From Beijerinckiaceae bacterium (GTDB lineage Bacteria > Pseudomonadota > Alphaproteobacteria > Rhizobiales > Beijerinckiaceae): a stretch of DNA of 64,000 nt. Made by a program: the position numbers and the translations under genes. Where the stretch lies: contig JAIETL010000003.1 in assembly GCA_019745195.1 (NCBI GenBank), positions 1-64,000 of the forward strand, given 5' to 3'. The notes below the pieces were generated by a model. The model was not told the origin of the DNA. It made no database searches and was given only the letters and a program-made list of their open reading frames with translations. Of this stretch, positions 1 through 64,000 are shown piece after piece; position 1 is the stretch's first letter; each line of letters opens with the position of its first letter.

Positions 1-18
1 GCATCGCGCCAATCAGCG

Positions 19-453
19 ATGATCCCATCGTCAGCCTGCCAGCCGTGGCCGCCTGACCAGCCCGGCCAAAGCCGGCATCGGGGTGGCTCCGCGAAGCTAC
101 ACCACCATCAGGGACACGACCATTGTATGCGCGCTTTGGAGTCTGGGCTGAACGCGCTCGCATCGGATGTCGGCGTGGTTGCGGGGGTCCAAAACTGGCA
201 GCCGATAATCGACCAAATCGAAGCGGCCATAAAGGCCGAGGCCAAGCAACTGCCTGCGGGGACCGCCAAGACCGAAAGGTTACAATTCCTCGCCGAGGCG
301 GCCAAAGAATTTAGCCATTTTAAGGACGGGTGGCGGAATCACATCGCGCATAACCGCTCATCCTACGGGGAACCGCAGGCGCTGACGGTTATGAATCACG
401 TCAGGAGTTTTTTTGAGGTTCTAGGGCGGCGCTTGAAGGAGCAGGCCGTCTAG
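19..453 (+). CDS. HEPN-like hypothetical protein, 5'-truncated or degraded
   Basis: The convincing part starts near 127 (MRALESGLNALASDVG) and reads to 453. It contains RNHIAH, an R-x4-H motif of the kind found in HEPN domains (nucleotide-binding or RNase folds common in defence and toxin proteins), followed by a helical tail. The frame is open to the left edge of the window, but residues before about 127 look non-coding in composition (His/Gln/Pro rich), so the natural N-terminus is probably missing or lost by frameshift. Its last 53 bases overlap the 3' end of the convergent small gene at 401-598. Family assignment rests on one motif and general helix content; function is unknown. Confidence 0.45.
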   Translation: MIPSSACQPWPPDQPGQSRHRGGSAKLHHHQGHDHCMRALESGLNALASDVGVVAGVQNWQPIIDQIEAAIKAEAKQLPAGTAKTERLQFLAEAAKEFSHFKDGWRNHIAHNRSSYGEPQALTVMNHVRSFFEVLGRRLKEQAV

Positions 454-598
454 CAGGGACGATCTGCGTTACTGCCCGTTCAAAGGTTTGGCCGCTCTCA
501 TCCGCGCCAAGTTCCCGAGCGGTTTTTATGAACCGCTCGGATTGCGCTTTAGCGTCGTCTTTTGTGTTTGTGGCCTTGGGCTTTGGCTGCTTCGCCAT
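401..598 (-). CDS. small conserved hypothetical protein downstream of IS1595 transposase
   Basis: A 65-residue basic protein beginning MAKQPKPKATNTKDDAKAQ, with a short helical core (SERFIKTARELGADESG) and a Pro/Ala-rich C-terminus. It starts 14 bases after the transposase stop on the same strand, with a GAGGGA ribosome-binding site upstream, so it is very likely co-transcribed with the transposase. I recall similar small Lys/Pro-leading proteins in Rhizobiales mobile regions but know no function. The most economical reading is a passenger gene of the IS element; a chromosomal gene that happens to lie next to the insertion is the alternative. Confidence 0.6.
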   Translation of the reverse strand: MAKQPKPKATNTKDDAKAQSERFIKTARELGADESGQTFERAVTQIVPARRPAPSSAALEPQKNS

Positions 599-612
599 AG
601 GGCTTTGGTCCC

Positions 613-1536
613 TCAGTTAATCGTTCGATAGGTCAGGCGCTTGCCGACGATGCCCCGGACCGCAGCTTCGGTGCGGGCGATGTCGTTCACGCCCAGCGCG
701 ACGCGGTTGTTGTAGCGGAAATCGTATTCCGACAGGTAACGGTGAAGGTGCTTCTCAGAGCAGTGCTGATATATGCCCTTCATGCCGCGCTTGAAGATGC
801 TGAAATAGCCCTCGACGGTGTTGGTGTTGATGTCGCCGCGCACATACTCGCCAGCAGAGTGCTTGACGTGGTCATGCTCTGCGACGTGGTCCAGCGCGTC
901 GGCGTACAGGCGGCTCTCGTCGGTCATCAGGCGGGTTTCGCGGGCAATGTTCTTTGAGACGATGCCGGTCACAGTGACCTTATCAGCGCGCTCGACATGG
1001 AAGGTGCGAGCCCGGCCCCCGCGCTCGACCAGCGCCACGATGGAACGCTTGCTGGAATGTGCCGCCTTGCCGCGAATGGTGCGCTTGGTGACGACCTCTT
1101 TGTCGCCAAAGTAGGTTTCGTCGGCCTCGACGATCGCGCCAGAACCGCCCATGGGCTCGAAACCAACAAGGCGCATGGCCTCGCGAACGCGGTGGGCCAT
1201 GAACCACGCGGTCTTCAAGGTGACGCCCAAAGTGCGGTGGAGCTGGTTCGCGCTGATGCCCTTCTTGCTGGACGAAAGCAGGAACATGGCTTGGAGCCAG
1301 AGATGCATCGGAACGTGGCTGGCCTCAAACACGGTGCCGACCTTCACGGTGAAGGGCTTGCGGCACTGGTAGCACTTGTAAGTGCCTATCCTGGTGCTTT
1401 TGCCGCCCATCTTTCCGATGCGCTCAAAGCCTCCGCAGTGAGGGCAGACAGGGCCTTCCGGCCAAACGCGCGCCTCGACGAATGCGTAGGCGGCGGCCTC
1501 GTTGTGGAAGTGCTTATCGGAAAGAACGGACGACAT
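613..1536 (-). mobile_element. IS1595-family (ISXO2-like) transposase
   Basis: A 307-residue DDE-type transposase. Near the N-terminus there is a zinc ribbon with CPHC around residue 32 and CYQC around residue 56. The catalytic ISXO2-like domain follows, with EADETYFG around residue 140, TDESRLY around 200 and NTVEGYFSIFKRGMKG around 240, matching the expected acidic residues. Length is normal for the family and the frame is intact, so the element may be active. ATG at 1534-1536 has an AAGGAG ribosome-binding site 10 bases upstream. I could not identify convincing terminal inverted repeats or a target duplication by eye, so the ends of the element are not defined. Confidence 0.9.
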
Positions 1537-1583
1537 CGGGGTAACTCCTTATGTGAGCTACCTTATCAGGTCGTTTGGGTACG

Positions 1584-1614
1584 TCAAGTATAATATCGCG
1601 AAAATATACCTTGA
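1584..1614. promoter_or_regulatory. imperfect palindrome upstream of the IS1595 transposase
   Basis: The arms TCAAGTATAATA and TCAAGGTATATTT face each other around a central TCGCGA. The site lies about 50 bp upstream of the transposase start and contains TTGAC-like boxes on both strands. It could be an operator or part of a promoter controlling the transposase. Assignment is from symmetry and position only. Confidence 0.35.
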
Positions 1615-1673
1615 CATCGTGACGCTGATCCGGTAGACATCCGGAACGCTCACGAAGTGTGACCAGACAGCCC

Positions 1674-1704
1674 AAGCCGCCGCGCTCTCCAGCAGGCGGC
1701 TTTT
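1674..1704 (+). terminator. rho-independent terminator before the GTA cluster
   Basis: The stem AAGCCGCC/GGCGGCTT (1674-1681 with 1695-1702) is followed by a T run. It reads on the + strand just before the first GTA gene and would block transcription entering the cluster from the left. Confidence 0.6.
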
Positions 1705-1749
1705 GCATGTCCGGCTCATCTCACGCTCTCGCCCCATCGAGGTTTCCAC

Positions 1750-2154
1750 ATGACCGATGACGACGATGACGCGCCGGCTTTGCCGGCCGCGAAGGGCAAG
1801 CGCTTGGCCGTTGGCCGCAAGGCCGTGGTGTCCAAGCTCTGGCGCGCTGCGAAGCGGCAGCTTGAGGCGCATGAGGCGCGGCTCGACGAACGGCCGAAGG
1901 GCGCGGCCGCCGCCGAAGCCGACGCCAAGGCGCTGGCGGTGCTCGCCCGCACGGTGCGCGAACTCGTCGCGCTGGACGGGGCGGCTGCGAGCCAGGAGGG
2001 CAGATCGACCGATGAACTCTCGCCTGCTGCTGGACTGCGCCATGTTGCGGAGCTTCGCAACGAGCTTGCGCGACGTCTTGAAGTCCTTGCCGCCGAACAG
2101 GCGGATTCCGCTTCTCAGGCAGCTTCTGCCGATAGCGACGGCGGATCAGATTGA
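1750..2154 (+). CDS. GTA g1-like protein, probable small terminase subunit
   Basis: A 134-residue protein at the position of g1 in RcGTA-type clusters, immediately before the large terminase. It has an acidic N-terminus, a basic segment (KAVVSKLWRAAKRQLEAHEARL) and a predicted helical C-terminal half rich in Ala/Glu, compatible with a helix-turn-helix plus coiled-coil oligomerisation region as in small terminases. No strong family motif is visible, so the TerS role is inferred from gene order. The 3' end overlaps the proposed start of the terminase gene by 143 bases in another frame. A GAGG sits shortly before the ATG. Confidence 0.55.
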   Translation: MTDDDDDAPALPAAKGKRLAVGRKAVVSKLWRAAKRQLEAHEARLDERPKGAAAAEADAKALAVLARTVRELVALDGAAASQEGRSTDELSPAAGLRHVAELRNELARRLEVLAAEQADSASQAASADSDGGSD

Positions 2155-3391
2155 GGTCATCGAACGCGAGTGGCTGGTCTGGGCCCGTATCGACCAATTA
2201 CCGCCCGAAAGCGATGACTGGTCGATCTGGCTGGTGCTGGGCGGTCGCGGCGCGGGCAAGACCCGCACTGGAGCGGAATGGATCAAGGGCATGGCGCTGG
2301 GCTTGGCCGGTTTTGCTGACATGCCGGCCGGGCGCATCGCGCTGGTCGGCGAGACGCAAGGCCAGGTCCGCGATGTGATGATCGAGGGCGTCTCCGGGCT
2401 GCTCTCGATCCATACGCGCTGGGAGCGGCCGAGTTGGTATCCGTCGCGCCGGCGGCTCGAATGGCCTAACGGCGCGATCGGGCAGGTGTTCTCGGCCGAG
2501 GACCCGGAGGGGCTGCGCGGGCCGCAGTTCGCCGCCGCCTGGTCGGACGAATTGGCGAAATGGCCCAATCTTCAGGAGTGCTGGGACATGCTGCAGTTCG
2601 GTTTGCGGCTCGGCGACAGGCCGCGCCAGATCGTCACCACGACGCCGCGCCCGGTGCCGCTGCTCAAGCGGCTGCTGGCCGACAGCCATGTCGCGGTCAG
2701 CCGGGCCGCGACCGCAGCCAACCGCTACAATCTGGCGCCGGAGTTCATCCGCAACATTACCGAAACCTATGGCGGCACCCGGCTCGGCCGCCAGGAGATC
2801 GACGGCGAGATCGTCGAGGAAAGCGCCGACGCACTCTGGACGCGGGCGATGATCGAGAGCTGCCGCGAGACGGCTGCGTCGGGACTGGCGCGGATCGTCG
2901 TGGCGGTCGATCCTCCGGCTTCCTCCTCGGCGCGCGCCGATTCCTGCGGCCTCGTCGTCGCCGGCATCGATGGCGACGGCGTGGGGCATGTGCTGGAGGA
3001 CGGCACGATCGCAGGAGCGCGTCCGCATGAATGGGCGCAGAAGGCGATCGCGCTCTACCGGCGCTTCGAGGCCGACGCGCTCGTCGTTGAGGTCAACCAG
3101 GGCGGCGAGATGGCGACCTCCGTCATCCGCGAGGTCGATCCAGGAGTGCCGGTGACGGCGGTCAGGGCGACGCGCGGCAAATATCTCAGGGCCGAGCCGG
3201 TGGCGGCGCTCTACGCGCAGGGTCGGGTGCGCCATGCCGGCCGCTTCCCGCAGCTCGAGGACGAAATGTGCGATTTCGGACCGGCGGGGCTTAGCTCCGG
3301 CCGCTCGCCCGACCGGCTTGATGCGCTGGTCTGGGCGCTGACGCATCTGATGCTGATGGCGAAGGGACGGCCCCGCGTGAGGGGGATTTAG
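2012..3391 (+). CDS. GTA g2 large terminase (DNA-packaging ATPase/nuclease)
   Basis: Packages DNA into the GTA head. The ATPase half shows the Walker A motif LGGRGAGKTRTGAEW and the Walker B-type AAAWSDELAKW, followed by the coupling motif TTTPRP. The C-terminal nuclease half contains VAVDPPAS and later Asp/Glu residues (VVEVNQGGEM, SPDRLDALVWAL). Start 2012 was chosen because GGAGGG lies 11 bases upstream and gives about 459 residues, normal for GTA terminases. ATG at 2042 is an alternative that reduces the overlap with g1. The frame stays open much further upstream, but that region is Arg-rich antisense-like composition and reads better as g1. Confidence 0.92.
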   Translation: MNSRLLLDCAMLRSFATSLRDVLKSLPPNRRIPLLRQLLPIATADQIEVIEREWLVWARIDQLPPESDDWSIWLVLGGRGAGKTRTGAEWIKGMALGLAGFADMPAGRIALVGETQGQVRDVMIEGVSGLLSIHTRWERPSWYPSRRRLEWPNGAIGQVFSAEDPEGLRGPQFAAAWSDELAKWPNLQECWDMLQFGLRLGDRPRQIVTTTPRPVPLLKRLLADSHVAVSRAATAANRYNLAPEFIRNITETYGGTRLGRQEIDGEIVEESADALWTRAMIESCRETAASGLARIVVAVDPPASSSARADSCGLVVAGIDGDGVGHVLEDGTIAGARPHEWAQKAIALYRRFEADALVVEVNQGGEMATSVIREVDPGVPVTAVRATRGKYLRAEPVAALYAQGRVRHAGRFPQLEDEMCDFGPAGLSSGRSPDRLDALVWALTHLMLMAKGRPRVRGI

Positions 3392-3414
3392 ATCGCTACG
3401 CGTCGCGGCCATCC

Positions 3415-3492
3415 CCGTCTTTGCGAGCGCAGCGAAGCAATCCAGAGGGCGGCGCGAGACGCTGGATTGCTTCGCTGCGCTCGCAAAGACGG
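3415..3492. repeat. 31-bp perfect inverted repeat (Rhizobiales-type intergenic palindrome)
   Basis: Left arm 3415-3445 (beginning CCGTCTTTGCGAGCG) is a perfect reverse complement of right arm 3462-3492, with a 16-base loop. The arm resembles the dispersed TTGCGAGCGCAGCGAAGCAA palindromes seen between genes in many Rhizobiales genomes. It lies in the only sizeable gap of the GTA head module, between terminase and portal, where a transcript would form a very stable hairpin. Confidence 0.85.
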
Positions 3493-3558
3493 ATCACGAC
3501 ATCGCCCACGAGCTTCTCGGGCCACCCCGAGCCTGACGCACTCAACAGCGAGACAACC

Positions 3559-4737
3559 ATGCTCAGTTTCTTACGCAACCTGCGCGGCGTCGCCGCGCCG
3601 GCGCAAAAACGCTCGCGCGTCGGGCCGCTGATCGCGTTGCACGAGGCCGGGCGGCCGGTCTGGACGCCGCGTGATTATGCGGCGCTGGCCCGCGAGGGCT
3701 ATGAGCGCAACCCGGTCGTGCATCGCTGCGTGCGGCTGATCGCGGAGGCGGCGGCGCAGATGCCGCTCGCCGCCCGGGTCGGGACGCGCGAGGAGCCGGA
3801 CCATCCGGCGCTGGCGCTGATCGACCGGCCCAATCCGCGCCAGGGCGGTATCGCCTTTCGCGAGATGCTCTACGGCCATCTGCTCGTCGCCGGCAACGCC
3901 TATGTCGAGGCCGCGAGCGTCGGCGCCGAGCCGCGCGAGCTTTATGCGCTGCGGCCGGACCGGATGCGCGTCGTGCCCGGCCGCGACGGCTGGCCCGAGG
4001 CCTATGACTACACGGTCGGCGGCGACACGGTGCGCTTCCGGCAGGACGAGGGTAGCCTCCCGCCGATCCTGCATCTGACGCTGTTCCATCCGGTCGACGA
4101 TCATTACGGGCTCTCGCCGATCGAGGCGGCGGCCTGCTCGCTCGACATCCACAACGCCGCCAGCCACTGGCACAAGGCGCTGCTCGACAATGCGGCCAGG
4201 CCTTCGGGCGCGCTGGTCTATGACGGGCCGGACGGAGCGAGCCTGACCGAGGCGCAGTTCGAGCGGCTGAAGGGCGAGCTTGAGGAGAGTTTCCAGGGCG
4301 CGCGCAATGCCGGCCGGCCGCTGCTGCTGGAGGGCGGGCTCGACTGGAAGCCGCTCTCGCTGACGCCGGCGGAACTGGATTTCGTTGCGGCCAAAGGCGT
4401 CGCGGCGCGCGAGATCGCGCTCGCCTTCGGCGTGCCGCCGCTGCTGCTCGGGCTGCCCGGCGACAACACCCACGCCAATTTCGCCGAGGCCAACCGCGCC
4501 TTCTGGCGTCAGACCGCGATCCCGCTGGTCAGGCGCACGGCGCAGTCGCTGGCGCAATGGCTCGGCCCGGCGTTTGGCGATGCGCTCACGTTGGAGCCCG
4601 ATCTCGATGCCATCGAGGCGCTGGCCGAGGAGCGGGAATCGCTCTGGCGGCGGGTCGGAGCGGCCGACTTCCTGAGCGCCGATGAGAAACGCGAGGCCGT
4701 CGGCTATGGCCGCGCCGAGACGGAGGCCGCGCCATGA
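3559..4737 (+). CDS. GTA g3 portal protein (HK97 family)
   Basis: About 392 residues; forms the dodecameric portal at the head vertex. Typical HK97-family portal features are present: an N-terminal RNPVVHRCVRLIAEAAAQMP segment, the FHPVDDHYGLSPIEAA motif, and LAFGVPPLLLGLPGDNTHAN in the C-terminal half. ATG 3559 is preferred over upstream in-frame codons because the sequence before it belongs to the inverted repeat. The stop overlaps the start of the next gene by ATGA, so translation is coupled. Confidence 0.93.
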   Translation: MLSFLRNLRGVAAPAQKRSRVGPLIALHEAGRPVWTPRDYAALAREGYERNPVVHRCVRLIAEAAAQMPLAARVGTREEPDHPALALIDRPNPRQGGIAFREMLYGHLLVAGNAYVEAASVGAEPRELYALRPDRMRVVPGRDGWPEAYDYTVGGDTVRFRQDEGSLPPILHLTLFHPVDDHYGLSPIEAAACSLDIHNAASHWHKALLDNAARPSGALVYDGPDGASLTEAQFERLKGELEESFQGARNAGRPLLLEGGLDWKPLSLTPAELDFVAAKGVAAREIALAFGVPPLLLGLPGDNTHANFAEANRAFWRQTAIPLVRRTAQSLAQWLGPAFGDALTLEPDLDAIEALAEERESLWRRVGAADFLSADEKREAVGYGRAETEAAP

Positions 4738-4934
4738 ACGCGCTCGACCAGATCCTGACCAGCTTCGTGGGCAAGGGCGATGTCGGCCATCTCGGCCTTT
4801 TGCTCTGGGCGGCGGCCGCCTCCGGCCTCGCCTGGCTGATGCTGCGCGAGCTGACGGCCGCCAACCGGCGCTTCGACGATTTCGTCCGCGAGCTGAACCG
4901 CTTCAACGCACGACATGAAGAGGAGAAACCATGA
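4734..4934 (+). CDS. GTA g3.5-like small membrane protein
   Basis: A 66-residue protein with one hydrophobic segment around residues 19-36 (HLGLLLWAAAASGLAWLML) and a charged C-terminus. It starts in an ATGA overlap with the portal stop and occupies the slot called g3.5 in RcGTA. Its role in particle production is not known to me. Gene order and coupling make it a real gene. Confidence 0.75.
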   Translation: MNALDQILTSFVGKGDVGHLGLLLWAAAASGLAWLMLRELTAANRRFDDFVRELNRFNARHEEEKP

Positions 4935-5101
4935 CCCGATCTGGCGACAAGCGGGCTCCCGCCGGCAGGGGGCCGCAAGCCTCCAAGCCGACGCCGAGGC
5001 CGGGAGCGGGCGCATCGCCCGCGGCGACCTTCGGGCGCTTCCTCGGCACGCTGGCGCGGCTCGAAGGCCGCAACGGCAAGGCCGGGGAGGGCGGCCGATG
5101 A
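4931..5101 (+). CDS. small basic ORF between g3.5 and prohead protease
   Basis: A 56-residue open frame beginning MTRSGDKRAPAGRG and ending in a Leu/Arg segment (ATFGRFLGTLARLEG). It has a GGAG ribosome-binding site and is linked by ATGA overlaps at both ends: with g3.5 upstream (4931-4934) and with the protease start downstream (5098-5101). Such double coupling suggests it is translated. It is Pro/Gly/Arg-rich and basic. No family is recognised; it may be a small head-assembly or DNA-binding factor, or simply a translational bridge to the protease. Confidence 0.6.
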   Translation: MTRSGDKRAPAGRGPQASKPTPRPGAGASPAATFGRFLGTLARLEGRNGKAGEGGR

Positions 5102-5619
5102 GGGCGGCTCTTGCGACCGGCCCCTTCGCCCGCGAGACGAAATATCTGCCCCTGCCGCCGGCACGGATCAGGCCGGACGGCCTGTTCGAGGGCTATGCGA
5201 GCCTGTTCCGCATCGCCGATCTCGGCAAGGACATCGTCGAGCCCGGCGCCTTTCGCGAGAGCCTGGTCCGGCGCGGGCCGGCCGGAATCAAGCTGCTCTG
5301 GCAGCATGATCCGGCCGAACCGCTCGGGCGTTGGCTCAGCCTGATCGAGGATTCGCGCGGGCTCTTCGTCAGGGGCCAGCTCTCGCTGGCCGTCGCGCGG
5401 GCCCGCGAAATCCATGCGCTGATGCGTGAGGGCGCGGTCGACGGGCTCTCGATCGGTTTCCGGCCGGAAAAGGCCCGCACCGAGCCGCGCACCGGCTATC
5501 GCCGGCTCGAACGCGTCGATCTCTGGGAAATCTCGCTCGTCACCTTCCCGATGCTGCCGCAGGCCCGCGTCTCCGCCGTCAAGGCGCTGCCGGGCGCGGC
5601 CGCCCTTCTTCATGCCTGA
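5098..5619 (+). CDS. GTA g4 prohead protease (HK97 family, S78-like)
   Basis: About 173 residues; cleaves the N-terminal scaffold part of the capsid protein during head maturation. Recognisable family signatures are FEGYASLFRIADLGKDIVEPGAF near the N-terminus, the catalytic-His segment IKLLWQHDPAEPLGRW, and the Ser-containing VDGLSIGFRP, then LWEISLVTFPM near the end. The start at 5098 overlaps the preceding small ORF by ATGA, and longer in-frame starts would run into g3.5. Confidence 0.93.
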   Translation: MRAALATGPFARETKYLPLPPARIRPDGLFEGYASLFRIADLGKDIVEPGAFRESLVRRGPAGIKLLWQHDPAEPLGRWLSLIEDSRGLFVRGQLSLAVARAREIHALMREGAVDGLSIGFRPEKARTEPRTGYRRLERVDLWEISLVTFPMLPQARVSAVKALPGAAALLHA

Positions 5620-5644
5620 CCACCCTTTCACAGCAGGAGAGACC

Positions 5645-6883
5645 ATGACCACGCTGCTTCACGCACCCGAGACGAAATCCGCCGGGCTCGATCCGGCCCA
5701 GGACGATCTGCGCTACTCATTCGAGAGCTACCGCCTCGCCAATGACGAACGCCTGGCCGAGATCGAGAGCCGGGGTTCGGCCGATCCGCTGCTCGACGAG
5801 AAGGTGGCGCGCATCGATGCGTCGCTGGACGAAACCAGGCGCCGGATCGACCGCGTCGCGCTCGACCGCGCCCGCCCGGCGCTCGGCCAGGACGGCCTGC
5901 GCGATCCGCTCAGCCACGAGCACAAGGCCGCCTTTGTTTCCTATATCCGCAGCGGCGAGGCCGGCGGGCTGAAACGCCTCGAGGCCAAGGCGCTGTCGGC
6001 CGGCTCCGGCCCGGATGGCGGCTATCTCGCGCCCTCGACGATCGAGGCCGAAATCCTGCGCCGGCTGGCGACGATCTCGCCGATCCGCGCGATCGCCACG
6101 GTGCGGACGATCTCGTCGGGCTCCTACAAGAAGGCGTTCTCGACCACGGGCCCGGCCTCGGGCTGGGTCGCGGAAGCCGCCGCCCGGCCGCAAAGCAATT
6201 CGCCGACGCTGGCCGAATTGTCCTTCCCGGCGATGGAGCTCTACGCCATGCCGGCGGCGACCCAGACCCTCCTCGACGACGCGATCGTCAATATCGACCA
6301 GTGGATCGCCGAGGAGGTCGAGGCCGCCTTCGCCGAGCAGGAGGGCGCGGCCTTCGTCTCCGGTGACGGCATCGACAAGCCCAAGGGCTTCCTGGCCTAT
6401 CCGACGGTGGCCGATGCGAGCTGGAGCTGGGGCAATATCGGCGTGCTGAACTCAGGTGTCGCCGGCGCCTTCGCAGCCTCGAATCCGTCTGACATCCTGG
6501 TCGATCTGGTCTATGCGCTGAAGGCCGGTTACCGCCAGAACGCCGCTTTCGTGATGAACCGGAAGACGCAGGCCGTCATCCGCAAGTTCAAGGACGCCAA
6601 CGGCAATTATCTCTGGCAGCCCCCGGCCTCGGCCGGCGCGCCGGCGACGCTGCTGGGCTTCCCGCTGGTCGAGGCGGAAGACATGCCCAACATCGCCAAC
6701 AACGCGGTCTCCGTCGCATTCGGCGATTTCCGGCGCGGCTATCTCGTGGTCGACCGGGCGGGTGTGCGCATCCTGCGCGATCCCTACTCCGCCAAGCCCT
6801 ATGTGCTGTTCTACACGACCAAGCATGTCGGCGGCGGCGTGCAGGATTTCGCCGCGATCAAGGGGCTGAAGTTCGCGGTCTGA
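5645..6883 (+). CDS. GTA g5 major capsid protein (HK97 fold)
   Basis: About 412 residues. The N-terminal 110 or so residues are charged and helical (LLDEKVARIDASLDETRRRI), as expected for the delta/scaffold domain removed by the g4 protease. The HK97 core follows with GGYLAPSTIEAEIL, then QWIAEEVEAAFAEQEGAAFV and GDGIDKPKGFL, and it ends with FGDFRRGYLVVDRAG and a typical C-terminus. AGGAG sits just before ATG 5645. Only eight bases separate its stop from the stop of the convergent protease gene. Confidence 0.95.
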   Translation: MTTLLHAPETKSAGLDPAQDDLRYSFESYRLANDERLAEIESRGSADPLLDEKVARIDASLDETRRRIDRVALDRARPALGQDGLRDPLSHEHKAAFVSYIRSGEAGGLKRLEAKALSAGSGPDGGYLAPSTIEAEILRRLATISPIRAIATVRTISSGSYKKAFSTTGPASGWVAEAAARPQSNSPTLAELSFPAMELYAMPAATQTLLDDAIVNIDQWIAEEVEAAFAEQEGAAFVSGDGIDKPKGFLAYPTVADASWSWGNIGVLNSGVAGAFAASNPSDILVDLVYALKAGYRQNAAFVMNRKTQAVIRKFKDANGNYLWQPPASAGAPATLLGFPLVEAEDMPNIANNAVSVAFGDFRRGYLVVDRAGVRILRDPYSAKPYVLFYTTKHVGGGVQDFAAIKGLKFAV

Positions 6884-6891
6884 GCCACAGC

Positions 6892-7731
6892 TCAGCGCGA
6901 GAACCACCAGCTGTAGCCGGCCTGGGGCGGCTCGGGTTCGCCCCGGCGTCCGTCCGCCCCGAAGGCCAGCAGGCGCTGGCTCGCCTCGGTGATCCAGCCG
7001 CGATGGTCGCTGATCGGCGTGATCGCGGTGAAGCCGCCGCAGATGCGCCGGACACGCGAGTTCAAAGGTCCGCTCGACCAGCTCACCACGCCGACGAGAT
7101 CGCGCGAGGAGGCAGGGCCGCGCAGGACGGGCCCGCCCGAATCGCCGCGGCAGGCTCCCGCTCCGGGGCTTTCGCCGCGCGCCTCGACATCGACCGCGAC
7201 CTTGACCGTATTGGCGGTGGTGTAGCTGCCGGCATTGACGAGCCGCGTCTCGCGCAGGCGGCGCGCGGTGCCCTTGTTGTCCTCGATGGCGAGACCGTAG
7301 CCCGCCATGGTGACGGTCTCGCCCTGCCAGAGCCCGCCGCCGAGCGTCAGCGGTTCGATGTCGCGCGGGAGCGCCGAAACCAGCCGCAGAATCGCCAGAT
7401 CGGCTCCAGGCTGTGTGCGCGGCGTCGTGCCTGGCACGAAGCTCGGATGCGGCAGCACGGCAGCGACCGAATGGCGGCGCGCCTTGAAGCGAGGATCGAG
7501 GCTGACCACGCTGACCGCACCGCCGCCCATCAGACAATGCGCGGCGGTGATCACGAGTTCGGGCGCGATCGCCGCGCCCGAGCAGAGTTCGCCGCGGCTG
7601 GTCTCGACCCTTAGCGTCGAGGCGCGCGCGCCGTTGATGTCACGCGAAACGCTGCCGCCGACGACCGCGAGAGCGGGCGAGGCGGCGCCGAGGGCGGCGA
7701 TGAGAGCGAGCGTGACAGCGCGTACGGACAT
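6892..7731 (-). CDS. secreted chymotrypsin-fold (S1) serine protease, copy 1
   Basis: A 279-residue exported protease. A signal peptide ends in PALA at about residue 22, followed directly by VVGG, the neo-N-terminus seen in active trypsin-like enzymes. The triad is visible: His in ITAAHC, Asp in GADLAILRL, Ser in CRGDSGGP. Position 189 (six residues before the Ser) is Gly rather than the Asp of trypsin, so Arg/Lys specificity is not expected. It lies antisense inside the GTA cluster between capsid and g6, in tandem with a paralogue, with 64 bases between them. Neither is a known GTA component. It may be a cargo or moron gene or a host gene inserted in the cluster. Confidence 0.88.
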   Translation of the reverse strand: MSVRAVTLALIAALGAASPALAVVGGSVSRDINGARASTLRVETSRGELCSGAAIAPELVITAAHCLMGGGAVSVVSLDPRFKARRHSVAAVLPHPSFVPGTTPRTQPGADLAILRLVSALPRDIEPLTLGGGLWQGETVTMAGYGLAIEDNKGTARRLRETRLVNAGSYTTANTVKVAVDVEARGESPGAGACRGDSGGPVLRGPASSRDLVGVVSWSSGPLNSRVRRICGGFTAITPISDHRGWITEASQRLLAFGADGRRGEPEPPQAGYSWWFSR

Positions 7732-7795
7732 GTCTGGGACCAGGTGGCGTTGTGCTTCAATCTATGGCTTGCCGCGCCGCAGTCCAGTCTTTCGA

Positions 7796-8575
7796 TCAGC
7801 GGCCGATCGTCCATGTCGCGCTCTCGCTCCATTGTGACAGGGTGCGGTCGATCCAATTGCGTTGCGGCGCGACCAGCACGCCCTGGCTGAGCAGGCCGCA
7901 ACTCTTGCCCGACGGGCCTGTCGACCAGCTCGTGACGGCGACGACGCCGCCGCCATCTGTGAGCATCGGCCCACCGGAATCGCCCTGGCAGGCGCTGCCT
8001 CCGGGACGCCTGCCGAGCCCCGAAGGATCGGCGGCCCAGAGCAGGATGCGGCCCGGCCCGTAGGGCTCGACCGCCACGAGATCGGCCGAGCGATAGGTCC
8101 CGGTGGTGCGCGCATCGCCTTCGCGGGCGACGCCGTAGCCGGCGAGCGCAAGGTCTGAACCGGCGCGCGGCAGCGCGCCATCGACGAGGTTCGCCGGCTG
8201 GAAGCGCGCCGGCAGCGGCGCCGACAGACGCAGCAAGGCGAGATCGATCGAGCGGCGGCGGGCGGTGATCGCCTTGGCGTGGAACTCGGGATGGAGCGCG
8301 ATCGTGGCCGGCGGGATCAGCACCGGCTCGCCGGAGCCGTCTTTCCAGTGGATGCGCAGCTCGGTTCCTCCCGAAGCGCAATGCGCCGCCGTCAGGATGG
8401 CGCGCGACGACAGGACGATGCCGGTGCAGACGCCGCCGCGCGCGTTCAGGACCATCAGCGTCGAGGCCGCGGCCGGGCCGCCTTCGCGTCCGCCGACGAC
8501 CGCTGACGCCTTTTGCGATGCGAGCGCGCCGGCGAAAGCCAACGCCGAGACAACGATCCGAAATCCGACGTGCAT
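7796..8575 (-). CDS. secreted chymotrypsin-fold (S1) serine protease, copy 2
   Basis: About 259 residues, paralogous to the protease at 6892-7731 and upstream of it on the minus strand. The signal peptide ends KASA and is followed at once by VVGG. Catalytic residues: His in LTAAHC, Asp in IDLALLRL, Ser in CQGDSGGP. Residue 189 is Ser, as in chymotrypsin. ATG 8575 has GAGGAG six bases upstream, which fixes the start; a longer in-frame start would lose the signal peptide position. The two genes probably form an operon transcribed against the GTA genes. Promoter space is only the roughly 75 bp shared with g6. Confidence 0.88.
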   Translation of the reverse strand: MHVGFRIVVSALAFAGALASQKASAVVGGREGGPAAASTLMVLNARGGVCTGIVLSSRAILTAAHCASGGTELRIHWKDGSGEPVLIPPATIALHPEFHAKAITARRRSIDLALLRLSAPLPARFQPANLVDGALPRAGSDLALAGYGVAREGDARTTGTYRSADLVAVEPYGPGRILLWAADPSGLGRRPGGSACQGDSGGPMLTDGGGVVAVTSWSTGPSGKSCGLLSQGVLVAPQRNWIDRTLSQWSESATWTIGR

Positions 8576-8649
8576 CACGCGCTCCTCGCGACGGGAGCCG
8601 CTGGATAGCGCGTCGCAGCCCAGAGTTGAACCCGCAATCGGAGCGACCC

Positions 8650-9219
8650 ATGACGCCCATCGCGCTGACCCCACCTATGGCCGAGCCGGTCTCGCTGACC
8701 GACGCCCGCCTGTTCCTGCGCCTCGACCAGAATGAGGAGGACGGGCTGCTCGGCACGCTCATCACCGCCGCGCGGCTGATGATCGAGGCCGCGTCCGGCC
8801 GCATGCTGATCGACCAGGACTGGCGCATCGTGCTCGACCGCTGGCCGGACGGCGGCGAAATCCGCCTGCCGCTGTCTCCGGTTCGCTCGATCAAGGCCGC
8901 CCGCGTCTATGACGCGCAAGGGGGCGCCCAAAGCGTGGCGACTGGCGCGCTTGCGCTCGATGGCAGCGCCGATCCGCCGGTGATCCGGTTGGTCGGGGCC
9001 GTTCCGGTCATCGGCCGGAAGCGCGGCGCGATCGAGATCGACATCGTCGCCGGATATGGCGACACGGCGGCCGCCGTGCCGGCCCTGCTGCGTCAGGCCG
9101 TGCTGCGGCTGGCGGCGCGCTGGTTCGAGGAGCGCGGCGATGTCGTCGGCCGCGATGCGGCGGCGCTGCCGGCCGAGATCATGGCGCTGGTCGCGCCGTT
9201 CCGCCGCATGAGGCTGTGA
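8650..9219 (+). CDS. GTA g6 head-tail connector (phiE125 gp8-like)
   Basis: About 189 residues. It shows the family pattern of SLTDARLFLRLDQNEEDGLL at the N-terminus, then AARLMIEAASGRML and a C-terminal VPALLRQAVLRLAARWFEERG helix. These proteins form the adaptor ring below the portal. ATG 8650 follows a weak GGAGCGA. It is the first GTA gene after the protease insertion and is separated from the capsid gene by about 1.77 kb. Downstream, g7 starts four bases after its stop. Confidence 0.85.
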   Translation: MTPIALTPPMAEPVSLTDARLFLRLDQNEEDGLLGTLITAARLMIEAASGRMLIDQDWRIVLDRWPDGGEIRLPLSPVRSIKAARVYDAQGGAQSVATGALALDGSADPPVIRLVGAVPVIGRKRGAIEIDIVAGYGDTAAAVPALLRQAVLRLAARWFEERGDVVGRDAAALPAEIMALVAPFRRMRL

Positions 9220-9223
9220 CGCC

Positions 9224-9568
9224 ATGGCTGGTGCTGGAGACGGGAATGCCCCGATCGGCGCGCTGCGCCTGAGACTGGTGCTGGAAGGGCCGGTGGCGAC
9301 ACCCGACGGGATTGGCGGCGCGACGCAAACCTTCGAGACCGTGGCCGCCGTCTGGGGCCGGGTCGAATGGCTCGGCGGCGGCGAGCGTTGGCGCATGGGC
9401 CGGCCCGAGCAGGTCGCGACGCACCGCATCACGCTGCGCTGGCGCGCCGGCGTCGATACCGGCCAGAGGCTGCGCGATGGCGCGCGCCTCTACGACATTC
9501 GCGCCGTGGCCGATCCCGATGGCGGGCGGCGGCGTCTGGTCTGCCTGGTCGAGGAGAGTTCGCCATGA
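9224..9568 (+). CDS. GTA g7 head closure / head-tail adaptor protein
   Basis: A 114-residue protein of the SPP1 gp16 / HK97 gp10-like head-closure type: LRLRLVLEGPVATPDGIGGA, then AAVWGRVEWLGGGERWRMGRP and HRITLRWRAGVDTGQRLRDG, a characteristic beta-barrel pattern. It would close the connector and form the tail interface. Its stop overlaps the g8 start by ATGA. Confidence 0.85.
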   Translation: MAGAGDGNAPIGALRLRLVLEGPVATPDGIGGATQTFETVAAVWGRVEWLGGGERWRMGRPEQVATHRITLRWRAGVDTGQRLRDGARLYDIRAVADPDGGRRRLVCLVEESSP

Positions 9569-9975
9569 GCGATGCGATTCTGGCGCTTCGCGCGGCCATT
9601 CAGGCGCGGCTCGTCGCTGATGCTCCGCTGACCGCGCTGATCGGCGCAGGCCGTGTCCATGACGAGGCGCCGCGCGCCGCGCTCGGTGTCTATGTCGTCC
9701 ATGGCGAGGTGGACGCCCGCGACTGGTCGACGGGCTCCGACAAGGGCTGCGAACAGGATGTCTCGCTCGTCGTCTGGGCCGGCGAGAGCGCCTCCGCGAA
9801 ACAGGCGCTGCAGGCGGCGGCCTGCATCGTCGTCGCGCTCGACGATGCCGAACTGACGCTGCCCGGCCACCGGCTGATCAATCTGCGCTGGCAGGCGAGC
9901 CGGCTCGCCCGCGATCCCAAGACCGGGCTGCCCTTCGTCACGATCCGGCTGCGGGCCGTGACCGAGACGCTCTGA
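9565..9975 (+). CDS. GTA g8 tail completion/terminator protein (DUF3168)
   Basis: About 136 residues with DUF3168 features: LRAAIQARLVADAPLTALIG, the VYVVHGEVDARDWSTGSDKG segment, and a C-terminal VTIRLRAVTETL strand. The family caps the tail tube at the head-proximal end. The start lies within the ATGA overlap with g7; a longer in-frame opening upstream is antisense-like and rejected. Confidence 0.88.
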   Translation: MSDAILALRAAIQARLVADAPLTALIGAGRVHDEAPRAALGVYVVHGEVDARDWSTGSDKGCEQDVSLVVWAGESASAKQALQAAACIVVALDDAELTLPGHRLINLRWQASRLARDPKTGLPFVTIRLRAVTETL

Positions 9976-10006
9976 CCCATTTCCACATCATCGAAGGAGA
10001 GGCCGG

Positions 10007-10417
10007 ATGTCGGCACAGAAGGGCAAGGATCTGCTGCTCAAGGCGGCGGATGCGGGCGGGGCTTTCGTCACCGTCGCGGGGCTGCGCGCCCGCCAGATCG
10101 CGTTCAACGCCGAGAGCGTCGACGTGACCCATGCCGAGTCCGCCGGGCGCTGGCGCGAACTGCTTGCCGGGGCCGGCGCGCGCCGCGCCAGCATCAGCGG
10201 GGCGGGTGTCTTCAAGGACGAGGCGTCAGACGCGCTGCTGCGGCAGATATTCTTCGACGGCGTGATCCGGGACTGGCAGGTGATCGTGCCCGATTTCGGC
10301 ACCATCGCCGGGCCGTTCCAGATCACCAGCCTCGAATATCGCGGCGACCACGCCGCCGAAGTGACGTTCGAGCTGTCGTTGGATTCGGCGGGTGCGCTCG
10401 CCTTCACGGTGCTGTGA
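10007..10417 (+). CDS. GTA g9 major tail protein (TP901-1-like)
   Basis: A 136-residue tail-tube subunit. Recognisable segments are GKDLLLKAADAGGAFVTVAG, then FNAESVDVTHAESAGRWREL and FELSLDSAGALAFTVL at the end, as in the phage major tail protein family. GGAGAGG precedes the ATG. It stacks into the flexible tail tube around the tape measure protein. Confidence 0.9.
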   Translation: MSAQKGKDLLLKAADAGGAFVTVAGLRARQIAFNAESVDVTHAESAGRWRELLAGAGARRASISGAGVFKDEASDALLRQIFFDGVIRDWQVIVPDFGTIAGPFQITSLEYRGDHAAEVTFELSLDSAGALAFTVL

Positions 10418-10427
10418 GGAGCCGGCG

Positions 10428-10784
10428 ATGAGCAACCGCTACCGGGGCGAGACAGCTTTGATGGTCGACGGCCAGCCACTGCCGATGCGTTTGACGCTGG
10501 GCGCGCTCGCCGAGTTGGAGCAGGCTTTTTCCGTCGACAGCCTGCCGGCGCTGGGCGAGCGCTTCGTTGGCGGCAGGCTCTCGGCGCAGGATATCACCCG
10601 TATCTTGGGTGCCGGCCTCCGAGGGGCCGGCGGCAGTGTCAGTGACATCCAGGTTGCAGGGCTCGCCTTCGACGGCGGGCTCAACGGCGCGATCCAGGCC
10701 GCGATCGCGCTGCTCGACGCGACATTCGGCGAAGCAGGCGAGGGCGGGCAAGCCACGCGCCCTCCGCAGCCGCCGGCGCGCTGA
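10428..10784 (+). CDS. GTA g10 family protein (tail assembly chaperone, GTA_gp10)
   Basis: About 118 residues: NRYRGETALMVDGQPLPMRL, LTLGALAELEQAF, then GGRLSAQDITRILGAGLRGAG, matching the GTA gp10 family. By position, between tail tube and tape measure, it corresponds to the lambda gpG role, chaperoning tail assembly. The C-terminus is Gly/Pro-rich. The next chaperone-like gene lies in the -1 frame and has no conventional start (see the g10.1 entry). Confidence 0.85.
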   Translation: MSNRYRGETALMVDGQPLPMRLTLGALAELEQAFSVDSLPALGERFVGGRLSAQDITRILGAGLRGAGGSVSDIQVAGLAFDGGLNGAIQAAIALLDATFGEAGEGGQATRPPQPPAR

Positions 10785-10987
10785 CCCCGCCGGCGGCCGA
10801 GCCCTTTCCCTGGCGCGATGTGATGGCCTTCGGGTTGGGGCGTCTGTGCTGGACGCCCGAGACCTTCTGGGCCGCGACGCCGCGCGAGATCGCTGCGGCG
10901 CTGCGGGCGCATGAGCGCGCTTCGCCAAGTGGCGCGCCGGCCCGCGAGACGCTGTCGCGGCTTATGGCGGCCTTTCCCGACGCGTGA
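10781..10987 (+). CDS. GTA g10.1-like tail assembly chaperone part, no canonical start codon
   Basis: In the -1 frame relative to g10 there is a conserved-looking segment with FPWRDVMAFGLGRLCWTPE, TFWAATPREIAAALRAHE and a C-terminal LSRLMAAFPDA, typical of the small rcc01693-like GTA protein before the tape measure. The frame is open from 10646, but I find no ATG, GTG or TTG before the conserved FPW. The first are GTG 10820 and ATG 10823, inside the domain. Candidate initiations are CTG 10781, overlapping the g10 stop as CTGA, or a -1 ribosomal frameshift from g10 analogous to lambda gpG/gpGT. The start given here is the CTG and is provisional. Confidence 0.6.
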   Translation: MTPPAAEPFPWRDVMAFGLGRLCWTPETFWAATPREIAAALRAHERASPSGAPARETLSRLMAAFPDA

Positions 10988-11025
10988 CGCCGCTCACACA
11001 CTTCCATCAGGAGCTTTCGATCATC

Positions 11026-11655
11026 ATGGCCGACGATGATTTCACGGGCGAATCCGGTTCCGCTTCACGCTTTTCGGACCTGCGTTCGATGGACCGGCTG
11101 ACCAGGAGCCTGAGCAAATCGGCCGATGGCTTCGGCAAGGCGATCAGCAATGCCTTCGCCAAGGGCATCGTCGAGGGCAAGCGCTTCGAGGACGTGCTGC
11201 GCAACGTCGGCAAGTCGATCACGCAAGGCTTGCTCAAGACGGCGCTGCAGCCGCTGACCAGCGGCTTGTCGAGCCTGCTCACCACGGGCGTGACGAGCCT
11301 GACCGGGTTGTTCACGGGCGGGCTCTCCAGCCTCACTGGCCTGTCGGGCCTCGGCAAGGCGGCCGGGAGCATCTCGGTCGCGCCCTTCGCCGATGGCGGC
11401 GTGATCGCGCAGCCCTCCTATTTTCCGCTCGGGCGCGGGCTGGGGCTGATGGGCGAGGCCGGCGCGGAGGCGATCCTGCCCCTGTCGCGCGGACCGGACG
11501 GCAAGCTCGGCGTCAGCGCCGGCGGCGCGGCCGCACGCCCCATGAATGTCACCGTCCAGGTCTCGACCCCCGACGCCGACAGCTTCCGCCGTTCGGAGGC
11601 GCAGGTCTCGGCCGCGATCGCCCGGGCCGTGGCGCGCGGCAGCCGGGCTTTGTGA
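11026..11655 (+). CDS. GTA g11 tape measure protein
   Basis: About 209 residues, short as in RcGTA, which has a short tail. It contains helical SLSKSADGFGKAISNAFAKG and then GKRFEDVLRNVGKSITQGLL, a Gly/Leu/Ser-rich hydrophobic region, and the C-terminal FADGGVIAQPSYFPLG plus GLMGEAGAEAILPLSRG motif typical of phage tape measure tails. ATG 11026 follows AGGAG. An in-frame GTG at 10984, overlapping the g10.1 stop, would add 14 residues. Confidence 0.9.
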   Translation: MADDDFTGESGSASRFSDLRSMDRLTRSLSKSADGFGKAISNAFAKGIVEGKRFEDVLRNVGKSITQGLLKTALQPLTSGLSSLLTTGVTSLTGLFTGGLSSLTGLSGLGKAAGSISVAPFADGGVIAQPSYFPLGRGLGLMGEAGAEAILPLSRGPDGKLGVSAGGAAARPMNVTVQVSTPDADSFRRSEAQVSAAIARAVARGSRAL

Positions 11656-11674
11656 GCAGCGAGAGGGTAAGCCG

Positions 11675-12316
11675 ATGACCGATTTCCACGATATCCGCTT
11701 TCCGCTCGACATTTCGCGCGGCGCGCGCGGCGGGCCGGAGCGGCTGACGCAGGTCGTCACGCTGGCTTCGGGCCGCGAGGTCCGCAACAGCCGCTGGGCC
11801 CAATCGCGTCGGCGCTACGATGCCGGCGTCGGCGTCCGCACGCTGGATGCGCTCAGCGCCATCGTCGCCTTCTTCGAGGAGCGGCGCGGCCGGCTCCATG
11901 GCTTCAGATGGCGCGACCAGCTCGACTGGAAGAGCTGCCCGCCCTCGCAGACGCCGACAGCGCTCGACCAGACCATCGGCGTCGGCGACGGCGTCAACGC
12001 GACGTTCCAGCTCGCCAAGGATTACGGCACGGGCATCGCCACCTATCGGCGCGCCATCACCAAGCCATGGCATGGCGAGGTGAAGCTCGCCGTCGACGGC
12101 GTGGTTCAGCCGCAGCCGGGTCATGTCGCAACGAACGCCGCGACCGGCGTCGTCACCTTCGCGCCCGGCCATATCCCGCCGCCCGGCAGCCTGGTTACGG
12201 CCGGCTTCCTCTTCGATGTGCCGGTGCGCTTCGACATCGACGCGATCGAGGTCGATCTCTCGGCCTTCGAGGCTGGCGAGATCCCGCGCATCCCCGTCGT
12301 CGAGATCATTGCCTGA
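11675..12316 (+). CDS. GTA g12 distal tail protein (DUF2460)
   Basis: About 213 residues. DUF2460 signatures: DIRFPLDISRGARGGPE, RNSRWAQSRRRYDAG, then FFEERRGRLHGFRWRDQLDW, and a C-terminal VPVRFDIDAIEVDLSAFEAG. In the RcGTA particle this protein forms the distal tail ring connecting the tube to the hub. ATG 11675 is preceded by GAGAGGG. Confidence 0.92.
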   Translation: MTDFHDIRFPLDISRGARGGPERLTQVVTLASGREVRNSRWAQSRRRYDAGVGVRTLDALSAIVAFFEERRGRLHGFRWRDQLDWKSCPPSQTPTALDQTIGVGDGVNATFQLAKDYGTGIATYRRAITKPWHGEVKLAVDGVVQPQPGHVATNAATGVVTFAPGHIPPPGSLVTAGFLFDVPVRFDIDAIEVDLSAFEAGEIPRIPVVEIIA

Positions 12317-12326
12317 AGGAGTTTCC

Positions 12327-13205
12327 ATGCGCGACATTCCTGCCGGTCTCGCGGCCCATCTCGCGCGGGCCGCGACGACGCTCTGCCGCTGCTGGAGCCT
12401 GACCCGGCGCGACGGGCTGGTGCTCGGTTTCACCGACCATGACCGGCCGCTGGCCTTCGACGGCGTCACCTTTCAGGAGACGACCGGGCTGGAGGCAGCC
12501 GAGGGCGCGGCCGAACTCGGCTTCGCGGTCGGCGGGGGCGAGGTGTCTGGCGCTTTCGCGGCCGTGGGTCTCAATGAGGCCGATCTGGCGCGTGGGCTCT
12601 ATGACGACGCCCGCGTCTCGATCTGGCTGGTGAATTGGGCGGACGTCTCGGAGCGGCTGCTGCTCGAGACCGGCTTCGTCGGCGAAATCAAGCGCGGCGA
12701 CCTCGCCTTCAGCGCCGAGGTGCGGGGACTGGCGAAGGCCTTCGACGAGGAGCGCGGCCGGCTCTACACCCGCGCCTGCAACGCCGATCTCGGCGACGCC
12801 CGCTGCGGCGTGGCGCTTTCGCCCGTGGCGGGGACTGTGTCGACAACCGATGGCCGGCTTTCACTCGGCGCGCCGGCGCTCGCCCCCTTTCCCGATGCGC
12901 ATTTCAGCGGCGGGCGGCTGGTGTTCACCGGCGGCGGCAATGCCGGCTTCGTCACCGAGGTAAAGCGCCATGCCGCCGACGGCCTCGGCACGCTCCAGCT
13001 TTGGCAGGCCCCGCCGGCGCCGATCATGGTGGGCGACGCCCTTCAGGTCACGGCGGGCTGCGACAAGAGCTTCTCGACCTGCCGCACGAAGTTCGGAAAT
13101 GGAATCAACTTCCGCGGTTTTCCGCACATGCCCGGGAACGATTTCATCATCGGCGGCGTCGGGCCGGGCGATGGCGCGCTCGATGGCGGGAGTCTGTTCC
13201 GATGA
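12327..13205 (+). CDS. GTA g13 tail hub protein (DUF2163)
   Basis: About 292 residues. DUF2163 family: TLCRCWSLTRRDGLVLGFTD at the N-terminus, then FVGEIKRGDLAFSAEVRGL. Four cysteines in the C-terminal half are arranged as CNADLGDARC and later CDKSFSTC. This resembles lambda gpL-type hub proteins, in which cysteines bind an iron-sulfur cluster. It ends with FRGFPHMPGNDFIIGG. AAGGAG precedes the ATG, and the stop overlaps g14 by ATGA. Confidence 0.92.
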   Translation: MRDIPAGLAAHLARAATTLCRCWSLTRRDGLVLGFTDHDRPLAFDGVTFQETTGLEAAEGAAELGFAVGGGEVSGAFAAVGLNEADLARGLYDDARVSIWLVNWADVSERLLLETGFVGEIKRGDLAFSAEVRGLAKAFDEERGRLYTRACNADLGDARCGVALSPVAGTVSTTDGRLSLGAPALAPFPDAHFSGGRLVFTGGGNAGFVTEVKRHAADGLGTLQLWQAPPAPIMVGDALQVTAGCDKSFSTCRTKFGNGINFRGFPHMPGNDFIIGGVGPGDGALDGGSLFR

Positions 13206-13651
13206 GCGGGCCGGCGGTCACACGCGCCGACATCGTCTCGGCGGCCAACCACTGGCTCGGCACGCCCTATCATCACCAGGCCTCGCTGCGCGGGGTCGGC
13301 TGCGACTGCCTCGGCCTCGTGCGCGGGGTCTGGCGCGACTTGCATGGCGAGGAGCCCGAGCCCGTGCCAGCCTATTCGCCGCTCTGGGCCGAGAGCCTCG
13401 GCGAGGAGAGTTTGGCGGCAGCCGCTTTAAGGCATCTTCGTCCGGTTCCGCTCGACGCGGTCCGTCCCGGCGACGTGCTGCTGTTCCGCTGGCGCGCGCA
13501 CATCCCCGCCAAGCATTGCGCCATCCTGAGCGCGCCCGATCGCATCATCCACGCCCATGACGGAGCCTGCGTCGCCGAGGTCGCGCTGACGCCGTGGTGG
13601 CGGCGGCATCTCAGCCACGCCTTTTCCTTTCCGGAGGTTGCCGACCGATGA
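13202..13651 (+). CDS. GTA g14 NlpC/P60-type cell-wall peptidase
   Basis: About 149 residues. The catalytic Cys lies in GVGCDCLGLVRGVW, the first His in AKHCAILS and the following polar residue in RIIHAHDG, as in NlpC/P60 papain-like peptidases. Located at the tail tip, it is expected to open peptidoglycan during GTA DNA delivery. Translation is coupled to g13 and to g15 through ATGA overlaps (13202 and 13648). Confidence 0.92.
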   Translation: MSGPAVTRADIVSAANHWLGTPYHHQASLRGVGCDCLGLVRGVWRDLHGEEPEPVPAYSPLWAESLGEESLAAAALRHLRPVPLDAVRPGDVLLFRWRAHIPAKHCAILSAPDRIIHAHDGACVAEVALTPWWRRHLSHAFSFPEVADR

Positions 13652-16600
13652 GCACGCTCGTTCTCCAGGTCGCAGGGGCGGCGCTCGGTACGGCTCTGGG
13701 CGGGCCTTTCGGGGCCATTCTCGGCCAGGCCATCGGCGGCCTCGCCGGCGCGCAGATCGACCAGGCGCTGCTCAACAGCGGCGGCGGCAAGGCGATCGAG
13801 GGGCCGCGCCTGAAAGAGGCGGAGGGCCTCGCCTCGACCGAAGGGGCGGCGATCCCGCGCGTCTACGGCCGCGCACGGGTCGGCGGGCAATTGATCTGGG
13901 CGACGCGCTTCGAGGAGCAGATCAACGTCACCAAGAGCCGCGCCAAGGGCGGCGGCAAAAGCATGGGCGGCCAGAAGACGACCGAGACGACCTATAGTTA
14001 CTTCGCCAATCTCGCGGTCGGCCTCTGCGAGGGGCCGATCGCCTTCGTGCGGCGCGTCTGGGCCGACGGGCGCGAGCTCGACGTCTCGACTGTGACGATG
14101 CGGCTATGGGCCGGCTATGGGAACGAGGAACTCGATCCGCTCATCGCTGCGAAGGAGGCGGGCGAAGCCCCGGCCTATCGCGATACGGCCTATGTCGTAT
14201 TCGAGCGCTTTCCCCTGGCCGATTACGGCAACCGCGTGCCGCAATTCTCCTTCGAGGTGGTGCGCGGCGTCGATGGGCTCGGCAATATGGTGCGGGCCGT
14301 CACGCTGATCCCGGGCGCCGGCGAGTTCGTCTACGAGACGCGGCTCGTCAGCCACGAGCCCGAGCCCGGCGCGACCGAGAGTCTGACCCGCCACCAGCTT
14401 TTCGGCCCGGCCGATGCCGAGACCGCGCTGTTCCACCTCAAGGCGCTCTGCCCGAACCTTCGCCGCGTCGCGGTGGTGATCTCGTGGTTCGGCGACGATC
14501 TGCGCGCCGGCGCCTGCACCATCGCGCCGCGCGTCGAGATACCCCTCAAACCGACCATCGGAGCCGAGTGGTCGGTCGCCGGCCTGACCCGGCCGGTGGC
14601 GCGTGTCGTCAGCCAAATCGAGGGCCGTCCGGCCTTCGGCGGCACGCCCTCCGACGAGAGCGTCATCGCGCTGATCCGCCGGCTGCGCGACGTGCTGGGG
14701 CTTGAGGTTGTGCTCTACCCCTTCGTGATGATGGACATCCCCGGCGGAAACGAATTGCCGGACCCGGTCTCGGGTGCGGCCGGCCAGCCACGCTATCCCT
14801 GGCGCGGACGCATCACCTGCGACCCCGCGCCCGAAAGCGCAGGCAGCGTGGACGGTACGGGCGCGGCCGAGGCGCAGGTCGCAGCCTTTCTCGGCACGGT
14901 CGCGCCCGCCGATATGGGCCTCGTCGGCGATCAGGTGATCTGCGCGAAGCCCGACGAGTGGAGCTATCGCCGGCTCGTGATGCATTGCGCCGCGCTGGCG
15001 CAGGCCGCGGGCGGTGTCGCGGGCTTCGTGCTCGGCTCGGAACTGGTCGGGTTGACGCGGGTGCGTGGGGCGTCGGGCTATCCGATGGTCGACGGGCTGG
15101 TTTCGCTTGCCGGCGACGTCGAGACCATGCTGCCCGAGGCCAGGCTGACCTATGCCGCCGACTGGACGGAATACGGCGCGCATGTCCGCAATGGCGGGCA
15201 GGATGTGTCCTTTCCGCTCGACCCGCTCTGGGCCTCGCCGGCGATCGACGCCATCGGCATCGATTTTTATGCACCGCTCTCGGATTGGCGCGACACGAGC
15301 AGCCATCTTGACGCAGAGGTCGCGCGCGGGCCGAGCGATGTCGCCTATCTGCGCGGCAGGCTGAATTCCGGCGAGGCCTATGACTGGTACTATGCCGGCC
15401 CCGGCTGGCGCGAGGCGCAGCAGCGCCTGCCGATCACCGACGGAGCCTATGGCAAGCCCTGGGTCTTCCGACCCAAGGACCTGTGGAATTGGTGGAGCCA
15501 GCCGCATGTCGCGCGCAGCGGTGGCGTGGAAACGACGGCGACGGCCTATGTGCCGGGCTCCAAGCCGATCTGGCTGACGGAGGTCGGCGTTCCCGCCATC
15601 GACAAGGGCGGCAATGGGCCGAGCTTTTTCCCCGATCCGAAATCGGCCGATAGCGGCAGGCCTTACTTTTCCAGCGGCGCGCGCGACGATCTGGTGCAGC
15701 ATCGGGCGCTGGAGGCGATCCTGTCGGGTTTCGATCCGGCGCTGCCGGGCTTCGAGGCGAGCCGTAATCCGGTTCATCCGACCAGCGGCTTGCGCATGGT
15801 CGATCCGGCCTGCGTTTTCGTCTGGAGCTGGGATGCGCGGCCGTTTCCGGCCTTTCCGGAACTCACCGGGGCCTGGGCCGATGGCGCGAACTGGCAGACC
15901 GGCCACTGGATCAACGGCCGCATCGAAGGCGCGCCGGTCGATCGGCTGATCAAGGAGGTGCTGGCCGATCTCGGCCTGCCGGCCGCTGACGAGATCGTGG
16001 TCGACGGCTTCGTCGACGGTTATGTGCTCGACCGGCCGATGTCGGCGCGGCAGGCGCTGGAGCCGCTGGCGCAGGCCTTCGGCTTCGACGCCATCATGAG
16101 CGGCGGCCGGCTGGTGTTTCGCGGACGCGGCGGCAGGGTCGCGCGGGTGCTCGCAAGCGACGACTGGCTGCCCGGCCGCGACGGCAGCCCCTATGAACTG
16201 CGCCGCGCGCAGGAAACGGAACTGCCGCGAGAGCTGCGGCTCGGCTTCGCCGATGGCGACGCGACCTATCGCCGGGCCGCCGCCTCGTCGCGCCGTCTGG
16301 CCGGGGCGGCCCGGCGCGAAAGCGCGGTCGAGACCGCGATCGTGACCCGTGTGGCCGAAGGGCAGCGCCTCGCCGACCAGCGCTTGCAGGAAATCTGGTC
16401 GGGCCGCGAGACCGCCGAGTTCGAGCTCTCGCCGCGCCGCATCGATCTTGAGCCCGGCGACGTGGTGGCGTTGCCTGTCGATGGGGCGCAGCGCCTGTTC
16501 CGGTTGACGCGGATCAGCGATGGTCCGACCCGCAAGGCCAGTGCGCGCGCCGTGGAGCCCGCCGTCTACGCCAGCGCGGGCGCGCCCGTCGGGCCGATGC

Positions 16601-17562
16601 CGCCGCGCGCCGCACCGGCACTGCCCGGCCGGCCGCTCGCCGTGCCGATGGCGCTGCCGATCGCCCGCAGCGCCACGCCGCCGCTGCTGTCGCTGGCGGC
16701 TTTCGCCTCGCCCTGGCCGGGCGGGCTCGCCGTCTGGCGGGCGGACGGGGCGGGGGACTTCTCGCTGCTGCGGCAGATCGAAGCCCCATCCATCGTCGGC
16801 GAGACGCTGACCGCGCTGCCGCCGGGTCCGCTCTGGCGCAGCGATCTCCGCGCGGTCGTCGATGTCAGGCTGCGCGGCGGTGTCCTCGCCTCTGTGTCGG
16901 ACGAGGCGGCGCTGGCGGGAGCCAATGTGCTGGCGCTGATCGCGGCGGATGGCGAGACCGAGATCCTGACCGCCGCCCGCGTCGAGCTGATCGGCCCGCG
17001 CCGGTTCCGGCTGTCGCGTCTGGTGCGCGGCATCGGCGGCTCGGAGGCGGCCGCCGCACACAGCCTGCCGCCCGGTGCGCGCATCGTCGTACTGGACGGC
17101 GCGGCCATCTCGCTGACCAGCGACATCGCCGAGATCGGCGTGGCGCGGCGCTATCGCGTCGGCCCCGTACGGCGCGATGTCGGCGATCCGACCATGGCGG
17201 AGTTCGTCACCGATGCAAGCGCCGCCGCGCTCGTCCCGCTCGCGCCGGTACGCGCCAAGGCGCTGAGAAGCCCGGCGGGCATTGCGCTGAGCTGGATCCG
17301 CCGGACACGGCTCGACGGCGATTCCTGGGAGATCGCCGAGGTTCCGGTCAGTGAGGATGGCGAGCGTTACGAGATCAGCGTGCTCTCGTCCGGCGCTCCC
17401 GTCAGGACCGTCGCGACGACGCAGCCGTCCTGGCTCTATCCGGCAGCGCAAGAGATCGCCGATTTCGGCGCGGTTCAGGGCGATATCGACCTCGTGATCG
17501 CGCAGATGAGCGCCGTGGTCGGCAGGGGACGCGAATGGCGTGGACGGATCGCGGTGCGCTGA
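13648..17562 (+). CDS. GTA g15 megatron / host-specificity tail protein
   Basis: About 1304 residues, the largest GTA protein. The N-terminus is a Gly/Ala-rich hydrophobic segment (GAALGTALGGPFGAILG) typical of phage tail tip attachment proteins. Then come ASTEGAAIPRVYGRARVGGQ and KTTETTYSYFANLAVGLCEG, a large central GTA TIM-barrel-like domain (for example YAADWTEYGAHVRNGGQDVS and KPIWLTEVGVPAIDKGGNGP), and a C-terminal beta-rich phage-tail region. It combines receptor-binding and hub functions in RcGTA-type particles. It closes the structural cluster; no separate tail-fibre or lysis gene follows. Confidence 0.93.
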   Translation: MSTLVLQVAGAALGTALGGPFGAILGQAIGGLAGAQIDQALLNSGGGKAIEGPRLKEAEGLASTEGAAIPRVYGRARVGGQLIWATRFEEQINVTKSRAKGGGKSMGGQKTTETTYSYFANLAVGLCEGPIAFVRRVWADGRELDVSTVTMRLWAGYGNEELDPLIAAKEAGEAPAYRDTAYVVFERFPLADYGNRVPQFSFEVVRGVDGLGNMVRAVTLIPGAGEFVYETRLVSHEPEPGATESLTRHQLFGPADAETALFHLKALCPNLRRVAVVISWFGDDLRAGACTIAPRVEIPLKPTIGAEWSVAGLTRPVARVVSQIEGRPAFGGTPSDESVIALIRRLRDVLGLEVVLYPFVMMDIPGGNELPDPVSGAAGQPRYPWRGRITCDPAPESAGSVDGTGAAEAQVAAFLGTVAPADMGLVGDQVICAKPDEWSYRRLVMHCAALAQAAGGVAGFVLGSELVGLTRVRGASGYPMVDGLVSLAGDVETMLPEARLTYAADWTEYGAHVRNGGQDVSFPLDPLWASPAIDAIGIDFYAPLSDWRDTSSHLDAEVARGPSDVAYLRGRLNSGEAYDWYYAGPGWREAQQRLPITDGAYGKPWVFRPKDLWNWWSQPHVARSGGVETTATAYVPGSKPIWLTEVGVPAIDKGGNGPSFFPDPKSADSGRPYFSSGARDDLVQHRALEAILSGFDPALPGFEASRNPVHPTSGLRMVDPACVFVWSWDARPFPAFPELTGAWADGANWQTGHWINGRIEGAPVDRLIKEVLADLGLPAADEIVVDGFVDGYVLDRPMSARQALEPLAQAFGFDAIMSGGRLVFRGRGGRVARVLASDDWLPGRDGSPYELRRAQETELPRELRLGFADGDATYRRAAASSRRLAGAARRESAVETAIVTRVAEGQRLADQRLQEIWSGRETAEFELSPRRIDLEPGDVVALPVDGAQRLFRLTRISDGPTRKASARAVEPAVYASAGAPVGPMPPRAAPALPGRPLAVPMALPIARSATPPLLSLAAFASPWPGGLAVWRADGAGDFSLLRQIEAPSIVGETLTALPPGPLWRSDLRAVVDVRLRGGVLASVSDEAALAGANVLALIAADGETEILTAARVELIGPRRFRLSRLVRGIGGSEAAAAHSLPPGARIVVLDGAAISLTSDIAEIGVARRYRVGPVRRDVGDPTMAEFVTDASAAALVPLAPVRAKALRSPAGIALSWIRRTRLDGDSWEIAEVPVSEDGERYEISVLSSGAPVRTVATTQPSWLYPAAQEIADFGAVQGDIDLVIAQMSAVVGRGREWRGRIAVR

Positions 17563-17642
17563 CGTATCGTCGGGTCCGGCTGATCGTCCTTGGGTTGCAT
17601 TCCGCCGCATTCATGACGCGTTCAGTCGTTCGGGGTTAGCGC

Positions 17643-17963
17643 ATGTCGATGATGCCCGTCGAAACGATCTTCGCATTCGCCTTGCTGGCGCAGCCGCTGC
17701 CGATCCTGCGCGTCGACGATCCGCAGCCCATCGTCTGCCTCTCCGCCGACGAGATGCGCGAGACGATCGCCGATGGCCGCGTGATCCAGCCGGTGCAGGC
17801 CTCCCGCCATGCGCGCAACGCCGCTCCTGGAGAGGTTCTGCGCATCCGGCTCTGTCGCCAGGGCGAGGAACTGGTCTATGTTGTGACGACGCTGAAGCGC
17901 GACGGGCGCGTGGCGCGCGTCACGCTCGAGGGCCAGTCCGGCAAGGTCGAGACCGTCCGCTGA
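17643..17963 (+). CDS. small exported PepSY-like protein, FeuN-like position
   Basis: A 106-residue protein with a short hydrophobic N-terminus (ETIFAFALLAQPLP), probably exported. The C-terminal half has a PepSY-like pattern: LSADEMRETIADGRVIQPVQ, then VTTLKRDGRVARVTLEGQSG. It lies 59 bases before a FeuP-like regulator gene. In Sinorhizobium, FeuN is a small periplasmic protein encoded next to feuPQ that restrains the FeuQ kinase. Position and size suggest an analogous sensor-modulating role, but I see no residue-level evidence of homology to FeuN. Confidence 0.65.
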   Translation: MSMMPVETIFAFALLAQPLPILRVDDPQPIVCLSADEMRETIADGRVIQPVQASRHARNAAPGEVLRIRLCRQGEELVYVVTTLKRDGRVARVTLEGQSGKVETVR

Positions 17964-18022
17964 GCCTTATCCGGCTTTACCGAAAACTGTGCCGCGACCC
18001 GGCCAACTGGAGCTTGCCCACC

Positions 18023-18691
18023 GTGAGACTGCTCGTCGTCGAGGACGACAAGGACCTCAACCGCCAGATCGTGACGGCGCTGGAGAACGCCGGCTACGCC
18101 GTCGATAAGGCGTTCGACGGCGAGGAGGGCTCGTTTCTCGGCGAGACCGAGCCCTATGACGCCGTGATCCTCGATCTCGGATTGCCCAAGCTCGACGGCG
18201 TCGCCGTGCTGCAGGGCTGGCGGCGTGCGGCCAGGACCATGCCGGTGCTGATCCTGACCGCGCGCGACCGCTGGAGCGAGAAGGTTTCGGGCTTCGACGC
18301 AGGGGCCGACGACTATGTCGTCAAGCCCTTCCACATCGAGGAGTTGCTGGCGCGGGTGCGCGCGCTCCTGCGCCGCGCGACCGGCCACGCCACCTCCGAG
18401 CTGACCTGCGGACCCGTGCGGCTCGACACGCGCGCCAGCCGCGTCGTGGTCGACGGCAATCCGATCAAGCTGACCTCGCATGAATACCGGCTGCTCGCCT
18501 ATCTGATGCATCATCAGGGCAGGGTGGTCTCGCGCACCGAGCTGGTCGAGCATCTCTACGACCAGGATTTCGACCGCGATTCCAACACGATCGAGGTCTT
18601 CGTAGGCCGCCTGCGCAAGAAGCTCGGCGTCGATGTCATCGAGACCGTGCGAGGACTGGGCTACATCGCGGCCGCGCCGGCGAAGGTCTGA
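18023..18691 (+). CDS. feuP: FeuP-like OmpR-family response regulator
   Basis: About 222 residues. The receiver domain has acidic EDD at 7-9, phospho-acceptor Asp51 in AVILDLGLPKLDG, and Lys around 101 in YVVKPFH. The winged-helix output domain ends with DSNTIEVFVGRLRKKLG and IETVRGLGYIAA. The stretches WSEKVSGFDAGADDYVVKPF and LTSHEYRLLAYLMHHQGRVV closely resemble my memory of rhizobial FeuP. The start is GTG 18023 with GGAG upstream; an upstream in-frame opening is non-coding in character. It is followed by its kinase gene after 92 bases. Confidence 0.88.
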   Translation: MRLLVVEDDKDLNRQIVTALENAGYAVDKAFDGEEGSFLGETEPYDAVILDLGLPKLDGVAVLQGWRRAARTMPVLILTARDRWSEKVSGFDAGADDYVVKPFHIEELLARVRALLRRATGHATSELTCGPVRLDTRASRVVVDGNPIKLTSHEYRLLAYLMHHQGRVVSRTELVEHLYDQDFDRDSNTIEVFVGRLRKKLGVDVIETVRGLGYIAAAPAKV

Positions 18692-18783
18692 CCGACATTG
18701 ACGAGTGAGCGCATGATGTCGTCCGAAACTCGCTCCCCGCACTTCGCTCACGCGGACCTTCGGTTCGCCATCGCGCTCCGGCG

Positions 18784-20163
18784 ATGCCGCTGAAGCCGAA
18801 TCGCTTTTCGCTCGGCGCGCGGCTGTTCATCTCGGCGGCGGTGTGCTGTGCGCTGGTGCTGATCCTGGCGGGTTTCGGCCTGACGACCTTTTACCGCCGC
18901 TCGGCCGAGCGCGGCTTCGACGAGCGTCTCAGCGTCTACATCAAGGAACTGGTCGCCGACATCGCCTCGCCGCCCGAGGCGGAGCGGCAGGCGATCGGCG
19001 ATCTCGGCGAACCGCGCTTCGACCTGCCGCTTTCGGGCTGGTACTGGCAGATCGTCCGGCTCGACGGCGAGCGCCCCGTGGTGCGGACCTCGCGCTCCAT
19101 CGTCGGCGGTCAATTGCCCAAGCTGCTCGACCAGCAGCAATTGACGCCGAATGCGCGGGGACTGCGCGAAAGCTACATTTCCGGCCCCGACGACCGCTGG
19201 CTGCGGATTCTCGAACGCGAGATCGACGTCGGCGAGGAGGGGCGCTTCACGGTCGCGGTCGCCGCGCCTGCCGACGAGATCGACGGCGACATCCGCGACT
19301 TCCGCTTCGCGCTGACCATGACCTTCGTTCTGCTGGGGCTGGCGCTCGTCGCCTCGACGATCATCCAGGTCCGTTACGGCCTGCGTCCCCTCGTGCGTCT
19401 CGGCAACGCCGTCGGCCTCGTGCGCACCGGCGAAGCGCCGCGAATCGCTGGCCGCTATCCGCCCGATCTCGATCCGCTGGCGGGCGAACTCAATCAGCTC
19501 ATCGACGCCAACCGCGAGATCCTCGAGCGCGCCCGCACCCAGGTGGGCAATCTCGCTCATGCGCTGAAGACGCCGCTCAGCGTCATGATCAACGAGGCCG
19601 ACGCAGCCGAAGGCCAGCTCTCACAGACCGTGAAGACGCAGGCCGCGATCATGCGCGACCAGGTCCAGTACTATCTCGACCGCGCGCGGGCCGCAGCCCT
19701 GTCGGGAGCGCTCGGCGGCGTCACCGAGATCGCCCCCTCGCTCGACGCACTGATCCGGACCTTTTCCAAGATATCGCAGGGGCGCGGCATAACCGGCATG
19801 CATGCCGTGCCGACAAGTCTGCGCTTTCGCGGCGAGAAGCAGGATCTCGAGGAGATGCTGGGCAACCTGCTCGACAACGCATTCAAATGGGCTGAATCGA
19901 CTGTCGAGGTCGGCGTCGAGCCTGCCATGCGCGACCAGCCCGATCGTATCGCTTTGGTGATCGACGATGACGGGCCGGGCCTGCCGCCGGAGGCGATGGC
20001 CGACGTGATCAAGCGCGGTCGCAGGCTCGACGAGACGACGCCGGGTTCGGGGCTCGGCCTCTCGATCGTCGGCGACCTTGCCAAGCTCTATGGCGGCGAA
20101 CTTTCCCTGCATCCGTCGCCGCTAGGGGGCCTGCGCGCCCGCCTCGTGCTGCCCTCGGTCTGA
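18784..20163 (+). CDS. feuQ: FeuQ-like sensor histidine kinase
   Basis: A 459-residue inner-membrane kinase. A first TM segment at about 12-34 (LFISAAVCCALVLILAGF), a periplasmic sensor region of about 145 residues, and a second TM at about 178-198 precede a HAMP-like linker. The phospho-His lies in NLAHALKTPLSV. The ATPase domain shows the N box GNLLDNAFKWAE, G1 DDDGPGLP and G2 GSGLGLSIVG. Partner of the adjacent FeuP-like regulator. In rhizobia this system responds to osmotic conditions and controls cyclic glucan export; whether that holds here is inference. Confidence 0.87.
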   Translation: MPLKPNRFSLGARLFISAAVCCALVLILAGFGLTTFYRRSAERGFDERLSVYIKELVADIASPPEAERQAIGDLGEPRFDLPLSGWYWQIVRLDGERPVVRTSRSIVGGQLPKLLDQQQLTPNARGLRESYISGPDDRWLRILEREIDVGEEGRFTVAVAAPADEIDGDIRDFRFALTMTFVLLGLALVASTIIQVRYGLRPLVRLGNAVGLVRTGEAPRIAGRYPPDLDPLAGELNQLIDANREILERARTQVGNLAHALKTPLSVMINEADAAEGQLSQTVKTQAAIMRDQVQYYLDRARAAALSGALGGVTEIAPSLDALIRTFSKISQGRGITGMHAVPTSLRFRGEKQDLEEMLGNLLDNAFKWAESTVEVGVEPAMRDQPDRIALVIDDDGPGLPPEAMADVIKRGRRLDETTPGSGLGLSIVGDLAKLYGGELSLHPSPLGGLRARLVLPSV

Positions 20164-20239
20164 CGAGAATGACACCGCGTGACCCTTTGTCGCCATCATC
20201 GGACATGATGCGCAGCTTCGAATTGGATAAGACAGCGCG

Positions 20240-21343
20240 ATGCTGATCTGGATCATCTTCGCGGCCATGACCGGCGCGGCGGTCTTCGCCCTGCTCTGGC
20301 CGCTCGGCCGGGGGCGCACCGCCTCCTTCGCCGATGCGGCGGATGCGGCCAGCCTGTATCGCGACCAGCTCGCCGAGATCGACCGCGATCTCGGCCGCCG
20401 CCTGATCGGCCCACAGGAGGCCGAGGCCGCCCGCGCCGAGGCGGCGCGCCGTTTGCTCAGGGCGGCTGGCAATGAAACGGGCCCGGCCGCCGAGACCGAG
20501 TCCTCGCTGCGCCGCCGCCGCGCCTCCTCGGCATTGGCTTTGTCCTGCGTGCCGCTGCTGGCGCTCGTGGTCTACGGCGCCTATGGGTCGCCGGCGCAGC
20601 CCGATTTGCCTCTGGCAGCGCGCCTGAAAAGCGCGCCCGATCAGCAGGATTTCTCCGTCGCGCTCGCCCGGATCGAGGCCCATCTCGCCGCCAACCCGAC
20701 CGATGCGCGCGGCTGGGCGGTGATCGCGCCGGTCTATCTGCGCCAGGGCCGCGCGGAGGATGCGGCGCGCGCCTTCGGCAATGCCGTGCGCTTCGGCGAG
20801 CCTGACGCCGAGTTGCTGGCAGGCCAGGGCGAGGCGCAGATTCTGGCGGCCGGCGGCGTCGTCACGGCCGACGCGCGCGAAAGTCTGAGCCGGGCCGTCG
20901 CCCGCGATCCCAAAAATGCCCGCGCGCGCTATTTCCTTGCCATCGGCAAGGAGCAGGACGGCGACGCCGCCGGCGCGGCCGAAGCCCTGCGCGCGCTTAT
21001 CGCCGATGCGCCCGGAGAGGCGGGTTGGCTCTCTATGGTGCGCGACAGGCTGGCGCGGCTGGACGGCGAAACCGCACGGGGCGCGATCGCGGCGTTGCCG
21101 GCGCAGGATCAGCAGGCGGCCATTCGCGGCATGGTCGAGGGGCTTGCCGCCCGGCTGGCGCAGGGCGGCGGCAGCCTCGACGAATGGACGCGGCTGATCC
21201 GCTCGCAGACGGTGCTCGGCAACCGTGCGGAGGCGAAAGCCGCGCTTATGACCGCGCGCGGGCGGCTGGCCGGCGATGCCTCGGCCCTGTCGCAGCTCGA
21301 CACGCTCGCCAGCGAGATCGGCCTCAAGGACGCAGCGCCATGA
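20240..21343 (+). CDS. ccmI: cytochrome c maturation protein CcmI (CycH)
   Basis: A 367-residue apocytochrome c chaperone. The N-terminal TM ([20 protein letters not shown]) is followed by [19 protein letters not shown], a second TM at about 95-115 ([19 protein letters not shown]), then a TPR region ([20 protein letters not shown] and related repeats). It delivers apocytochrome to the haem ligation complex. It is the first gene of the ccmI-E-F-H operon and its stop overlaps ccmE by ATGA. Confidence 0.9.
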
Positions 21344-21846
21344 CGGCGACGCAACAACCACTTCCCGCCACGCGCCGTCGCATGACGCGCAAGCAGCGCC
21401 GTCTGATGCTGATCGGCGGGGCCGGCCTCGTGCTCTGCGTCGCCGCCGGGCTCGTGCTGGTCGCGATGCGGGATTCGATCGTGTTCTTCTACGGGCCGAC
21501 CGAAATCGTCGAAAAGGGCCTGACGCCGGGCACCCGCATGCGCCTCGGCGGCCTGGTCGAGAAGGGCTCGCTCGCGCGAGGTCCGGGTCAAAAGATCAGC
21601 TTCGCGGTGACCGACAGCAAGACCACGATGACGATCAGCTATGAGGGGCTGCTCCCCGATCTGTTCCGCGAGGGGCAGGGTGTCGTCACCGAGGGCGTCT
21701 TCGAGGGGGCAGGGCGCTTCAAAGCGGATTCCGTGCTCGCCAAGCATGACGAGACCTATATGCCGCGTGAGGTCGCCGACACGCTGAAGAAGCAGGGTCA
21801 CTGGCAGCCGGGCGGCGCGCCGGCCAACACACCGGCTAAACCATGA
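21340..21846 (+). CDS. ccmE: haem chaperone CcmE (CycJ)
   Basis: About 168 residues. An N-terminal cytoplasmic basic stretch is followed by a TM anchor ([20 protein letters not shown]) and an OB-fold periplasmic domain with [19 protein letters not shown]. The haem-binding His is in [11 protein letters not shown]. It carries covalently bound haem from CcmC/D to CcmF/H. Start 21340 overlaps the ccmI stop; longer in-frame readings are antisense-like. The C-terminus ends in a Pro/Ala tail. Confidence 0.93.
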
Positions 21847-21856
21847 GGCCCGCGCG

Positions 21857-23839
21857 ATGATCGTCGAGATCGGCCATTTCGCGCTGGCGCTGGCGCTGGG
21901 TGTCGCCTTCGTGCAGGCGCTCGTCCCGCTCTGGGGCGTGGCGCGGGGCGACCGGACGCTGGCCTCGGTGGGGCCTGCCGCCGCGATCACCTGTTTCCTG
22001 CTGGTCGCCGCCTCCTTCGCGGCCCTGACGGCGGCCTATGTGCGCTCCGACTTCTCGGTCGAGAACGTCGTCGCCAATTCGCATTCGGCCCAGCCGCTGA
22101 TCTACAAGCTGACTTCGACCTGGGGCAATCACGAAGGCTCCATGCTGCTCTGGGTGCTGATCCTGACGCTGTTCGGCGCGCTCGTGGCGCTGTCGCGTCG
22201 CTCACTTCCGGTCAGGTTGCGCGCTGGCGCTCTGGCGGCGCAGGGCTGGGTCACGGTCGCGTTCCTGGCCTTCACGCTGCTGACCTCGAACCCGTTCCGG
22301 CGCATGATTCCGGCGCCGGCGGAGGGCAACGACCTCAACCCGATCCTGCAGGATCTCGGCCTCGCGATCCATCCGCCGCTGCTTTATGTCGGCTATGTCG
22401 GCTTTTCGATCACCTACGCCTTTGCCGTCGCCGCCCTGATCGATGGCCGCATCGACGCGGTCTGGGCCCGCGCGGTGCGACCCTGGACGCTGCTGGCATG
22501 GGTCTTCCTGACGCTGGGCATCGCGATGGGCTCCTACTGGGCCTATTACGAGCTCGGCTGGGGCGGCTGGTGGTTCTGGGACCCGGTCGAGAACGCCTCG
22601 CTGATGCCGTGGCTCGCAGGCACCGCGCTGATCCATTCCACGGTGGTGATGGAGAAGCGCGACGCGCTCAAGGTCTGGACCATCCTGCTCGCGATCCTGA
22701 CCTTCTCGCTCTCGCTGCTGGGCACCTTCATCGTCCGCTCTGGCGTGCTGACCTCGGTGCATTCCTTCGCCAGCGACCCGCAGCGCGGCCTGTTCATCCT
22801 CGCCATCCTGGTCTTTTTCGTCGGCGGCTCGCTGGCGCTCTTCGCCTGGCGCGCGCCGCTCCTGCGACAGGGCGGGCTGTTCGCGCCGGTCTCGCGTGAA
22901 GGCGCGCTGGTCGTCAACAACGTCTTCATCGCGACATCCTGCGCCACCGTCTTCATCGGCACGCTCTATCCGCTGGTGCTGGAGATGGCGACCGGCGACA
23001 AGATTTCGGTCGGCCCGCCCTTCTTCAACGCGACCTTCGTGCCTGTCCTCGTGCCGCTGCTCCTTCTGCTCCCGATCGGCCAGTCGCTGGCATGGAAGCG
23101 CGGCGACCTGCTCGGCGCGGCCCAGCGCACGGTCTGGGCCTTCGGGCTCGGCATCCTCGCCAGCGTCGCGTTGCTGGCGGTATTCAGAGGCGGGCCGGTG
23201 CTGGCTCCGCTCGGCATCGGGCTTGGCGTCTTCCTCGTGGCCGGCGCGGCCTTCGATCTGGGCGAGCGCGTCGTGGCGCGGGCCAGCGGCGTGTCGGCGA
23301 TCTGGTCGCGCGCGGTCGGCCTGCCGCGCTCGGCCTGGGGCACGGCGCTCGCCCATGCCGGCGTCGGCCTCTCCGTTATCGGCATTGCGGCGGCCGCCTG
23401 GAGCACGGAGGCGATCGGCGTGCTCAAGCCCGGCGAGCGCCTGACCAGCGGGCGCTACACCATCACGCTGGAGGCGATCTCGCCGCGAACCGGGCCGAAT
23501 TTCCGTGAGGAGGTCGCCCGCTTCCAACTCTCGTCCGGCGACAGGGCGCTTGGCGCTATCGAAGCCGGCAAGCGCGTCTACATCGCCCGCAACATGCCCA
23601 CCACCGAGGCCGGCATCCGCACCGATGGCCTGAGCCAGGCCTATGTCAGCCTCGGCGAGCCGCAGGGCGATGGCGGCATCGCGGTCAGGCTCTACGACAA
23701 GCCGCTGATCCTGCTGATCTGGATCGGCGCGATCGTGATGGCGCTGGGCGGCGCGCTCTCGCTGACCGACCGGCGCTTCCGGCTGGCCGCGCCACGTCGC
23801 GCCGCGCCGGCCCGCATCGTCGCGCAGCCGGCGGAATAA
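21857..23839 (+). CDS. ccmF: haem lyase subunit CcmF (CycK)
   Basis: A 660-residue polytopic membrane protein. The WWD haem-handling signature GWGGWWFWDPVENASLMPW is present around residue 235, with NSHSAQPLIYKLTSTWGNHE near residue 75 and many TM helices. It forms the cytochrome c haem lyase with CcmH and CcmI. It starts ten bases after ccmE and is followed five bases later by ccmH. Confidence 0.95.
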   Translation: MIVEIGHFALALALGVAFVQALVPLWGVARGDRTLASVGPAAAITCFLLVAASFAALTAAYVRSDFSVENVVANSHSAQPLIYKLTSTWGNHEGSMLLWVLILTLFGALVALSRRSLPVRLRAGALAAQGWVTVAFLAFTLLTSNPFRRMIPAPAEGNDLNPILQDLGLAIHPPLLYVGYVGFSITYAFAVAALIDGRIDAVWARAVRPWTLLAWVFLTLGIAMGSYWAYYELGWGGWWFWDPVENASLMPWLAGTALIHSTVVMEKRDALKVWTILLAILTFSLSLLGTFIVRSGVLTSVHSFASDPQRGLFILAILVFFVGGSLALFAWRAPLLRQGGLFAPVSREGALVVNNVFIATSCATVFIGTLYPLVLEMATGDKISVGPPFFNATFVPVLVPLLLLLPIGQSLAWKRGDLLGAAQRTVWAFGLGILASVALLAVFRGGPVLAPLGIGLGVFLVAGAAFDLGERVVARASGVSAIWSRAVGLPRSAWGTALAHAGVGLSVIGIAAAAWSTEAIGVLKPGERLTSGRYTITLEAISPRTGPNFREEVARFQLSSGDRALGAIEAGKRVYIARNMPTTEAGIRTDGLSQAYVSLGEPQGDGGIAVRLYDKPLILLIWIGAIVMALGGALSLTDRRFRLAAPRRAAPARIVAQPAE

Positions 23840-23844
23840 TCGCG

Positions 23845-24315
23845 ATGCGCGCGCTGTGTCTGGCCCTGATCGTCCCGCTTGTCCTCGCGGCTCCGGCGCA
23901 AGCCGTCCAGCCCGACGAGATTCTGCCCAACGCCGCTCTCGAACAGCGCGCCCGGCAGATTTCCGGCGGCTTGCGCTGCCTCGTCTGCCAGAACCAGTCG
24001 ATCGACGATTCCGACGCCCCGCTCGCGCGCGATCTGCGCGTCCTGGTCCGCGAACGTCTGGTCGCCGGCGACAGCGATACGGCGGTGCGCGATTTCGTGG
24101 TGGCGCGCTACGGCGATTTCGTGCTGCTCAGCCCGCCGCTGAACTGGCGGACGGTCCTGCTCTGGGCGGCGCCGTTCCTGATCCTGGCGACCAGCCTGGC
24201 CTATATCGGCCGGCGCACGCGGCGGATGCGCGAGCCGATCGTGGCGGCCGCTCCGCTATCGGAGGACGAGCGCAACCGGCTCGATGCGCTGATGCGTCGG
24301 GACGAGCCCGGCTGA
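23845..24315 (+). CDS. ccmH: cytochrome c biogenesis thioreductase CcmH (CycL)
   Basis: A 156-residue protein with a signal peptide (LALIVPLVLAAPAQA), the redox motif RCLVCQNQSIDDSDA, and a C-terminal TM (TVLLWAAPFLILATSLAYIG). It reduces apocytochrome thiols for haem ligation. Last gene of the operon; htrA follows after about 120 bp. Confidence 0.94.
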   Translation: MRALCLALIVPLVLAAPAQAVQPDEILPNAALEQRARQISGGLRCLVCQNQSIDDSDAPLARDLRVLVRERLVAGDSDTAVRDFVVARYGDFVLLSPPLNWRTVLLWAAPFLILATSLAYIGRRTRRMREPIVAAAPLSEDERNRLDALMRRDEPG

Positions 24316-24437
24316 CCGCAGAAGATGCGCGCAACCTTACGAAACATTCATCTTCGCGCGAAATCCGCGTAAGGCGGGCCGCGTCATGGTCCTCGGCAAG
24401 CGCAGGGAAGGCCCTGCCCGATCCGAGGTTTTGAGCC

Positions 24438-25625
24438 ATGACAACTCCCGCAACCAAGAAGTCCGTCCTGAAGCGCGGCGCTTTGTTCGCCGGCGCCGCC
24501 ACCATCGCCATCGGCCTCGCCGCCGGTCTCGCCGACGGCGTGATCGCCCCCAATCACAACGCCTTCGCCCAGCCGATCCAGCTTTCGGGCGTCCAGTCGA
24601 CGCTGCCGTCCTTCGCCGATGTGGTCGAGAAGGTAAAGCCGGCTGTCGTCTCCGTCCGCGTCAGGACGCAGACCGTCGCCCAGCAGGGCGAGCGCGGGCT
24701 CGAAGACCTGCCGCCCGGCCTGCGGCGCTTCTTCCGCGAGTTCGAGGACCAGCAGGGCCAGCAGCCCGGCCAGCGCTTCGGCCGGCAGCAGCCGCGCCAG
24801 GGCCAGTCGCAGGGTTCGGGCTTCTTCGTCAGTCAGGACGGCTATGTCGTCACCAACAACCACGTCGTTCAGAACGCGGTCGAGGTCCAGCTCGTCACCG
24901 ATGCCGGAAACACCCTGACCGCCAAGGTGATCGGCACCGACCCGCGCACGGACCTCGCTCTGCTCAAGGTCAACGAGAGCGGCAGCTACCCTTACGTCCA
25001 GCTTGCCGGCGCCAAGCCACGCATCGGCGACTGGGTGCTGGCGGTCGGCAACCCCTTCGGGCTCGGCGGCACGGTCACGGCCGGTATCGTCTCGGCTCAA
25101 GGGAGAGACATCGGCTCCGGGCCCTATGACGACTTCATCCAGATCGACGCGGCCGTGAATCGCGGCAATTCCGGCGGGCCGACCTTCAACCAGAAGGGCG
25201 AGGTCGTCGGCGTCAACACCGCGATCTACTCGCCGTCGGGCGGCAATGTCGGCATCGCCTTCGCGATCCCTGCGGCGACGGTCAATCAGGTCGTGGAATC
25301 GCTGAAGAAGGACGGCTCGGTAGCGCGCGGCTTCATCGGCGTGCAGATCCAGCCCGTCACGGCCGAAGTCGCCGAGGCCATCGGCATGAAGGAGCCGCGC
25401 GGCGCGCTCGTCGCCGAAGCGCAGTCCGACGGGCCTGCCGCCAAGGCCGGCATCCGGCGCGGCGACACCATCACCGCCGTCAATGGCGAGGCGGTGAAGG
25501 ACGCCCGGGAGCTGTCGCGCAAGATCGCGACCTTCGCGCCTGGCACGAAGACGACGATCACGGTTTTCCGCGATGGCCGTGAGCGCCAGATCAGCTTCGA
25601 GGTCGGCCGCCAGCCGGCGGCCTGA
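24438..25625 (+). CDS. HtrA/Deg-family periplasmic serine protease with one PDZ domain
   Basis: A 395-residue envelope quality-control protease. An N-terminal hydrophobic segment serves as signal or anchor. It has a Gln/Arg-rich loop around 100-125, then a catalytic triad of His about 142 (VTNNHVVQNA), Asp about 172 (DPRTDLALLK) and Ser about 246 (NRGNSGGPTF). A single PDZ occupies about 292-390 (ARGFIGVQIQPVTAEVAEAI and on). Typical DegP has two PDZ domains and about 470-500 residues, so this is DegS/HhoB-like in architecture though soluble DegQ-like function is possible. Its position after the ccm operon is a familiar rhizobial arrangement. Confidence 0.9.
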   Translation: MTTPATKKSVLKRGALFAGAATIAIGLAAGLADGVIAPNHNAFAQPIQLSGVQSTLPSFADVVEKVKPAVVSVRVRTQTVAQQGERGLEDLPPGLRRFFREFEDQQGQQPGQRFGRQQPRQGQSQGSGFFVSQDGYVVTNNHVVQNAVEVQLVTDAGNTLTAKVIGTDPRTDLALLKVNESGSYPYVQLAGAKPRIGDWVLAVGNPFGLGGTVTAGIVSAQGRDIGSGPYDDFIQIDAAVNRGNSGGPTFNQKGEVVGVNTAIYSPSGGNVGIAFAIPAATVNQVVESLKKDGSVARGFIGVQIQPVTAEVAEAIGMKEPRGALVAEAQSDGPAAKAGIRRGDTITAVNGEAVKDARELSRKIATFAPGTKTTITVFRDGRERQISFEVGRQPAA

Positions 25626-25636
25626 GAGAGTCCGAT

Positions 25637-25662
25637 CGCCTCGGGTCGAACGACCCGAGGCG
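25637..25662 (+). terminator. GC-rich hairpin after htrA
   Basis: CGCCTCGGGTCG (25637-25648) pairs perfectly with CGACCCGAGGCG (25651-25662). It begins 12 bases after the htrA stop but lacks a T run, so it may be a 3'-end stabilising hairpin or a weak terminator. Confidence 0.5.
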
Positions 25663-25686
25663 TGAATCGGCCTCTCCACCTAGCAA

Positions 25687-25734
25687 AGCATGATGTTCTT
25701 CCGAAAACCGCTTCGCACTTTTCGGCATCATGCT
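25687..25734. repeat. 48-bp interrupted palindrome, dispersed-repeat type
   Basis: The outer arms AGCATGATG/CATCATGCT and inner arms CCGAAAA/TTTTCGG form a near-complete palindrome. Similar elements with a central GCGAAGCGGTTTTCGG recur in intergenic regions of Rhizobiales in my memory. It lies between htrA and the next two-component system. Confidence 0.6.
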
Positions 25735-25793
25735 GAGGTAGGGCTGCGTCACCCGGTATCCTGTCGCCCCCGCCGGGGGGCCAGCCTTCACCG

Positions 25794-25829
25794 CGGCAGG
25801 CCGGATGTTCTCATCCGGCCTGCCGTTTT
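25794..25829 (+). terminator. strong rho-independent terminator
   Basis: A 14-bp perfect stem (CGGCAGGCCGGATG with CATCCGGCCTGCCG), loop TTCT, then TTTT. It ends transcription from the htrA side just 27 bases before the next response regulator gene. Confidence 0.85.
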
Positions 25830-25855
25830 CGTTTGCAATGGGATAGCGTGACGCC

Positions 25856-26536
25856 ATGCGTTTGCTGATCGTCGAAGATGATGCCGAGGCCGCGGCCTAT
25901 CTGGTCAAGGCGTTTCGTGAGGCCGGCCATGTCGCCGACCACGCCGCCGACGGGCTGGAAGGCTATGGCATGGCCGAGGGCGGCGGCTACGATGTGCTCG
26001 TGGTCGACCGGATGCTGCCGCGCCTCGACGGGCTCTCGCTGATCCGCTCGCTGCGTGAGCAGAACGACACGACGCCGGCGCTGATCCTGTCGGCGCTCGC
26101 CCAGGTCGACGACCGCGTGAAGGGCCTGCGCGCCGGCGGCGACGACTACCTGCCCAAGCCCTATGCCTTCTCCGAGCTGCTCGCCCGCGTCGAGGTTTTG
26201 TCGCGCCGGCGCGGCGCGCCCGCCGCCGAGCCGATCGTCTACCGCGTCGGCGATCTCCAGCTCGACCGGCTGGCTCATCGCGTCACGCGCGGCGAGGACG
26301 AGATCGTGCTGCAGCCGCGCGAGTTCCGTCTGCTCGAATATCTGATGAAGCATGCCGGCCAGGTGGTGACGCGCACCATGCTGCTGGAGAACGTCTGGGA
26401 TTATCATTTCGACCCCCAGACCAACGTCATCGACGTCCATGTCAGCCGCCTGCGCGGCAAGATCGACAAGGGCTTCGACAAGCCGATGATCCACACCATC
26501 CGCGGCGCGGGATACATGGTCCGTGACGCAAGCTGA
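25856..26536 (+). CDS. OmpR-family response regulator
   Basis: A 226-residue regulator: receiver with EDD at 7-9, Asp51 in LVVDRMLPRLDG, Lys in DDYLPKPYAFSELLAR; winged-helix domain with LQPREFRLLEYLMKHAGQVV and DVHVSRLRGKID. It resembles the CzcR/CusR/QseB group, but the signal is not deducible. The gene overlaps the downstream kinase by 14 bases, so the pair is translationally coupled. Confidence 0.92.
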   Translation: MRLLIVEDDAEAAAYLVKAFREAGHVADHAADGLEGYGMAEGGGYDVLVVDRMLPRLDGLSLIRSLREQNDTTPALILSALAQVDDRVKGLRAGGDDYLPKPYAFSELLARVEVLSRRRGAPAAEPIVYRVGDLQLDRLAHRVTRGEDEIVLQPREFRLLEYLMKHAGQVVTRTMLLENVWDYHFDPQTNVIDVHVSRLRGKIDKGFDKPMIHTIRGAGYMVRDAS

Positions 26537-28040
26537 CGACACGCGCGCAGGCACGCCGGCGGCGCAGCCGCGCCAGAGCCTGTTGCCCAATCTCTTCCGC
26601 ACGACCGCGTTCAAGCTGACGGCGGTGTATCTGCTGGTCTTCACGCTCTTCGCCGGCGTGGTGCTGGGCTATGTCGCCTGGAACGCCAAGCGCCTGCTCG
26701 ACGACCAGATCCGCTCGACCATCGACGCCGAGATCCGGGGGCTGGCCGAGCAGCAGCGGCTCGGCGGCATCAGGCGGCTGGTCAACATCATCGAGCGCCG
26801 CTCGCGCGCTCCCGGCGCCTCGCTCTATCTGGTCACGACCCCGGTCGGCGAGCGCATCGTCGGCAATATCGAGGCGCTGCCGCCCGGCGCGCTCGACAGG
26901 CCCGGCGAAAGCGAGATCGACTATGCCCGCTCGAGCGAGGCGCTCGATACGCCGGGCCGCGCGATCGTCCGCGTCTTCATGCTGCCGGCCGGGTTCCGGC
27001 TTCTGGTGGGCCGCGACGTCGAGGAGCGGGAGCGTCTCGGCGTGGTGATCCGGCGCGCGGCGGCGTGGTCGCTCGTGCTGGTCTTCGTCCTCGGCTGTGT
27101 CGCGAGCTGGTTCGTCGCCAGGCGCGTGCTAAAGCGCGTCGATGGGATGACCGACACGGCCCGGACCATCATGGCCGGCGATCTCAAGGGCAGGCTCGCA
27201 ATCTCCGGCACCGGCGACGAACTCGACCGGCTGGCGCTGGCGCTGAACGCGATGCTCGACCGGATCGGCGAGTTGATGGCCGGCATGCAGCAGGTCTCCG
27301 ACAACGTCGCCCACGACCTCAAGACCCCGCTGACGCGGCTGCGCAACCGGGCCGAAGAGGCGCTGCGCACCGCGACATCGCCCGAGGAACTGCGCGCCGC
27401 GCTCGACGGCTCGATCGACGAGGCCGACAACCTGATCCGCGTCTTCAACGCGCTGCTGATGATAGCGCGGCTCGAGACCGGGCGCATCCAGGACAGCATG
27501 GACGAGCTCGATCTGTCTGAGATCGTCTCCGGCATGGCCGAGCTCTACGAGCCGCTGGCGGAGGAGGCGGGGCTGGAGCTTGTGACGGAAATTGCGCCCG
27601 GCCTGCGCATCGCCGGCAATCGCGAGCTGATCGGCCAGGCGCTCGCCAATCTCATCGACAACGCGCTGAAATACGGCCAGCCGATAGTCGAGGCGCCCGC
27701 TTTGGTTCGCGTCGCCGCCGTGCAGGTCGGTTCCGCCGTCGAGCTCGCCGTGTCGGATCACGGGCCGGGCATTCCGGAAGCCGATCGCGGCCGGGTGCTG
27801 GAGCGTTTCGTCAGGCTCGATCAGAGCCGCAGCAAGCCGGGCTTCGGGCTCGGCCTCTCTCTGGCCTCGGGCGTCGTGCGGCTGCATGGCGGCCAGTTGC
27901 GGCTGGAGGACAACGCGCCCGGCCTGCGCGTGGTGATGGCGCTGCCGCTGGCGCAGCGCAAGCCTGTGGACATGGCCCAGCCCGAGGCCGCGCGGCCCTC
28001 GACAGCGGCGCCCAACCCTGCTGGCCTGCAGTCGGTGTGA
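26523..28040 (+). CDS. sensor histidine kinase partner
   Basis: A 505-residue membrane kinase starting at GTG 26523. TM1 is at about 35-58 (AVYLLVFTLFAGVVLGYVAW), the periplasmic region about 115 residues, and TM2 at about 180-200 (SLVLVFVLGCVASWFVARRV), followed by HAMP. The H box is DNVAHDLKTPLTRLRNRAEE; ATPase motifs are ANLIDNALKYG, SDHGPGIPEADR and GFGLGLSLASG. The C-terminal 40 residues are a Pro/Ala-rich extension. It works with the regulator encoded just upstream. Confidence 0.92.
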   Translation: MTQADDTRAGTPAAQPRQSLLPNLFRTTAFKLTAVYLLVFTLFAGVVLGYVAWNAKRLLDDQIRSTIDAEIRGLAEQQRLGGIRRLVNIIERRSRAPGASLYLVTTPVGERIVGNIEALPPGALDRPGESEIDYARSSEALDTPGRAIVRVFMLPAGFRLLVGRDVEERERLGVVIRRAAAWSLVLVFVLGCVASWFVARRVLKRVDGMTDTARTIMAGDLKGRLAISGTGDELDRLALALNAMLDRIGELMAGMQQVSDNVAHDLKTPLTRLRNRAEEALRTATSPEELRAALDGSIDEADNLIRVFNALLMIARLETGRIQDSMDELDLSEIVSGMAELYEPLAEEAGLELVTEIAPGLRIAGNRELIGQALANLIDNALKYGQPIVEAPALVRVAAVQVGSAVELAVSDHGPGIPEADRGRVLERFVRLDQSRSKPGFGLGLSLASGVVRLHGGQLRLEDNAPGLRVVMALPLAQRKPVDMAQPEAARPSTAAPNPAGLQSV

Positions 28041-28058
28041 GTCCAGCCTAACCTATCG

Positions 28059-28166
28059 CCCTCATCCTGAGGAGCCGCGAAGCGGCGTCTCGAAGGATGC
28101 TCCAGAAGGCGCTGGCTGGGGCACCCTTCGAGACGCAAGCCTGACGGCTTGCTCCTCAGGATGAGG
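28059..28166. repeat. REP-like nested inverted repeat, copy 1
   Basis: The outer arms CCTCATCCTGAGGAGC (28060-28075) and GCTCCTCAGGATGAGG (28151-28166) enclose inner arms CGTCTCGAAGG (28086-28096) and CCTTCGAGACG (28125-28135). A second member with the same arm sequences is at 58529-58635. It sits directly upstream of glnE and its right end touches the possible glnE start. Confidence 0.9.
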
Positions 28167-28175
28167 ACTGAGGGA

Positions 28176-31148
28176 ATGTTCCGGGAACAAGTGATGGCGG
28201 GGCGGCTCTGCGAGCGATTGACGGCGGCCCCGGTCCTGCCCGCGCGCGCCAAGGCCGACAGCCTGCTCGCCCGCGACCTGATCGAGCGCCTGCGCGACGA
28301 TGACGCCGCCGCCGCGCTGACCAGCTATTTCGCCGAGCATCCCGCCGCCGCCGCGCTCGTCGCCGGCATCGTGGCGCATTCGCCCTTCCTGACGCAGATC
28401 ATGCGCTTCGATCCGGAGGGCCTGCTCGCCAGCCTGACCGGCGCGCTGGAAGCGCGTCGCGATGCGCTGCTGGCGGATGTAATGGCGCTCGATCGCGCGG
28501 GCGTCGAAACGTCCGAATTGATGCGTGGCCTGCGTCGCTTCCGGCAGGCGATGGCGCTTCTGATCGCGCTCGCCGACATCGGCGGCGTCTGGGATGTCGA
28601 GACCGTGACGGGCACGCTGACCGCCACCGCCGATGCGGCGGTCCTGCTCGCCGCCCACCACGTCCTGCGCCAGGCCGCCGATCTCGGGCGGATCAGGCTG
28701 CCCGATGCGGACAAGCCCGGCGTGGGCTCCGGCCTCGTCGTGCTGGCGCTCGGCAAGCATGGCGCGGGCGAACTGAACTACTCCTCCGACATCGACATCG
28801 TCGTCTTCTTCGATCCGGAGGCGGCCGAGGCCGCCGGCGTCGCCGAGCCGGCCAGCCTCTACGTCAAACTCACCCAGCAGATGGCCCGGATCATCCAGGA
28901 GCGTACGCCAGACGGCTATGTCTTTCGCGTCGATCTGCGCCTGCGGCCGGACCCCGCCTCGACCCATGTCGCCGTCGCGCTGCCGAGCGCCTATTCCTAT
29001 TACGAGACGGTCGGCCAGAACTGGGAGCGGGCCGCGATGATCAAGGCGCGGCCCGTCGCCGGCGACATCGTGCTGGGACGGCGCTTCATCGCCGATCTCG
29101 CCCCCTTCATCTGGCGCAAATATTTCGACTTCGCCGCGATCGCCGACATCCATGCGATGAAGCGCCAGATCCAGACGGTGAAGGGCCACGAGACCATCGC
29201 GGTGGCCGGCCACAATGTGAAGCTCGGGCGCGGCGGCATCCGCGAGATCGAGTTCTTCGTGCAGACGCAACAGCTCGTCTTCGGCGGCCGCCGGCAGGCT
29301 TTGCGCGGGCCGCGCACGCTGGAAATGCTCGGCGAGCTGACGCGAGAAGGCTGGATCACGCCGGCCGCCCGCGACGAACTGGCGGACTCCTACCGCTTCC
29401 TGCGCACGATCGAGCATCGCCTGCAGATGCGACATGACGAGCAGACCCAGACCCTGCCGACCGACAAGGCCGACCTCGAGGCCTTTGCGCGCTTCTGCGG
29501 CTTCGCCTCCACCGCCGCGTTCGGCAAGGCGTTGACCTCTCATGCCAGACGCGTCGAGGGCCATTACGCCCTGCTGTTCGAGGAGGGGCCGTCGCTCGCC
29601 AGCGAGGCGGGCACGCTCAGCTTCACCGGGACGGAGTTCGATCCCGACACGCTGGCGACGCTGCGCAAGCTCGGTTTCCGCGACCAGAAGACAGCCGCCG
29701 AGACCGTGCGCGGCTGGCATTTCGGCCGCCGCGCCGCCGTCACCAGCGCACGCGCCCGCGAGGTGCTGACGGAGCTGACGCCGGCGCTGCTCGTGGCGCT
29801 CGGCCGCACCGCCGACCCCGACGGCGCGCTCGCCCATCTCGACAACGCCTTCGTGCGCATGCCTGCCGCCGTCGAACTGCTGACCCTGCTGCGCTCGCAT
29901 GCCTCGCTGCTGACGCTGTTCGCCGAAATCCTCGGCAGCGCGCCGCGCCTCGCCAAGGTTGCGGCGCTTCATCCCCATGTGCTCGACGGCGTCATAGATC
30001 CGGCCTTCAACTCGGCGACGCTCGATTGCGACGCGCTGACGAAGCGGATCAGGGCGGCGGTCGGCGATCCGCCGCCCAGCGTCGAGGACGGGCTCGACCG
30101 GCTGCGCGACGCCGCCCGGCAGGAGAACTTCCTCGTCGGCGCGCGGCTGCTCTCGGGCGTCTATTCGCCGCGCCAGGCCGGCGAGGCCTGGTGCGCCGTG
30201 GCCGAGGGCTGCCTGCGCGTCGCCTTCGCGGACACGCGCGCGGTCTTCATTGCAGATCATGGCGTCGTCGCGGGCGCGCAGACGGTGGTGCTGGGCCTGG
30301 GTCGGCTCGGCTCGGGCGAACTCACGCCGACTTCCGACCTCGACCTGATCCTGCTCTACGACCGTCCCGACGATTCCGACGCCAGCGACGGCCGCAAGGC
30401 GCTCGACCCCGTGACCTGGCATGTCCGCTTCACCCAGCGGCTGGTCGCGGCGCTGACGGTGCCGACGCGGCGCGGCTCGCTCTACCAGGTCGACATGCGC
30501 CTGCGCCCAACCGGCAACAAGAGCCCCGCCGCGACGCAGTTTGCAGGCTTCGAGGCCTATCATGCCGGCGAGGCCGAGATCTGGGAGGAGATGGCGTTGA
30601 CCCGCGCCCGCATCGTCGCGGGCGATGCGGGTCTTGCCGTGCGCGCGCAAGCCTCGATCCGCGCCATCCTGACCCGCCGGCGCGAGCCGGCCGCCGTCGC
30701 CAGGGCGGTGAAGGAGATGCGGACGCTGATCGCCAAGGAGAAGGGCGAGGGCGATCCGTGGGATCTCAAGCTCGCGGCGGGCGGGCTGACCGAGCTCGAT
30801 TTTCTGGCCCAGTTCCTCGTGCTGGCCTATGCGCACGACCATGCCGGCCTGCTCCGGCGCGACACCGCCGGCGTCTTCGCGGCCGCCCGTGATGCGGGTC
30901 TGCTGACCTCAGTGGATGCTGGCGCGCTGGGGGAGGCTCAGCGCCTGTTCAGCGATGTCCAGCTCTGGCAGCGCTTCGCTGTCGAGGAGACGCTCGAGGC
31001 GGGCCCGCCGCCGGACCGTCTCCTGCGCCGCATCGCCGCCGCGCTCGGCCGGCCGGACGCCAGGGTTCTGCGCGCCGAACTGGACGATATGCGCGGCCGG
31101 ACGCGCGGGCTGTTCGAGCGCCTGCTCGGCGAGGCCGGCGCGGGCTGA
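28176..31148 (+). CDS. glnE: bifunctional glutamine synthetase adenylyltransferase/deadenylase
   Basis: About 990 residues, normal for GlnE. It has two nucleotidyltransferase domains: the first with HGAGELNYSSDIDIVVFFD (about residue 195), the second with GSGELTPTSDLDLILLYD (about 720), and linked helical regions containing GRGGIREIEFFVQTQQL and GGLTELDFLAQFLVLAYAHD. It adenylylates and deadenylylates glutamine synthetase according to nitrogen status. ATG 28176 (MFREQVMAG) is preferred; ATG 28161 lies in the repeat. The 3' 240 bases overlap the end of the convergent histidine kinase gene. Confidence 0.95.
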   Translation: MFREQVMAGRLCERLTAAPVLPARAKADSLLARDLIERLRDDDAAAALTSYFAEHPAAAALVAGIVAHSPFLTQIMRFDPEGLLASLTGALEARRDALLADVMALDRAGVETSELMRGLRRFRQAMALLIALADIGGVWDVETVTGTLTATADAAVLLAAHHVLRQAADLGRIRLPDADKPGVGSGLVVLALGKHGAGELNYSSDIDIVVFFDPEAAEAAGVAEPASLYVKLTQQMARIIQERTPDGYVFRVDLRLRPDPASTHVAVALPSAYSYYETVGQNWERAAMIKARPVAGDIVLGRRFIADLAPFIWRKYFDFAAIADIHAMKRQIQTVKGHETIAVAGHNVKLGRGGIREIEFFVQTQQLVFGGRRQALRGPRTLEMLGELTREGWITPAARDELADSYRFLRTIEHRLQMRHDEQTQTLPTDKADLEAFARFCGFASTAAFGKALTSHARRVEGHYALLFEEGPSLASEAGTLSFTGTEFDPDTLATLRKLGFRDQKTAAETVRGWHFGRRAAVTSARAREVLTELTPALLVALGRTADPDGALAHLDNAFVRMPAAVELLTLLRSHASLLTLFAEILGSAPRLAKVAALHPHVLDGVIDPAFNSATLDCDALTKRIRAAVGDPPPSVEDGLDRLRDAARQENFLVGARLLSGVYSPRQAGEAWCAVAEGCLRVAFADTRAVFIADHGVVAGAQTVVLGLGRLGSGELTPTSDLDLILLYDRPDDSDASDGRKALDPVTWHVRFTQRLVAALTVPTRRGSLYQVDMRLRPTGNKSPAATQFAGFEAYHAGEAEIWEEMALTRARIVAGDAGLAVRAQASIRAILTRRREPAAVARAVKEMRTLIAKEKGEGDPWDLKLAAGGLTELDFLAQFLVLAYAHDHAGLLRRDTAGVFAAARDAGLLTSVDAGALGEAQRLFSDVQLWQRFAVEETLEAGPPPDRLLRRIAAALGRPDARVLRAELDDMRGRTRGLFERLLGEAGAG

Positions 31149-33455
31149 GGCGGCTGCGATCATGCCTGCGACGCGGCTCGCGCCGCCATCGAGCGGCAGA
31201 TGCACCATGACGATGGTGCCGGCGCCGATCGCCGAGCGCAGGCGCAGCGAGCCGCCATGCAGTTCGGTGAGCGAGCGGGCGATGGCGAGGCCCAACCCCG
31301 AGCCCTTGTAGCTGCGGGTCATGTCGCCCTCGACCTGTTCGAACGGGCGGCCGACACGGTCGAGCTTGTCCTTGGGGATGCCGATGCCGGTATCCTCAAT
31401 ATAGATGTTGAGCGCATTGCCGGCCTGGCGCAGCCGGATCGCGACCCTGCCGCCCTCGGGCGTGAATTTTGCGGCGTTGTCCACGAGGTTGCCGACGATC
31501 TGGTAGAGCGCATGCGGATCGGCGACCAGATCCAGCTCGATCGCCCCGTCGATGCTGAGCCCGATCCGCTTGCGGTCGATCTCGTCGCGCGAGCGGCGCA
31601 CGGCCTCCTCGATGACGAGTCCGACCGAAACCCTGGTCTTCTCGAGTTGCAGCTTGCCGGCCTCGATGCGCGACATGTCGAGGATGTCGTTGATCACGGA
31701 GAGCAGGTAGCCGCCGCTCTGGCGGATGTCGCGGGCATAGTCGAGATAGCGGTCATTGCCGAGATTGCCGAACAGCCCGTTCTCCATGATCTCGGAGAAG
31801 CCGATGATGGCGTTGAGCGGCGTCCGCAATTCGTGGCTCATGTTGGCGAGGAACTCGGATTTGGCGCGGTTGGCGCTTTCGGCCGCCGCCTTCTGCTCAA
31901 GATAGCGTTCGGCCATCTCCGCCAGTTTCTGCGCCTGCGCCTCCAGCTCCTGGCGCGAGGCCTTGAGGTCGGTGACATGCATCATGAGCTGGTGCTCCGA
32001 TTGCGTCAGCCGTTCCTCCTGCTGCTTCAACTTGGTGATGTCGGTGCCGACCGAGACCGAGCCGCCATCCTTGGTGCGCCGCCCGTTGATCTGGAGCCAG
32101 CGTCCGTCCGAGAGCCGCGCCTCATAAGAGGTCGCGCCGACGGTGCCGCGAGCGGTGCGGATCGGCTCGCGGTCGATATTGGGCTGGGCGCTCAGCGCCA
32201 TGACCTCGTCATGGGTGACGCCGCCACGGAGCGCCTCCGGCGGAAGCTGGTGCAACTGCTGGTATTTGGCGTTGCAGAGGACGAGGCGGTTGGACGAATC
32301 CCACAGCACGAAGGCCTCCGAGATCGCCTCGACGGCGTCGCGCAGATGGGCGTCTGCGGTCGCGGTGCGCTCGGCCATCCGGCGCTGTTCGGAGATGTCG
32401 ACCGCGATGCCGACGAGATGCTGCGCGCCGGTGCGCCGGTCGATCACCAGCTCGGCGCGGGCCTTGAGCCAGACCCATGCGCCATTGACGTCGCGGACAC
32501 GGAATTCCTGGTCGAGATGGTCGGCCTCGCCCCGGCTGATCGCGTCGGCGAGCGCATAGAGGTTGGCGTCGTCGGGATTGATGAAGCCGGACACCTCGCC
32601 GAAGGACATGTAGTCGCCGGCGCGGTCGTAGCCGAGCATCGCATACATGGAGTCCGACCAGTAGATCCGGCCGCGCGCCAGATCCCAGTCCCAGAGGCCG
32701 CAATGGCCCCGGTTCAGCGCCGTGTCGATGCGCTCGCGGACGCAGTCGCAATCGTCGTCGGCGGCGCGGGCCCGCCGCGACTGAACGAGAAAGGCGAGCG
32801 TGATCGCGCCGAGCACGATGCCGGCGGTGGCGAACAGGCCGATCAGCGCGCCGCGCCTTTGCTGCCAGGCCCCGAGCAGACGGGCCGTCGGCTGGATGAC
32901 GGCGACCTGGCCGAGCGGGGCTGCGAGATTGCGCACGGTCGCCAGCGTTTCCTCGCCGCCCGGCATGGTCAGGCGCATCACGCCGGCCTTCTCGCCGAAG
33001 GTCGTCAGCAGTTGCGTCGATCCCAGCAGATCGGTCAGCGTCTGGCGCGCGGTCGCGCTCGTGGCGGGTTCGCTGGCGATGACGTCGCCGGTCGCGGTGG
33101 TGACGTGGACGATGCGGCCATGGGCGGCAAGACGCCGGGGCGCCAGTCCGGCAAGCACGGCGGAAGGACTGATCTCGGCCAGCGAAGCATTGTCGAGTTC
33201 AAGCGCGATCAGCGCGGTGAGGACGTCCAGGTCTCCGACGGCGTCTTGCAGGACGTCGTCGCGCATGTTCGTGGTCTGGACGATGGCCCCTGCGCTCAGG
33301 ATGATGACGAAGAACGCGACGAGAACCGGGATGACTTTACGGAATGTCGGTTCGAGACTTTCGAACTGCCGGTAGACCGGGTGAGTCAGCGATCTCGCCA
33401 CCCCCAGAATCGGAGCCGCGCGCATGGTTGCGCAGCTCGCGTTCGCACGCGTCAT
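30909..33455 (-). CDS. large membrane PAS-domain sensor histidine kinase
   Basis: About 848 residues. TM1 is near the N-terminus (VIPVLVAFFVIILSAGAIV), followed by a periplasmic region and TM2 (ALIGLFATAGIVLGAITLAF). Then come PAS domains (GLWDWDLARGRIYWSDSMYA, then ISEAFVLWDSSNRLVLCNAK), a coiled coil, H box FLANMSHELRTPLNAIIGF, N box VGNLVDNAAKFTPEGG, and G boxes EDTGIGIPKDKLD and KGSGLGLAIA. Architecture is PleC-like. No receiver domain. ATG 33455 has a GAAGGGGG site. The last 80 or so residues are encoded antisense to glnE and look like read-on sequence beyond the ATPase domain. Its cognate regulator is not adjacent. Confidence 0.88.
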   Translation of the reverse strand: MTRANASCATMRAAPILGVARSLTHPVYRQFESLEPTFRKVIPVLVAFFVIILSAGAIVQTTNMRDDVLQDAVGDLDVLTALIALELDNASLAEISPSAVLAGLAPRRLAAHGRIVHVTTATGDVIASEPATSATARQTLTDLLGSTQLLTTFGEKAGVMRLTMPGGEETLATVRNLAAPLGQVAVIQPTARLLGAWQQRRGALIGLFATAGIVLGAITLAFLVQSRRARAADDDCDCVRERIDTALNRGHCGLWDWDLARGRIYWSDSMYAMLGYDRAGDYMSFGEVSGFINPDDANLYALADAISRGEADHLDQEFRVRDVNGAWVWLKARAELVIDRRTGAQHLVGIAVDISEQRRMAERTATADAHLRDAVEAISEAFVLWDSSNRLVLCNAKYQQLHQLPPEALRGGVTHDEVMALSAQPNIDREPIRTARGTVGATSYEARLSDGRWLQINGRRTKDGGSVSVGTDITKLKQQEERLTQSEHQLMMHVTDLKASRQELEAQAQKLAEMAERYLEQKAAAESANRAKSEFLANMSHELRTPLNAIIGFSEIMENGLFGNLGNDRYLDYARDIRQSGGYLLSVINDILDMSRIEAGKLQLEKTRVSVGLVIEEAVRRSRDEIDRKRIGLSIDGAIELDLVADPHALYQIVGNLVDNAAKFTPEGGRVAIRLRQAGNALNIYIEDTGIGIPKDKLDRVGRPFEQVEGDMTRSYKGSGLGLAIARSLTELHGGSLRLRSAIGAGTIVMVHLPLDGGASRVAGMIAAASARAGLAEQALEQPARPAAHIVQFGAQNPGVRPAERGGDAAQETVRRRARLERLLDSEALPELDIAEQALSLPQRASIH

Positions 33456-33687
33456 GCCCGTCCCCCTTCGGAAAATCTGTACCGTCAGCAAGATCGGGAG
33501 ACGTGCCGCATCCCCTCGAATCACTTTCAGTTGAATCCGCGTGAGTCGGTTTGTCCAGCCTTGAGTTGAATCGGAACTGAAGAATTCATCCCACGGTTGC
33601 ATCGACCAAAGAATGAATCTTGCGCGCGTAATGCCTCGTTAACCTTTGTGGCGCTTGCCGTTAGGGAATTGCCCGCAGGCGGTCCCG

Positions 33688-36333
33688 TCACGCCAGCGCG
33701 CGTTCGGCGATGTCGGCGACATCGCGGGAGAGGTTTGGCGTCTGGGCCACCATCGCGAGCGCGTTTTCCGCAAGGCTGCGCCGCGCCGGCTCCAGCATGC
33801 GCCAGCTCTTGAAAGCCGCAAGCAGCCGGGATGCGACCTGCGGATTGGTCCTGTCGAGCGCGATCACGATATCGGCGACGAAATTGTAGCCTGCCCCGTC
33901 CGCCCGGTTGAACTGGGTCAGGTTCGCCGCGAAACCGCCGATCAGCGAGCGCACCCGGTTGGGGTTGCCAAGCGAGAAGGCTTTGTGGCGCATCAACTCC
34001 CTGACCCGGTCGAGCGTGCCGGGCTCGGGGATGAGCGCCTGCGCCATCAGCCATTTGTCGAGCACGAGCGGCTCGTCCGCATAGGCCGCCGCGAAGCGCT
34101 CGATCAGCATGTCGCGCGCGGCGCCGGGGATCAGGGTCATGGCCGCAAGCGCCGCGAGCCGGTCGGTCAGATTGTCGCCCAGCTCGAACTGCTCCGTGCA
34201 GAGCCGCGTCACGCGCTCAGGGTCGGCCAGCGCGAGGAGGCCGAGCGCCTCGTTGCGCAAGGCGCGCCGGCCTGCCGAGTTGGCGTCCGGCGCGTAGGCT
34301 CCGGTCTGGGTCAGCGCGTCGCGCAGGCTCAGCAGGCGCGGCAGCAGCGCCTGTCCCAGACCGGTCGACAGCGCCCGATGCGCCGCATGGATCGCGTCGG
34401 GATAAACATCGCGGCCGATTTCGCGGGCGATGTCGGCCGGCAGCGGCAGGCGCAGCACCTGCGCGGCGAAGGCGGGGTCGGCGAGCGCCCTGTCGCCGAG
34501 GAAAGCGTCCAGCGCGGATGCGATTTCGGATGTCCGGCTCGCAAGCGCCGTAACGTCGCCGCTGGGGCGGCCCGCCGCCACGAGAGCGCGCGTAGCGACG
34601 CTCTGCAGCGCCTGCCAGCGATTGAAGGAATCGCTGTCGGCCGAGAACAGCCGCAGCAGGTCGGCGTCGGCGAGATCCAGTTCCAGCCGCGCCGGCGCCG
34701 AGAAGCCGCGCAGCAGCGAGGGAATCGGCGGCTCGGCGACATCGTCGAATGTCACAGACAGCGAGGGCTGGTCGAGCACGATCACGCCGCCGCCGGCATA
34801 GGCGGGCGAGTCCGTGACGAGCGCGAGGTCGCCCTCCTTTCCGACGAGCCCGAGCGCGACGGGCAGCACGACCGGCAGCTTGTCAGGCTGGCCCGGCGTC
34901 GCTGGCGTGGTCTGGGCGAGGTCGAGCGTGTAGCGCTTCGCCTGGGCGTCGTAGCGTCCCGAGGCGACGATGGTCGGCGTGCCGGCCTGCTCGTACCAGC
35001 GCGCGAAATGGCTCAGGTCGCGGCCCGAGCTTTCGGCGAAACAGGCCAGGAACTCCTCGATCGTCGCGGCCGTGCCGTCGCAGCGCGCGAAATACAGGTC
35101 CATGCCGGCCTTGAAGGCCTCGGGTCCGATCAGGACCTTGAGCATCCGGATCACCTCCGCGCCCTTCTCGTAGACCGTGGGCGTGTAGAAGTTGTTGATC
35201 TCCTTGTACGCGCGGGGCCTGACCGGGTGGGCCAGCGGCCCGGCGTCCTCGGAGAACTGCGTCGCTCGCAGCGTCCGCACATCGGCGATCCGCTTCACCG
35301 GGCGAGAGCGCTCGTCGGAGGAGAATTCCTGGTCGCGGAAGACGGTCAGACCTTCCTTGAGGCAGAGCTGGAACCAGTCGCGGCAGGTGATGCGGTTGCC
35401 GGTCCAGTTGTGGAAATACTCATGCGCGATGATCGCCTCGATCGAGGCGTAGTCGCCATCGGTCGCAGTTTTCGGGTCGGCCAGCACATACTTGTCGTTG
35501 AAGATGTTGAGGCCCTTGTTCTCCATCGCGCCCATGTTGAAATCCGACACGGCGACGACGTTGAACACGTCGAGATCGTAGTTGCGCCCGAAGGCGCGCT
35601 CGTCCCAGCGCATGCAGCGGATGAGCGAGTCCATGGCCCAGCCGGCGCGCCCGGCCTTGCCGGGTTCGACATAGACGGCGAGTTCGACCTTGCGCCCGTC
35701 GGCGGTGACGTAATCCTCGCGGACATGGTCGAGCGCGCCGCCGACCAGCGCGAAGAGATAGGCGGGCTTGGGGTGCGGGTCGTGCCAGACCGCGAAATGT
35801 CTGTCGCTGCCCGGCACTTCGCCGGCCGCCACCAGATTGCCATTGGAGAGCAGCACCGGCGCATCGGCCTTCACGGCCTCAAGCCTGACGGTGTAGACGC
35901 TCATCACGTCGGGCCGGTCGAGGAAATAGCTGATCCGGCGGAAACCGTCGGCCTCGCATTGCGTGCAATAGGCGTTCGACGAACGGTAGAGCCCCATCAG
36001 CTTGGTGTTGGCCGACGGGTCGAGCACCGTCTCGATGCCTAGCGTGAACGGCCGCTGCGGTGGGTTCTGGATCGTCAGAGCCTGCGCCGTGGCTTGATAG
36101 GCCTCTGCCGGAAGCGGCGCGCCGTCGAGCGAAACCCCGCTCAGGACCAATTCGTCGCCGTCGAGCACCAGCGGGGCTCCCGGCCGCCCGGCGGGATTGG
36201 GCCGCAAGCCCAGAAGCGCCCGCACCCGCGTCTTGCGCGCATCGAGCGCGATGTCGAGATCCACCGTGTCGATCAGCCAGTCCGACGGGCGATAATCCTC
36301 GAGGCGGATCAGATGGGGGTCTTCGGCGCGCAT
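33688..36333 (-). CDS. pepN: aminopeptidase N (M1 family)
   Basis: About 881 residues, near the length of E. coli PepN. Substrate-recognition motif MGAMEN lies at about residue 268 and the zinc site HEYFHNWTGNR at about 304, with the third ligand Glu in LKEGLTVFRDQEF. The C-terminal helical domain is complete. It removes N-terminal residues from peptides in the cytoplasm. ATG 36333 is preferred to an in-frame TTG at 36345. About 85 bases separate its stop from other features; the neighbouring kinase is on the same strand downstream. Confidence 0.95.
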   Translation of the reverse strand: MRAEDPHLIRLEDYRPSDWLIDTVDLDIALDARKTRVRALLGLRPNPAGRPGAPLVLDGDELVLSGVSLDGAPLPAEAYQATAQALTIQNPPQRPFTLGIETVLDPSANTKLMGLYRSSNAYCTQCEADGFRRISYFLDRPDVMSVYTVRLEAVKADAPVLLSNGNLVAAGEVPGSDRHFAVWHDPHPKPAYLFALVGGALDHVREDYVTADGRKVELAVYVEPGKAGRAGWAMDSLIRCMRWDERAFGRNYDLDVFNVVAVSDFNMGAMENKGLNIFNDKYVLADPKTATDGDYASIEAIIAHEYFHNWTGNRITCRDWFQLCLKEGLTVFRDQEFSSDERSRPVKRIADVRTLRATQFSEDAGPLAHPVRPRAYKEINNFYTPTVYEKGAEVIRMLKVLIGPEAFKAGMDLYFARCDGTAATIEEFLACFAESSGRDLSHFARWYEQAGTPTIVASGRYDAQAKRYTLDLAQTTPATPGQPDKLPVVLPVALGLVGKEGDLALVTDSPAYAGGGVIVLDQPSLSVTFDDVAEPPIPSLLRGFSAPARLELDLADADLLRLFSADSDSFNRWQALQSVATRALVAAGRPSGDVTALASRTSEIASALDAFLGDRALADPAFAAQVLRLPLPADIAREIGRDVYPDAIHAAHRALSTGLGQALLPRLLSLRDALTQTGAYAPDANSAGRRALRNEALGLLALADPERVTRLCTEQFELGDNLTDRLAALAAMTLIPGAARDMLIERFAAAYADEPLVLDKWLMAQALIPEPGTLDRVRELMRHKAFSLGNPNRVRSLIGGFAANLTQFNRADGAGYNFVADIVIALDRTNPQVASRLLAAFKSWRMLEPARRSLAENALAMVAQTPNLSRDVADIAERALA

Positions 36334-36521
36334 GGGAACCTGCAAGGCATGTGGTCTCTCGCCCCGTCTGTAGCCTGCGCTATTCCATGCTGGAAGAGCG
36401 CCGGCGCAGACTGGTCAAGCGCCCGCGCCGGTGGCCACGGGCTCAGCGCCAGCCGGCTTCCCTGTCGCGAGCGGCGCGCTTTCGCCGGCGCGTGGGCCGG
36501 CGGTGAACCGCGATCCGCAAA

Positions 36522-37022
36522 TCAGGCCGAAACGAGATCGCGCCTGTGCTGCCGGCCTGGCATCCGCGGCGCGGCGCGCTGGCGCTGCGCCAGAGGGCCG
36601 ACCACAGCCAACCCCTCATAGAGCAGCCTGGTTTCGGCATCGGGCGCCTGCGGCCCGCATTCGAACGGCCGGATATGCTCCATCAGACCGCTGAAGACGC
36701 CGCTGCGCGACCAGCGCTGGAACCGGCGATAGACGCTGCTCCATTTCCCATAGCAGGCGGGCAGATCGCGCCAGGGCTGGCCGCTCCAGGCGACCCAGAA
36801 AATGCCCTCGACCACGGCGCGGTTGTTGCCGGGTGGGCGGCCGCGTTTCTCGGTCGCCAGGGGCAGGCGGCAGCTAAGCCAAAGCCATTGCCGCTCGGAG
36901 AGAAGCTGATCGGGGCCGGCGCCGTCGACCCTCATCGTCCCGATCGCCACGGTTCCGATCGCCATGGCTGCTGAGGTGAGGCGGTCCCCGTCCGCCGCGA
37001 AAGTCTGGGCAGGCTTCGGCAT
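36522..37022 (-). mobile_element. IS5-family transposase N-terminal (DUF4096) fragment
   Basis: A 166-residue frame. Residues about 38-120 match the DUF4096 N-terminal domain of IS5-type transposases (GQPWRDLPACYGKWSSVYRR and FQRWSRSGVFSGLMEHI). The catalytic DDE part that normally follows is absent; the frame ends in unrelated residues. It is therefore a remnant, or a standalone DUF4096 protein as annotated in some genomes. Probable initiation is further in, at MRVDGAGPDQ (about 36935). It lies between pepN and an AT-rich gap. Confidence 0.65.
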
Positions 37023-37041
37023 GGCCGGCGCGCTCCATTGA

Positions 37042-37096
37042 TTTTGTCAACATGGAAACAGTATTAACGTTTGATTCATCGGATTTTTTGTCAACA
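37042..37096. promoter_or_regulatory. AT-rich porin upstream region with direct repeats
   Basis: TTTTGTCAACA occurs at 37042-37052 and again at 37086-37096, 44 bp apart (about four helical turns), in a stretch of low GC unlike the surroundings. These may be operator half-sites or part of the porin promoter. The rest of 37097-37206 holds AT-rich leader sequence and a GGGGGAG ribosome-binding site. Confidence 0.35.
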
Positions 37097-37206
37097 AACC
37101 AAAGTCAATAACTTGTGATTTCTGAGTGATAAATGCCCATGACAGCGTCCCGCAGTCGGCAAAGGAAAACAAATCAATAAATGAACCGCTTATTGGGGGA
37201 GTGTAC

Positions 37207-38607
37207 ATGTCGTTTTTAGCAAGATCACGTTCTGTCGCGGCAAGTGTCGCGGCCTCGGGCCTCGCTTTGGCGCTGTCGTCGATGACCGTCAGCGCCCAGG
37301 ACCAGACCGCGCGACTTGAAAAGCTGATCCGCGATCAGCAGCGCCAGATCGAGGCGCTGCGGCGCGAGGTTGGCGGCATCAGGACGCAGAACGCGCGCCG
37401 CACCCCGGCGGCGCGCAATGTCGTCACCAAGGATGGCGTCGTCGCCAAGGCCGACGACGAGCCTTACGTGCTCAAGGGCGGCCTGCCGCGGAGCTGGCGT
37501 CTGCCGGGCACCGATATCGACGTCAGGATCGGCGGCAAGGTGAAGGCCGATGTGATCGGCCGCGTCGGCGGCGACCCGTCGCTGGGAGCCGAGGACCTGT
37601 TCGCGGTCGCCGCCATCGACACCCGTCGCACTCGTATCGGCGACTCCGCCTTCCGCATCCACGGCCGCGAATCGCGCTTCAACATCGAGTTTTCCAAGAA
37701 GGAGACGCCGCTGGGGCCGGCCCGCATCCTGCTGGAAGGCGACTTTTTCGGCGCGGCCGGCAACCAGATCGCGTCGAACTCGGATTCCTTTCGGCTCCGC
37801 CACGCCATCGTCGAGGTCGGGCCGCTGCTGGCCGGCCAGTGGTGGACGACCTTCTACGATCCGGGCGCCTACGCCGAGACGCTCGATTTCGCGGGCGCGG
37901 GCGGCCAGACCTTCATCAGGCAGGGCGTGGTCAGGCTGCAGCACCGCTTCGCCAACGGCTTCTCGATCGCCGGTGCGATCGAGAACCCCGAGGGCAGGGT
38001 CCAGTTCGGCCCGGCCGCAGCCGTCGTCTCGAGCCGCGACACCACGCCCGATTTCGTCGGCAATATCCGCTATCAGGGCGCGTTCGGCCACATCCAGCTC
38101 GGCGGCGCGGTCACGCAGACCAATGCGCCCAACGGGGTCTCGGGAGACGAGGTCGGCTATGCCGGCACGCTGCATGGCCGGCTCAACCTGCCGTTCCTCG
38201 CGCCCAAGGACAATATCCGCTTCCAGGCCACCTACGCCAATGGCGCGACCCGCTATATCCAGGAGACGGCGGGCGTGACGGCGGGCGTGCTGCCGAGCGT
38301 GTTCTACAATCCGGCGACGGGCCAGGCGGAGACCCAGAAGACCTTTGGCGGCTATGTCGCCTTCCAGCACTGGTGGACGAACGAGCTGCGCAGCAACCTG
38401 GTCTATAGCTATGTCCGCTCCGATCTGCCGCGCTTCGCCTCCGCCGTGACCTTCAAGCACAGCCAGTATGGCGCGGCGAACCTGATCTGGAGCCCTTGGG
38501 CCGATCTCGATCTCGGCATCGAGGTGCAGCACGGCCTGCGAGAGGACCGCGACAACGCGCGCGGCCGCCAGACGCGGGTTCAGTCTTCGGCGACCTACAG
38601 GTTCTGA
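37207..38607 (+). CDS. DcaP-like outer-membrane porin
   Basis: About 466 residues. Signal peptide ends at TVSA (residue about 31), followed by a short coiled coil (ARLEKLIRDQQRQIEALRRE) typical of DcaP-like trimeric porins, then a beta-barrel with alternating patterns and an aromatic C-terminal Phe (SSATYRF). Family members include GGKVKADVIGRVGGD and HAIVEVGPLLAGQWWTTFYD type strands. It would let anionic small solutes across the outer membrane; the substrate is unknown. ATG 37207 follows GGGGGAG. A longer reading from 37126 would spoil the signal peptide. Confidence 0.85.
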   Translation: MSFLARSRSVAASVAASGLALALSSMTVSAQDQTARLEKLIRDQQRQIEALRREVGGIRTQNARRTPAARNVVTKDGVVAKADDEPYVLKGGLPRSWRLPGTDIDVRIGGKVKADVIGRVGGDPSLGAEDLFAVAAIDTRRTRIGDSAFRIHGRESRFNIEFSKKETPLGPARILLEGDFFGAAGNQIASNSDSFRLRHAIVEVGPLLAGQWWTTFYDPGAYAETLDFAGAGGQTFIRQGVVRLQHRFANGFSIAGAIENPEGRVQFGPAAAVVSSRDTTPDFVGNIRYQGAFGHIQLGGAVTQTNAPNGVSGDEVGYAGTLHGRLNLPFLAPKDNIRFQATYANGATRYIQETAGVTAGVLPSVFYNPATGQAETQKTFGGYVAFQHWWTNELRSNLVYSYVRSDLPRFASAVTFKHSQYGAANLIWSPWADLDLGIEVQHGLREDRDNARGRQTRVQSSATYRF

Positions 38608-38712
38608 GCGTGTCGGGCGGCGGGCTCCCCGCCAGTCCCGATCGGTCGGCCGGCGATGCACCGCCCCCGCATCGCCGGCCGCATTGTCATGGAGCGACGG
38701 TGCGGTCTTGTG

Positions 38713-39606
38713 TCAGGCGCGCAGCGCTTCGAGCGATTGCACGATATGTGACGCCAACCGTTCCGCCGCTGGGCTGGGTTGGCCCGGCGCGGCATAGAGC
38801 ACAATTTCGGCATCGGCGAGGGCCGGCAGCCGGTTCGACAGCCGGTCGAGCACGGTCAGATCGGGCGGGATCATGCCGCGTGGCAACACGCTGACGCCGA
38901 GCCCCGCGCGCACGGCCGCGTGCTGGCCGGCCAGACTCGGACTGGTCAGGACGACCCGCCAGTTGCGGCCCGCGATATCGAGCGCCGCCAGCGCGCGCTT
39001 GCGGTAGATGTCGGGCGCCGGCGCGAGCACGAGCGGAAGCGCCGCCTGGTCGTCGAGCGGCTGGAACCGCGAGGAGGCGGCCCAGACCAGAGGCTCGCTC
39101 CAGATGCCGGTGCCGCCGCCGAAGGCCGGCTGCGGGTCGCGCTTGAACAGGATCAGGTCAAACAGGCCGCGACCGAAACCAGCGAGCAGATTGACCGAGA
39201 AGTCGCAGGTGACCTCGAGATCGATCCGCGGATGCGCCCGTGCGAAGCGGGCGAGGATGTCGGGCAGGTGCCAAGTGGCGAAATCCTCGGGAGTGCCCAG
39301 CCGCAGCCGCCCCTCGATGTCGGGCGCCAGCAAGGCCGTGCGCGCCTGCTCGGCGAGTTGCAGGATCGGGCGGGCATGCGCCAGCAGCGCTTCGCCCGCC
39401 GGCGTCGGCACGATCCGCCCGGCGCTGCCGCTCCTGCGTTCGAAGACGCGCTGGCCGAGGGCGGTCTCCAGCTTGCGGATCTGCAGGCTGACCGTCGATT
39501 GGGTGCGCCCGAGCCGCTCGGCCGCGCGCGTGAAGCCGCCATTGTCGAGGACCGCCGCGAAGCTGCGCAGCAACTCGAGGTCGAAGGGCGGAAGCGGAAA
39601 AGGCAT
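38713..39606 (-). CDS. LysR-family transcriptional regulator
   Basis: A 297-residue regulator. Winged helix at 9-68 (LLRSFAAVLDNGGFTRAAER, then RTQSTVSLQIRKLE), followed by the periplasmic-binding-like effector domain (GRLRLGTPEDFATWHLPDIL). Divergent from the SbtA-like gene with a 94-bp intergenic space, the usual arrangement for a LysR protein that controls its neighbour. Effector not deducible. Confidence 0.92.
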   Translation of the reverse strand: MPFPLPPFDLELLRSFAAVLDNGGFTRAAERLGRTQSTVSLQIRKLETALGQRVFERRSGSAGRIVPTPAGEALLAHARPILQLAEQARTALLAPDIEGRLRLGTPEDFATWHLPDILARFARAHPRIDLEVTCDFSVNLLAGFGRGLFDLILFKRDPQPAFGGGTGIWSEPLVWAASSRFQPLDDQAALPLVLAPAPDIYRKRALAALDIAGRNWRVVLTSPSLAGQHAAVRAGLGVSVLPRGMIPPDLTVLDRLSNRLPALADAEIVLYAAPGQPSPAAERLASHIVQSLEALRA

Positions 39607-39619
39607 CGCTCATCCATTC

Positions 39620-39634
39620 ATTGGAAAGATCAAT
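39620..39634. promoter_or_regulatory. candidate LysR-type (T-N11-A) binding site
   Basis: ATTGGAAAGATCAAT contains inverted ATTG/CAAT arms and fits T-N11-A. It lies between the divergent LysR and SbtA-like genes in a locally AT-rich stretch. Confidence 0.4.
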
Positions 39635-39700
39635 CAATTCAATTATCGGACTGGCGTTCTGTCAATCATCCCGCGCTGCTAGTGCCCGCCCATCGCAACG

Positions 39701-40678
39701 ATGGAGCATCGCGTGGCCAGCCTCGACATCGCCTTTCAGAACCTGATTTCCCCGATGACGCTGTGCTTCGTGCTCGGCGTCGTGGCGGTCGCCATCCGCA
39801 GCGATCTGGCGCTGCCCGAACCGGTCGCGCGCTTTCTCTCGCTTTATCTGATGCTGGCGATCGGCCTGAAAGGCGGGGCCGAGCTGGCGCAGGCACCCAT
39901 GGCTACGGCGCTTCCGGTCTTCGCCGCTGGCCTTGCGTTGACGCTTGCGATTCCGCTCTGGGTCTATCTCGCGCTCAGGCGGCTGACCGGGCGCACGGCC
40001 GCCGACTGCGCCGGCTTCGCCGCCCATTACGGCTCGGTCTCGGCCGTGACCTTCATCGCCGCCACGGCGTTTCTCGACAGCGCCGGTATCGCCCACGGAT
40101 CGCACGCCACCGCGCTGCTGGCGCTGATGGAAGCGCCGGCGATCGTCGTGGCGATCATGCTCGCGCGCCGTGCCGAGGGAGGCGCGGCGTCGGCCGGCGG
40201 CGTGCTCGGCAGGACGCTTTCGAGCAAGAGCGTCGTCCTGCTGGCCGGCGGCCTGGCGATCGGCGCGATCGTTGGCCCGGCCGGTCTGCAGCCTGTCAAG
40301 CCGCTCTTCGTCGATCTGTTTCGCGGCCTGCTGTGCCTCTTTCTGCTCGATCTCGGCCTCCAGGCGGCGCGGCAGGGCGCGGCGATCCGGCAGGCGGCTC
40401 CGATGATCCTCGTGCTGGGGGTCGCTGTCCCGCTGGTCAACGCGGCGCTCGGGCTGGCCCTGGCCTCGGTCATCGGGTTGTCCGTCGGCGAGGCGACGAT
40501 CCTGGCGACGCTTGCCGCCAGCGCCTCCTATATCGTCGCGCCGGCCGCCATCCGCAGCGCCTTGCCGGAGGCCGATGCAGGTCTCGCGCTGACGGCGGCG
40601 CTGGCGGTGACCTTTCCGTTCAATCTCCTGGTCGGGCTGCCGCTCTATCTCGGCGCGGCGCGGTTGCTGGTCGGATGA
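39701..40678 (+). CDS. SbtA-like sodium-dependent bicarbonate permease
   Basis: A 325-residue membrane protein with about ten TM segments. It contains family-like stretches LISPMTLCFVLGVVAVAIRS, then LSLYLMLAIGLKGGAELA, and AAHYGSVSAVTFIAA in the middle. SbtA-type carriers import bicarbonate with sodium. In a heterotroph this may supply carboxylases or buffer CO2/pH. Its regulator is probably the divergent LysR protein. GTG 39713 is an alternative start. The 3' end overlaps the convergent CDF gene by 34 bases. Confidence 0.85.
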   Translation: MEHRVASLDIAFQNLISPMTLCFVLGVVAVAIRSDLALPEPVARFLSLYLMLAIGLKGGAELAQAPMATALPVFAAGLALTLAIPLWVYLALRRLTGRTAADCAGFAAHYGSVSAVTFIAATAFLDSAGIAHGSHATALLALMEAPAIVVAIMLARRAEGGAASAGGVLGRTLSSKSVVLLAGGLAIGAIVGPAGLQPVKPLFVDLFRGLLCLFLLDLGLQAARQGAAIRQAAPMILVLGVAVPLVNAALGLALASVIGLSVGEATILATLAASASYIVAPAAIRSALPEADAGLALTAALAVTFPFNLLVGLPLYLGAARLLVG

Positions 40679-42114
40679 TCGTCATACGCCGCCCGGATGA
40701 CGGCCGGCTCGGCATGGCTGACCAGCCGGCAGACCTGCGGCCGCGCCAGCCTGACCGCGCGTTCGATCGCATCCACCGCCGCATGGACTGCGGCGACGTC
40801 GAGCGCCGGATCCACGCGGCAATGGTAGTTCACCACCAGCCCGTTGACGGTCTGGCGCACGCGCACGCTGTGGATGTCATGGACCGGGCCCTCGAGGCTC
40901 GCCGCCTCGCCGGCGAGCGCCTTGCCGATGTCCTCGACCGTCTCCCAGGCGGCGTTGTGGCCTGCGGGCAGGCCAGTCTCCATCGGCTCGATATGGGTTT
41001 CGACCTCGGTTTCGCCGCCGAATTCGGCGCGGATGGCGCTTTCCAGTCGTGTCGCCACCTCATGCGCATCGCCGAGCGGCAGCTTCGCATCGACCTCCAT
41101 GTCGAGGCTGACCGAGAGCCGCTCGCCGATCGAATGGACGCTGACATGGTGGACCGGAATCCTGAGCTTGAGCGCGATCAGCAGCACACGCTCCAGCGCC
41201 GTCTCGTCGTCGACCTGGATCGGATTGGCGGCAATCGTCATCTCCGCCCCCGGCTGCTCGCGCTCGACGGCGTCGAGCAGGGCCTGCTTGATCGCGACGA
41301 CCCGGTCCAGCGGCAGGGTGCGCGAGACCCGGATGCCGATCTCCCCGAAGACGCGCCCGCCGGCCGGCCTGACCTTGATGGCATCGACCGCGACGACGCC
41401 GGGCACGGCGGCGACCGCATGGCGCAGGCGCTCGGTGACGCCTTCGGGCGCGGCGTCGAGCAACGTGTCGATGGTGCGCCGCCCGAGCTTGAAGGCCGAC
41501 AGGGCCATGAAGGCGGCGATGGCGAAGGCGGCGACCGTGTCGGCCCTGGCGAAGCCCAGCCATGAGGCGACGAGCCCCGCCAGCACCAGCGCCGAACCGA
41601 CGAAATCGGCCGAGAAATGGGTCGCCTCCGCCGCCAGCGCCTCGCTGCCGGTCTCGGCCGCCACCTGCGTCAGCGAGCGCCAGCGCACGGCGTCAACCAC
41701 CATCGAGAGCAGCATCACGCCGATCACCACCGGCGTCACCGAGACCGCGCCGAGCGCGCCGGTCCACAGCCGCGAGCCGGCCTCCCACAGGATCGCGCCG
41801 GCGAGCGCAAACAGGATCGCGGTCTCGACCAGCGCCGCCAGCGCCTCGACCTTGCCATGGCCGTAATGATGCTCGTCATCGGCCGGCTTGTCGGCGGCGC
41901 GCACTGCAAACCAGGTGAACAACGTCGAGCCGATGTCGATCAGGCCCTGCAGCGCGTCGGTCAAAAGCGCGAGCGATCCGGAAAGCACGGCCGCCGCGCC
42001 CTTGGCGAGCGTGAGCAGCAGCGTCGCCATCACCGAGAGAATGGCGGCGCGCTGCTTGATCCCGGATATCGTCGCCGCATCGAGGCGCGAAGGTCCGCCT
42101 TGCGTGTCGGTCAT
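40645..42114 (-). CDS. cation diffusion facilitator (CDF) metal exporter
   Basis: About 489 residues, longer than typical (about 300). The N-terminal CDF membrane domain has [20 protein letters not shown] and [19 protein letters not shown] with the expected His/Asp metal ligands, and [18 protein letters not shown] in TM5. Cytoplasmic ZT-dimer-like sequence follows, and the extra length looks like further copies of that fold ([20 protein letters not shown]; later [20 protein letters not shown] and [20 protein letters not shown]). It exports divalent cations such as Zn, Fe or Mn. ATG 42114 is preferred; the longer frame lacks a ribosome-binding site. Confidence 0.9.
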
Positions 42115-42242
42115 GGCTCTCTCGCGCCGTCTCTCTTGGACTGACCCGCCTGAATGGGCCAATGCTCTTGAACCCGAAGCGTGTCGCCCGATCTAGAGGC
42201 GAGATCAACCCGCAGACATTTCAAAGCAAGAGGCTCTCCCCG

Positions 42243-42692
42243 ATGCGCTATCTCCACACCATGGTCCGCGTGACCGATCTCGACGCCGCGCTGGATTTCT
42301 ACGTGACCAAGTTCGGGCTGGTCGAGACCCGCCGGATCGAGAGCGAGAAGGGCCGCTTCACGCTGGTCTTCTTGGCTGCGCCCGACGATCTGGATGCGGT
42401 CAAGGCGACCGGCTCGCGCGGCCGGCCGACCTTGGAGCTGACCTATAACTGGGATCCGGAAACCTATACCGGCGGGCGCAATTTCGGCCATCTCGCCTAT
42501 GAGGTCGAAGACATCTACGCCACCTGCCAGAAGCTGATGGACGCCGGTATCACGATCAACCGACCGCCGCGCGACGGCAACATGGCCTTCGTCCGTTCGC
42601 CCGACAACATCTCGATCGAGCTGCTGCAGAAGGGCGAGCCGAAGGCCCCGGCCGAGCCTTGGGCGAGCATGGCGAACACGGGGGTGTGGTGA
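42243..42692 (+). CDS. gloA: glyoxalase I (lactoylglutathione lyase, VOC family)
   Basis: About 149 residues. Metal ligands are visible in [20 protein letters not shown] (His), LELTYNWDP (Glu), FGHLAYEV (His) and NISIELLQ (Glu). It converts the methylglyoxal-glutathione hemithioacetal to lactoylglutathione. ATG 42243 gives the standard N-terminus. Confidence 0.93.
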
Positions 42693-42706
42693 AGCTGATC
42701 TTGCCC

Positions 42707-42741
42707 ATGATATCTCCTTTTGATATCATGAGTTGATATCA
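42707..42741. promoter_or_regulatory. VapB operator: three ATGATATC-type boxes
   Basis: ATGATATC (42707-42714) and GATATCAT (42722-42729) form an inverted repeat; a third TGATATCA follows at 42734-42741, ending 10 bases before the antitoxin ATG. Such repeats are typical autoregulatory operators of type II toxin-antitoxin genes. Confidence 0.65.
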
Positions 42742-42751
42742 GGGGGTCATC

Positions 42752-42997
42752 ATGGGCATACTCGTCAGGGATGATGAGATCGATCGCGACGTGCGCGAGC
42801 TCGCCGCTCAGGACGGCCTTACGCTTCAGGGGGCGATCGGTCTGGCGGTGCGTCTCGAATTGGACCGACGCGCCGAACGCCGCAAGATGATCGTTGAGGC
42901 GACGAATGCGGCTCGGGCTCGTCTGGCGAAATTCGATCTCAAGGACGATGGGATGACGCACAAGGAGTTCTTCGATCGAGAATACGGCGACGCGTAA
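42752..42997 (+). CDS. VapB-type antitoxin (Rv0623-like)
   Basis: An 81-residue antitoxin. The N-terminal DNA-binding segment is GILVRDDEIDRDVRELAAQD, followed by GLTLQGAIGLAVRLELDRR; the C-terminal part (MTHKEFFDREYGD) would wrap the toxin. Its stop overlaps the toxin start as TAATG. It represses the operon through the upstream palindromes. Confidence 0.88.
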   Translation: MGILVRDDEIDRDVRELAAQDGLTLQGAIGLAVRLELDRRAERRKMIVEATNAARARLAKFDLKDDGMTHKEFFDREYGDA

Positions 42998-43404
42998 TGT
43001 TTCTCGATGCATCTGTGATCTTGGCACTTTTGATGCAGGAGCCGGAATCTGAGGCTATCTACGAGTCGCTTTCGCGGCAACACCGGTTGAAGACGTCACC
43101 GCTTGCGATTTTCGAAGCCTCTTCGCGTCTCGTTCGGCTTGGGGCAAAGTTCGAAGAGGCATTCGATACCGTCAGCGGTTACCTTTCCGAATTCGCTGTC
43201 GTTGTGATTCCTCTCGATTTTCAGGAGGGTAAGGTCGCTCACGCCTGTGCCTCCCGCTACCATCATCTGACAGGACATCCCGCTCGCCTGAACATGGGTG
43301 ACTGTTTCGCTTATGCGGCAGCGAGGACCTCCGGTCTAAAGCTCGCCTACAAGGGCAACGATTTCATCCATACCGACATCGACGGCGTCCGTTTCGGACC
43401 CTGA
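42997..43404 (+). CDS. VapC-type PIN-domain toxin ribonuclease
   Basis: A 135-residue PIN domain. Acidic residues of the active site: Asp4 in MFLDASVILAL, Glu in LAIFEASSRL, Asp in RLNMGDCFAYA, and a C-terminal FIHTDI acidic residue. It cleaves RNA when not held by the adjacent antitoxin. Codon and base composition are slightly less GC-biased than in neighbours, consistent with acquisition. Confidence 0.9.
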   Translation: MFLDASVILALLMQEPESEAIYESLSRQHRLKTSPLAIFEASSRLVRLGAKFEEAFDTVSGYLSEFAVVVIPLDFQEGKVAHACASRYHHLTGHPARLNMGDCFAYAAARTSGLKLAYKGNDFIHTDIDGVRFGP

Positions 43405-43425
43405 GAGTCAGCGGAGCATGCCGCC

Positions 43426-44481
43426 GTGACCAAATCCCTCCTCGGCACGCTTGCCGACGGCACGCCGATCCACGAGGTCACGCTGCGCTCGGCCGCGGGC
43501 GCGCAGGCGACGATCATGGAGTGGGGCGCCGTGCTGCGCGATCTCGTCGTGCCCCGGCCCGATGGCGGCAGCCAGCGCGTCGTGCTCGGCTTCGACAATC
43601 TCGCCGACTATCTCGCCCATTCGCCGCATATGGGCGCGATCGCCGGCCGCTTCGCCAACCGCATCGGCGGCGGGCGCTTCACGCTCGATGGCAAAAGGTA
43701 TCAGACGCCGCTCAACCAGAACGGCCTGCATTCGCTCCATGGCGGCGGCAAGGGTTTCGGCAAGCGGCCCTGGACGATCCTCCACCATGACGAGGCGAGC
43801 GTGACGCTGGCTCTGGTCTCGGCCGATGGCGACGCCGGCTATCCGGGCGCGCTTTGCGTCTGGTGCCGCTACAGCCTGCAGGGCGAGGCGACCTTGCGCA
43901 TCGAGCTCTCCGCGACGACGGACGCCGCGACCATCGTCAACCTCGCCCACCACTCCTATTTCAATCTCGATGGCGGCCCCGATATCCTCGACCATGAACT
44001 GGAGGTCCGCAGCCACCTGATGACGCCGGTCGATGCCGACCTGATTCCCGACGGTTCGCTCGCCGATCTCGGCGGAACGCCTTTCGACTTCCGGAAATCC
44101 CGCCCGATCCGGATGATGGGACAAGACGGCGCGCGCATCTGGTACGACCACAACTACATCCTGCGACGCGACCGCTCCGAGCCGAGCGCGGCAGTCGGGC
44201 TCGATCTGGCGCATGCCGCAACGTTGAGCTCAGCCAAAAGTGGGCTCGTCATGCAACTCTGGACCACGGAGCCGGCTCTGCAGGTCTATGACGGCGTCAA
44301 GCTGGACACGCCCGTGTCGGGCCTCGACGGCGTATCATACGGGCCTTGCGCCGGCGTCGCGCTGGAACCGCAGCATGTGCCGGATTCGCCGAACCTGCCG
44401 CATTTCCCCTCGACCGTGCTGCGGCCAGGCGAGGTCTACCGGCAGGTCAGCGAATACCGTTTCGGAGCCGACGGCGCGTGA
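43426..44481 (+). CDS. galM: aldose 1-epimerase (mutarotase)
   Basis: A 351-residue enzyme of the GalM fold. Typical segments: MGAIAGRFANRIGGGRFTLD, NGLHSLHGGGKGFGKRPW with the substrate-binding His, LAHHSYFNLDG with catalytic His, and a Glu near ALEPQHVPDSPN. It interconverts alpha and beta anomers of sugars. It is followed by a sugar kinase with a GTGA overlap, so the two form a small sugar-metabolism operon. GTG at 43426 is the first in-frame start with normal sequence. Confidence 0.92.
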   Translation: MTKSLLGTLADGTPIHEVTLRSAAGAQATIMEWGAVLRDLVVPRPDGGSQRVVLGFDNLADYLAHSPHMGAIAGRFANRIGGGRFTLDGKRYQTPLNQNGLHSLHGGGKGFGKRPWTILHHDEASVTLALVSADGDAGYPGALCVWCRYSLQGEATLRIELSATTDAATIVNLAHHSYFNLDGGPDILDHELEVRSHLMTPVDADLIPDGSLADLGGTPFDFRKSRPIRMMGQDGARIWYDHNYILRRDRSEPSAAVGLDLAHAATLSSAKSGLVMQLWTTEPALQVYDGVKLDTPVSGLDGVSYGPCAGVALEPQHVPDSPNLPHFPSTVLRPGEVYRQVSEYRFGADGA

Positions 44482-45371
44482 GTGGCGTCTTCTGCCTCGG
44501 CATCGCCACGCTCGACTATGTCTACAGCGTCGAAACCCTGCCGACGCGCGGCGAAAAATACCGCTCGCGCGATCTGGCCGTGGTCGGCGGCGGCTGCGCC
44601 GGCAACGCCTCGGTGGCGATCGCGCGACTCGGCGGCCGCTCATGGCTCGCGACCCGCCTCGCCGACGACCTAACGGGGGACAGGATCGTCGCCGATCTCG
44701 CAGCCGAGGGCGTCGATGCGTCGATGTCTCTCCGTGCGCCCGGCCTGCGCTCGCCGGTCTCCGCCATTCTGGTCGATGCCGCCGGCGAGCGCATGGTGGT
44801 GTCCTACTCCGACCCGGCGATGCCGGAGGAGACCGGCTGGCTGCCTCTAAACCTGCCCGAGGGCGCGAACGCCGTCCTCGCCGACACGCGCTGGGGCGAG
44901 GGCGCGCTGGCGGCTCTCCGGCTTGCGCGGAAGGCCGGCGTTCCCGGCGTGCTCGATGCCGACCGCAAGCCGCCCCATCCCGACCTTGTCGCGACCGCGA
45001 GCCATGTCGCCTTCAGCCAGCAGGCGTTGCGCGAGCTCGCCGGCGAGGACGATCCGCGCTCTGGTCTGGCGAGGGTTGCCGACGGCGCATCCAACTGGCT
45101 TGCCGTGACGCTCGGCAAGGAGGGCGTGCTCTTCATCGAGAACGGCGCGGTTACGCATGTCCCGGCTTTCGTCGTGGAGACGGTCGATACGTTGGGGGCT
45201 GGCGACGTCTGGCACGGAGCGTTTGCGCTGGCGCTGGCGGAAGGGCAGAGCGAGCGCGCGGCGATCCGCTTCGCCTCGGCTGCCGCCGCCATCAAATGCA
45301 CTCGCTTCGGCGGGCGTCTCGGCGCGCCGCGACGGGACGAGATCGAGCGCTTTCTGGCCGAGAACGCCTGA
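44478..45371 (+). CDS. PfkB-family sugar kinase
   Basis: About 297 residues. N-terminal FCLGIATLDYVYSVETLP and GGGCAGNASVAIARLGG, C-terminal signature DTLGAGDVWHGAFALALAEG with the catalytic Asp. Ribokinase/PfkB-fold; the sugar is unknown (a ketohexose-like substrate is possible). GTG 44478 overlaps the galM stop. Confidence 0.9.
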   Translation: MSGVFCLGIATLDYVYSVETLPTRGEKYRSRDLAVVGGGCAGNASVAIARLGGRSWLATRLADDLTGDRIVADLAAEGVDASMSLRAPGLRSPVSAILVDAAGERMVVSYSDPAMPEETGWLPLNLPEGANAVLADTRWGEGALAALRLARKAGVPGVLDADRKPPHPDLVATASHVAFSQQALRELAGEDDPRSGLARVADGASNWLAVTLGKEGVLFIENGAVTHVPAFVVETVDTLGAGDVWHGAFALALAEGQSERAAIRFASAAAAIKCTRFGGRLGAPRRDEIERFLAENA

Positions 45372-45487
45372 GCGCTCCGTCACGCGGTCGCCTCTGCCTA
45401 AAATTAAGGCGCGATTTGCAGCACGACCCCTTGCCCGGCAAAGGGCCGCGCGGAAGATTGTCGCCTCTGTCGCAGTCTGGACTTTTG

Positions 45488-46342
45488 ATGTTCGCGCCGC
45501 CCATCCCGGCAGCCCATGATCCGCTCCTGCCGGCCTATGTCCGGGCGGCAGGAGGCGTTCGGCTGCGCTTCGGCATCGGTGGCGGCCGGACCCATCGGCG
45601 GGAGGTGGCCGAATCCGGCGGTTATCGCGCCCGTTTCCCGACGAGCTACGACGAGACCTGCGAGGCGGTGCTGATCAACACCGGCGGCGGCATGGCGGGT
45701 GGCGACGCGATGCGCGTCGAGGCCGTGCTCGACGCCGGCAGCCATGCGATCGTCACCAGCCAGGCGGCGGAAAAGATTTATCGCAGCCAGGGCGACGACA
45801 CCCGCATCGGGACGGTGCTCTCGGTCGGGGAGGGCGCGACGCTGCACTGGCTGCCGCAGGAAAGCATCCTGTTCTCGGGCGCGCGGCTTTCTCGCAGCCT
45901 GACGATCGATCTCGCGCCGTCCGCCTCGCTCGTCGCCTGCGAAAGCGTGTTCTTCGGTCGCGCCGCGATGGGCGAGAGCCTGCTGCGCGGCAGTTTGCGC
46001 GACCGCTGGCGCATCCGCCGCCAAGGCAAACTCGTCTTCGCCGACGATCTGCGGCTGGAGGGCGCGATCGCAAGCCATCTCGAAAAACTTGCCATCGGCG
46101 CCGGTGCGCGCGCCGCCGCTACCTTGGTGGCCGCCGGACCGCAGGCCCTCGAAAAACTCGAAGGATTGCGGGAAACGATCGCCGGCGAAGCGCTCTCCGG
46201 CGTCGAGGCCGGCGCAGGCATCGTCTCCGACCTTCTCGTCATCCGTCTCCTCGCCCCCGAGGCGCAGGCGCTCCGTCGCGCCCTCGTCACGCTCGTCGGG
46301 CAGATGACCGGCCGTGCGCTGCCGCGCACCTGGTCAATCTGA
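45488..46342 (+). CDS. ureD: urease accessory protein UreD
   Basis: About 284 residues. Typical UreD features: LINTGGGMAGGDAMRVEAVL, SHAIVTSQAAEKIYRSQ, LHWLPQESILFSGARLSRSL and CESVFFGRAAMGE. It forms the UreDFG complex delivering nickel to apo-urease. ATG 45488 opens the operon; the 116-bp gap upstream holds no strong promoter that I can identify. Longer in-frame readings upstream overlap the kinase and are rejected. Confidence 0.93.
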   Translation: MFAPPIPAAHDPLLPAYVRAAGGVRLRFGIGGGRTHRREVAESGGYRARFPTSYDETCEAVLINTGGGMAGGDAMRVEAVLDAGSHAIVTSQAAEKIYRSQGDDTRIGTVLSVGEGATLHWLPQESILFSGARLSRSLTIDLAPSASLVACESVFFGRAAMGESLLRGSLRDRWRIRRQGKLVFADDLRLEGAIASHLEKLAIGAGARAAATLVAAGPQALEKLEGLRETIAGEALSGVEAGAGIVSDLLVIRLLAPEAQALRRALVTLVGQMTGRALPRTWSI

Positions 46343-46352
46343 GGAGAGCATC

Positions 46353-46703
46353 ATGCTGGCGATCCAGGGTCTGAAATGCATCTATGACACCGGCGCGCGG
46401 GGCTGGGCGATCGAGCTTTCGCTCAAGGCCGACGGCGAGGAGGCGGTGCGCCGCTTCGACGTCGATGGTCCCGAGGATGCGGAAATGCTGATCGAGGCGT
46501 TCGACGAATCCACCTCCAGCGCCTTCGATCCCGCCACCGGCGAGATCGTCTTCGCCTACGAATATGCCGATCTCGGCGACGACGAGGACGAAGACGAGGA
46601 AGACGAGTCCGAGGATGAAGACGCCGAGGACGAGGAAGACGAAGGGGAGGAGGTGTCGGAAGACGAGACCTCCGAAGGCGAGAAAAAGAAGGTGACTGCA
46701 TGA
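46353..46703 (+). CDS. acidic-tail protein of unknown function in the urease operon
   Basis: A 116-residue protein. Residues 1-75 look like a small folded alpha/beta domain ([20 protein letters not shown], then [20 protein letters not shown]). Residues 76-110 are almost entirely acidic: 27 of 35 are Asp or Glu, then KKKVTA. GAGGAG precedes ATG 46353, and the stop overlaps the ureAB start by ATGA, so it is translated with urease. I recognise no family. A metal buffer, an assembly factor or a charge-masking partner are possible, but none is shown by the sequence. Confidence 0.7.
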
Positions 46704-47320
46704 ATCTGACGCCGCGCGAGAAGGACAAGCTGCTCATCGCCATGGCCGCCATGGTGGCGCGCAGACGGCTCGAGCGCGGCGTCAAGCTGAACTATCCCGA
46801 AGCCGTCGCGCTGATCACCGACTTCGTCGTCGAGGGTGCGCGCGACGGCAGGTCTGTCGCCGATCTGATGGAGGCCGGCGCGCATGTGATCTCGGCCGAT
46901 CAGGTCATGGACGGCATCGCGGCGCTGATCCACGACGTCCAGGTCGAGGCGACCTTTCCCGACGGCACCAAGCTGGTGACGGTCCACGAGCCGATCCGCG
47001 GCGCGTCCGACGCGATGAAGCCCGGCGAGGTCAAGACGCTGCCGGGCGACCTGATCATGAACGAGGGCCGCGAGAGCCTGTCGCTCACCGTCTCCAATAC
47101 CGGCGACCGGCCGATCCAGATCGGCTCGCATTACCATTTCTTCGAGGCCAACCCGGCCTTGTCCTTCGAGCGCGAGCGGGCGCGGGGCTTCAGGCTCGAC
47201 ATCCCGGCTGGAACGGCGGTTCGGTTCGAGCCCGGCCAGACCCGCGAGGTGAAGCTCGTCGCGCTCGCCGGCAAGCGCGAGGTCTACGGCTTCCGGCAGG
47301 ATGTCATGGGCAAGCTGTGA
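46700..47320 (+). CDS. ureAB: fused urease gamma-beta subunit (UreA-UreB)
   Basis: A 206-residue fusion. Residues 1-100 are the gamma subunit ([20 protein letters not shown], then [20 protein letters not shown]). From about 105 the beta subunit follows ([40 protein letters not shown], then GREV-type end). Most bacteria encode these separately; Helicobacter and some alphaproteobacteria carry the fusion. The subunit assembles with UreC. GTGA overlap links it to the next gene. Confidence 0.93.
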
Positions 47321-48174
47321 GCGACGCGATCGCGCGAGAGGACGCGGCGGACGAGGCCGACCCGAGACCGGGAGAGACCGCCGCCCAGCTGCGCAGGAAG
47401 CGCGGAATCTGCGCCATCAGCGGCGTCGAGATGGCGCGCAAGAACCTCGTCGTGCTCGATAGCCTGCGCCCCACGCTGGTCGAGCACATAAGGCGCGACT
47501 TTCCCGTGATTGAGGACCATGCGCTGATCAGCGTGAAAGAGCTGGCGCGCTATCGCACCCGCTATGTCGAGGAGATCCTGCGCGAGGAGCATGGCGAATA
47601 CTCCGATCTCGACCGCGAGGTCGCTGAGAGCATCGCCCGTCAGGAGACCATCGCCGAGAATATCGAGGACGATTTCGCCGAAAAGCGCACGCTGGGGGAG
47701 CGGCTTTCGGACGGGCTCGCCAGCTTCGGCGGCTCCTGGGGCTTCCTGATCAGTTTCTTCGTCGTGCTGCTGGGCTGGATGGCGCTCAACGTCGCGCTCG
47801 CGGCGCAGGCCTTCGATCCCTATCCTTTCATCCTGCTCAACCTCGTGCTCTCATGCCTTGCCGCCATCCAGGCGCCGATCATCATGATGAGCCAGAAGCG
47901 GCAGGAGGAAAAAGACCGCCTGCGTTCGTCCAACGACTATCAGGTCAACCTCAAGGCGGAGCTCGAGATCAGGCATCTGCATGAGAAGATCGACCATCTG
48001 ATCACGCGGCAATGGCAGCGGCTCGCCGAAATCCAGCAGGTCCAGCTCGAATTGCTCCAGGACCAGCAGGCGGTGAAGCCGAAGCGGCCGAAGGTCGTGG
48101 TCAGGAAGGCGAGGAAGAAGAAGCCGAAGTCCGCGCCGCAGCGGAGCCCTGCCGAACGCCCGTTGGAGAGCTGA
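47317..48174 (+). CDS. DUF1003 membrane protein
   Basis: A 285-residue protein. After an N-terminal soluble part ([20 protein letters not shown], then [13 protein letters not shown]) come two TM helices ([20 protein letters not shown] and [20 protein letters not shown]) and the DUF1003 signature [20 protein letters not shown]. The C-terminus is a basic Lys/Arg/Pro tail. Function of the family is unknown to me. It is translationally coupled to ureAB, so it is expressed with urease. Confidence 0.85.
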
Positions 48175-48194
48175 GCACAAGGGGAGAAAACGCG

Positions 48195-48662
48195 ATGAGA
48201 TGGTTGGCCGGTGTCGTTCTCGCCGCCCTGGTGGCAACGATGGTGGCGGCGCATCCGCCGGCGATCCTGTCGCCGGCCGGCGAGCGCGCTGTCGCCGAGG
48301 AGATCCAAATCTTCCGCAAGGCGCTCGCCGCCGCGATCGTCGCCAGGGACGCGGGCAAGCTGCGCGAGATGTATGCCGGCTCCTTCGTCCATACCCACGG
48401 CTCGGGCAAGCTCGACGGCAAGGATGCCCGCATCGTCTCGGCGCTGGCCGGCGATCCGGTGATCGAGAATGCGCCCGCCGAGGACCTCGTCATCCGTGCG
48501 CCGAGCGACTGGACGGCGGTCGCCACCGGCATCAGTCCGATCCGCTCGCTCACTGAGGGCAAGACCTACTCCTTTCGCTGGACGGCCGTCTATGTCCGGA
48601 CACAGGCGAGCTGGGCGCTGGCGGCCTCGCAGGCGACGCGGATGCGCGAGGTGAAGCAGTAA
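48195..48662 (+). CDS. exported NTF2-like (DUF4440-type) protein
   Basis: About 155 residues with a signal peptide (WLAGVVLAALVATMVAAH), then an NTF2-like fold: FRKALAAAIVARDAGKLREM, YAGSFVHTHGSGKLDGKD, and C-terminal strands including YSFRWTAVYVRTQASWALAA. It is a periplasmic small-ligand or scaffold-type domain of unknown role. It lies 20 bases after the DUF1003 gene on the same strand. Confidence 0.75.
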   Translation: MRWLAGVVLAALVATMVAAHPPAILSPAGERAVAEEIQIFRKALAAAIVARDAGKLREMYAGSFVHTHGSGKLDGKDARIVSALAGDPVIENAPAEDLVIRAPSDWTAVATGISPIRSLTEGKTYSFRWTAVYVRTQASWALAASQATRMREVKQ

Positions 48663-48730
48663 GGATTTTCATTGATAAATCGGTTTTTTCATATTAAGTA
48701 AGGAGTGAGACGTTTAGTTGGAGGTTGCAG

Positions 48731-49018
48731 ATGGCTCTTTACGAAGCGAAGCTGAGTTCAAAGGGCCAGTTGACCTTGCCCGTCGAGCTACGGCGTCAAT
48801 GGTCGCTCAAGGAGGGCGATCTGGTCGAGTTCTTCCTCGACGACGAGGGGCACGTCACGGTCTTTCGACGCAATCGGCCTGCATCTGACCTCTTTGGTCT
48901 GCTGGCTGATCTCAAGCCCGATCCCGCTTATGCCTCCGACGACGAGGCCATTGCGGATCAGATCGTGGCAGACGACGAGCGCACGAAATCGACGTCGGCG
49001 AGCCGCGACGCGGCATGA
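48731..49018 (+). CDS. AbrB/SpoVT-type antitoxin
   Basis: A 95-residue protein: LYEAKLSSKGQLTLPVELRR is the swapped-hairpin AbrB DNA-binding motif, followed by a short C-terminal tail that would bind the toxin. GGAGG precedes the ATG. The gene overlaps the PIN toxin by ATGA. The upstream 68 bp is AT-rich, unlike the rest of the urease locus, and probably holds its own promoter. Confidence 0.88.
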   Translation: MALYEAKLSSKGQLTLPVELRRQWSLKEGDLVEFFLDDEGHVTVFRRNRPASDLFGLLADLKPDPAYASDDEAIADQIVADDERTKSTSASRDAA

Positions 49019-49413
49019 TTGGCCTGGATTCCAATGTTCTGTTGAGGGTTCTGGTCAAAGACGATCCCGAACAGTTCCGCGTTGCTTCGCGGGTCATCGA
49101 CACTCTGTCCCGGGAGCGGCCGGGCTATGTCAATCTGGTCGTCCTGGCCGAGATCTGCTGGACGCTCCTGCGACGCTACAAGTCGCCGCCGACGAGGCTG
49201 ATCGGTATTGCGCGAACGCTTGTCGAGAGCGATACGATCGTCGTTCAAGATCGCGAGCGCGTCACCCGTGCGATTGCGTTGGCCGAACGTCACGGCTGCG
49301 GTCTGATGGATGCCTTGATCGGCACGATAAATGCTGACGAGGGGTGTGAACGGACTATGTCCTTCGACCGCGGCGCTCTGGACATCGCGGGTTTCCAGTT
49401 GTTGACATCCTGA
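49015..49413 (+). CDS. VapC-type PIN-domain toxin
   Basis: A 132-residue PIN ribonuclease: Asp5 in MIGLDSNVLLRVLV, Glu in VLAEICWTLLRRY, and Asp in GLMDALIGTI mark the active site. Partner of the AbrB-type antitoxin upstream. The pair is inserted between ureAB (with its coupled genes) and ureC; ureC starts 27 bases after its stop. Confidence 0.9.
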   Translation: MIGLDSNVLLRVLVKDDPEQFRVASRVIDTLSRERPGYVNLVVLAEICWTLLRRYKSPPTRLIGIARTLVESDTIVVQDRERVTRAIALAERHGCGLMDALIGTINADEGCERTMSFDRGALDIAGFQLLTS

Positions 49414-49440
49414 GCCGTCTGTCGGCTGGCGAGGCCACCC

Positions 49441-51177
49441 ATGCCCTTTACCTACCCCCGCAACGCCTATGCCGCGATGTTCGGCCCCACCACGGGCGAT
49501 ACGGTGCGTCTCGGCGACACCGAGCTCGTCATCAAGGTCGAGCGCGACTTCACCACCTATGGCGAGGAGGTGAAGTTCGGCGGCGGAAAAGTCATCCGCG
49601 ATGGGATGGGGCAGTCGCAGGTCAGGAACGCCGACGGCGCGGTCGACACCGTCATCACCAACGCGCTGATCCTCGACCATTGGGGCATCGTCAAGGCCGA
49701 TATCGGCATCCGGGCCGGGCGCATCTGCGCCATCGGCAAGGCCGGCAATCCCGACATTCAGGCCGGCTTCGGCAATTTCGACCCGTCCGAGACGATCATC
49801 GTCGGCCCCGGCACCGAGGTCATCGCGGCCGAGGGCAAGATCGTCACGGCCGGCGGTTTCGACAGCCATATCCACTACATCTGCCCGCAGCAGATCGAGG
49901 ATGCGCTGATGAGCGGGCTGACCACCATGTTAGGGGGCGGCACCGGCCCGGCCCATGGCACGCTGGCGACGACCTGCACGCCCGGCCCCTGGCATCTCGG
50001 CCAGATGATCAAGGCCGCCGACGCCTTCCCGATGAACCTCGCCTTCGCCGGCAAGGGCAATGCCGCGCTGCCCGGCGCGCTGATCGAGATGGTCGAGGCC
50101 GGGGCCTGCGCGCTGAAGCTGCACGAGGACTGGGGCACGACGCCGGCCGCGATCGACAACTGCCTCTCCGTCGCCGACGACTACGACGTGCAGGTGATGA
50201 TCCACACCGACACGCTGAACGAGAGCGGCTTCGTCGAGGACACGATCGCCGCCTTCAAGAACCGCACCATCCACGCCTTCCACACCGAGGGCGCCGGCGG
50301 CGGGCACGCGCCCGACATCATGAAGGTGGCGGGGCTGCCCAACGTCCTGCCCTCCTCGACCAATCCGACGCGGCCCTTCACCGTCAACACGCTCGACGAG
50401 CATCTCGACATGCTGATGGTCTGCCATCATCTGTCGCCCTCGATCCCGGAGGACCTCGCCTTCGCCGAGAGCCGCATCCGCAAGGAGACGATTGCCGCCG
50501 AGGACATCCTGCACGATCTCGGCGCGCTCTCGATGATGTCGTCGGACAGCCAGGCCATGGGCCGCATCGGCGAGGTCATCACCCGCACCTGGCAGACCGC
50601 GCACAAGATGAAGGTCCAGCGCGGCTCGCTGGCGCAGGATGCCGGCACGGGAGCCGACAATTTCCGCGCCAAGCGCTATGTCGCGAAGTATACGATCAAC
50701 CCGGCGATCTCGCATGGCGTCTCGCGCCATATCGGCTCGGTCGAAGTGGGCAAGCTCGCCGATCTCGTCATGTGGTCGCCGGCCTTCTTCGGCGCCAAGC
50801 CCGATCTGGTGATCAAGGGTGGCATGATCGCGGCCGCTCCGATGGGCGATCCCAACGCCTCGATCCCGACGCCGCAGCCGGTGCATTACCGGCCGATGTT
50901 CGGCGCCTTCGGCAAGGCCGTGACCTCGACCTCGCTGGTCTTCGTCTCTCAGGCCGCGATCGCCAACGGGCTGCAGAAGCGGTTGGGCACCGACAAGCAG
51001 ATGGTCGCGGTCGAGAATGTGCGCGGCGGCATCTCGAAGAAGAGCATGATCCACAACGACGCCACGCCCGACATCCGGATCGATCCCGAGACCTATGCGG
51101 TGGTGGCCGATGGGGAGCTTCTGGTCTGCGAACCGGCGAAGGAACTGCCGCTGGCGCAGCGCTATTTCCTGTTCTGA
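49441..51177 (+). CDS. ureC: urease alpha subunit UreC
   Basis: A 578-residue nickel hydrolase. Start [20 protein letters not shown]; nickel ligands in [14 protein letters not shown], carbamylated Lys in ALKLHEDWG, His in [10 protein letters not shown] and [16 protein letters not shown]; flap His in [20 protein letters not shown]; Asp in [13 protein letters not shown]. All key residues are present, so the enzyme should be active after nickel loading. Confidence 0.97.
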
Positions 51178-51282
51178 GGTCTCGTGGCGGCAGGACTTAG
51201 CCGCACAAAGTCCGCGCGATTGCTGCGCCGCACGGCGCGTGCCACTCTCGCGCGGCGACGCTCCCCTATCCGAAAGCTCTCC

Positions 51283-51738
51283 ATGGCCAGCCTTACCTCC
51301 GTCGATTCCGGCGTCTCGCCAAAAAGCCTTCTGGCTGGTTTCATCGCCGCAGCGATCGCCGTCGTCATCTTCCATCAGGGCATGTTCCTTATCCTGAACC
51401 TCGCCGGGCTTTTGCCGGCCAAGCCGTGGAACCTTGCCCCCGCCGGCCCACTCGGCGTGCCGACCCTGCTCAACCAGATGTTCTGGGGCGGGCTCTGGGG
51501 CGCGTTGTTCTCGGTCGTCTGGCCGCATCTGCCGACGCGCGCTTTCTGGTCGAAAGGCATGGTCTTCGGCTGGCTCGGCCCGATGCTCATCGGCAATTGG
51601 CTGCTGCTTCCGATGATCAGGAGCACCCCCTATTTCGCCGGTTTCGTGCCGATGCGCATGCTCGTCAGCGCACTGATCGCCGGCGCGTTCGGCCTTGGGC
51701 TGGGGCTGATCTACGAGCAGTTGCGCAAGCGGATCTGA
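51283..51738 (+). CDS. small hypothetical membrane protein in the urease operon
   Basis: About 151 residues starting at ATG 51283 (MASLTSVDSGVSPKS). Four hydrophobic segments are visible: LLAGFIAAAIAVVIFHQGMF, LLNQMFWGGLWGALFSVVW, GMVFGWLGPMLIGNWLLLPM and a C-terminal Gly-rich helix (ALIAGAFGLGLGLIY). An in-frame start at 51184 would add a basic Arg-rich stretch of doubtful quality. No family is recognised. Confidence 0.65.
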   Translation: MASLTSVDSGVSPKSLLAGFIAAAIAVVIFHQGMFLILNLAGLLPAKPWNLAPAGPLGVPTLLNQMFWGGLWGALFSVVWPHLPTRAFWSKGMVFGWLGPMLIGNWLLLPMIRSTPYFAGFVPMRMLVSALIAGAFGLGLGLIYEQLRKRI

Positions 51739-51864
51739 GCCTCGGATTCGTCGGTCGCATCCACGATCGGTAAACCCAGCGACACGGCGCGTCGCATCCG
51801 CGCAGGCATTTCGACTGTAGCCGGGGAAACCACAATCCCCGGTTGCCCAGGAGTCGCCTTATCT

Positions 51865-52173
51865 ATGTCCGATCCCGTTCTCGTCATCGCCCGGGCGCAG
51901 GTGCGCCCGGACGCCCGCGCCCTGTTCATCGCCGCCGCCCATGACTGCATCGCCGCGACCCGCCGCGAGCATGGCTGCCTCGCCTACGACATGCATGAAA
52001 GCGTCGGCCAGCCCGGCCATTTCGTCTGCGTCGAAAGCTGGGAGCAGCGCAGCCACGTCGATGCGCATATGCGCCAGCCGCATCTTCTCGCCTTCCTGAA
52101 GGTCGCGGGGGCTTGCGTCACGCAGCCTCCGGTGATCGAAGTGATCGAACCGCGATCGGTCGATCGCCTTTGA
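51865..52173 (+). CDS. antibiotic biosynthesis monooxygenase-fold (ABM) protein
   Basis: A 102-residue dimeric alpha-beta barrel: VLVIARAQVRPDARALFIAA, then THREHGCLAYDMHESVG-like core (REHGCLAYDMHESVGQPGHF) and FVCVESWEQRSHVDAHM. ABM proteins include quinol monooxygenases and small haem- or substrate-binding proteins. Upstream 51821-51842 has a CCGGGGA/TCCCCGG hairpin. Its link with urease is positional only. Confidence 0.85.
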   Translation: MSDPVLVIARAQVRPDARALFIAAAHDCIAATRREHGCLAYDMHESVGQPGHFVCVESWEQRSHVDAHMRQPHLLAFLKVAGACVTQPPVIEVIEPRSVDRL

Positions 52174-52198
52174 TCACAGACATTCAGGTTGCACCATC

Positions 52199-52870
52199 AT
52201 GCTGCGCGCCACCTCCGTCGTTCGCAAAGCCGCGGTCAAGGCGGACCGCGTCGTCGAAACCCTGACGCTCGATCATGAGGATCGCGGCCGCCGTCGGCTG
52301 GCGCTGAAGGGCGATGCCGGCCTTGACATCCTGCTCGATCTCGACAAGCCGACCGCGCTTGCCGACGGCGACGCCGTCAAGCTGGAGGATGGCCGGCTGG
52401 TCCTGATCAGGGCCGCTGCGCAGAGCCTGCTGGAGATCCGCGCCGACAACCCGCTGCGGCTGATGCGCGTCGCCTGGCATATCGGCAACCGCCACACCCC
52501 CGCCGAGATCACGGCCGACGCGCTTTACATCGAGAACGACCATGTCCTCGCCGAGATGGTGCGTGGGCAGGGCTGTGCGATGACGGTGGTCGAACGGCCG
52601 TTCCAGCCCGAGCGCGGGGCCTACGACCACGATCATGCAAATTGCGATCATCCTGGCCACGATCATGCCCATCACGATCACGCCCATCACGGACATGATC
52701 ATGCCGGCCATCATCACGCCCATGCGCACAGCCATGCCGAGGCTCACGCCCATGCCCATGCCCACGCCCATGGCGACGACTGCGGCTGCGGGCACGACCA
52801 TCACGGGCACGACCATGGCCACAAGCATGGCGCCGAGCATGGTCACAAGGGCCACACACACGATCACTGA
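52199..52870 (+). CDS. ureE: urease nickel metallochaperone UreE with long His-rich tail
   Basis: A 223-residue protein. Residues 1-140 form the UreE fold (VVETLTLDHEDRGRRRLALK, RLMRVAWHIGNRHTPAEI with the conserved His, and NDHVLAEMVRGQGCAMTVVE). From about 141 to the end, around 35 of 82 residues are His, mixed with Asp, Ala, Gly and a CGCG-type pair of cysteines. This is far longer than the His tail of Klebsiella UreE. It would store and deliver nickel to the UreDFG complex. Confidence 0.95.
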   Translation: MLRATSVVRKAAVKADRVVETLTLDHEDRGRRRLALKGDAGLDILLDLDKPTALADGDAVKLEDGRLVLIRAAAQSLLEIRADNPLRLMRVAWHIGNRHTPAEITADALYIENDHVLAEMVRGQGCAMTVVERPFQPERGAYDHDHANCDHPGHDHAHHDHAHHGHDHAGHHHAHAHSHAEAHAHAHAHAHGDDCGCGHDHHGHDHGHKHGAEHGHKGHTHDH

Positions 52871-52878
52871 GGCCGGCC

Positions 52879-53550
52879 ATGTCGGCTCATCTTCCCTTGA
52901 TGGTCTGGCTGTCGCCGTCCTTCCCCGTCGGCGGCTTCGCCTATTCGCACGGGCTGGAATGGGCCTTTGAGGCCGGCGACCTGAGCGATGCCGCGACCCT
53001 GCGCGACTGGCTCGATGCGCTCGTATCCCACGGCTCCTTGCGCAACGACCTGATCCTGTTCGCCTGTGCCCATCGCGCGCTGGACGCGGGCGGCGAGGGG
53101 CTGCCGGAGATCGCCGAACTCGCCCTGGCGCTGGCCAACTCGTCCGAGCGACGGCTGGAGACCGTGACGCAGGGCAATGCCTTCGTCGCGGCCCTGCGCG
53201 CCGCCTGGCCGTGCGACGCAACCGAGCGCTTTCGTGCGCTCTGGCCCGGCGATGTCGCCTATCCGCTCGCCGTCGGCGTCGCCAGCGCCGGCCATGGCCT
53301 GCCGCTGCGGCCTTCGCTCGAGGCCTATGGGCTCGCCTTCGTCGCCAATCTGGTCTCCGCCTCGGTCAGGCTCGGCATCGTTGGCCAGACCGACGGACAG
53401 CGCATCACGGCGGCGCTGGTGCCGGCCCTGAACGCGGCCGCCGGAGCGGCGGAAACAGCGACGCTCGACGATCTCGGAGGCTGCTGCTTCCGCTCCGACA
53501 TCGCGGCGCTGCGGCACGAAACCCAGTATTCGCGGCTGTTTCGCTCATGA
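52879..53550 (+). CDS. ureF: urease accessory protein UreF
   Basis: A 223-residue helical protein: LMVWLSPSFPVGGFAYSHGL near the N-terminus, EWAFEAGDLSDAATLRDWLD, and the usual helical core; it ends with the short HETQYSRLFRS tail typical of UreF. It binds UreD and UreG and acts as a checkpoint for GTP-driven nickel insertion. The stop overlaps the next gene by ATGA. Confidence 0.93.
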   Translation: MSAHLPLMVWLSPSFPVGGFAYSHGLEWAFEAGDLSDAATLRDWLDALVSHGSLRNDLILFACAHRALDAGGEGLPEIAELALALANSSERRLETVTQGNAFVAALRAAWPCDATERFRALWPGDVAYPLAVGVASAGHGLPLRPSLEAYGLAFVANLVSASVRLGIVGQTDGQRITAALVPALNAAAGAAETATLDDLGGCCFRSDIAALRHETQYSRLFRS

Positions 53551-53984
53551 CCCTCATGATAGCTGTCCTGCTCTGTTTGCTTCTGCTCGTGGTAGCGGCT
53601 CTTCATGTCTATTGGGGCGGCGGCGGGCTCTGGCCGGCGGCGAGCGAGCGGGAGCTGGTCGCGACCGTCATCGGCCATGCGCAGGCGCGGCGCATGCCGC
53701 CGCCCTGGCTCTGTATGCTCGTCGCGATCGCGATCGGCGTCGCGGCGGTCTGGCCGATGCTGTTGGTCGGCGTGGAGCCGGCCGCGCCCTCGCGGCCGCT
53801 GATCGTCGCGGGCGGCGTGGCGATCCTGCTGGTTTTCCTGCTGCGCGGTCTGGCCGGCTATTTGCCTGTCTGGCGTCGCCTGCATCCGCAGGAGCCCTTC
53901 GCCGCCTACGACCGGCGCTTTTACGCGCCGCTCTGCCTGCAGGTCGCCGCTGGCTACGCCATTCTTCTGCTGCAAGGACGCTGA
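53547..53984 (+). CDS. DUF3995 membrane protein
   Basis: About 145 residues with four hydrophobic segments (LMIAVLLCLLLLVVAALHVY; WLCMLVAIAIGVAAVWPMLL; LIVAGGVAILLVFLLRGLAG; YAPLCLQVAAGYAILLLQG). The family pattern HVYWGGGGLWPA and YLPVWRRLHPQEPFAAYDRR matches DUF3995. Function unknown. It is inserted between ureF and ureG with tight coupling at both sides (ATGA with ureF, 3 bases before ureG). Confidence 0.8.
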   Translation: MTLMIAVLLCLLLLVVAALHVYWGGGGLWPAASERELVATVIGHAQARRMPPPWLCMLVAIAIGVAAVWPMLLVGVEPAAPSRPLIVAGGVAILLVFLLRGLAGYLPVWRRLHPQEPFAAYDRRFYAPLCLQVAAGYAILLLQGR

Positions 53985-53987
53985 CGC

Positions 53988-54623
53988 ATGACACGTTCCC
54001 CCCACGGCCCGCTCCGCGTCGGCATCGGCGGCCCCGTCGGCTCCGGCAAGACCGCGCTGATGGAGGCGCTCTGCAAGCGCATGCGCGGCGCCTATGACAT
54101 CTGCGCCATCACCAACGACATCTACACCAAGGAGGATGCCCGCCTGCTGACGGTCGCCGGCGCGCTGCCGCAGGAGCGGATCATGGGCGTCGAGACGGGA
54201 GGCTGCCCGCACACGGCGATCCGCGAGGACTGCTCGATCAATCTGGCGGCGGTCGAGGAGATGCGGGCCAAGTTCCCCGATCTCGACATGATCCTGATCG
54301 AGTCCGGCGGCGACAATCTCGCCGCGACCTTCTCGCCTGAACTCGCCGACCTGACGATTTATGTGATCGACGTCGCGGCGGGCGAAAAAATCCCGCGCAA
54401 GGGCGGTCCCGGCATCACCCGCTCCGACCTGCTGGTCATCAACAAGACCGATCTCGCCCCCCATGTCGGCGCGGATCTTGCAGTGATGGACCGGGATTCG
54501 AAGCTCATGCGCGGCAAACGGCCCTTCGTCTTCACCAATACGCGTGAGGGCGAGGGCGTCGATGTGGTGGTGGATTTCATCGAGACGGCCGGCGGGCTGA
54601 AGGCCGCCCGCCCGACGGCCTGA
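53988..54623 (+). CDS. ureG: urease accessory GTPase UreG
   Basis: A 211-residue GTPase: P-loop [18 protein letters not shown], metal-binding CPH in [15 protein letters not shown], Walker B-like [20 protein letters not shown], and base specificity NKTDLAP. It uses GTP hydrolysis to load nickel onto urease via UreD/UreF. Confidence 0.97.
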
Positions 54624-54633
54624 GGAGATGGCT

Positions 54634-55230
54634 ATGACGACGAAGGCGATGCTGACGGGCTTGACGCTGGCAGGGGTGGCGCTTGCGGGCGCGTCGCTCG
54701 CCGGTCCGGCGCAGGCGCATACGGGCGCGGGCGCGGTTCACGGCTTCGGCGCGGGCCTGCTCCATCCCCTGACCGGGTTCGATCACCTGCTCGCCATGGT
54801 CGCGGTCGGCCTCTGGGCCGGGCTGACCGGCGGCCGGGCGCGGCTGGCCTGGCCGATGGCCTTCGTCGCGATGATGCTGGCGGCCGGCTGGTGGGGCATG
54901 TCGGGCGCGAGCCTGCCCGGCGTGGAAACCGGCATCGCGGTCTCCATCGTCATTCTGGGGCTCGCCATCGTCTTCCGGGCGACGCCGCCGCTGGCGGCGG
55001 GCGCCGCGGCCTGCGCCATCTTCGCGATATTCCACGGCCATGCCCACGGCGCGGAACTGCCCGACGGCGCGGGCGGGCTCGGCTATGCGGCGGGCTTCGT
55101 CATCGCCACGGCCGGCTTGCATGGCATGGGTCTGGTCCTGGCGGCGCAGCTGGCGCGCTTTGCTCCGCTCGTCGCCCGCGCCATCGGCGGCGGGCTGGTG
55201 GTCGCGGGCGTCGCCATCCTCGCCGGATAG
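54634..55230 (+). CDS. ureJ: UreJ/HupE-family nickel permease
   Basis: About 198 residues. Signal-like N-terminus ending QAHT, then the family signature HGFGAGLLHPLTGFDHLLAM, and FAIFHGHAHGAELPD in the middle, with six TM helices. HupE/UreJ proteins import nickel. ATG 54634 is preferred over 54628 because GAGGAG would then be six bases upstream rather than touching the codon. Last gene of the urease block; nasT starts about 24 bases later. Confidence 0.93.
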   Translation: MTTKAMLTGLTLAGVALAGASLAGPAQAHTGAGAVHGFGAGLLHPLTGFDHLLAMVAVGLWAGLTGGRARLAWPMAFVAMMLAAGWWGMSGASLPGVETGIAVSIVILGLAIVFRATPPLAAGAAACAIFAIFHGHAHGAELPDGAGGLGYAAGFVIATAGLHGMGLVLAAQLARFAPLVARAIGGGLVVAGVAILAG

Positions 55231-55253
55231 TCGCCCCGCACGCTTCGCGGATC

Positions 55254-55838
55254 ATGAGGTCGGACCTGAAAATCCTGATCGTCGACGCCAGCCCGGTGCG
55301 CGCGGCCATCATCGAGGAGGGCCTGCGCGAAGCCGGCTTCACCGACCTTGTCCGCATTGGCGCGACCAACGGCCTCGTCGCAGCCATCGAGCGGCATGAT
55401 CCGGACGTTGTGGTGATCGACCTCGAGGACCCCAGCCGCGACGCGCTGGCCGACATGTTCCTGGTCTCCAGCCATGTGAAGCGGCCGATCACCATGTTCG
55501 TCGACCAGTCGGATTCGGCCTCGATCGAGGCTGCCGTCGAGGCCGGCGTCTCGGCCTATATCGTCGACGGGCTGAAGAAGGAGCGGATGCAGCCGATCCT
55601 GCAGACCTGCATCAGCCGCTTCAACGCCTTCCGCAAGCTGCGCGACGAACTCGACGAGGCCCGCTCCCAGCTCGAGGACCGCAAGACGATCGACCGCGCC
55701 AAGGGCATTGTGATGAAGCTGAAAAGCCTCTCCGAGGACGAAGCCTACGCGCTGATGCGGAAAACCGCGATGAACGAGAAACGCAAGATCGGCGATATCG
55801 CCCGCTCGATCATCACGGCCGCCGAGGTGCTGAAATGA
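55254..55838 (+). CDS. nasT: NasT: ANTAR-domain antitermination regulator
   Basis: About 194 residues. A receiver-like domain (LKILIVDASPVRAAIIEEGL, VVVIDLEDPSRDAL) is followed by a coiled coil and the ANTAR RNA-binding domain (DRAKGIVMKLKSLSEDEAYA, LMRKTAMNEKRKIGDIAR). NasT binds tandem hexaloop hairpins in nitrate-operon leaders and prevents termination; such hairpins are present at 57049-57102. The stop overlaps nasS by ATGA. Confidence 0.95.
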   Translation: MRSDLKILIVDASPVRAAIIEEGLREAGFTDLVRIGATNGLVAAIERHDPDVVVIDLEDPSRDALADMFLVSSHVKRPITMFVDQSDSASIEAAVEAGVSAYIVDGLKKERMQPILQTCISRFNAFRKLRDELDEARSQLEDRKTIDRAKGIVMKLKSLSEDEAYALMRKTAMNEKRKIGDIARSIITAAEVLK

Positions 55839-56884
55839 CCACCTTGCACCTGCGTGTGGGCTTCATGCCGCTGGTCGATTGCGCGCTCGTCGTGCTGGCG
55901 AAGGACGAGGGTTTCGCGGAAGCCGAAGGGCTCGATCTCGAACTCGTGCGCGAGGTCTCCTGGTCGAACCTGCGCGACAAGCTCAATGTCCGCCTGCTCG
56001 ACGCCGCCCATATGCTGGGGCCGGCCGCGGTGGCGGCCACGCTCGGGCTCGGCGGCGTCAAGGCCCCGATGGCTGCGCCGATCGCGCTCAATCTCGACGG
56101 CGCGGCGATCACCGTGTCGCTCCGGCGCTTCGAGGAGATGGTGCGTCTGGCCGATGGCGACATGGCCGACACTGCGGTGTCCGCGCGGGCGCTGGCGGCG
56201 ATGGTGGCGCGGCGCAAGGCAGCGGGTCTGCCGCCTCTGACCTTCGCGGCCGTGTTCGGCTTTTCCAGTCACACCTATCTGCTCTGCGAATGGATGGCCA
56301 AGGGCGGCGTGAAACTCGGCGAGGATGTCCGCTTCGAGGTGGTGCCGCCGCCGCAGACGGTCGAGGCGCTGAGCAGCGGCCGGGTCGACGGCTTCTGCGC
56401 CGGCGCGCCGTGGAATGCAGCCGCGGTCGCGGCCGGCGTCGGCGCAATGGTCCATGCCAGCGTCGATCTGCGCCGGAACTGCCCCGACAAGGTGCTGGCC
56501 TGGCGCGCCGATGACGCGGAACGCCGCGCCGCTGCCGTCGGCAGGCTCAGCGCAGCCATTCTGCGCGCCAGCGACTGGGCCTGCGATCCCGGCAACACGG
56601 AGCGCTTCGCCCGTCACCTCTCGGCGCCCGATCGGCTGGCGCTGCCGGTCGAGATCCTCGAACCCGTCCTGCGCTTCGAACTGCGGCAGGGCGCAGGCCG
56701 GACGCCCCGACAGGTGGACCGTTTTATCCGCTTCGACCGCGCGGCCTTGCGGCCGGACCCCGCCCATGCCGACTGGATTTTGGCAGGCATGCAACAGGCC
56801 GGGCAGATCGTCCGCACGGCGCAGATGACGGAGCAGGCACGGGCGGTCTTTCGACCTGGCTTGTTTCCGGGCAGCGAAAGCTGA
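55835..56884 (+). CDS. nasS: NasS: nitrate sensor that sequesters NasT
   Basis: A 349-residue periplasmic-binding-like protein without a signal peptide, so cytoplasmic. It is related to NrtA: LHLRVGFMPLVDCALVVLAK at the start, DAAHMLGPAAVAATLGLGG and SSHTYLLCEWMAKGG. NasS holds NasT when nitrate is absent and releases it when nitrate or nitrite binds. The pair is encoded immediately upstream of its target operon. Confidence 0.94.
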   Translation: MTTLHLRVGFMPLVDCALVVLAKDEGFAEAEGLDLELVREVSWSNLRDKLNVRLLDAAHMLGPAAVAATLGLGGVKAPMAAPIALNLDGAAITVSLRRFEEMVRLADGDMADTAVSARALAAMVARRKAAGLPPLTFAAVFGFSSHTYLLCEWMAKGGVKLGEDVRFEVVPPPQTVEALSSGRVDGFCAGAPWNAAAVAAGVGAMVHASVDLRRNCPDKVLAWRADDAERRAAAVGRLSAAILRASDWACDPGNTERFARHLSAPDRLALPVEILEPVLRFELRQGAGRTPRQVDRFIRFDRAALRPDPAHADWILAGMQQAGQIVRTAQMTEQARAVFRPGLFPGSES

Positions 56885-56887
56885 ACG

Positions 56888-56907
56888 GCGCGGGCTGCGC
56901 ATTTTTT
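56888..56907 (+). terminator. weak hairpin with T run after nasS
   Basis: GGCGC pairs weakly with GCGC before ATTTTTT, directly after the nasS stop. The stem is only 4 bp, so termination here is uncertain. Confidence 0.35.
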
Positions 56908-57018
56908 GAGCGAATGCGACCGATTTGTGCGGCGCAACATTGCGCCTGCATGACGCCTCGCCCTGACCCGTCCCCACCCAAGTTATTGTATTTCAAAGAA
57001 GCTGCTGAGCGTAGCGAG

Positions 57019-57035
57019 TTGGCACGGTCCTTGTA
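57019..57035 (+). promoter_or_regulatory. sigma-54 (RpoN) promoter of the nitrate operon
   Basis: TTGGCACGGTCCTTGTA fits the RpoN consensus (TGGCACG-N4-TTGC/T) with correct GG to GC/GT spacing. The predicted transcript start, about 57046, lies just before the first ANTAR hairpin. RpoN promoters need an activator such as NtrC, linking the operon to nitrogen limitation; no NtrC site was identified by eye. Confidence 0.7.
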
Positions 57036-57048
57036 AGGGTTTGTTCAA

Positions 57049-57102
57049 CGCGGCCAATGCTGCCCGCGCCCGTCCGAACGAATTGCACAGCAACGCCGCT
57101 GT
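57049..57102 (+). promoter_or_regulatory. tandem ANTAR (NasT) RNA hairpins in the nrtA leader
   Basis: Hairpin 1: CGCGGCC at 57049-57055 pairs (one mismatch) with GCCCGCG at 57062-57068 around the hexaloop AATGCT. Hairpin 2: ACAGC at 57087-57091 pairs with GCTGT at 57098-57102 around the hexaloop AACGCC. Both loops have A at position 1 and G at position 4, the known ANTAR recognition signature, at the right spacing. Hairpin 2 shares bases with the left arm of the terminator, so formation of one excludes the other. Confidence 0.8.
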
Positions 57103-57141
57103 CGAAAGGTGCCTACTTGGCACATTTCGCGCGGCGTTTTT
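57092..57141 (+). terminator. regulated intrinsic terminator in the nrtA leader
   Basis: ACGCCGC (57093-57099) pairs with GCGGCGT (57131-57137), continuing inward through CGAAA/TTTCG and GTGCC/GGCAC to the loop TACTT, and followed by a T run at 57137-57141. Released NasT should favour the overlapping ANTAR hairpin and allow read-through into nrtA. Confidence 0.82.
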
Positions 57142-57193
57142 CGTATTCGGCGGGCGGCGGCGGTCAAGCGGAATTCAACGAAGCGAGGCATCG

Positions 57194-58507
57194 ATGACGC
57201 AGACGATCGAGACCAGGTCCACCAAGCCCGGCGCAAGCCGTCGCCGGCTTCTGCAGCTTTCGGGCGCGGCCGCTCTGTTCCAGGCCGCCAAGATGGCGCT
57301 TCCGGCAGGTGCCTTTGCGCAAACCGCCGGCCCCGAGGTCAAGGGCACGCGTCTGGGCTACATCGCGCTGACGGACGCCGCCCCGCTGGTCATCGCCAAG
57401 GAGAAGGGCCTGTTTGCCAAATACGGCCTGCCCGACATGGACATCGCCAAGCAGGCGAGCTGGGGCGCGACGCGCGACAACATGGCGCTCGGCTTCAAGG
57501 CCAACGGCATCGACGGCGGCCACATCCTGCGCCCGAAGGCGCATCTCTATTCGACCGGCAAGGTGATGCAGAACAGCCAGCCGCTGCCGATGTACACGCT
57601 GCTCAACCTCAACGAGGACGGGCAGGCGATCTCGGTCTCGAACGAATACAAGGACCTCAACGTCCAGAAGGACGCCTCGCCGCTGAAGCTCGCCTTCGAG
57701 CGCAAGAAGGCCGCCGGCAAGGAACTCACCGCCGCGATGACCTTCCCGGGCGGCACCCACGACCTCTGGATCCGCTACTGGCTCGCCGCCGGCGGCATCG
57801 ACCCCGACACCGACATCAAGGTCATCGTCGTGCCGCCGCCGCAGATGGTGGCGAACATGAAGGTCGGCAACATGGACTGCTTCTGCGTCGGCGAGCCGTG
57901 GAACGAGCAGCTCGTCAACCAGAACATCGGCTACACCGCGCTGACCACCGGCGAGCTCTGGTCGCGCCATCCCGAGAAGATCCTCGGCATGCGCGCCGAT
58001 TTCGTCGACGCCAATCCCAAGGCCACTCAAGCCATCCTGATGGCGGTCATGGAAGCCCAGCAATGGGCCGACAAGCGCGAGAACCGGCAGGAGCTGGCCG
58101 AGATCGTCGGCAAGCGGCAGTGGTTCAACGTTCCCACCAACGACATCAACAAGCGTCTCCTCGGCGACATCAACTACGGCAACGGCCGCGAGGTGAAGGG
58201 CACCACGCTGCAAATGAAATTCTGGGGCGAGGGCGGCTCGACCTCCTATCCGTGGAAAAGCCTCGACACCTGGTTCGTCACCGAAAACATCCGCTGGGGC
58301 AAGTTCGACACCAACACCGACATCAAGGCGCTGGTCGACAAGACCAACCGCGCCGATCTCTGGCGCGAGGCCGCCAAGACGCTCGGCGTCGCAGGCGCGC
58401 CGAGCACTGACTCGCGCGGCGTCGAGACCTTCTTCGACGGCGTGAAGTTCGATCCGGCCGCTCCGATGGACTACCTCAAGGCCCTCAAGATCAAGCGGGT
58501 GGCGTAA
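57194..58507 (+). CDS. nrtA: NrtA/CmpA-type nitrate-binding protein
   Basis: About 437 residues. An N-terminal twin-arginine-like signal (SRRRLLQLSGAAALFQAAK) leads to the binding domain: LGYIALTDAAPLVIAKEKGL, FKANGIDGGHILRPKAHLYS, FPGGTHDLWIRYWLAAGGID and MDCFCVGEPWNEQLVNQNIG. It captures nitrate for the NrtBC transporter. ATG 57194 lies about 50 bases after the leader terminator. Unusually, reductase genes separate it from nrtB. Confidence 0.93.
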   Translation: MTQTIETRSTKPGASRRRLLQLSGAAALFQAAKMALPAGAFAQTAGPEVKGTRLGYIALTDAAPLVIAKEKGLFAKYGLPDMDIAKQASWGATRDNMALGFKANGIDGGHILRPKAHLYSTGKVMQNSQPLPMYTLLNLNEDGQAISVSNEYKDLNVQKDASPLKLAFERKKAAGKELTAAMTFPGGTHDLWIRYWLAAGGIDPDTDIKVIVVPPPQMVANMKVGNMDCFCVGEPWNEQLVNQNIGYTALTTGELWSRHPEKILGMRADFVDANPKATQAILMAVMEAQQWADKRENRQELAEIVGKRQWFNVPTNDINKRLLGDINYGNGREVKGTTLQMKFWGEGGSTSYPWKSLDTWFVTENIRWGKFDTNTDIKALVDKTNRADLWREAAKTLGVAGAPSTDSRGVETFFDGVKFDPAAPMDYLKALKIKRVA

Positions 58508-58528
58508 CGCCATGTGCGTATCCCTCCG

Positions 58529-58635
58529 CCCTCATCCTGAGGAGCGCTCCGCAGGAGCGCGTCTCGAAGGATGCTCCAGAGCGCGCTGGAGCATCCTTCG
58601 AGACGCCCGCTCGCGCGGGCTCCTCAGGATGAGGG
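58529..58635. repeat. REP-like nested inverted repeat, copy 2
   Basis: The outer arms CCTCATCCTGAGGAGC (58530-58545) and GCTCCTCAGGATGAGG (58619-58634) match copy 1 at 28059. The inner arms form a 20-bp perfect stem (58559-58578 with 58587-58606, starting GCGTCTCGAAGG). It sits inside the nitrate operon between nrtA and the flavoprotein gene, where it may adjust relative mRNA levels. Confidence 0.92.
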
Positions 58636-58663
58636 CGGAGGGTGGAAACGCGGGGAGGGGGTA

Positions 58664-59878
58664 GTGGCCGAGCCCCTCATCATCGTCGGCAAGGGCATGG
58701 CCGCGACGCGGCTGGTTGACGAACTCAGCCAGCGCGCGCTCGGCCGCTATTCCATCGCGGTGATCGGCGAGGAGCCCCGGCTCGCCTACAACCGGGTGCT
58801 GCTCTCGCCGCTGCTGGCGGGCGAGATCGCCGCGCCCGACATCGAGCTGAAACCCGCCGCCTGGTGGCGCGTGCGCGGAGTCTCGACGCTTTACGGCCGG
58901 GCGGTCGAAAACATCGACCGTTCGGCCAAGACCGTCACGCTCGCCGACGGGCTGACCCTGCCTTATGGCAAGCTCGTGCTTGCCACGGGCTCGAAGCCGC
59001 TGAAGCCGCCCTTTCCGGGCGGCGACCTGCCAGGCGTCGCGACCTTCCGCGACACGCGCGATGTCGAGACGATGCGGGCTTATGCCGAACGTGGAGCGCG
59101 CATCGTCGTCATAGGCGGCGGCCTGCTCGGGTTGGAGGCTGCCTACGGGCTCTCCAAAGCCGGCGGTCAGGTGACGCTGCTGCATCTGGTCGATCGCCTG
59201 ATGGAGCGCCAGCTCGACGCCGAGGGCGCAGGGTTGCTGGCGTCGGCCATGGCGGCTCGCGGCATCTCGGTGCGTCTGAACAGCGCCACCAAAGGCTTCG
59301 TCGGGACCGACAAGGTCGAGGGCGTCGAATTGCAGGATGGCGCGGTCATCCCCGCCGATCTCGTCGTCATCGCCATCGGTGTCCGCCCCAATGTCGAACT
59401 GGCCAAGGCCGCCGGTCTCCAAGTCAATCGCGGCGTCGTCGTCGACGACGCGATGGCGAGCGACGATCCCGCCATCTTCGCGATCGGCGAATGCGCCGAG
59501 CATCGCGGCAGCGTCTACGGGCTGGTCGAGCCGGCCTATGAGCAGGCGCGCGTGCTGGCGACGAACCTTGCCGGCAAGAGCGCGGCCTATTCCGGCTCGC
59601 TGCTCTCCACCAATCTCAAGGTCTCTGGCGTCGGCGTCTTTTCGGCCGGCGAGTTCGAGGCCGCCGGCGACGCCGAGACGGTCGTCCTTCGCGATCCGGC
59701 GTCGGGCATCTACCGCAAATTCGTGCTGCGCGAAGGCCGGCTCGCCGGCTGCGTGCTGGTCGGCGATACGCGCGGCGCGCTGTTCTATCTTGGCCTGATC
59801 CGCTCTGGGCAGGACATCTCGGCGATCCGCGCCGACCTGCCTTTCGGCGAGCCCTACTGCATCAGGGAAGCGGCCTGA
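58664..59878 (+). CDS. NasB-like FAD/NAD(P)H oxidoreductase for assimilatory nitrate reductase
   Basis: About 404 residues. FAD/NAD folds: PLIIVGKGMAATRLVDELS, GKLVLATGSKPLKPPFPGGD, RIVVIGGGLLGLEAAYGLSK, and GVVVDDAMASDDPAIFAIGE. It resembles the N-terminal part of NirB and the small NasB-type reductase, and likely passes electrons from NAD(P)H to the adjacent NasA. GTG 58664 with GGGGAGGGG upstream is the start; the in-frame region before it is repeat DNA. Its stop is one base before the nasA start. Confidence 0.88.
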   Translation: MAEPLIIVGKGMAATRLVDELSQRALGRYSIAVIGEEPRLAYNRVLLSPLLAGEIAAPDIELKPAAWWRVRGVSTLYGRAVENIDRSAKTVTLADGLTLPYGKLVLATGSKPLKPPFPGGDLPGVATFRDTRDVETMRAYAERGARIVVIGGGLLGLEAAYGLSKAGGQVTLLHLVDRLMERQLDAEGAGLLASAMAARGISVRLNSATKGFVGTDKVEGVELQDGAVIPADLVVIAIGVRPNVELAKAAGLQVNRGVVVDDAMASDDPAIFAIGECAEHRGSVYGLVEPAYEQARVLATNLAGKSAAYSGSLLSTNLKVSGVGVFSAGEFEAAGDAETVVLRDPASGIYRKFVLREGRLAGCVLVGDTRGALFYLGLIRSGQDISAIRADLPFGEPYCIREAA

Positions 59879-59879
59879 C

Positions 59880-62588
59880 ATGCGCATCGACGGCGCGCTC
59901 CCCGGCCCCGGCATACCCGATGCGGCCATCCGCACGACCTGCCCCTATTGCGGGGTCGGCTGCGGCGTGCTGGCGACGCCCGACGGCAAGGGCGGCGCTG
60001 CGATAGCCGGCGATCCGGCCCATCCCGCCAATCTCGGTCGGCTTTGCTCCAAGGGCTCGGCGCTCGGTGAAACGCTGGGGCTGGGTGCGCGCGTGCTGCA
60101 TCCGCTGATGCGGAACACCTCCGGCGGCTATGATCGCGTCGATTGGGAGGTGGCGCTCGACGCCGTCGCGGACGGCCTCAGGGCCATCATCGCGAAGGAC
60201 GGCCCGGAGGCGGTGGCCTTTTACTTGTCCGGGCAGCTTCTGACCGAGGACTACTACGTCGCCAACAAGCTGATGAAGGGTTTCATCGGCTCGCCCCATG
60301 TCGACACCAATTCCAGGCTCTGCATGTCCTCGACGGTCGCCGGCCACCGGCGCGTGCTCGGCTCTGATACGGTGCCCGGCAATTACGAGGATCTCGATTC
60401 CGCCGACCTGATCGTACTGGTCGGCTCCAACACCGCCTGGTGTCATCCGGTGCTGTTCCGGCGTATGCAGCAGAACAGGACCGGGCGCGGCGCAAAACTC
60501 GTCGTTATCGATCCGCGCGTCACCGCCACGGCCGAAGACGCCGACATGGTGCTGCCGCTGAAGCCCGGCACGGACAGCGTGCTGTTCGCGGGGCTGCTGG
60601 CGCATCTGGCCGATGCCGGGCTGACCGACCAGACCTATCTCGCCCGCCACGTCTCAGGGCTGGACGAGACGCTGGCCAACGCCCGCGCGATCGCGCCCGA
60701 TCTCGCCACGATCACCCGGCGCACAGGGCTGACCGCAGCCGAAATCACGGCCTTCTATGCGCTTTGGGCCGGCACGCCGAATGTCGTCACGGCCTGGAGC
60801 CAGGGCGTCAACCAGTCGGCGCAGGGGACCGACAAGGTCGCCGCGATCCTGCATTGCCACCTCGCCACGGGCCGCATCGGCCGGCCGGGCGGCGGGCCGT
60901 TCTCGCTGACCGGCCAGCCCAACGCCATGGGCGGGCGCGAGGTCGGCGGGCTCGCCAACATGCTGGCCGCCCATATGGGCTACTCGGCCCCCGAGATCGA
61001 CCGTGTCCGCCGCTTCTGGAACGCGCCGAACATGGCCCAGACCGAAGGGCTCAAGGCTGTCGCGATGCTCGACGCCGTGTCCGACAGGCGCATCAAGGCC
61101 TTCTGGGTGATGGCGACGAACCCGGCGGTCTCGCTGCCGCGCGCCGACCATGTCATGGCCGCCCTGCGCGGGCTCGAGCTCTTCGTCGTCTCCGAGAACG
61201 TGCTCTCGAACGACACGCTGGCCGCCGGCCCGCACATCATCCTTCCAGCGGCAGCGTGGGGAGAGAAGGACGGCACGGTCACCAATTCCGAGCGCCGCAT
61301 CTCGCGCCAGCGTTCGTTTCTGCCGCTGCCGGGCGAGGTCAGGCCCGATTGGTGGATCATCAGCGAGGTCGCCCGCCGCCTCGGCTTCGAGCAGGGCTTC
61401 GGCTACACCCAGGTCTCGCAAATCTACGCCGAACACGCCGCGCTCTCGGCCTTCGAGAACGCCGGAACCCGCGATTTCGACATCGGCGCCCATGCCGCGC
61501 TCCAGAAGCGCGCCTATGATGGCTTGAAACCCGTGCAATGGCCGGTCCCCGCCGGCCAGCCCGCCGGAACGGCGCGCCTCTTCGCCGATGGCGGCTTTTT
61601 CACCGCCGAAGGCCGCGCGCAGATGAAGCCGCTGGCCATGCCGGCGCTGGCGGCCGCGACCAGCAAGGCTCATCCCCTGCTGCTCAACACCGGCCGCGTC
61701 CGCGACCATTGGCACACCATGACGCGCACGGGCCTGAGCCCGCGCCTGTCGGCCCATATCAGCGAGCCGACGGTCCATGTGCATCCGTGTGACGCCGCCG
61801 CTCATGGGTTGACCGAAGGCGGCTTCGCGCGGGTCTCGAACGCCCATGGCGCGGTCGTGCTCAAGGTCTCGCTCGACGCCGGCCTGCAGCCCGGCTCGCT
61901 CTTTGCGCCGATCCACTGGTCGGCGCAGACGGCCTCGCATGCGCGCATCGGCGCGGCCGTGCAGCCGGCCTGCGATCCGTTCTCCGGCCAGCCCGAGATG
62001 AAGGCGACGCCGTCCGCGATTGCGCCCGTGACCTATGCCTCGCAGGGCTTTGTCCTGTCGCGCGAGAGCTTTGCGCTGCCCGATAGCAGTTGGTGGGCGA
62101 AGGTCGCGGTCGCGGGCGGCGAGGGCCGGCTCTTCGCCAGCGACGCGTCCATCGAAAGCTGGATGGAGCATGTCCGCGCGGCCTTTGGAACAGATGGCCT
62201 CGCCGAGATGATCGACGCGAACGCCGGGCTCTATCGTTGCGCGGTGACGCAAAGCGGCCGGCTGGTCGCGGCTCTGTTTCTCGCGCCCGCCGGCCGCGCG
62301 CCGCTCTGGGACACGGTCAAGGCGAGCTTCGCCGATGGCGCTGTCGTCCCTGAGAACCGCCTGGCCCTGCTCGCTGGCCGCGCGCCGGGCGGCGCGGGCG
62401 ATCCTGGCCCGACCGTCTGCGCCTGCTTCGGCGTCGGCCTCAACGCCATCCGCGCGGCCTTCGCCAGCGGCGGGGCGCTGACGCCTGAGGATATCGGCCG
62501 CCAGCTCAAGGCCGGCACGAATTGTGGTTCCTGCCTTCCGGAAATCCGCCGCCTCGGCGCGCGGACGCGCGAGACGGCAGCCGCATGA
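59880..62588 (+). CDS. nasA: assimilatory nitrate reductase catalytic subunit NasA
   Basis: A 902-residue molybdoenzyme. N-terminal 4Fe-4S site CPYCGVGCGVLA plus GRLCSKGSALGETLG, molybdopterin domain with VDTNSRLCMSSTVAGHRRVL (Cys ligand region) and GREVGGLANMLAAHM, dinucleotide-binding C-terminal domain with LLNTGRVRDHWHTMTRTGLS. At the very end is a BFD-like 2Fe-2S domain: VCACFGVGLNAIRAAF and GTNCGSCLPEIRRL. It reduces nitrate to nitrite in the cytoplasm. The nrtB start overlaps its stop by ATGA. Confidence 0.96.
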   Translation: MRIDGALPGPGIPDAAIRTTCPYCGVGCGVLATPDGKGGAAIAGDPAHPANLGRLCSKGSALGETLGLGARVLHPLMRNTSGGYDRVDWEVALDAVADGLRAIIAKDGPEAVAFYLSGQLLTEDYYVANKLMKGFIGSPHVDTNSRLCMSSTVAGHRRVLGSDTVPGNYEDLDSADLIVLVGSNTAWCHPVLFRRMQQNRTGRGAKLVVIDPRVTATAEDADMVLPLKPGTDSVLFAGLLAHLADAGLTDQTYLARHVSGLDETLANARAIAPDLATITRRTGLTAAEITAFYALWAGTPNVVTAWSQGVNQSAQGTDKVAAILHCHLATGRIGRPGGGPFSLTGQPNAMGGREVGGLANMLAAHMGYSAPEIDRVRRFWNAPNMAQTEGLKAVAMLDAVSDRRIKAFWVMATNPAVSLPRADHVMAALRGLELFVVSENVLSNDTLAAGPHIILPAAAWGEKDGTVTNSERRISRQRSFLPLPGEVRPDWWIISEVARRLGFEQGFGYTQVSQIYAEHAALSAFENAGTRDFDIGAHAALQKRAYDGLKPVQWPVPAGQPAGTARLFADGGFFTAEGRAQMKPLAMPALAAATSKAHPLLLNTGRVRDHWHTMTRTGLSPRLSAHISEPTVHVHPCDAAAHGLTEGGFARVSNAHGAVVLKVSLDAGLQPGSLFAPIHWSAQTASHARIGAAVQPACDPFSGQPEMKATPSAIAPVTYASQGFVLSRESFALPDSSWWAKVAVAGGEGRLFASDASIESWMEHVRAAFGTDGLAEMIDANAGLYRCAVTQSGRLVAALFLAPAGRAPLWDTVKASFADGAVVPENRLALLAGRAPGGAGDPGPTVCACFGVGLNAIRAAFASGGALTPEDIGRQLKAGTNCGSCLPEIRRLGARTRETAAA

Positions 62589-63535
62589 GCATCGCTTACG
62601 ACGAGACCAACCAGAGGAGATCCGAAATGGGTCAGGCTGTTCTGAAGACCGGCACTATGGGGGCGAAGGTCGTCGCCCTGCCGACGATGCAGGCCGAGGT
62701 GGTCGCGCTCCCGGCTGTGGCGTCGAGGCCGCTGCAGGAGCGTTTCTCGCCCTGGCTCAGGTCGGTTCTCGTCAACGTGCTGCCGCCGCTGGTGACGGTC
62801 GCGCTGATGCTGCTGTTCTGGGAGATCGCGGCGTCGGGCCCGCAATCCTCGCTGCCGCCGCCCTCCAAGATCTGGACCGAGGCCAAAGACCTCATCGTCG
62901 AGCCGTTCTTCTGGGCGGGCTCGCAGGATATCGGGCTCGGCTGGCGCATTCTGGTCTCGCTCCAGCGCGTCGCCATCGGCTTCAGTCTCGCAGCCGTCGT
63001 CGGCATCCTGCTGGGGGCGCTTGTTGGCCAGTCGGTCTGGGCGATGCGGGGCCTGGATCCGGTCTTCCAGGTGCTGCGCACCGTGCCGCCTCTGGCCTGG
63101 CTGCCGCTCTCGCTCGCTGCCTTCCGCGACAGCCAGCCCTCGGCGATCTTCGTGATCTTTATCACCGCGATCTGGCCGGTGATCATCAACACGGCGGTCG
63201 GCATCCGCAACATCCCGCAGGATTATCGCAACGTCGCGCAGGTGCTGCGGCTGAACCAGATCGAGTTCTTTTTCAAGGTGATGGTGCCTTCGGCGGCGCC
63301 TTACATCTTCACCGGGCTTCGCATCGGCGTCGGCCTGTCCTGGCTCGCCATCGTCGCGGCCGAGATGCTGACCGGCGGCGTCGGCATCGGCTTCTTCATC
63401 TGGGATGCGTGGAACTCCTCGCGCCTGTCCGACATCATCGTGGCGCTCGTCTATATCGGCGTCGTCGGCTTCGTGCTCGACAAGCTCGTCGCCTTTATCG
63501 GCTCCGTGGTCACCCGCGGCACCATCGTGAACTGA
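62585..63535 (+). CDS. nrtB: nitrate ABC transporter permease NrtB
   Basis: Up to 316 residues with the inner-membrane permease domain: VNVLPPLVTVALMLLFWEIA, SLQRVAIGFSLAAVVGILLG, and EAA-loop region VAQVLRLNQIEFFFKVMVPS. ATG 62585 overlaps the nasA stop; ATG 62627 has a better GAGGAG site seven bases upstream and may be the true start, dropping 14 residues. It forms the channel for nitrate with NrtA and NrtC. Confidence 0.93.
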   Translation: MSIAYDETNQRRSEMGQAVLKTGTMGAKVVALPTMQAEVVALPAVASRPLQERFSPWLRSVLVNVLPPLVTVALMLLFWEIAASGPQSSLPPPSKIWTEAKDLIVEPFFWAGSQDIGLGWRILVSLQRVAIGFSLAAVVGILLGALVGQSVWAMRGLDPVFQVLRTVPPLAWLPLSLAAFRDSQPSAIFVIFITAIWPVIINTAVGIRNIPQDYRNVAQVLRLNQIEFFFKVMVPSAAPYIFTGLRIGVGLSWLAIVAAEMLTGGVGIGFFIWDAWNSSRLSDIIVALVYIGVVGFVLDKLVAFIGSVVTRGTIVN

Positions 63536-63546
63536 GGAGAGCCGAT

Positions 63547-64000
63547 ATGAGCGCGCCCTATCTGAAGATCGACCATGTCGACAAGCGTTTCCAGCGCGGC
63601 TCGGCGACCACCGAAGTCCTCAAGGACATCAACCTCGTCATCGACAAGGGCGAGTATGTCTCGGTCATCGGCCATTCCGGCTGCGGCAAGTCGACCCTGC
63701 TCAACATCATCGCGGGGCTGACCCCGGTCAGCGCAGGCGCGGTGCTGCTGGAGAACCGCGAGGTCTCCGAGCCCGGACCGGAGCGCGCGGTGGTGTTCCA
63801 GAACCACTCGCTGCTGCCCTGGCTCACCGTCTACGACAATGTCGCGCTCGCCGTGAACAAGGTTTTTGGCGCGACCAGGAGCAAGCCCGAGCGGCATGAC
63901 TGGATCATGCACAATCTCGACCTCGTCCAGATGGGCCATGCGAAGGACAAGCGCCCGGCCGAGATATCGGGCGGCATGAAGCAGCGCGTCGGCATTGCGC
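63547..64000 (+). CDS. nrtC: nitrate ABC transporter ATPase NrtC, truncated by window end
   Basis: The first 151 codons of an ABC ATPase: Walker A GHSGCGKST, Q-loop FQNHSLLPWLTV, and signature ISGGMKQRV at the right edge. GAGGAG precedes ATG 63547. The Walker B and the rest lie outside the window, so it is unknown whether it carries the NrtA-like C-terminal domain of cyanobacterial NrtC. Confidence 0.93.
   Translation, partial: MSAPYLKIDHVDKRFQRGSATTEVLKDINLVIDKGEYVSVIGHSGCGKSTLLNIIAGLTPVSAGAVLLENREVSEPGPERAVVFQNHSLLPWLTVYDNVALAVNKVFGATRSKPERHDWIMHNLDLVQMGHAKDKRPAEISGGMKQRVGIA

Follow-up and report, generated by a model that had tools for sequence, protein, structure and literature searches.

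Why do two protease genes lie on the opposite strand in the middle of a GTA cluster, and do they belong to the GTA or to the host that carries it? The question is raised by the window, the whole stretch of 64,000 nucleotides from a Beijerinckiaceae bacterium that was analysed here, in which pA and pB, two antisense genes for S1 chymotrypsin-fold proteases, stand between the capsid gene g5 and the connector gene g6 of a complete RcGTA-type cluster (Table 1). An earlier note on this DNA had taken such genes to be absent from RcGTA clusters at this place and had suggested a cargo or moron module, a secreted competition or envelope-modifying system, or a control switch for the GTA. The answer bears on more than one locus: a GTA is regarded as a unit maintained for the exchange of genes, and here a foreign gene that once entered the middle of the structural cluster has persisted as long as several families have existed, while the surrounding GTA has been lost repeatedly.

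Table 1. Features of the window discussed in the text, with positions and strands.
Feature	Position	Strand	Details
RcGTA-type structural cluster g1-g15	1750..17562	+	split by pA and pB
g5, HK97-type major capsid protein	5645..6883	+	TIGR01554 E 2.4e-123; PF05065 E 1.8e-92; adjoins pA side
pA, distal ('dn') S1 chymotrypsin-fold protease	6892..7731	-	279 aa; signal peptide; triad H65/D111/S198
pB, g6-proximal ('up') S1 chymotrypsin-fold protease	7796..8575	-	259 aa; signal peptide; triad H65/D111/S200
Promoter-like block for pB	8604..8633	-	GGGTTCAA (8633-8626) + GCTATC (8609-8604), 16 nt apart, toward pB
g6, head-tail connector	8650..9219	+	PF05135 E 7.3e-9 (given from 8653); divergent from pB
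3' flank: small ORF, response regulator, histidine kinase; CcmI/CcmF genes after	17643..20163	+	
Third Trypsin-family match	24804-25292	+	separate from pA/pB system

The two proteases and their GTA cluster

The coordinates and the Pfam Trypsin matches confirm two protease reading frames antisense between g5 and g6, and the pair does separate g1-g5 from g6-g15, as the earlier note had described. PF00089 is matched at E 6.6e-23 by pA and at E 1.6e-21 by pB, Trypsin and Trypsin_2 are the only Pfam domains in either protein, and in sequence searches both match solved S1 proteases. For pB the chymotrypsin fold is predicted by an AF2 model (mean pLDDT 84.8), which Foldseek assigns to elastase and trypsins with a probability of 1.00 and whose best PDB match by E-value is pancreatic elastase 1est (E 6.9e-13); for pA the same fold is predicted from Pfam and sequence. 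The stop codons of g5 and pA are separated by 8 bp, and on the other side 74 bp lie between pB and the ATG start codon of g6 at 8650 (77 bp if measured to the second g6 codon). The base composition at 6892-8575 does not depart from that of the surroundings.

The host cluster contains g2-g15 homologues in RcGTA order with GTA_TIM on g15 and thus belongs to the RcGTA type; it was matched against the g1-g15 order that we take to be that of RcGTA itself. Its products comprise the HK97-type portal and capsid, the g4 S78 prohead protease, the g6 connector, the g7 head completion protein, a TP901-1-type tail protein, an Rcc01695-family distal tail protein, the GTA hub protein and an NlpC/P60 peptidase, and g9, g12, g13, g14 and the GTA_TIM-bearing g15 were identified.

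At other loci the 5' flank consists of genes for a penicillin-binding protein (PBP) and a CxxCxxCC protein, and the 3' flank of a small PepSY-like ORF, a response regulator, a histidine kinase and CcmI/E/F; this 3' flank presumably resembles the feuN-feuP-feuQ-cycH region of Sinorhizobium. The small ORF in the 3' flank of the window has a PepSY-like counterpart in locus L120. The usual 5' flank (PBP) was not seen in the window, the PBP match of this genome being on another contig, and an IS1595-type transposase gene (613-1536, minus strand), close to the end of the contig, immediately precedes the GTA cluster.

Distribution of the proteases

A scan for relatives of g5 gave 80 named loci, the best 80 of 128, in which the protease was searched by tblastn. 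Among these best 80, two antisense proteases lie between g5 and g6 in 37, which come from Bosea and its close relatives, Microvirga, Enterovirga and Methylobacterium, and every locus from these four genera is found among the carriers. One protease is present in 8/80, including Camelimonas, Azorhizobium, Ancylobacter, Nitrobacter and Rhodopseudomonas, and none in 35/80, of which 29 have g5 and g6 and 6 end before g6. With one or two copies in 45 of the best 80 loci the proteases are not peculiar to this cluster; they occur at the g5/g6 junction in many Hyphomicrobiales genera and are missing from others.

In an order-wide sample of 297 genomes a pB match (E 0.001) was found in 63, many of them weak, and a g5 match (1e-30) in 203. 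The sample of the window's own GTDB family (129 genomes) gave a pB match (1e-28) in 99, a g5 match (1e-60) in 80 and both in 73. The protease lies downstream of g5, antisense and within 2.7 kb, in 72 of these 73 genomes, and in the remaining one (G413) g5 and the protease are on two contigs. In all loci read pB stands next to g6, including those with other DNA inserted between g5 and pA.

No match of pB or pA was found by tblastn in 50,697 phage records, and PHROG gave one weak match (3e-5 for pA, 1.9e-4 for pB). IMG/VR gave 17 matches. Sixteen of them are GTA loci in which the protease adjoins g6, with g5 visible on its other side in 13 of the 16; the 17th (L205) is weak and shows no GTA gene. 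The suggestion of a cargo or moron module did not survive these searches. Listed there as 'viral', the 16 contigs (L189-L204) are GTA loci from Hyphomicrobiales that carry the protease, and their filing under viruses is probably an error.

Some loci were noted for their unusual arrangement. In L102 (G236) the GTA cluster is rearranged: it has three g5 matches, its g2 lies close to the protease, and it may be decaying or contain insertions. At G362:C4:5220-6354 and G355:C9:8048-9261 the g5 match is in two pieces and the adjacent protease match is a long open frame, possibly marking decaying GTAs. In one genome each of two genera (L171 at about 11111, L184 at about 3371) g11 lies between g3 and g2, away from g10/g12.

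One old gain and one loss

The history of the insertion was followed on trees of g3+g5+g9+g12, built from loci that have at least three of these genes. On the unrooted tree 59 of the 89 loci carry a protease and 30 lack it, and starred branches force both of the two changes that the protease label requires. A rooted tree of 93 rows has Rhodobacterales and Sphingomonadales as outgroup, namely two GTA loci on Paracoccus plasmids and one phage/GTA-like locus on a Sphingomonas plasmid; it likewise needs 2 changes and places the 59 carriers together with 5 protease-less rows in one starred clade (SH-aLRT 99) inside the protease-less GTAs. Both GTA trees and the pB tree described below are quick trees with SH-aLRT support only, and 24 near-identical loci and pieces of the window's own genome were left out of them; the dating did not use L080, whose distant single copy comes from a short contig and has a very long branch.

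The nested position of the carriers implies one gain and one loss, the latter in two related genera (numbered g5 and g159), and rooting strengthens the single gain. The five loci read from these two genera (L129, L165-L168) have the GTA genes through g15 and no protease. On the tree evidence we could show a single inferred entry of a pB-like gene, antisense between g5 and g6, in the ancestor of a large Hyphomicrobiales clade, after which the protease was apparently inherited with the GTA and lost once within the GTA tree. The insertion, which the earlier note had wished to date with a tree, is thereby placed in a distant ancestor on the GTA gene tree, and the note's view of the proteases as foreign to the canonical RcGTA cluster agrees with carriers nested among protease-less GTAs. 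A Shinella plasmid without protease has its GTA between the same flank genes (PBP and CxxCxxCC protein; response regulator and histidine kinase), so the chromosomal setting is older than the insertion.

Seen in a single genome, the foreign-looking pair on the wrong strand does suggest a recent cargo, a moron or a random insertion confined to the strain. This reading is refuted by the same place being occupied in many genera of several families and by the one old gain; with a base composition like that of the surroundings and no phage match besides, we give it virtually no probability.

A second protease copy was gained in some lineages (families f1, f20 and f50). In a careful protease tree of 88 rows the g6-proximal copies track the named groups. 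The distal copies fall into separate clades for the own family, f20 and f50, some of them on long branches, so that one or several duplications are possible.

Proteases at emptied GTA loci

The pB tree was scored for the presence of the GTA at the locus, with 65 positive and 36 negative states and two rows (L139 and L148) left unscored; 'GTA-negative' refers to the locus, and a Methylobacterium aquaticum plasmid locus was judged on that locus alone. Off-locus paralogues (L125-L128, L149, L161) and the partial L124 were left out. GTA presence changes 12 times by parsimony, at least 7 of the changes being forced by starred branches. As a tree alone cannot tell gain from loss, we read these changes as losses because of the flanks, the stubs and the constant order g5-protease-g6. 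Judged from sequence, we could thus show that the protease gene repeatedly stayed behind when the surrounding GTA genes disappeared.

The 3' flank genes also adjoin the protease in GTA-less genomes and so mark the emptied locus. Of the own-family genomes, 26 have a protease but lack a g5 match. In 21 of these 26 the protease adjoins genes that flank the GTA at other loci, with both flanks in view in 7/21; two have it elsewhere (L149, L161) and three keep other GTA genes (L139, L141, L152). L139 has g6 at the contig end and no g5 match on the other side, and L141 keeps g6-g15, with no g5 and 1.5 kb of contig beyond the protease. In each of the five protease-bearing genomes of family f50 two proteases and both flanks are present, and the locus has no GTA gene; GTA_TIM was not found in these five, and G150 has one capsid-like match to g5. 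The right flank lies beside the protease in two f20 genomes and at the M. aquaticum plasmid locus, and at L160 the gaps between the protease match and the two flank matches measure 52 bp and 291 bp.

Half-eroded loci show that the cluster can erode from either side. L157 retains the first 49 residues of g6 beside the protease and no other GTA gene. In L152 g6-g15 are kept, g5 is reduced to 39 C-terminal residues and no g1-g4 are found within 9 kb; its genome (G368) has no other g5 match at 1e-60. The opposite case is G319, in which g6-g15 and a piece of g2 remain at the locus and g3-g5 and the protease are gone; in G331 the protease is in two frames at the emptied locus (L206 and L211 are the loci of these two cases). 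The protease marks former GTA sites and provides a fixed reference point for counting GTA losses.

A different situation is found in genus g41 of family f36, which we take, as a guess, to be Bradyrhizobium-like. All eight large genomes carry a single protease away from the old locus, and in 7/8 the genes for PBP and response regulator share a contig, at a distance of 12-20 kb. The three such intervals that were read through (L130-L132) yielded no GTA gene, and the genus gave no strong GTA_TIM match.

Three of the 23 own-family genomes with a protease and no GTA at the locus have g11/g12-g15-like sets elsewhere: G218 (L162 and L163, two g11-g15 sets), G343 (L209) and G373 (L210). The sets of all three genomes are probably prophages like the LC elements described for Methylobacterium nodulans (PMC11409702). 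GTA_TIM open frames of about 620-890 aa, shorter kin of g15, were also seen in genomes without a g5 match (G298, G303, G318, G331, G335, G339, G354, G359, G361, G364, G376, G382, G387, G409, G411 and G412).

Selection, active site and export

In 17 Bosea-clade loci (16 for g2 and g12) the median dN/dS by NG86 is 0.27 for pA and 0.26 for pB, and for the GTA genes 0.24 (g2), 0.13 (g3), 0.20 (g5), 0.29 (g6), 0.12 (g9), 0.28 (g12) and 0.25 (g15). By this sequence measure pA and pB are under purifying selection in these loci, and the range of 0.12-0.29 in the seven GTA genes is compatible with a functional cluster. The protease dN/dS stays below 0.5 with or without the GTA. In 11 GTA-less sets the medians range over 0.06-0.45: 0.16 for f36/g41 (28 pairs), 0.23 and 0.31 for the up and down copies of f50 (10 pairs each), 0.28 for g133 and 0.23 and 0.09 for g160 (3 pairs each), and, with one pair each, 0.08 and 0.06 for f20, 0.45 and 0.29 for a Methylobacterium-like group and 0.22 for g130. 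The GTA-positive comparison gave 0.27 for f20 and 0.42 for the Methylobacterium-like group; synonymous differences have medians of 0.3-0.57 per site, and the small sets carry little weight.

The H, D, S triad is complete in 147/147 ORFs from the subset of loci examined for it, five of them off-locus paralogues. Together with the signal peptides and the dN/dS values this bears out the impression of the earlier note that both proteases look functional. Residue 189 of the S1 pocket is Gly in 123 of the 147 ORFs, Ser in 21, Ala in 2 and Thr in 1, with Gly in pA and Ser in pB of the window, at the position where trypsin has Asp. A trypsin proper with Arg/Lys specificity was thus rejected, as Asp189 is absent throughout, and the word 'trypsin' describes the fold of pA and pB and not their specificity. 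The Gly/Ser189 pocket, which is elastase/chymotrypsin-like, suggests a P1 preference for small or hydrophobic residues.

Chymotrypsin-fold enzymes need a free N-terminus at position 16, which orders the active site. In pA and pB the A-x-A of the signal peptide stands directly before VVGG, and among 142 on-locus ORFs a signal-peptidase-like motif, defined by sequence only, abuts the mature start in 138 by a loose and in 125 by a strict pattern; the four ORFs missing the loose pattern have the A-x-A and differ in the third mature residue. We therefore propose that the signal peptide would export pA and pB to the periplasm or outside the cell and that signal peptidase would cut at A-x-A directly before I/V16-V17-G18-G19. 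Cleavage at this point means that export itself would activate the enzyme by yielding the N-terminus that orders the active site, with no propeptide and no activating protease. The mature protease would then cut after small or hydrophobic residues and might serve the cell with or without a GTA.

Transcription across the insertion

The short gap before g6 contains a promoter-like block directed toward pB (Table 1). In 27 aligned Bosea-clade loci the inner element GATA[GC]CGC is present in 23/27 and the outer element TGAACC in 19/27 (near variant 26/27). In other families 30 loci were asked for and 27 upstreams obtained; TTGACA is directed toward pB in 15/27 and occurs in the other sense in 0/27 (shuffle mean 0.29, maximum 3). 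Nine of the 15 come from one genus (f20), so these rows are not independent, and three are GTA-less. A sigma-70 consensus scan of the pB-g6 gap gave no match, and the claim of a pB promoter therefore rests on conservation; pB may well have its own promoter in this gap. No separate g6 promoter was recognised. A bidirectional terminator at the g5 and pA stops was considered and rejected: the window has a short inverted repeat, but the junction varies from 4-123 bp and is unconserved in the 27 Bosea-clade loci.

For strains with a complete cluster this poses a direct question, namely how g6-g15 are transcribed past, or from within, two antisense genes. Transcription could read through 1.7 kb of antisense genes or start from a promoter inside pB. 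The control switch of the earlier note would make use of this arrangement, with transcription of pA/pB or the divergent pB-g6 gap separating g1-g5 from g6-g15 and regulating particles, and both the conserved block and the antisense orientation in 72/72 own-family genomes with both genes on one contig are in line with it. One gain followed by vertical descent already accounts for the constant orientation, however, selection acts at the protein level with intact triads, and the gene persists under selection at loci without a GTA to regulate, so that we consider a switch very unlikely.

Host proteases or GTA accessory

For the own family a tally over all 129 genomes, several of them incomplete assemblies, gave 77 genomes with both GTA and protease (73 plus G315, G322, G368 and G330), 8 with a GTA and no protease (7 plus G319), 23 with a protease and no GTA at the locus, one with a broken protease and no GTA (G331) and 19 with neither; G385, whose contig ends inside g7, was set aside. 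An intact protease is thus present in 77/85 GTA-positive versus 23/43 GTA-negative genomes (24/43 counting the broken copy), which indicates that the protease is often lost together with the GTA, and after this tally the idea that it is indispensable was abandoned. One deletion removing both explains the correlation without a shared function; a shared function would explain it too.

Such a function could be that of a GTA accessory: exported proteases might aid particle release or recipient entry by cutting envelope proteins and be kept in the cluster because they work with the GTA. Besides the tally, the constant place next to g6 and the requirement for LypA and LypC in GTA-mediated lysis (see below) speak for this. 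Yet the protease is under selection after at least 7 GTA disappearances, it is absent from 7 g5-positive genomes of two genera, with the GTA read through g15 in 5, the promoter-like block is opposed to the GTA, and LypA and LypC differ in architecture from pA and pB; we regard an accessory role as unlikely.

We consider it likely that pA and pB are exported, self-contained host proteases lodged in a GTA, and neither a part of it nor its cargo or switch. A role in secreted competition or at the envelope, as the earlier note had also suggested, may still apply to them. A further reading, an anti-GTA or anti-phage passenger in which the export-activated periplasmic protease guards its carrier against GTA or phage particles or the lysis of neighbours, seems quite unlikely to us. 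If true, it would mean that the protease pays with the GTA present and after its loss, and that the cluster erodes from both sides down to the protease. In themselves pA and pB are ordinary S1 proteases; the novelty lies in the history of these genes and in the way they can mark lost GTAs.

Comparison with known systems

The earlier note had considered that the same proteases might occur in many Rhizobiales with a described role. Many carriers were indeed found, but no role: the open-licence literature on GTAs, and on the protease in Bradyrhizobium, yielded no description of pA/pB-type genes. PADLOC gave weak matches only, to LmuA, Avs1b and RT-Protease_XI (8e-5 to 1.4e-2); we read them as the shared trypsin fold and rejected a known anti-phage system.

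With exported S1 peptidases pA and pB share the Pfam Trypsin domain, the H-D-S triad, GDSGG and the signal peptide, the predicted fold of pB being closest to pancreatic elastase; they differ in having no visible propeptide and no Asp189. The staphylococcal Spl proteases (SplB, SplF) require exact removal of the signal peptide for full activity, with no separate propeptide, and the paper calls their activation mechanism distinct from canonical chymotrypsin zymogen activation (PMC7926377). Signal-peptide removal as the activating step, as proposed for pA and pB, would be common to both, whereas the canonical I/V16 start is present in pA and pB.

Within the open-licence literature LypABC of Caulobacter is the closest published connection between trypsin-like peptidases and GTAs: GTA-mediated lysis requires LypA and LypC, which are peptidases of this kind (PMC13236601). 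LypABC is described there as a CARD-NLR-like system, LypA having CARD-like and ATPase domains and LypC an endonuclease domain. Trypsin-like peptidase domains tied to GTA biology are the common feature; LypA and LypC are multidomain, whereas pA and pB are single-domain proteins with signal peptides. A peptidase of the LypA/LypC type was rejected, as pA and pB have no CARD, ATPase or endonuclease domain.

The cluster around the proteases agrees with the RcGTA type in the order of g1-g15, the HK97 portal and capsid, the S78 protease, the Rcc01695-family protein, the hub, the NlpC/P60 peptidase and GTA_TIM on g15. It differs in the one or two antisense S1 genes that split g5 from g6 in this clade; the two Paracoccus GTA loci used for comparison have no protease.
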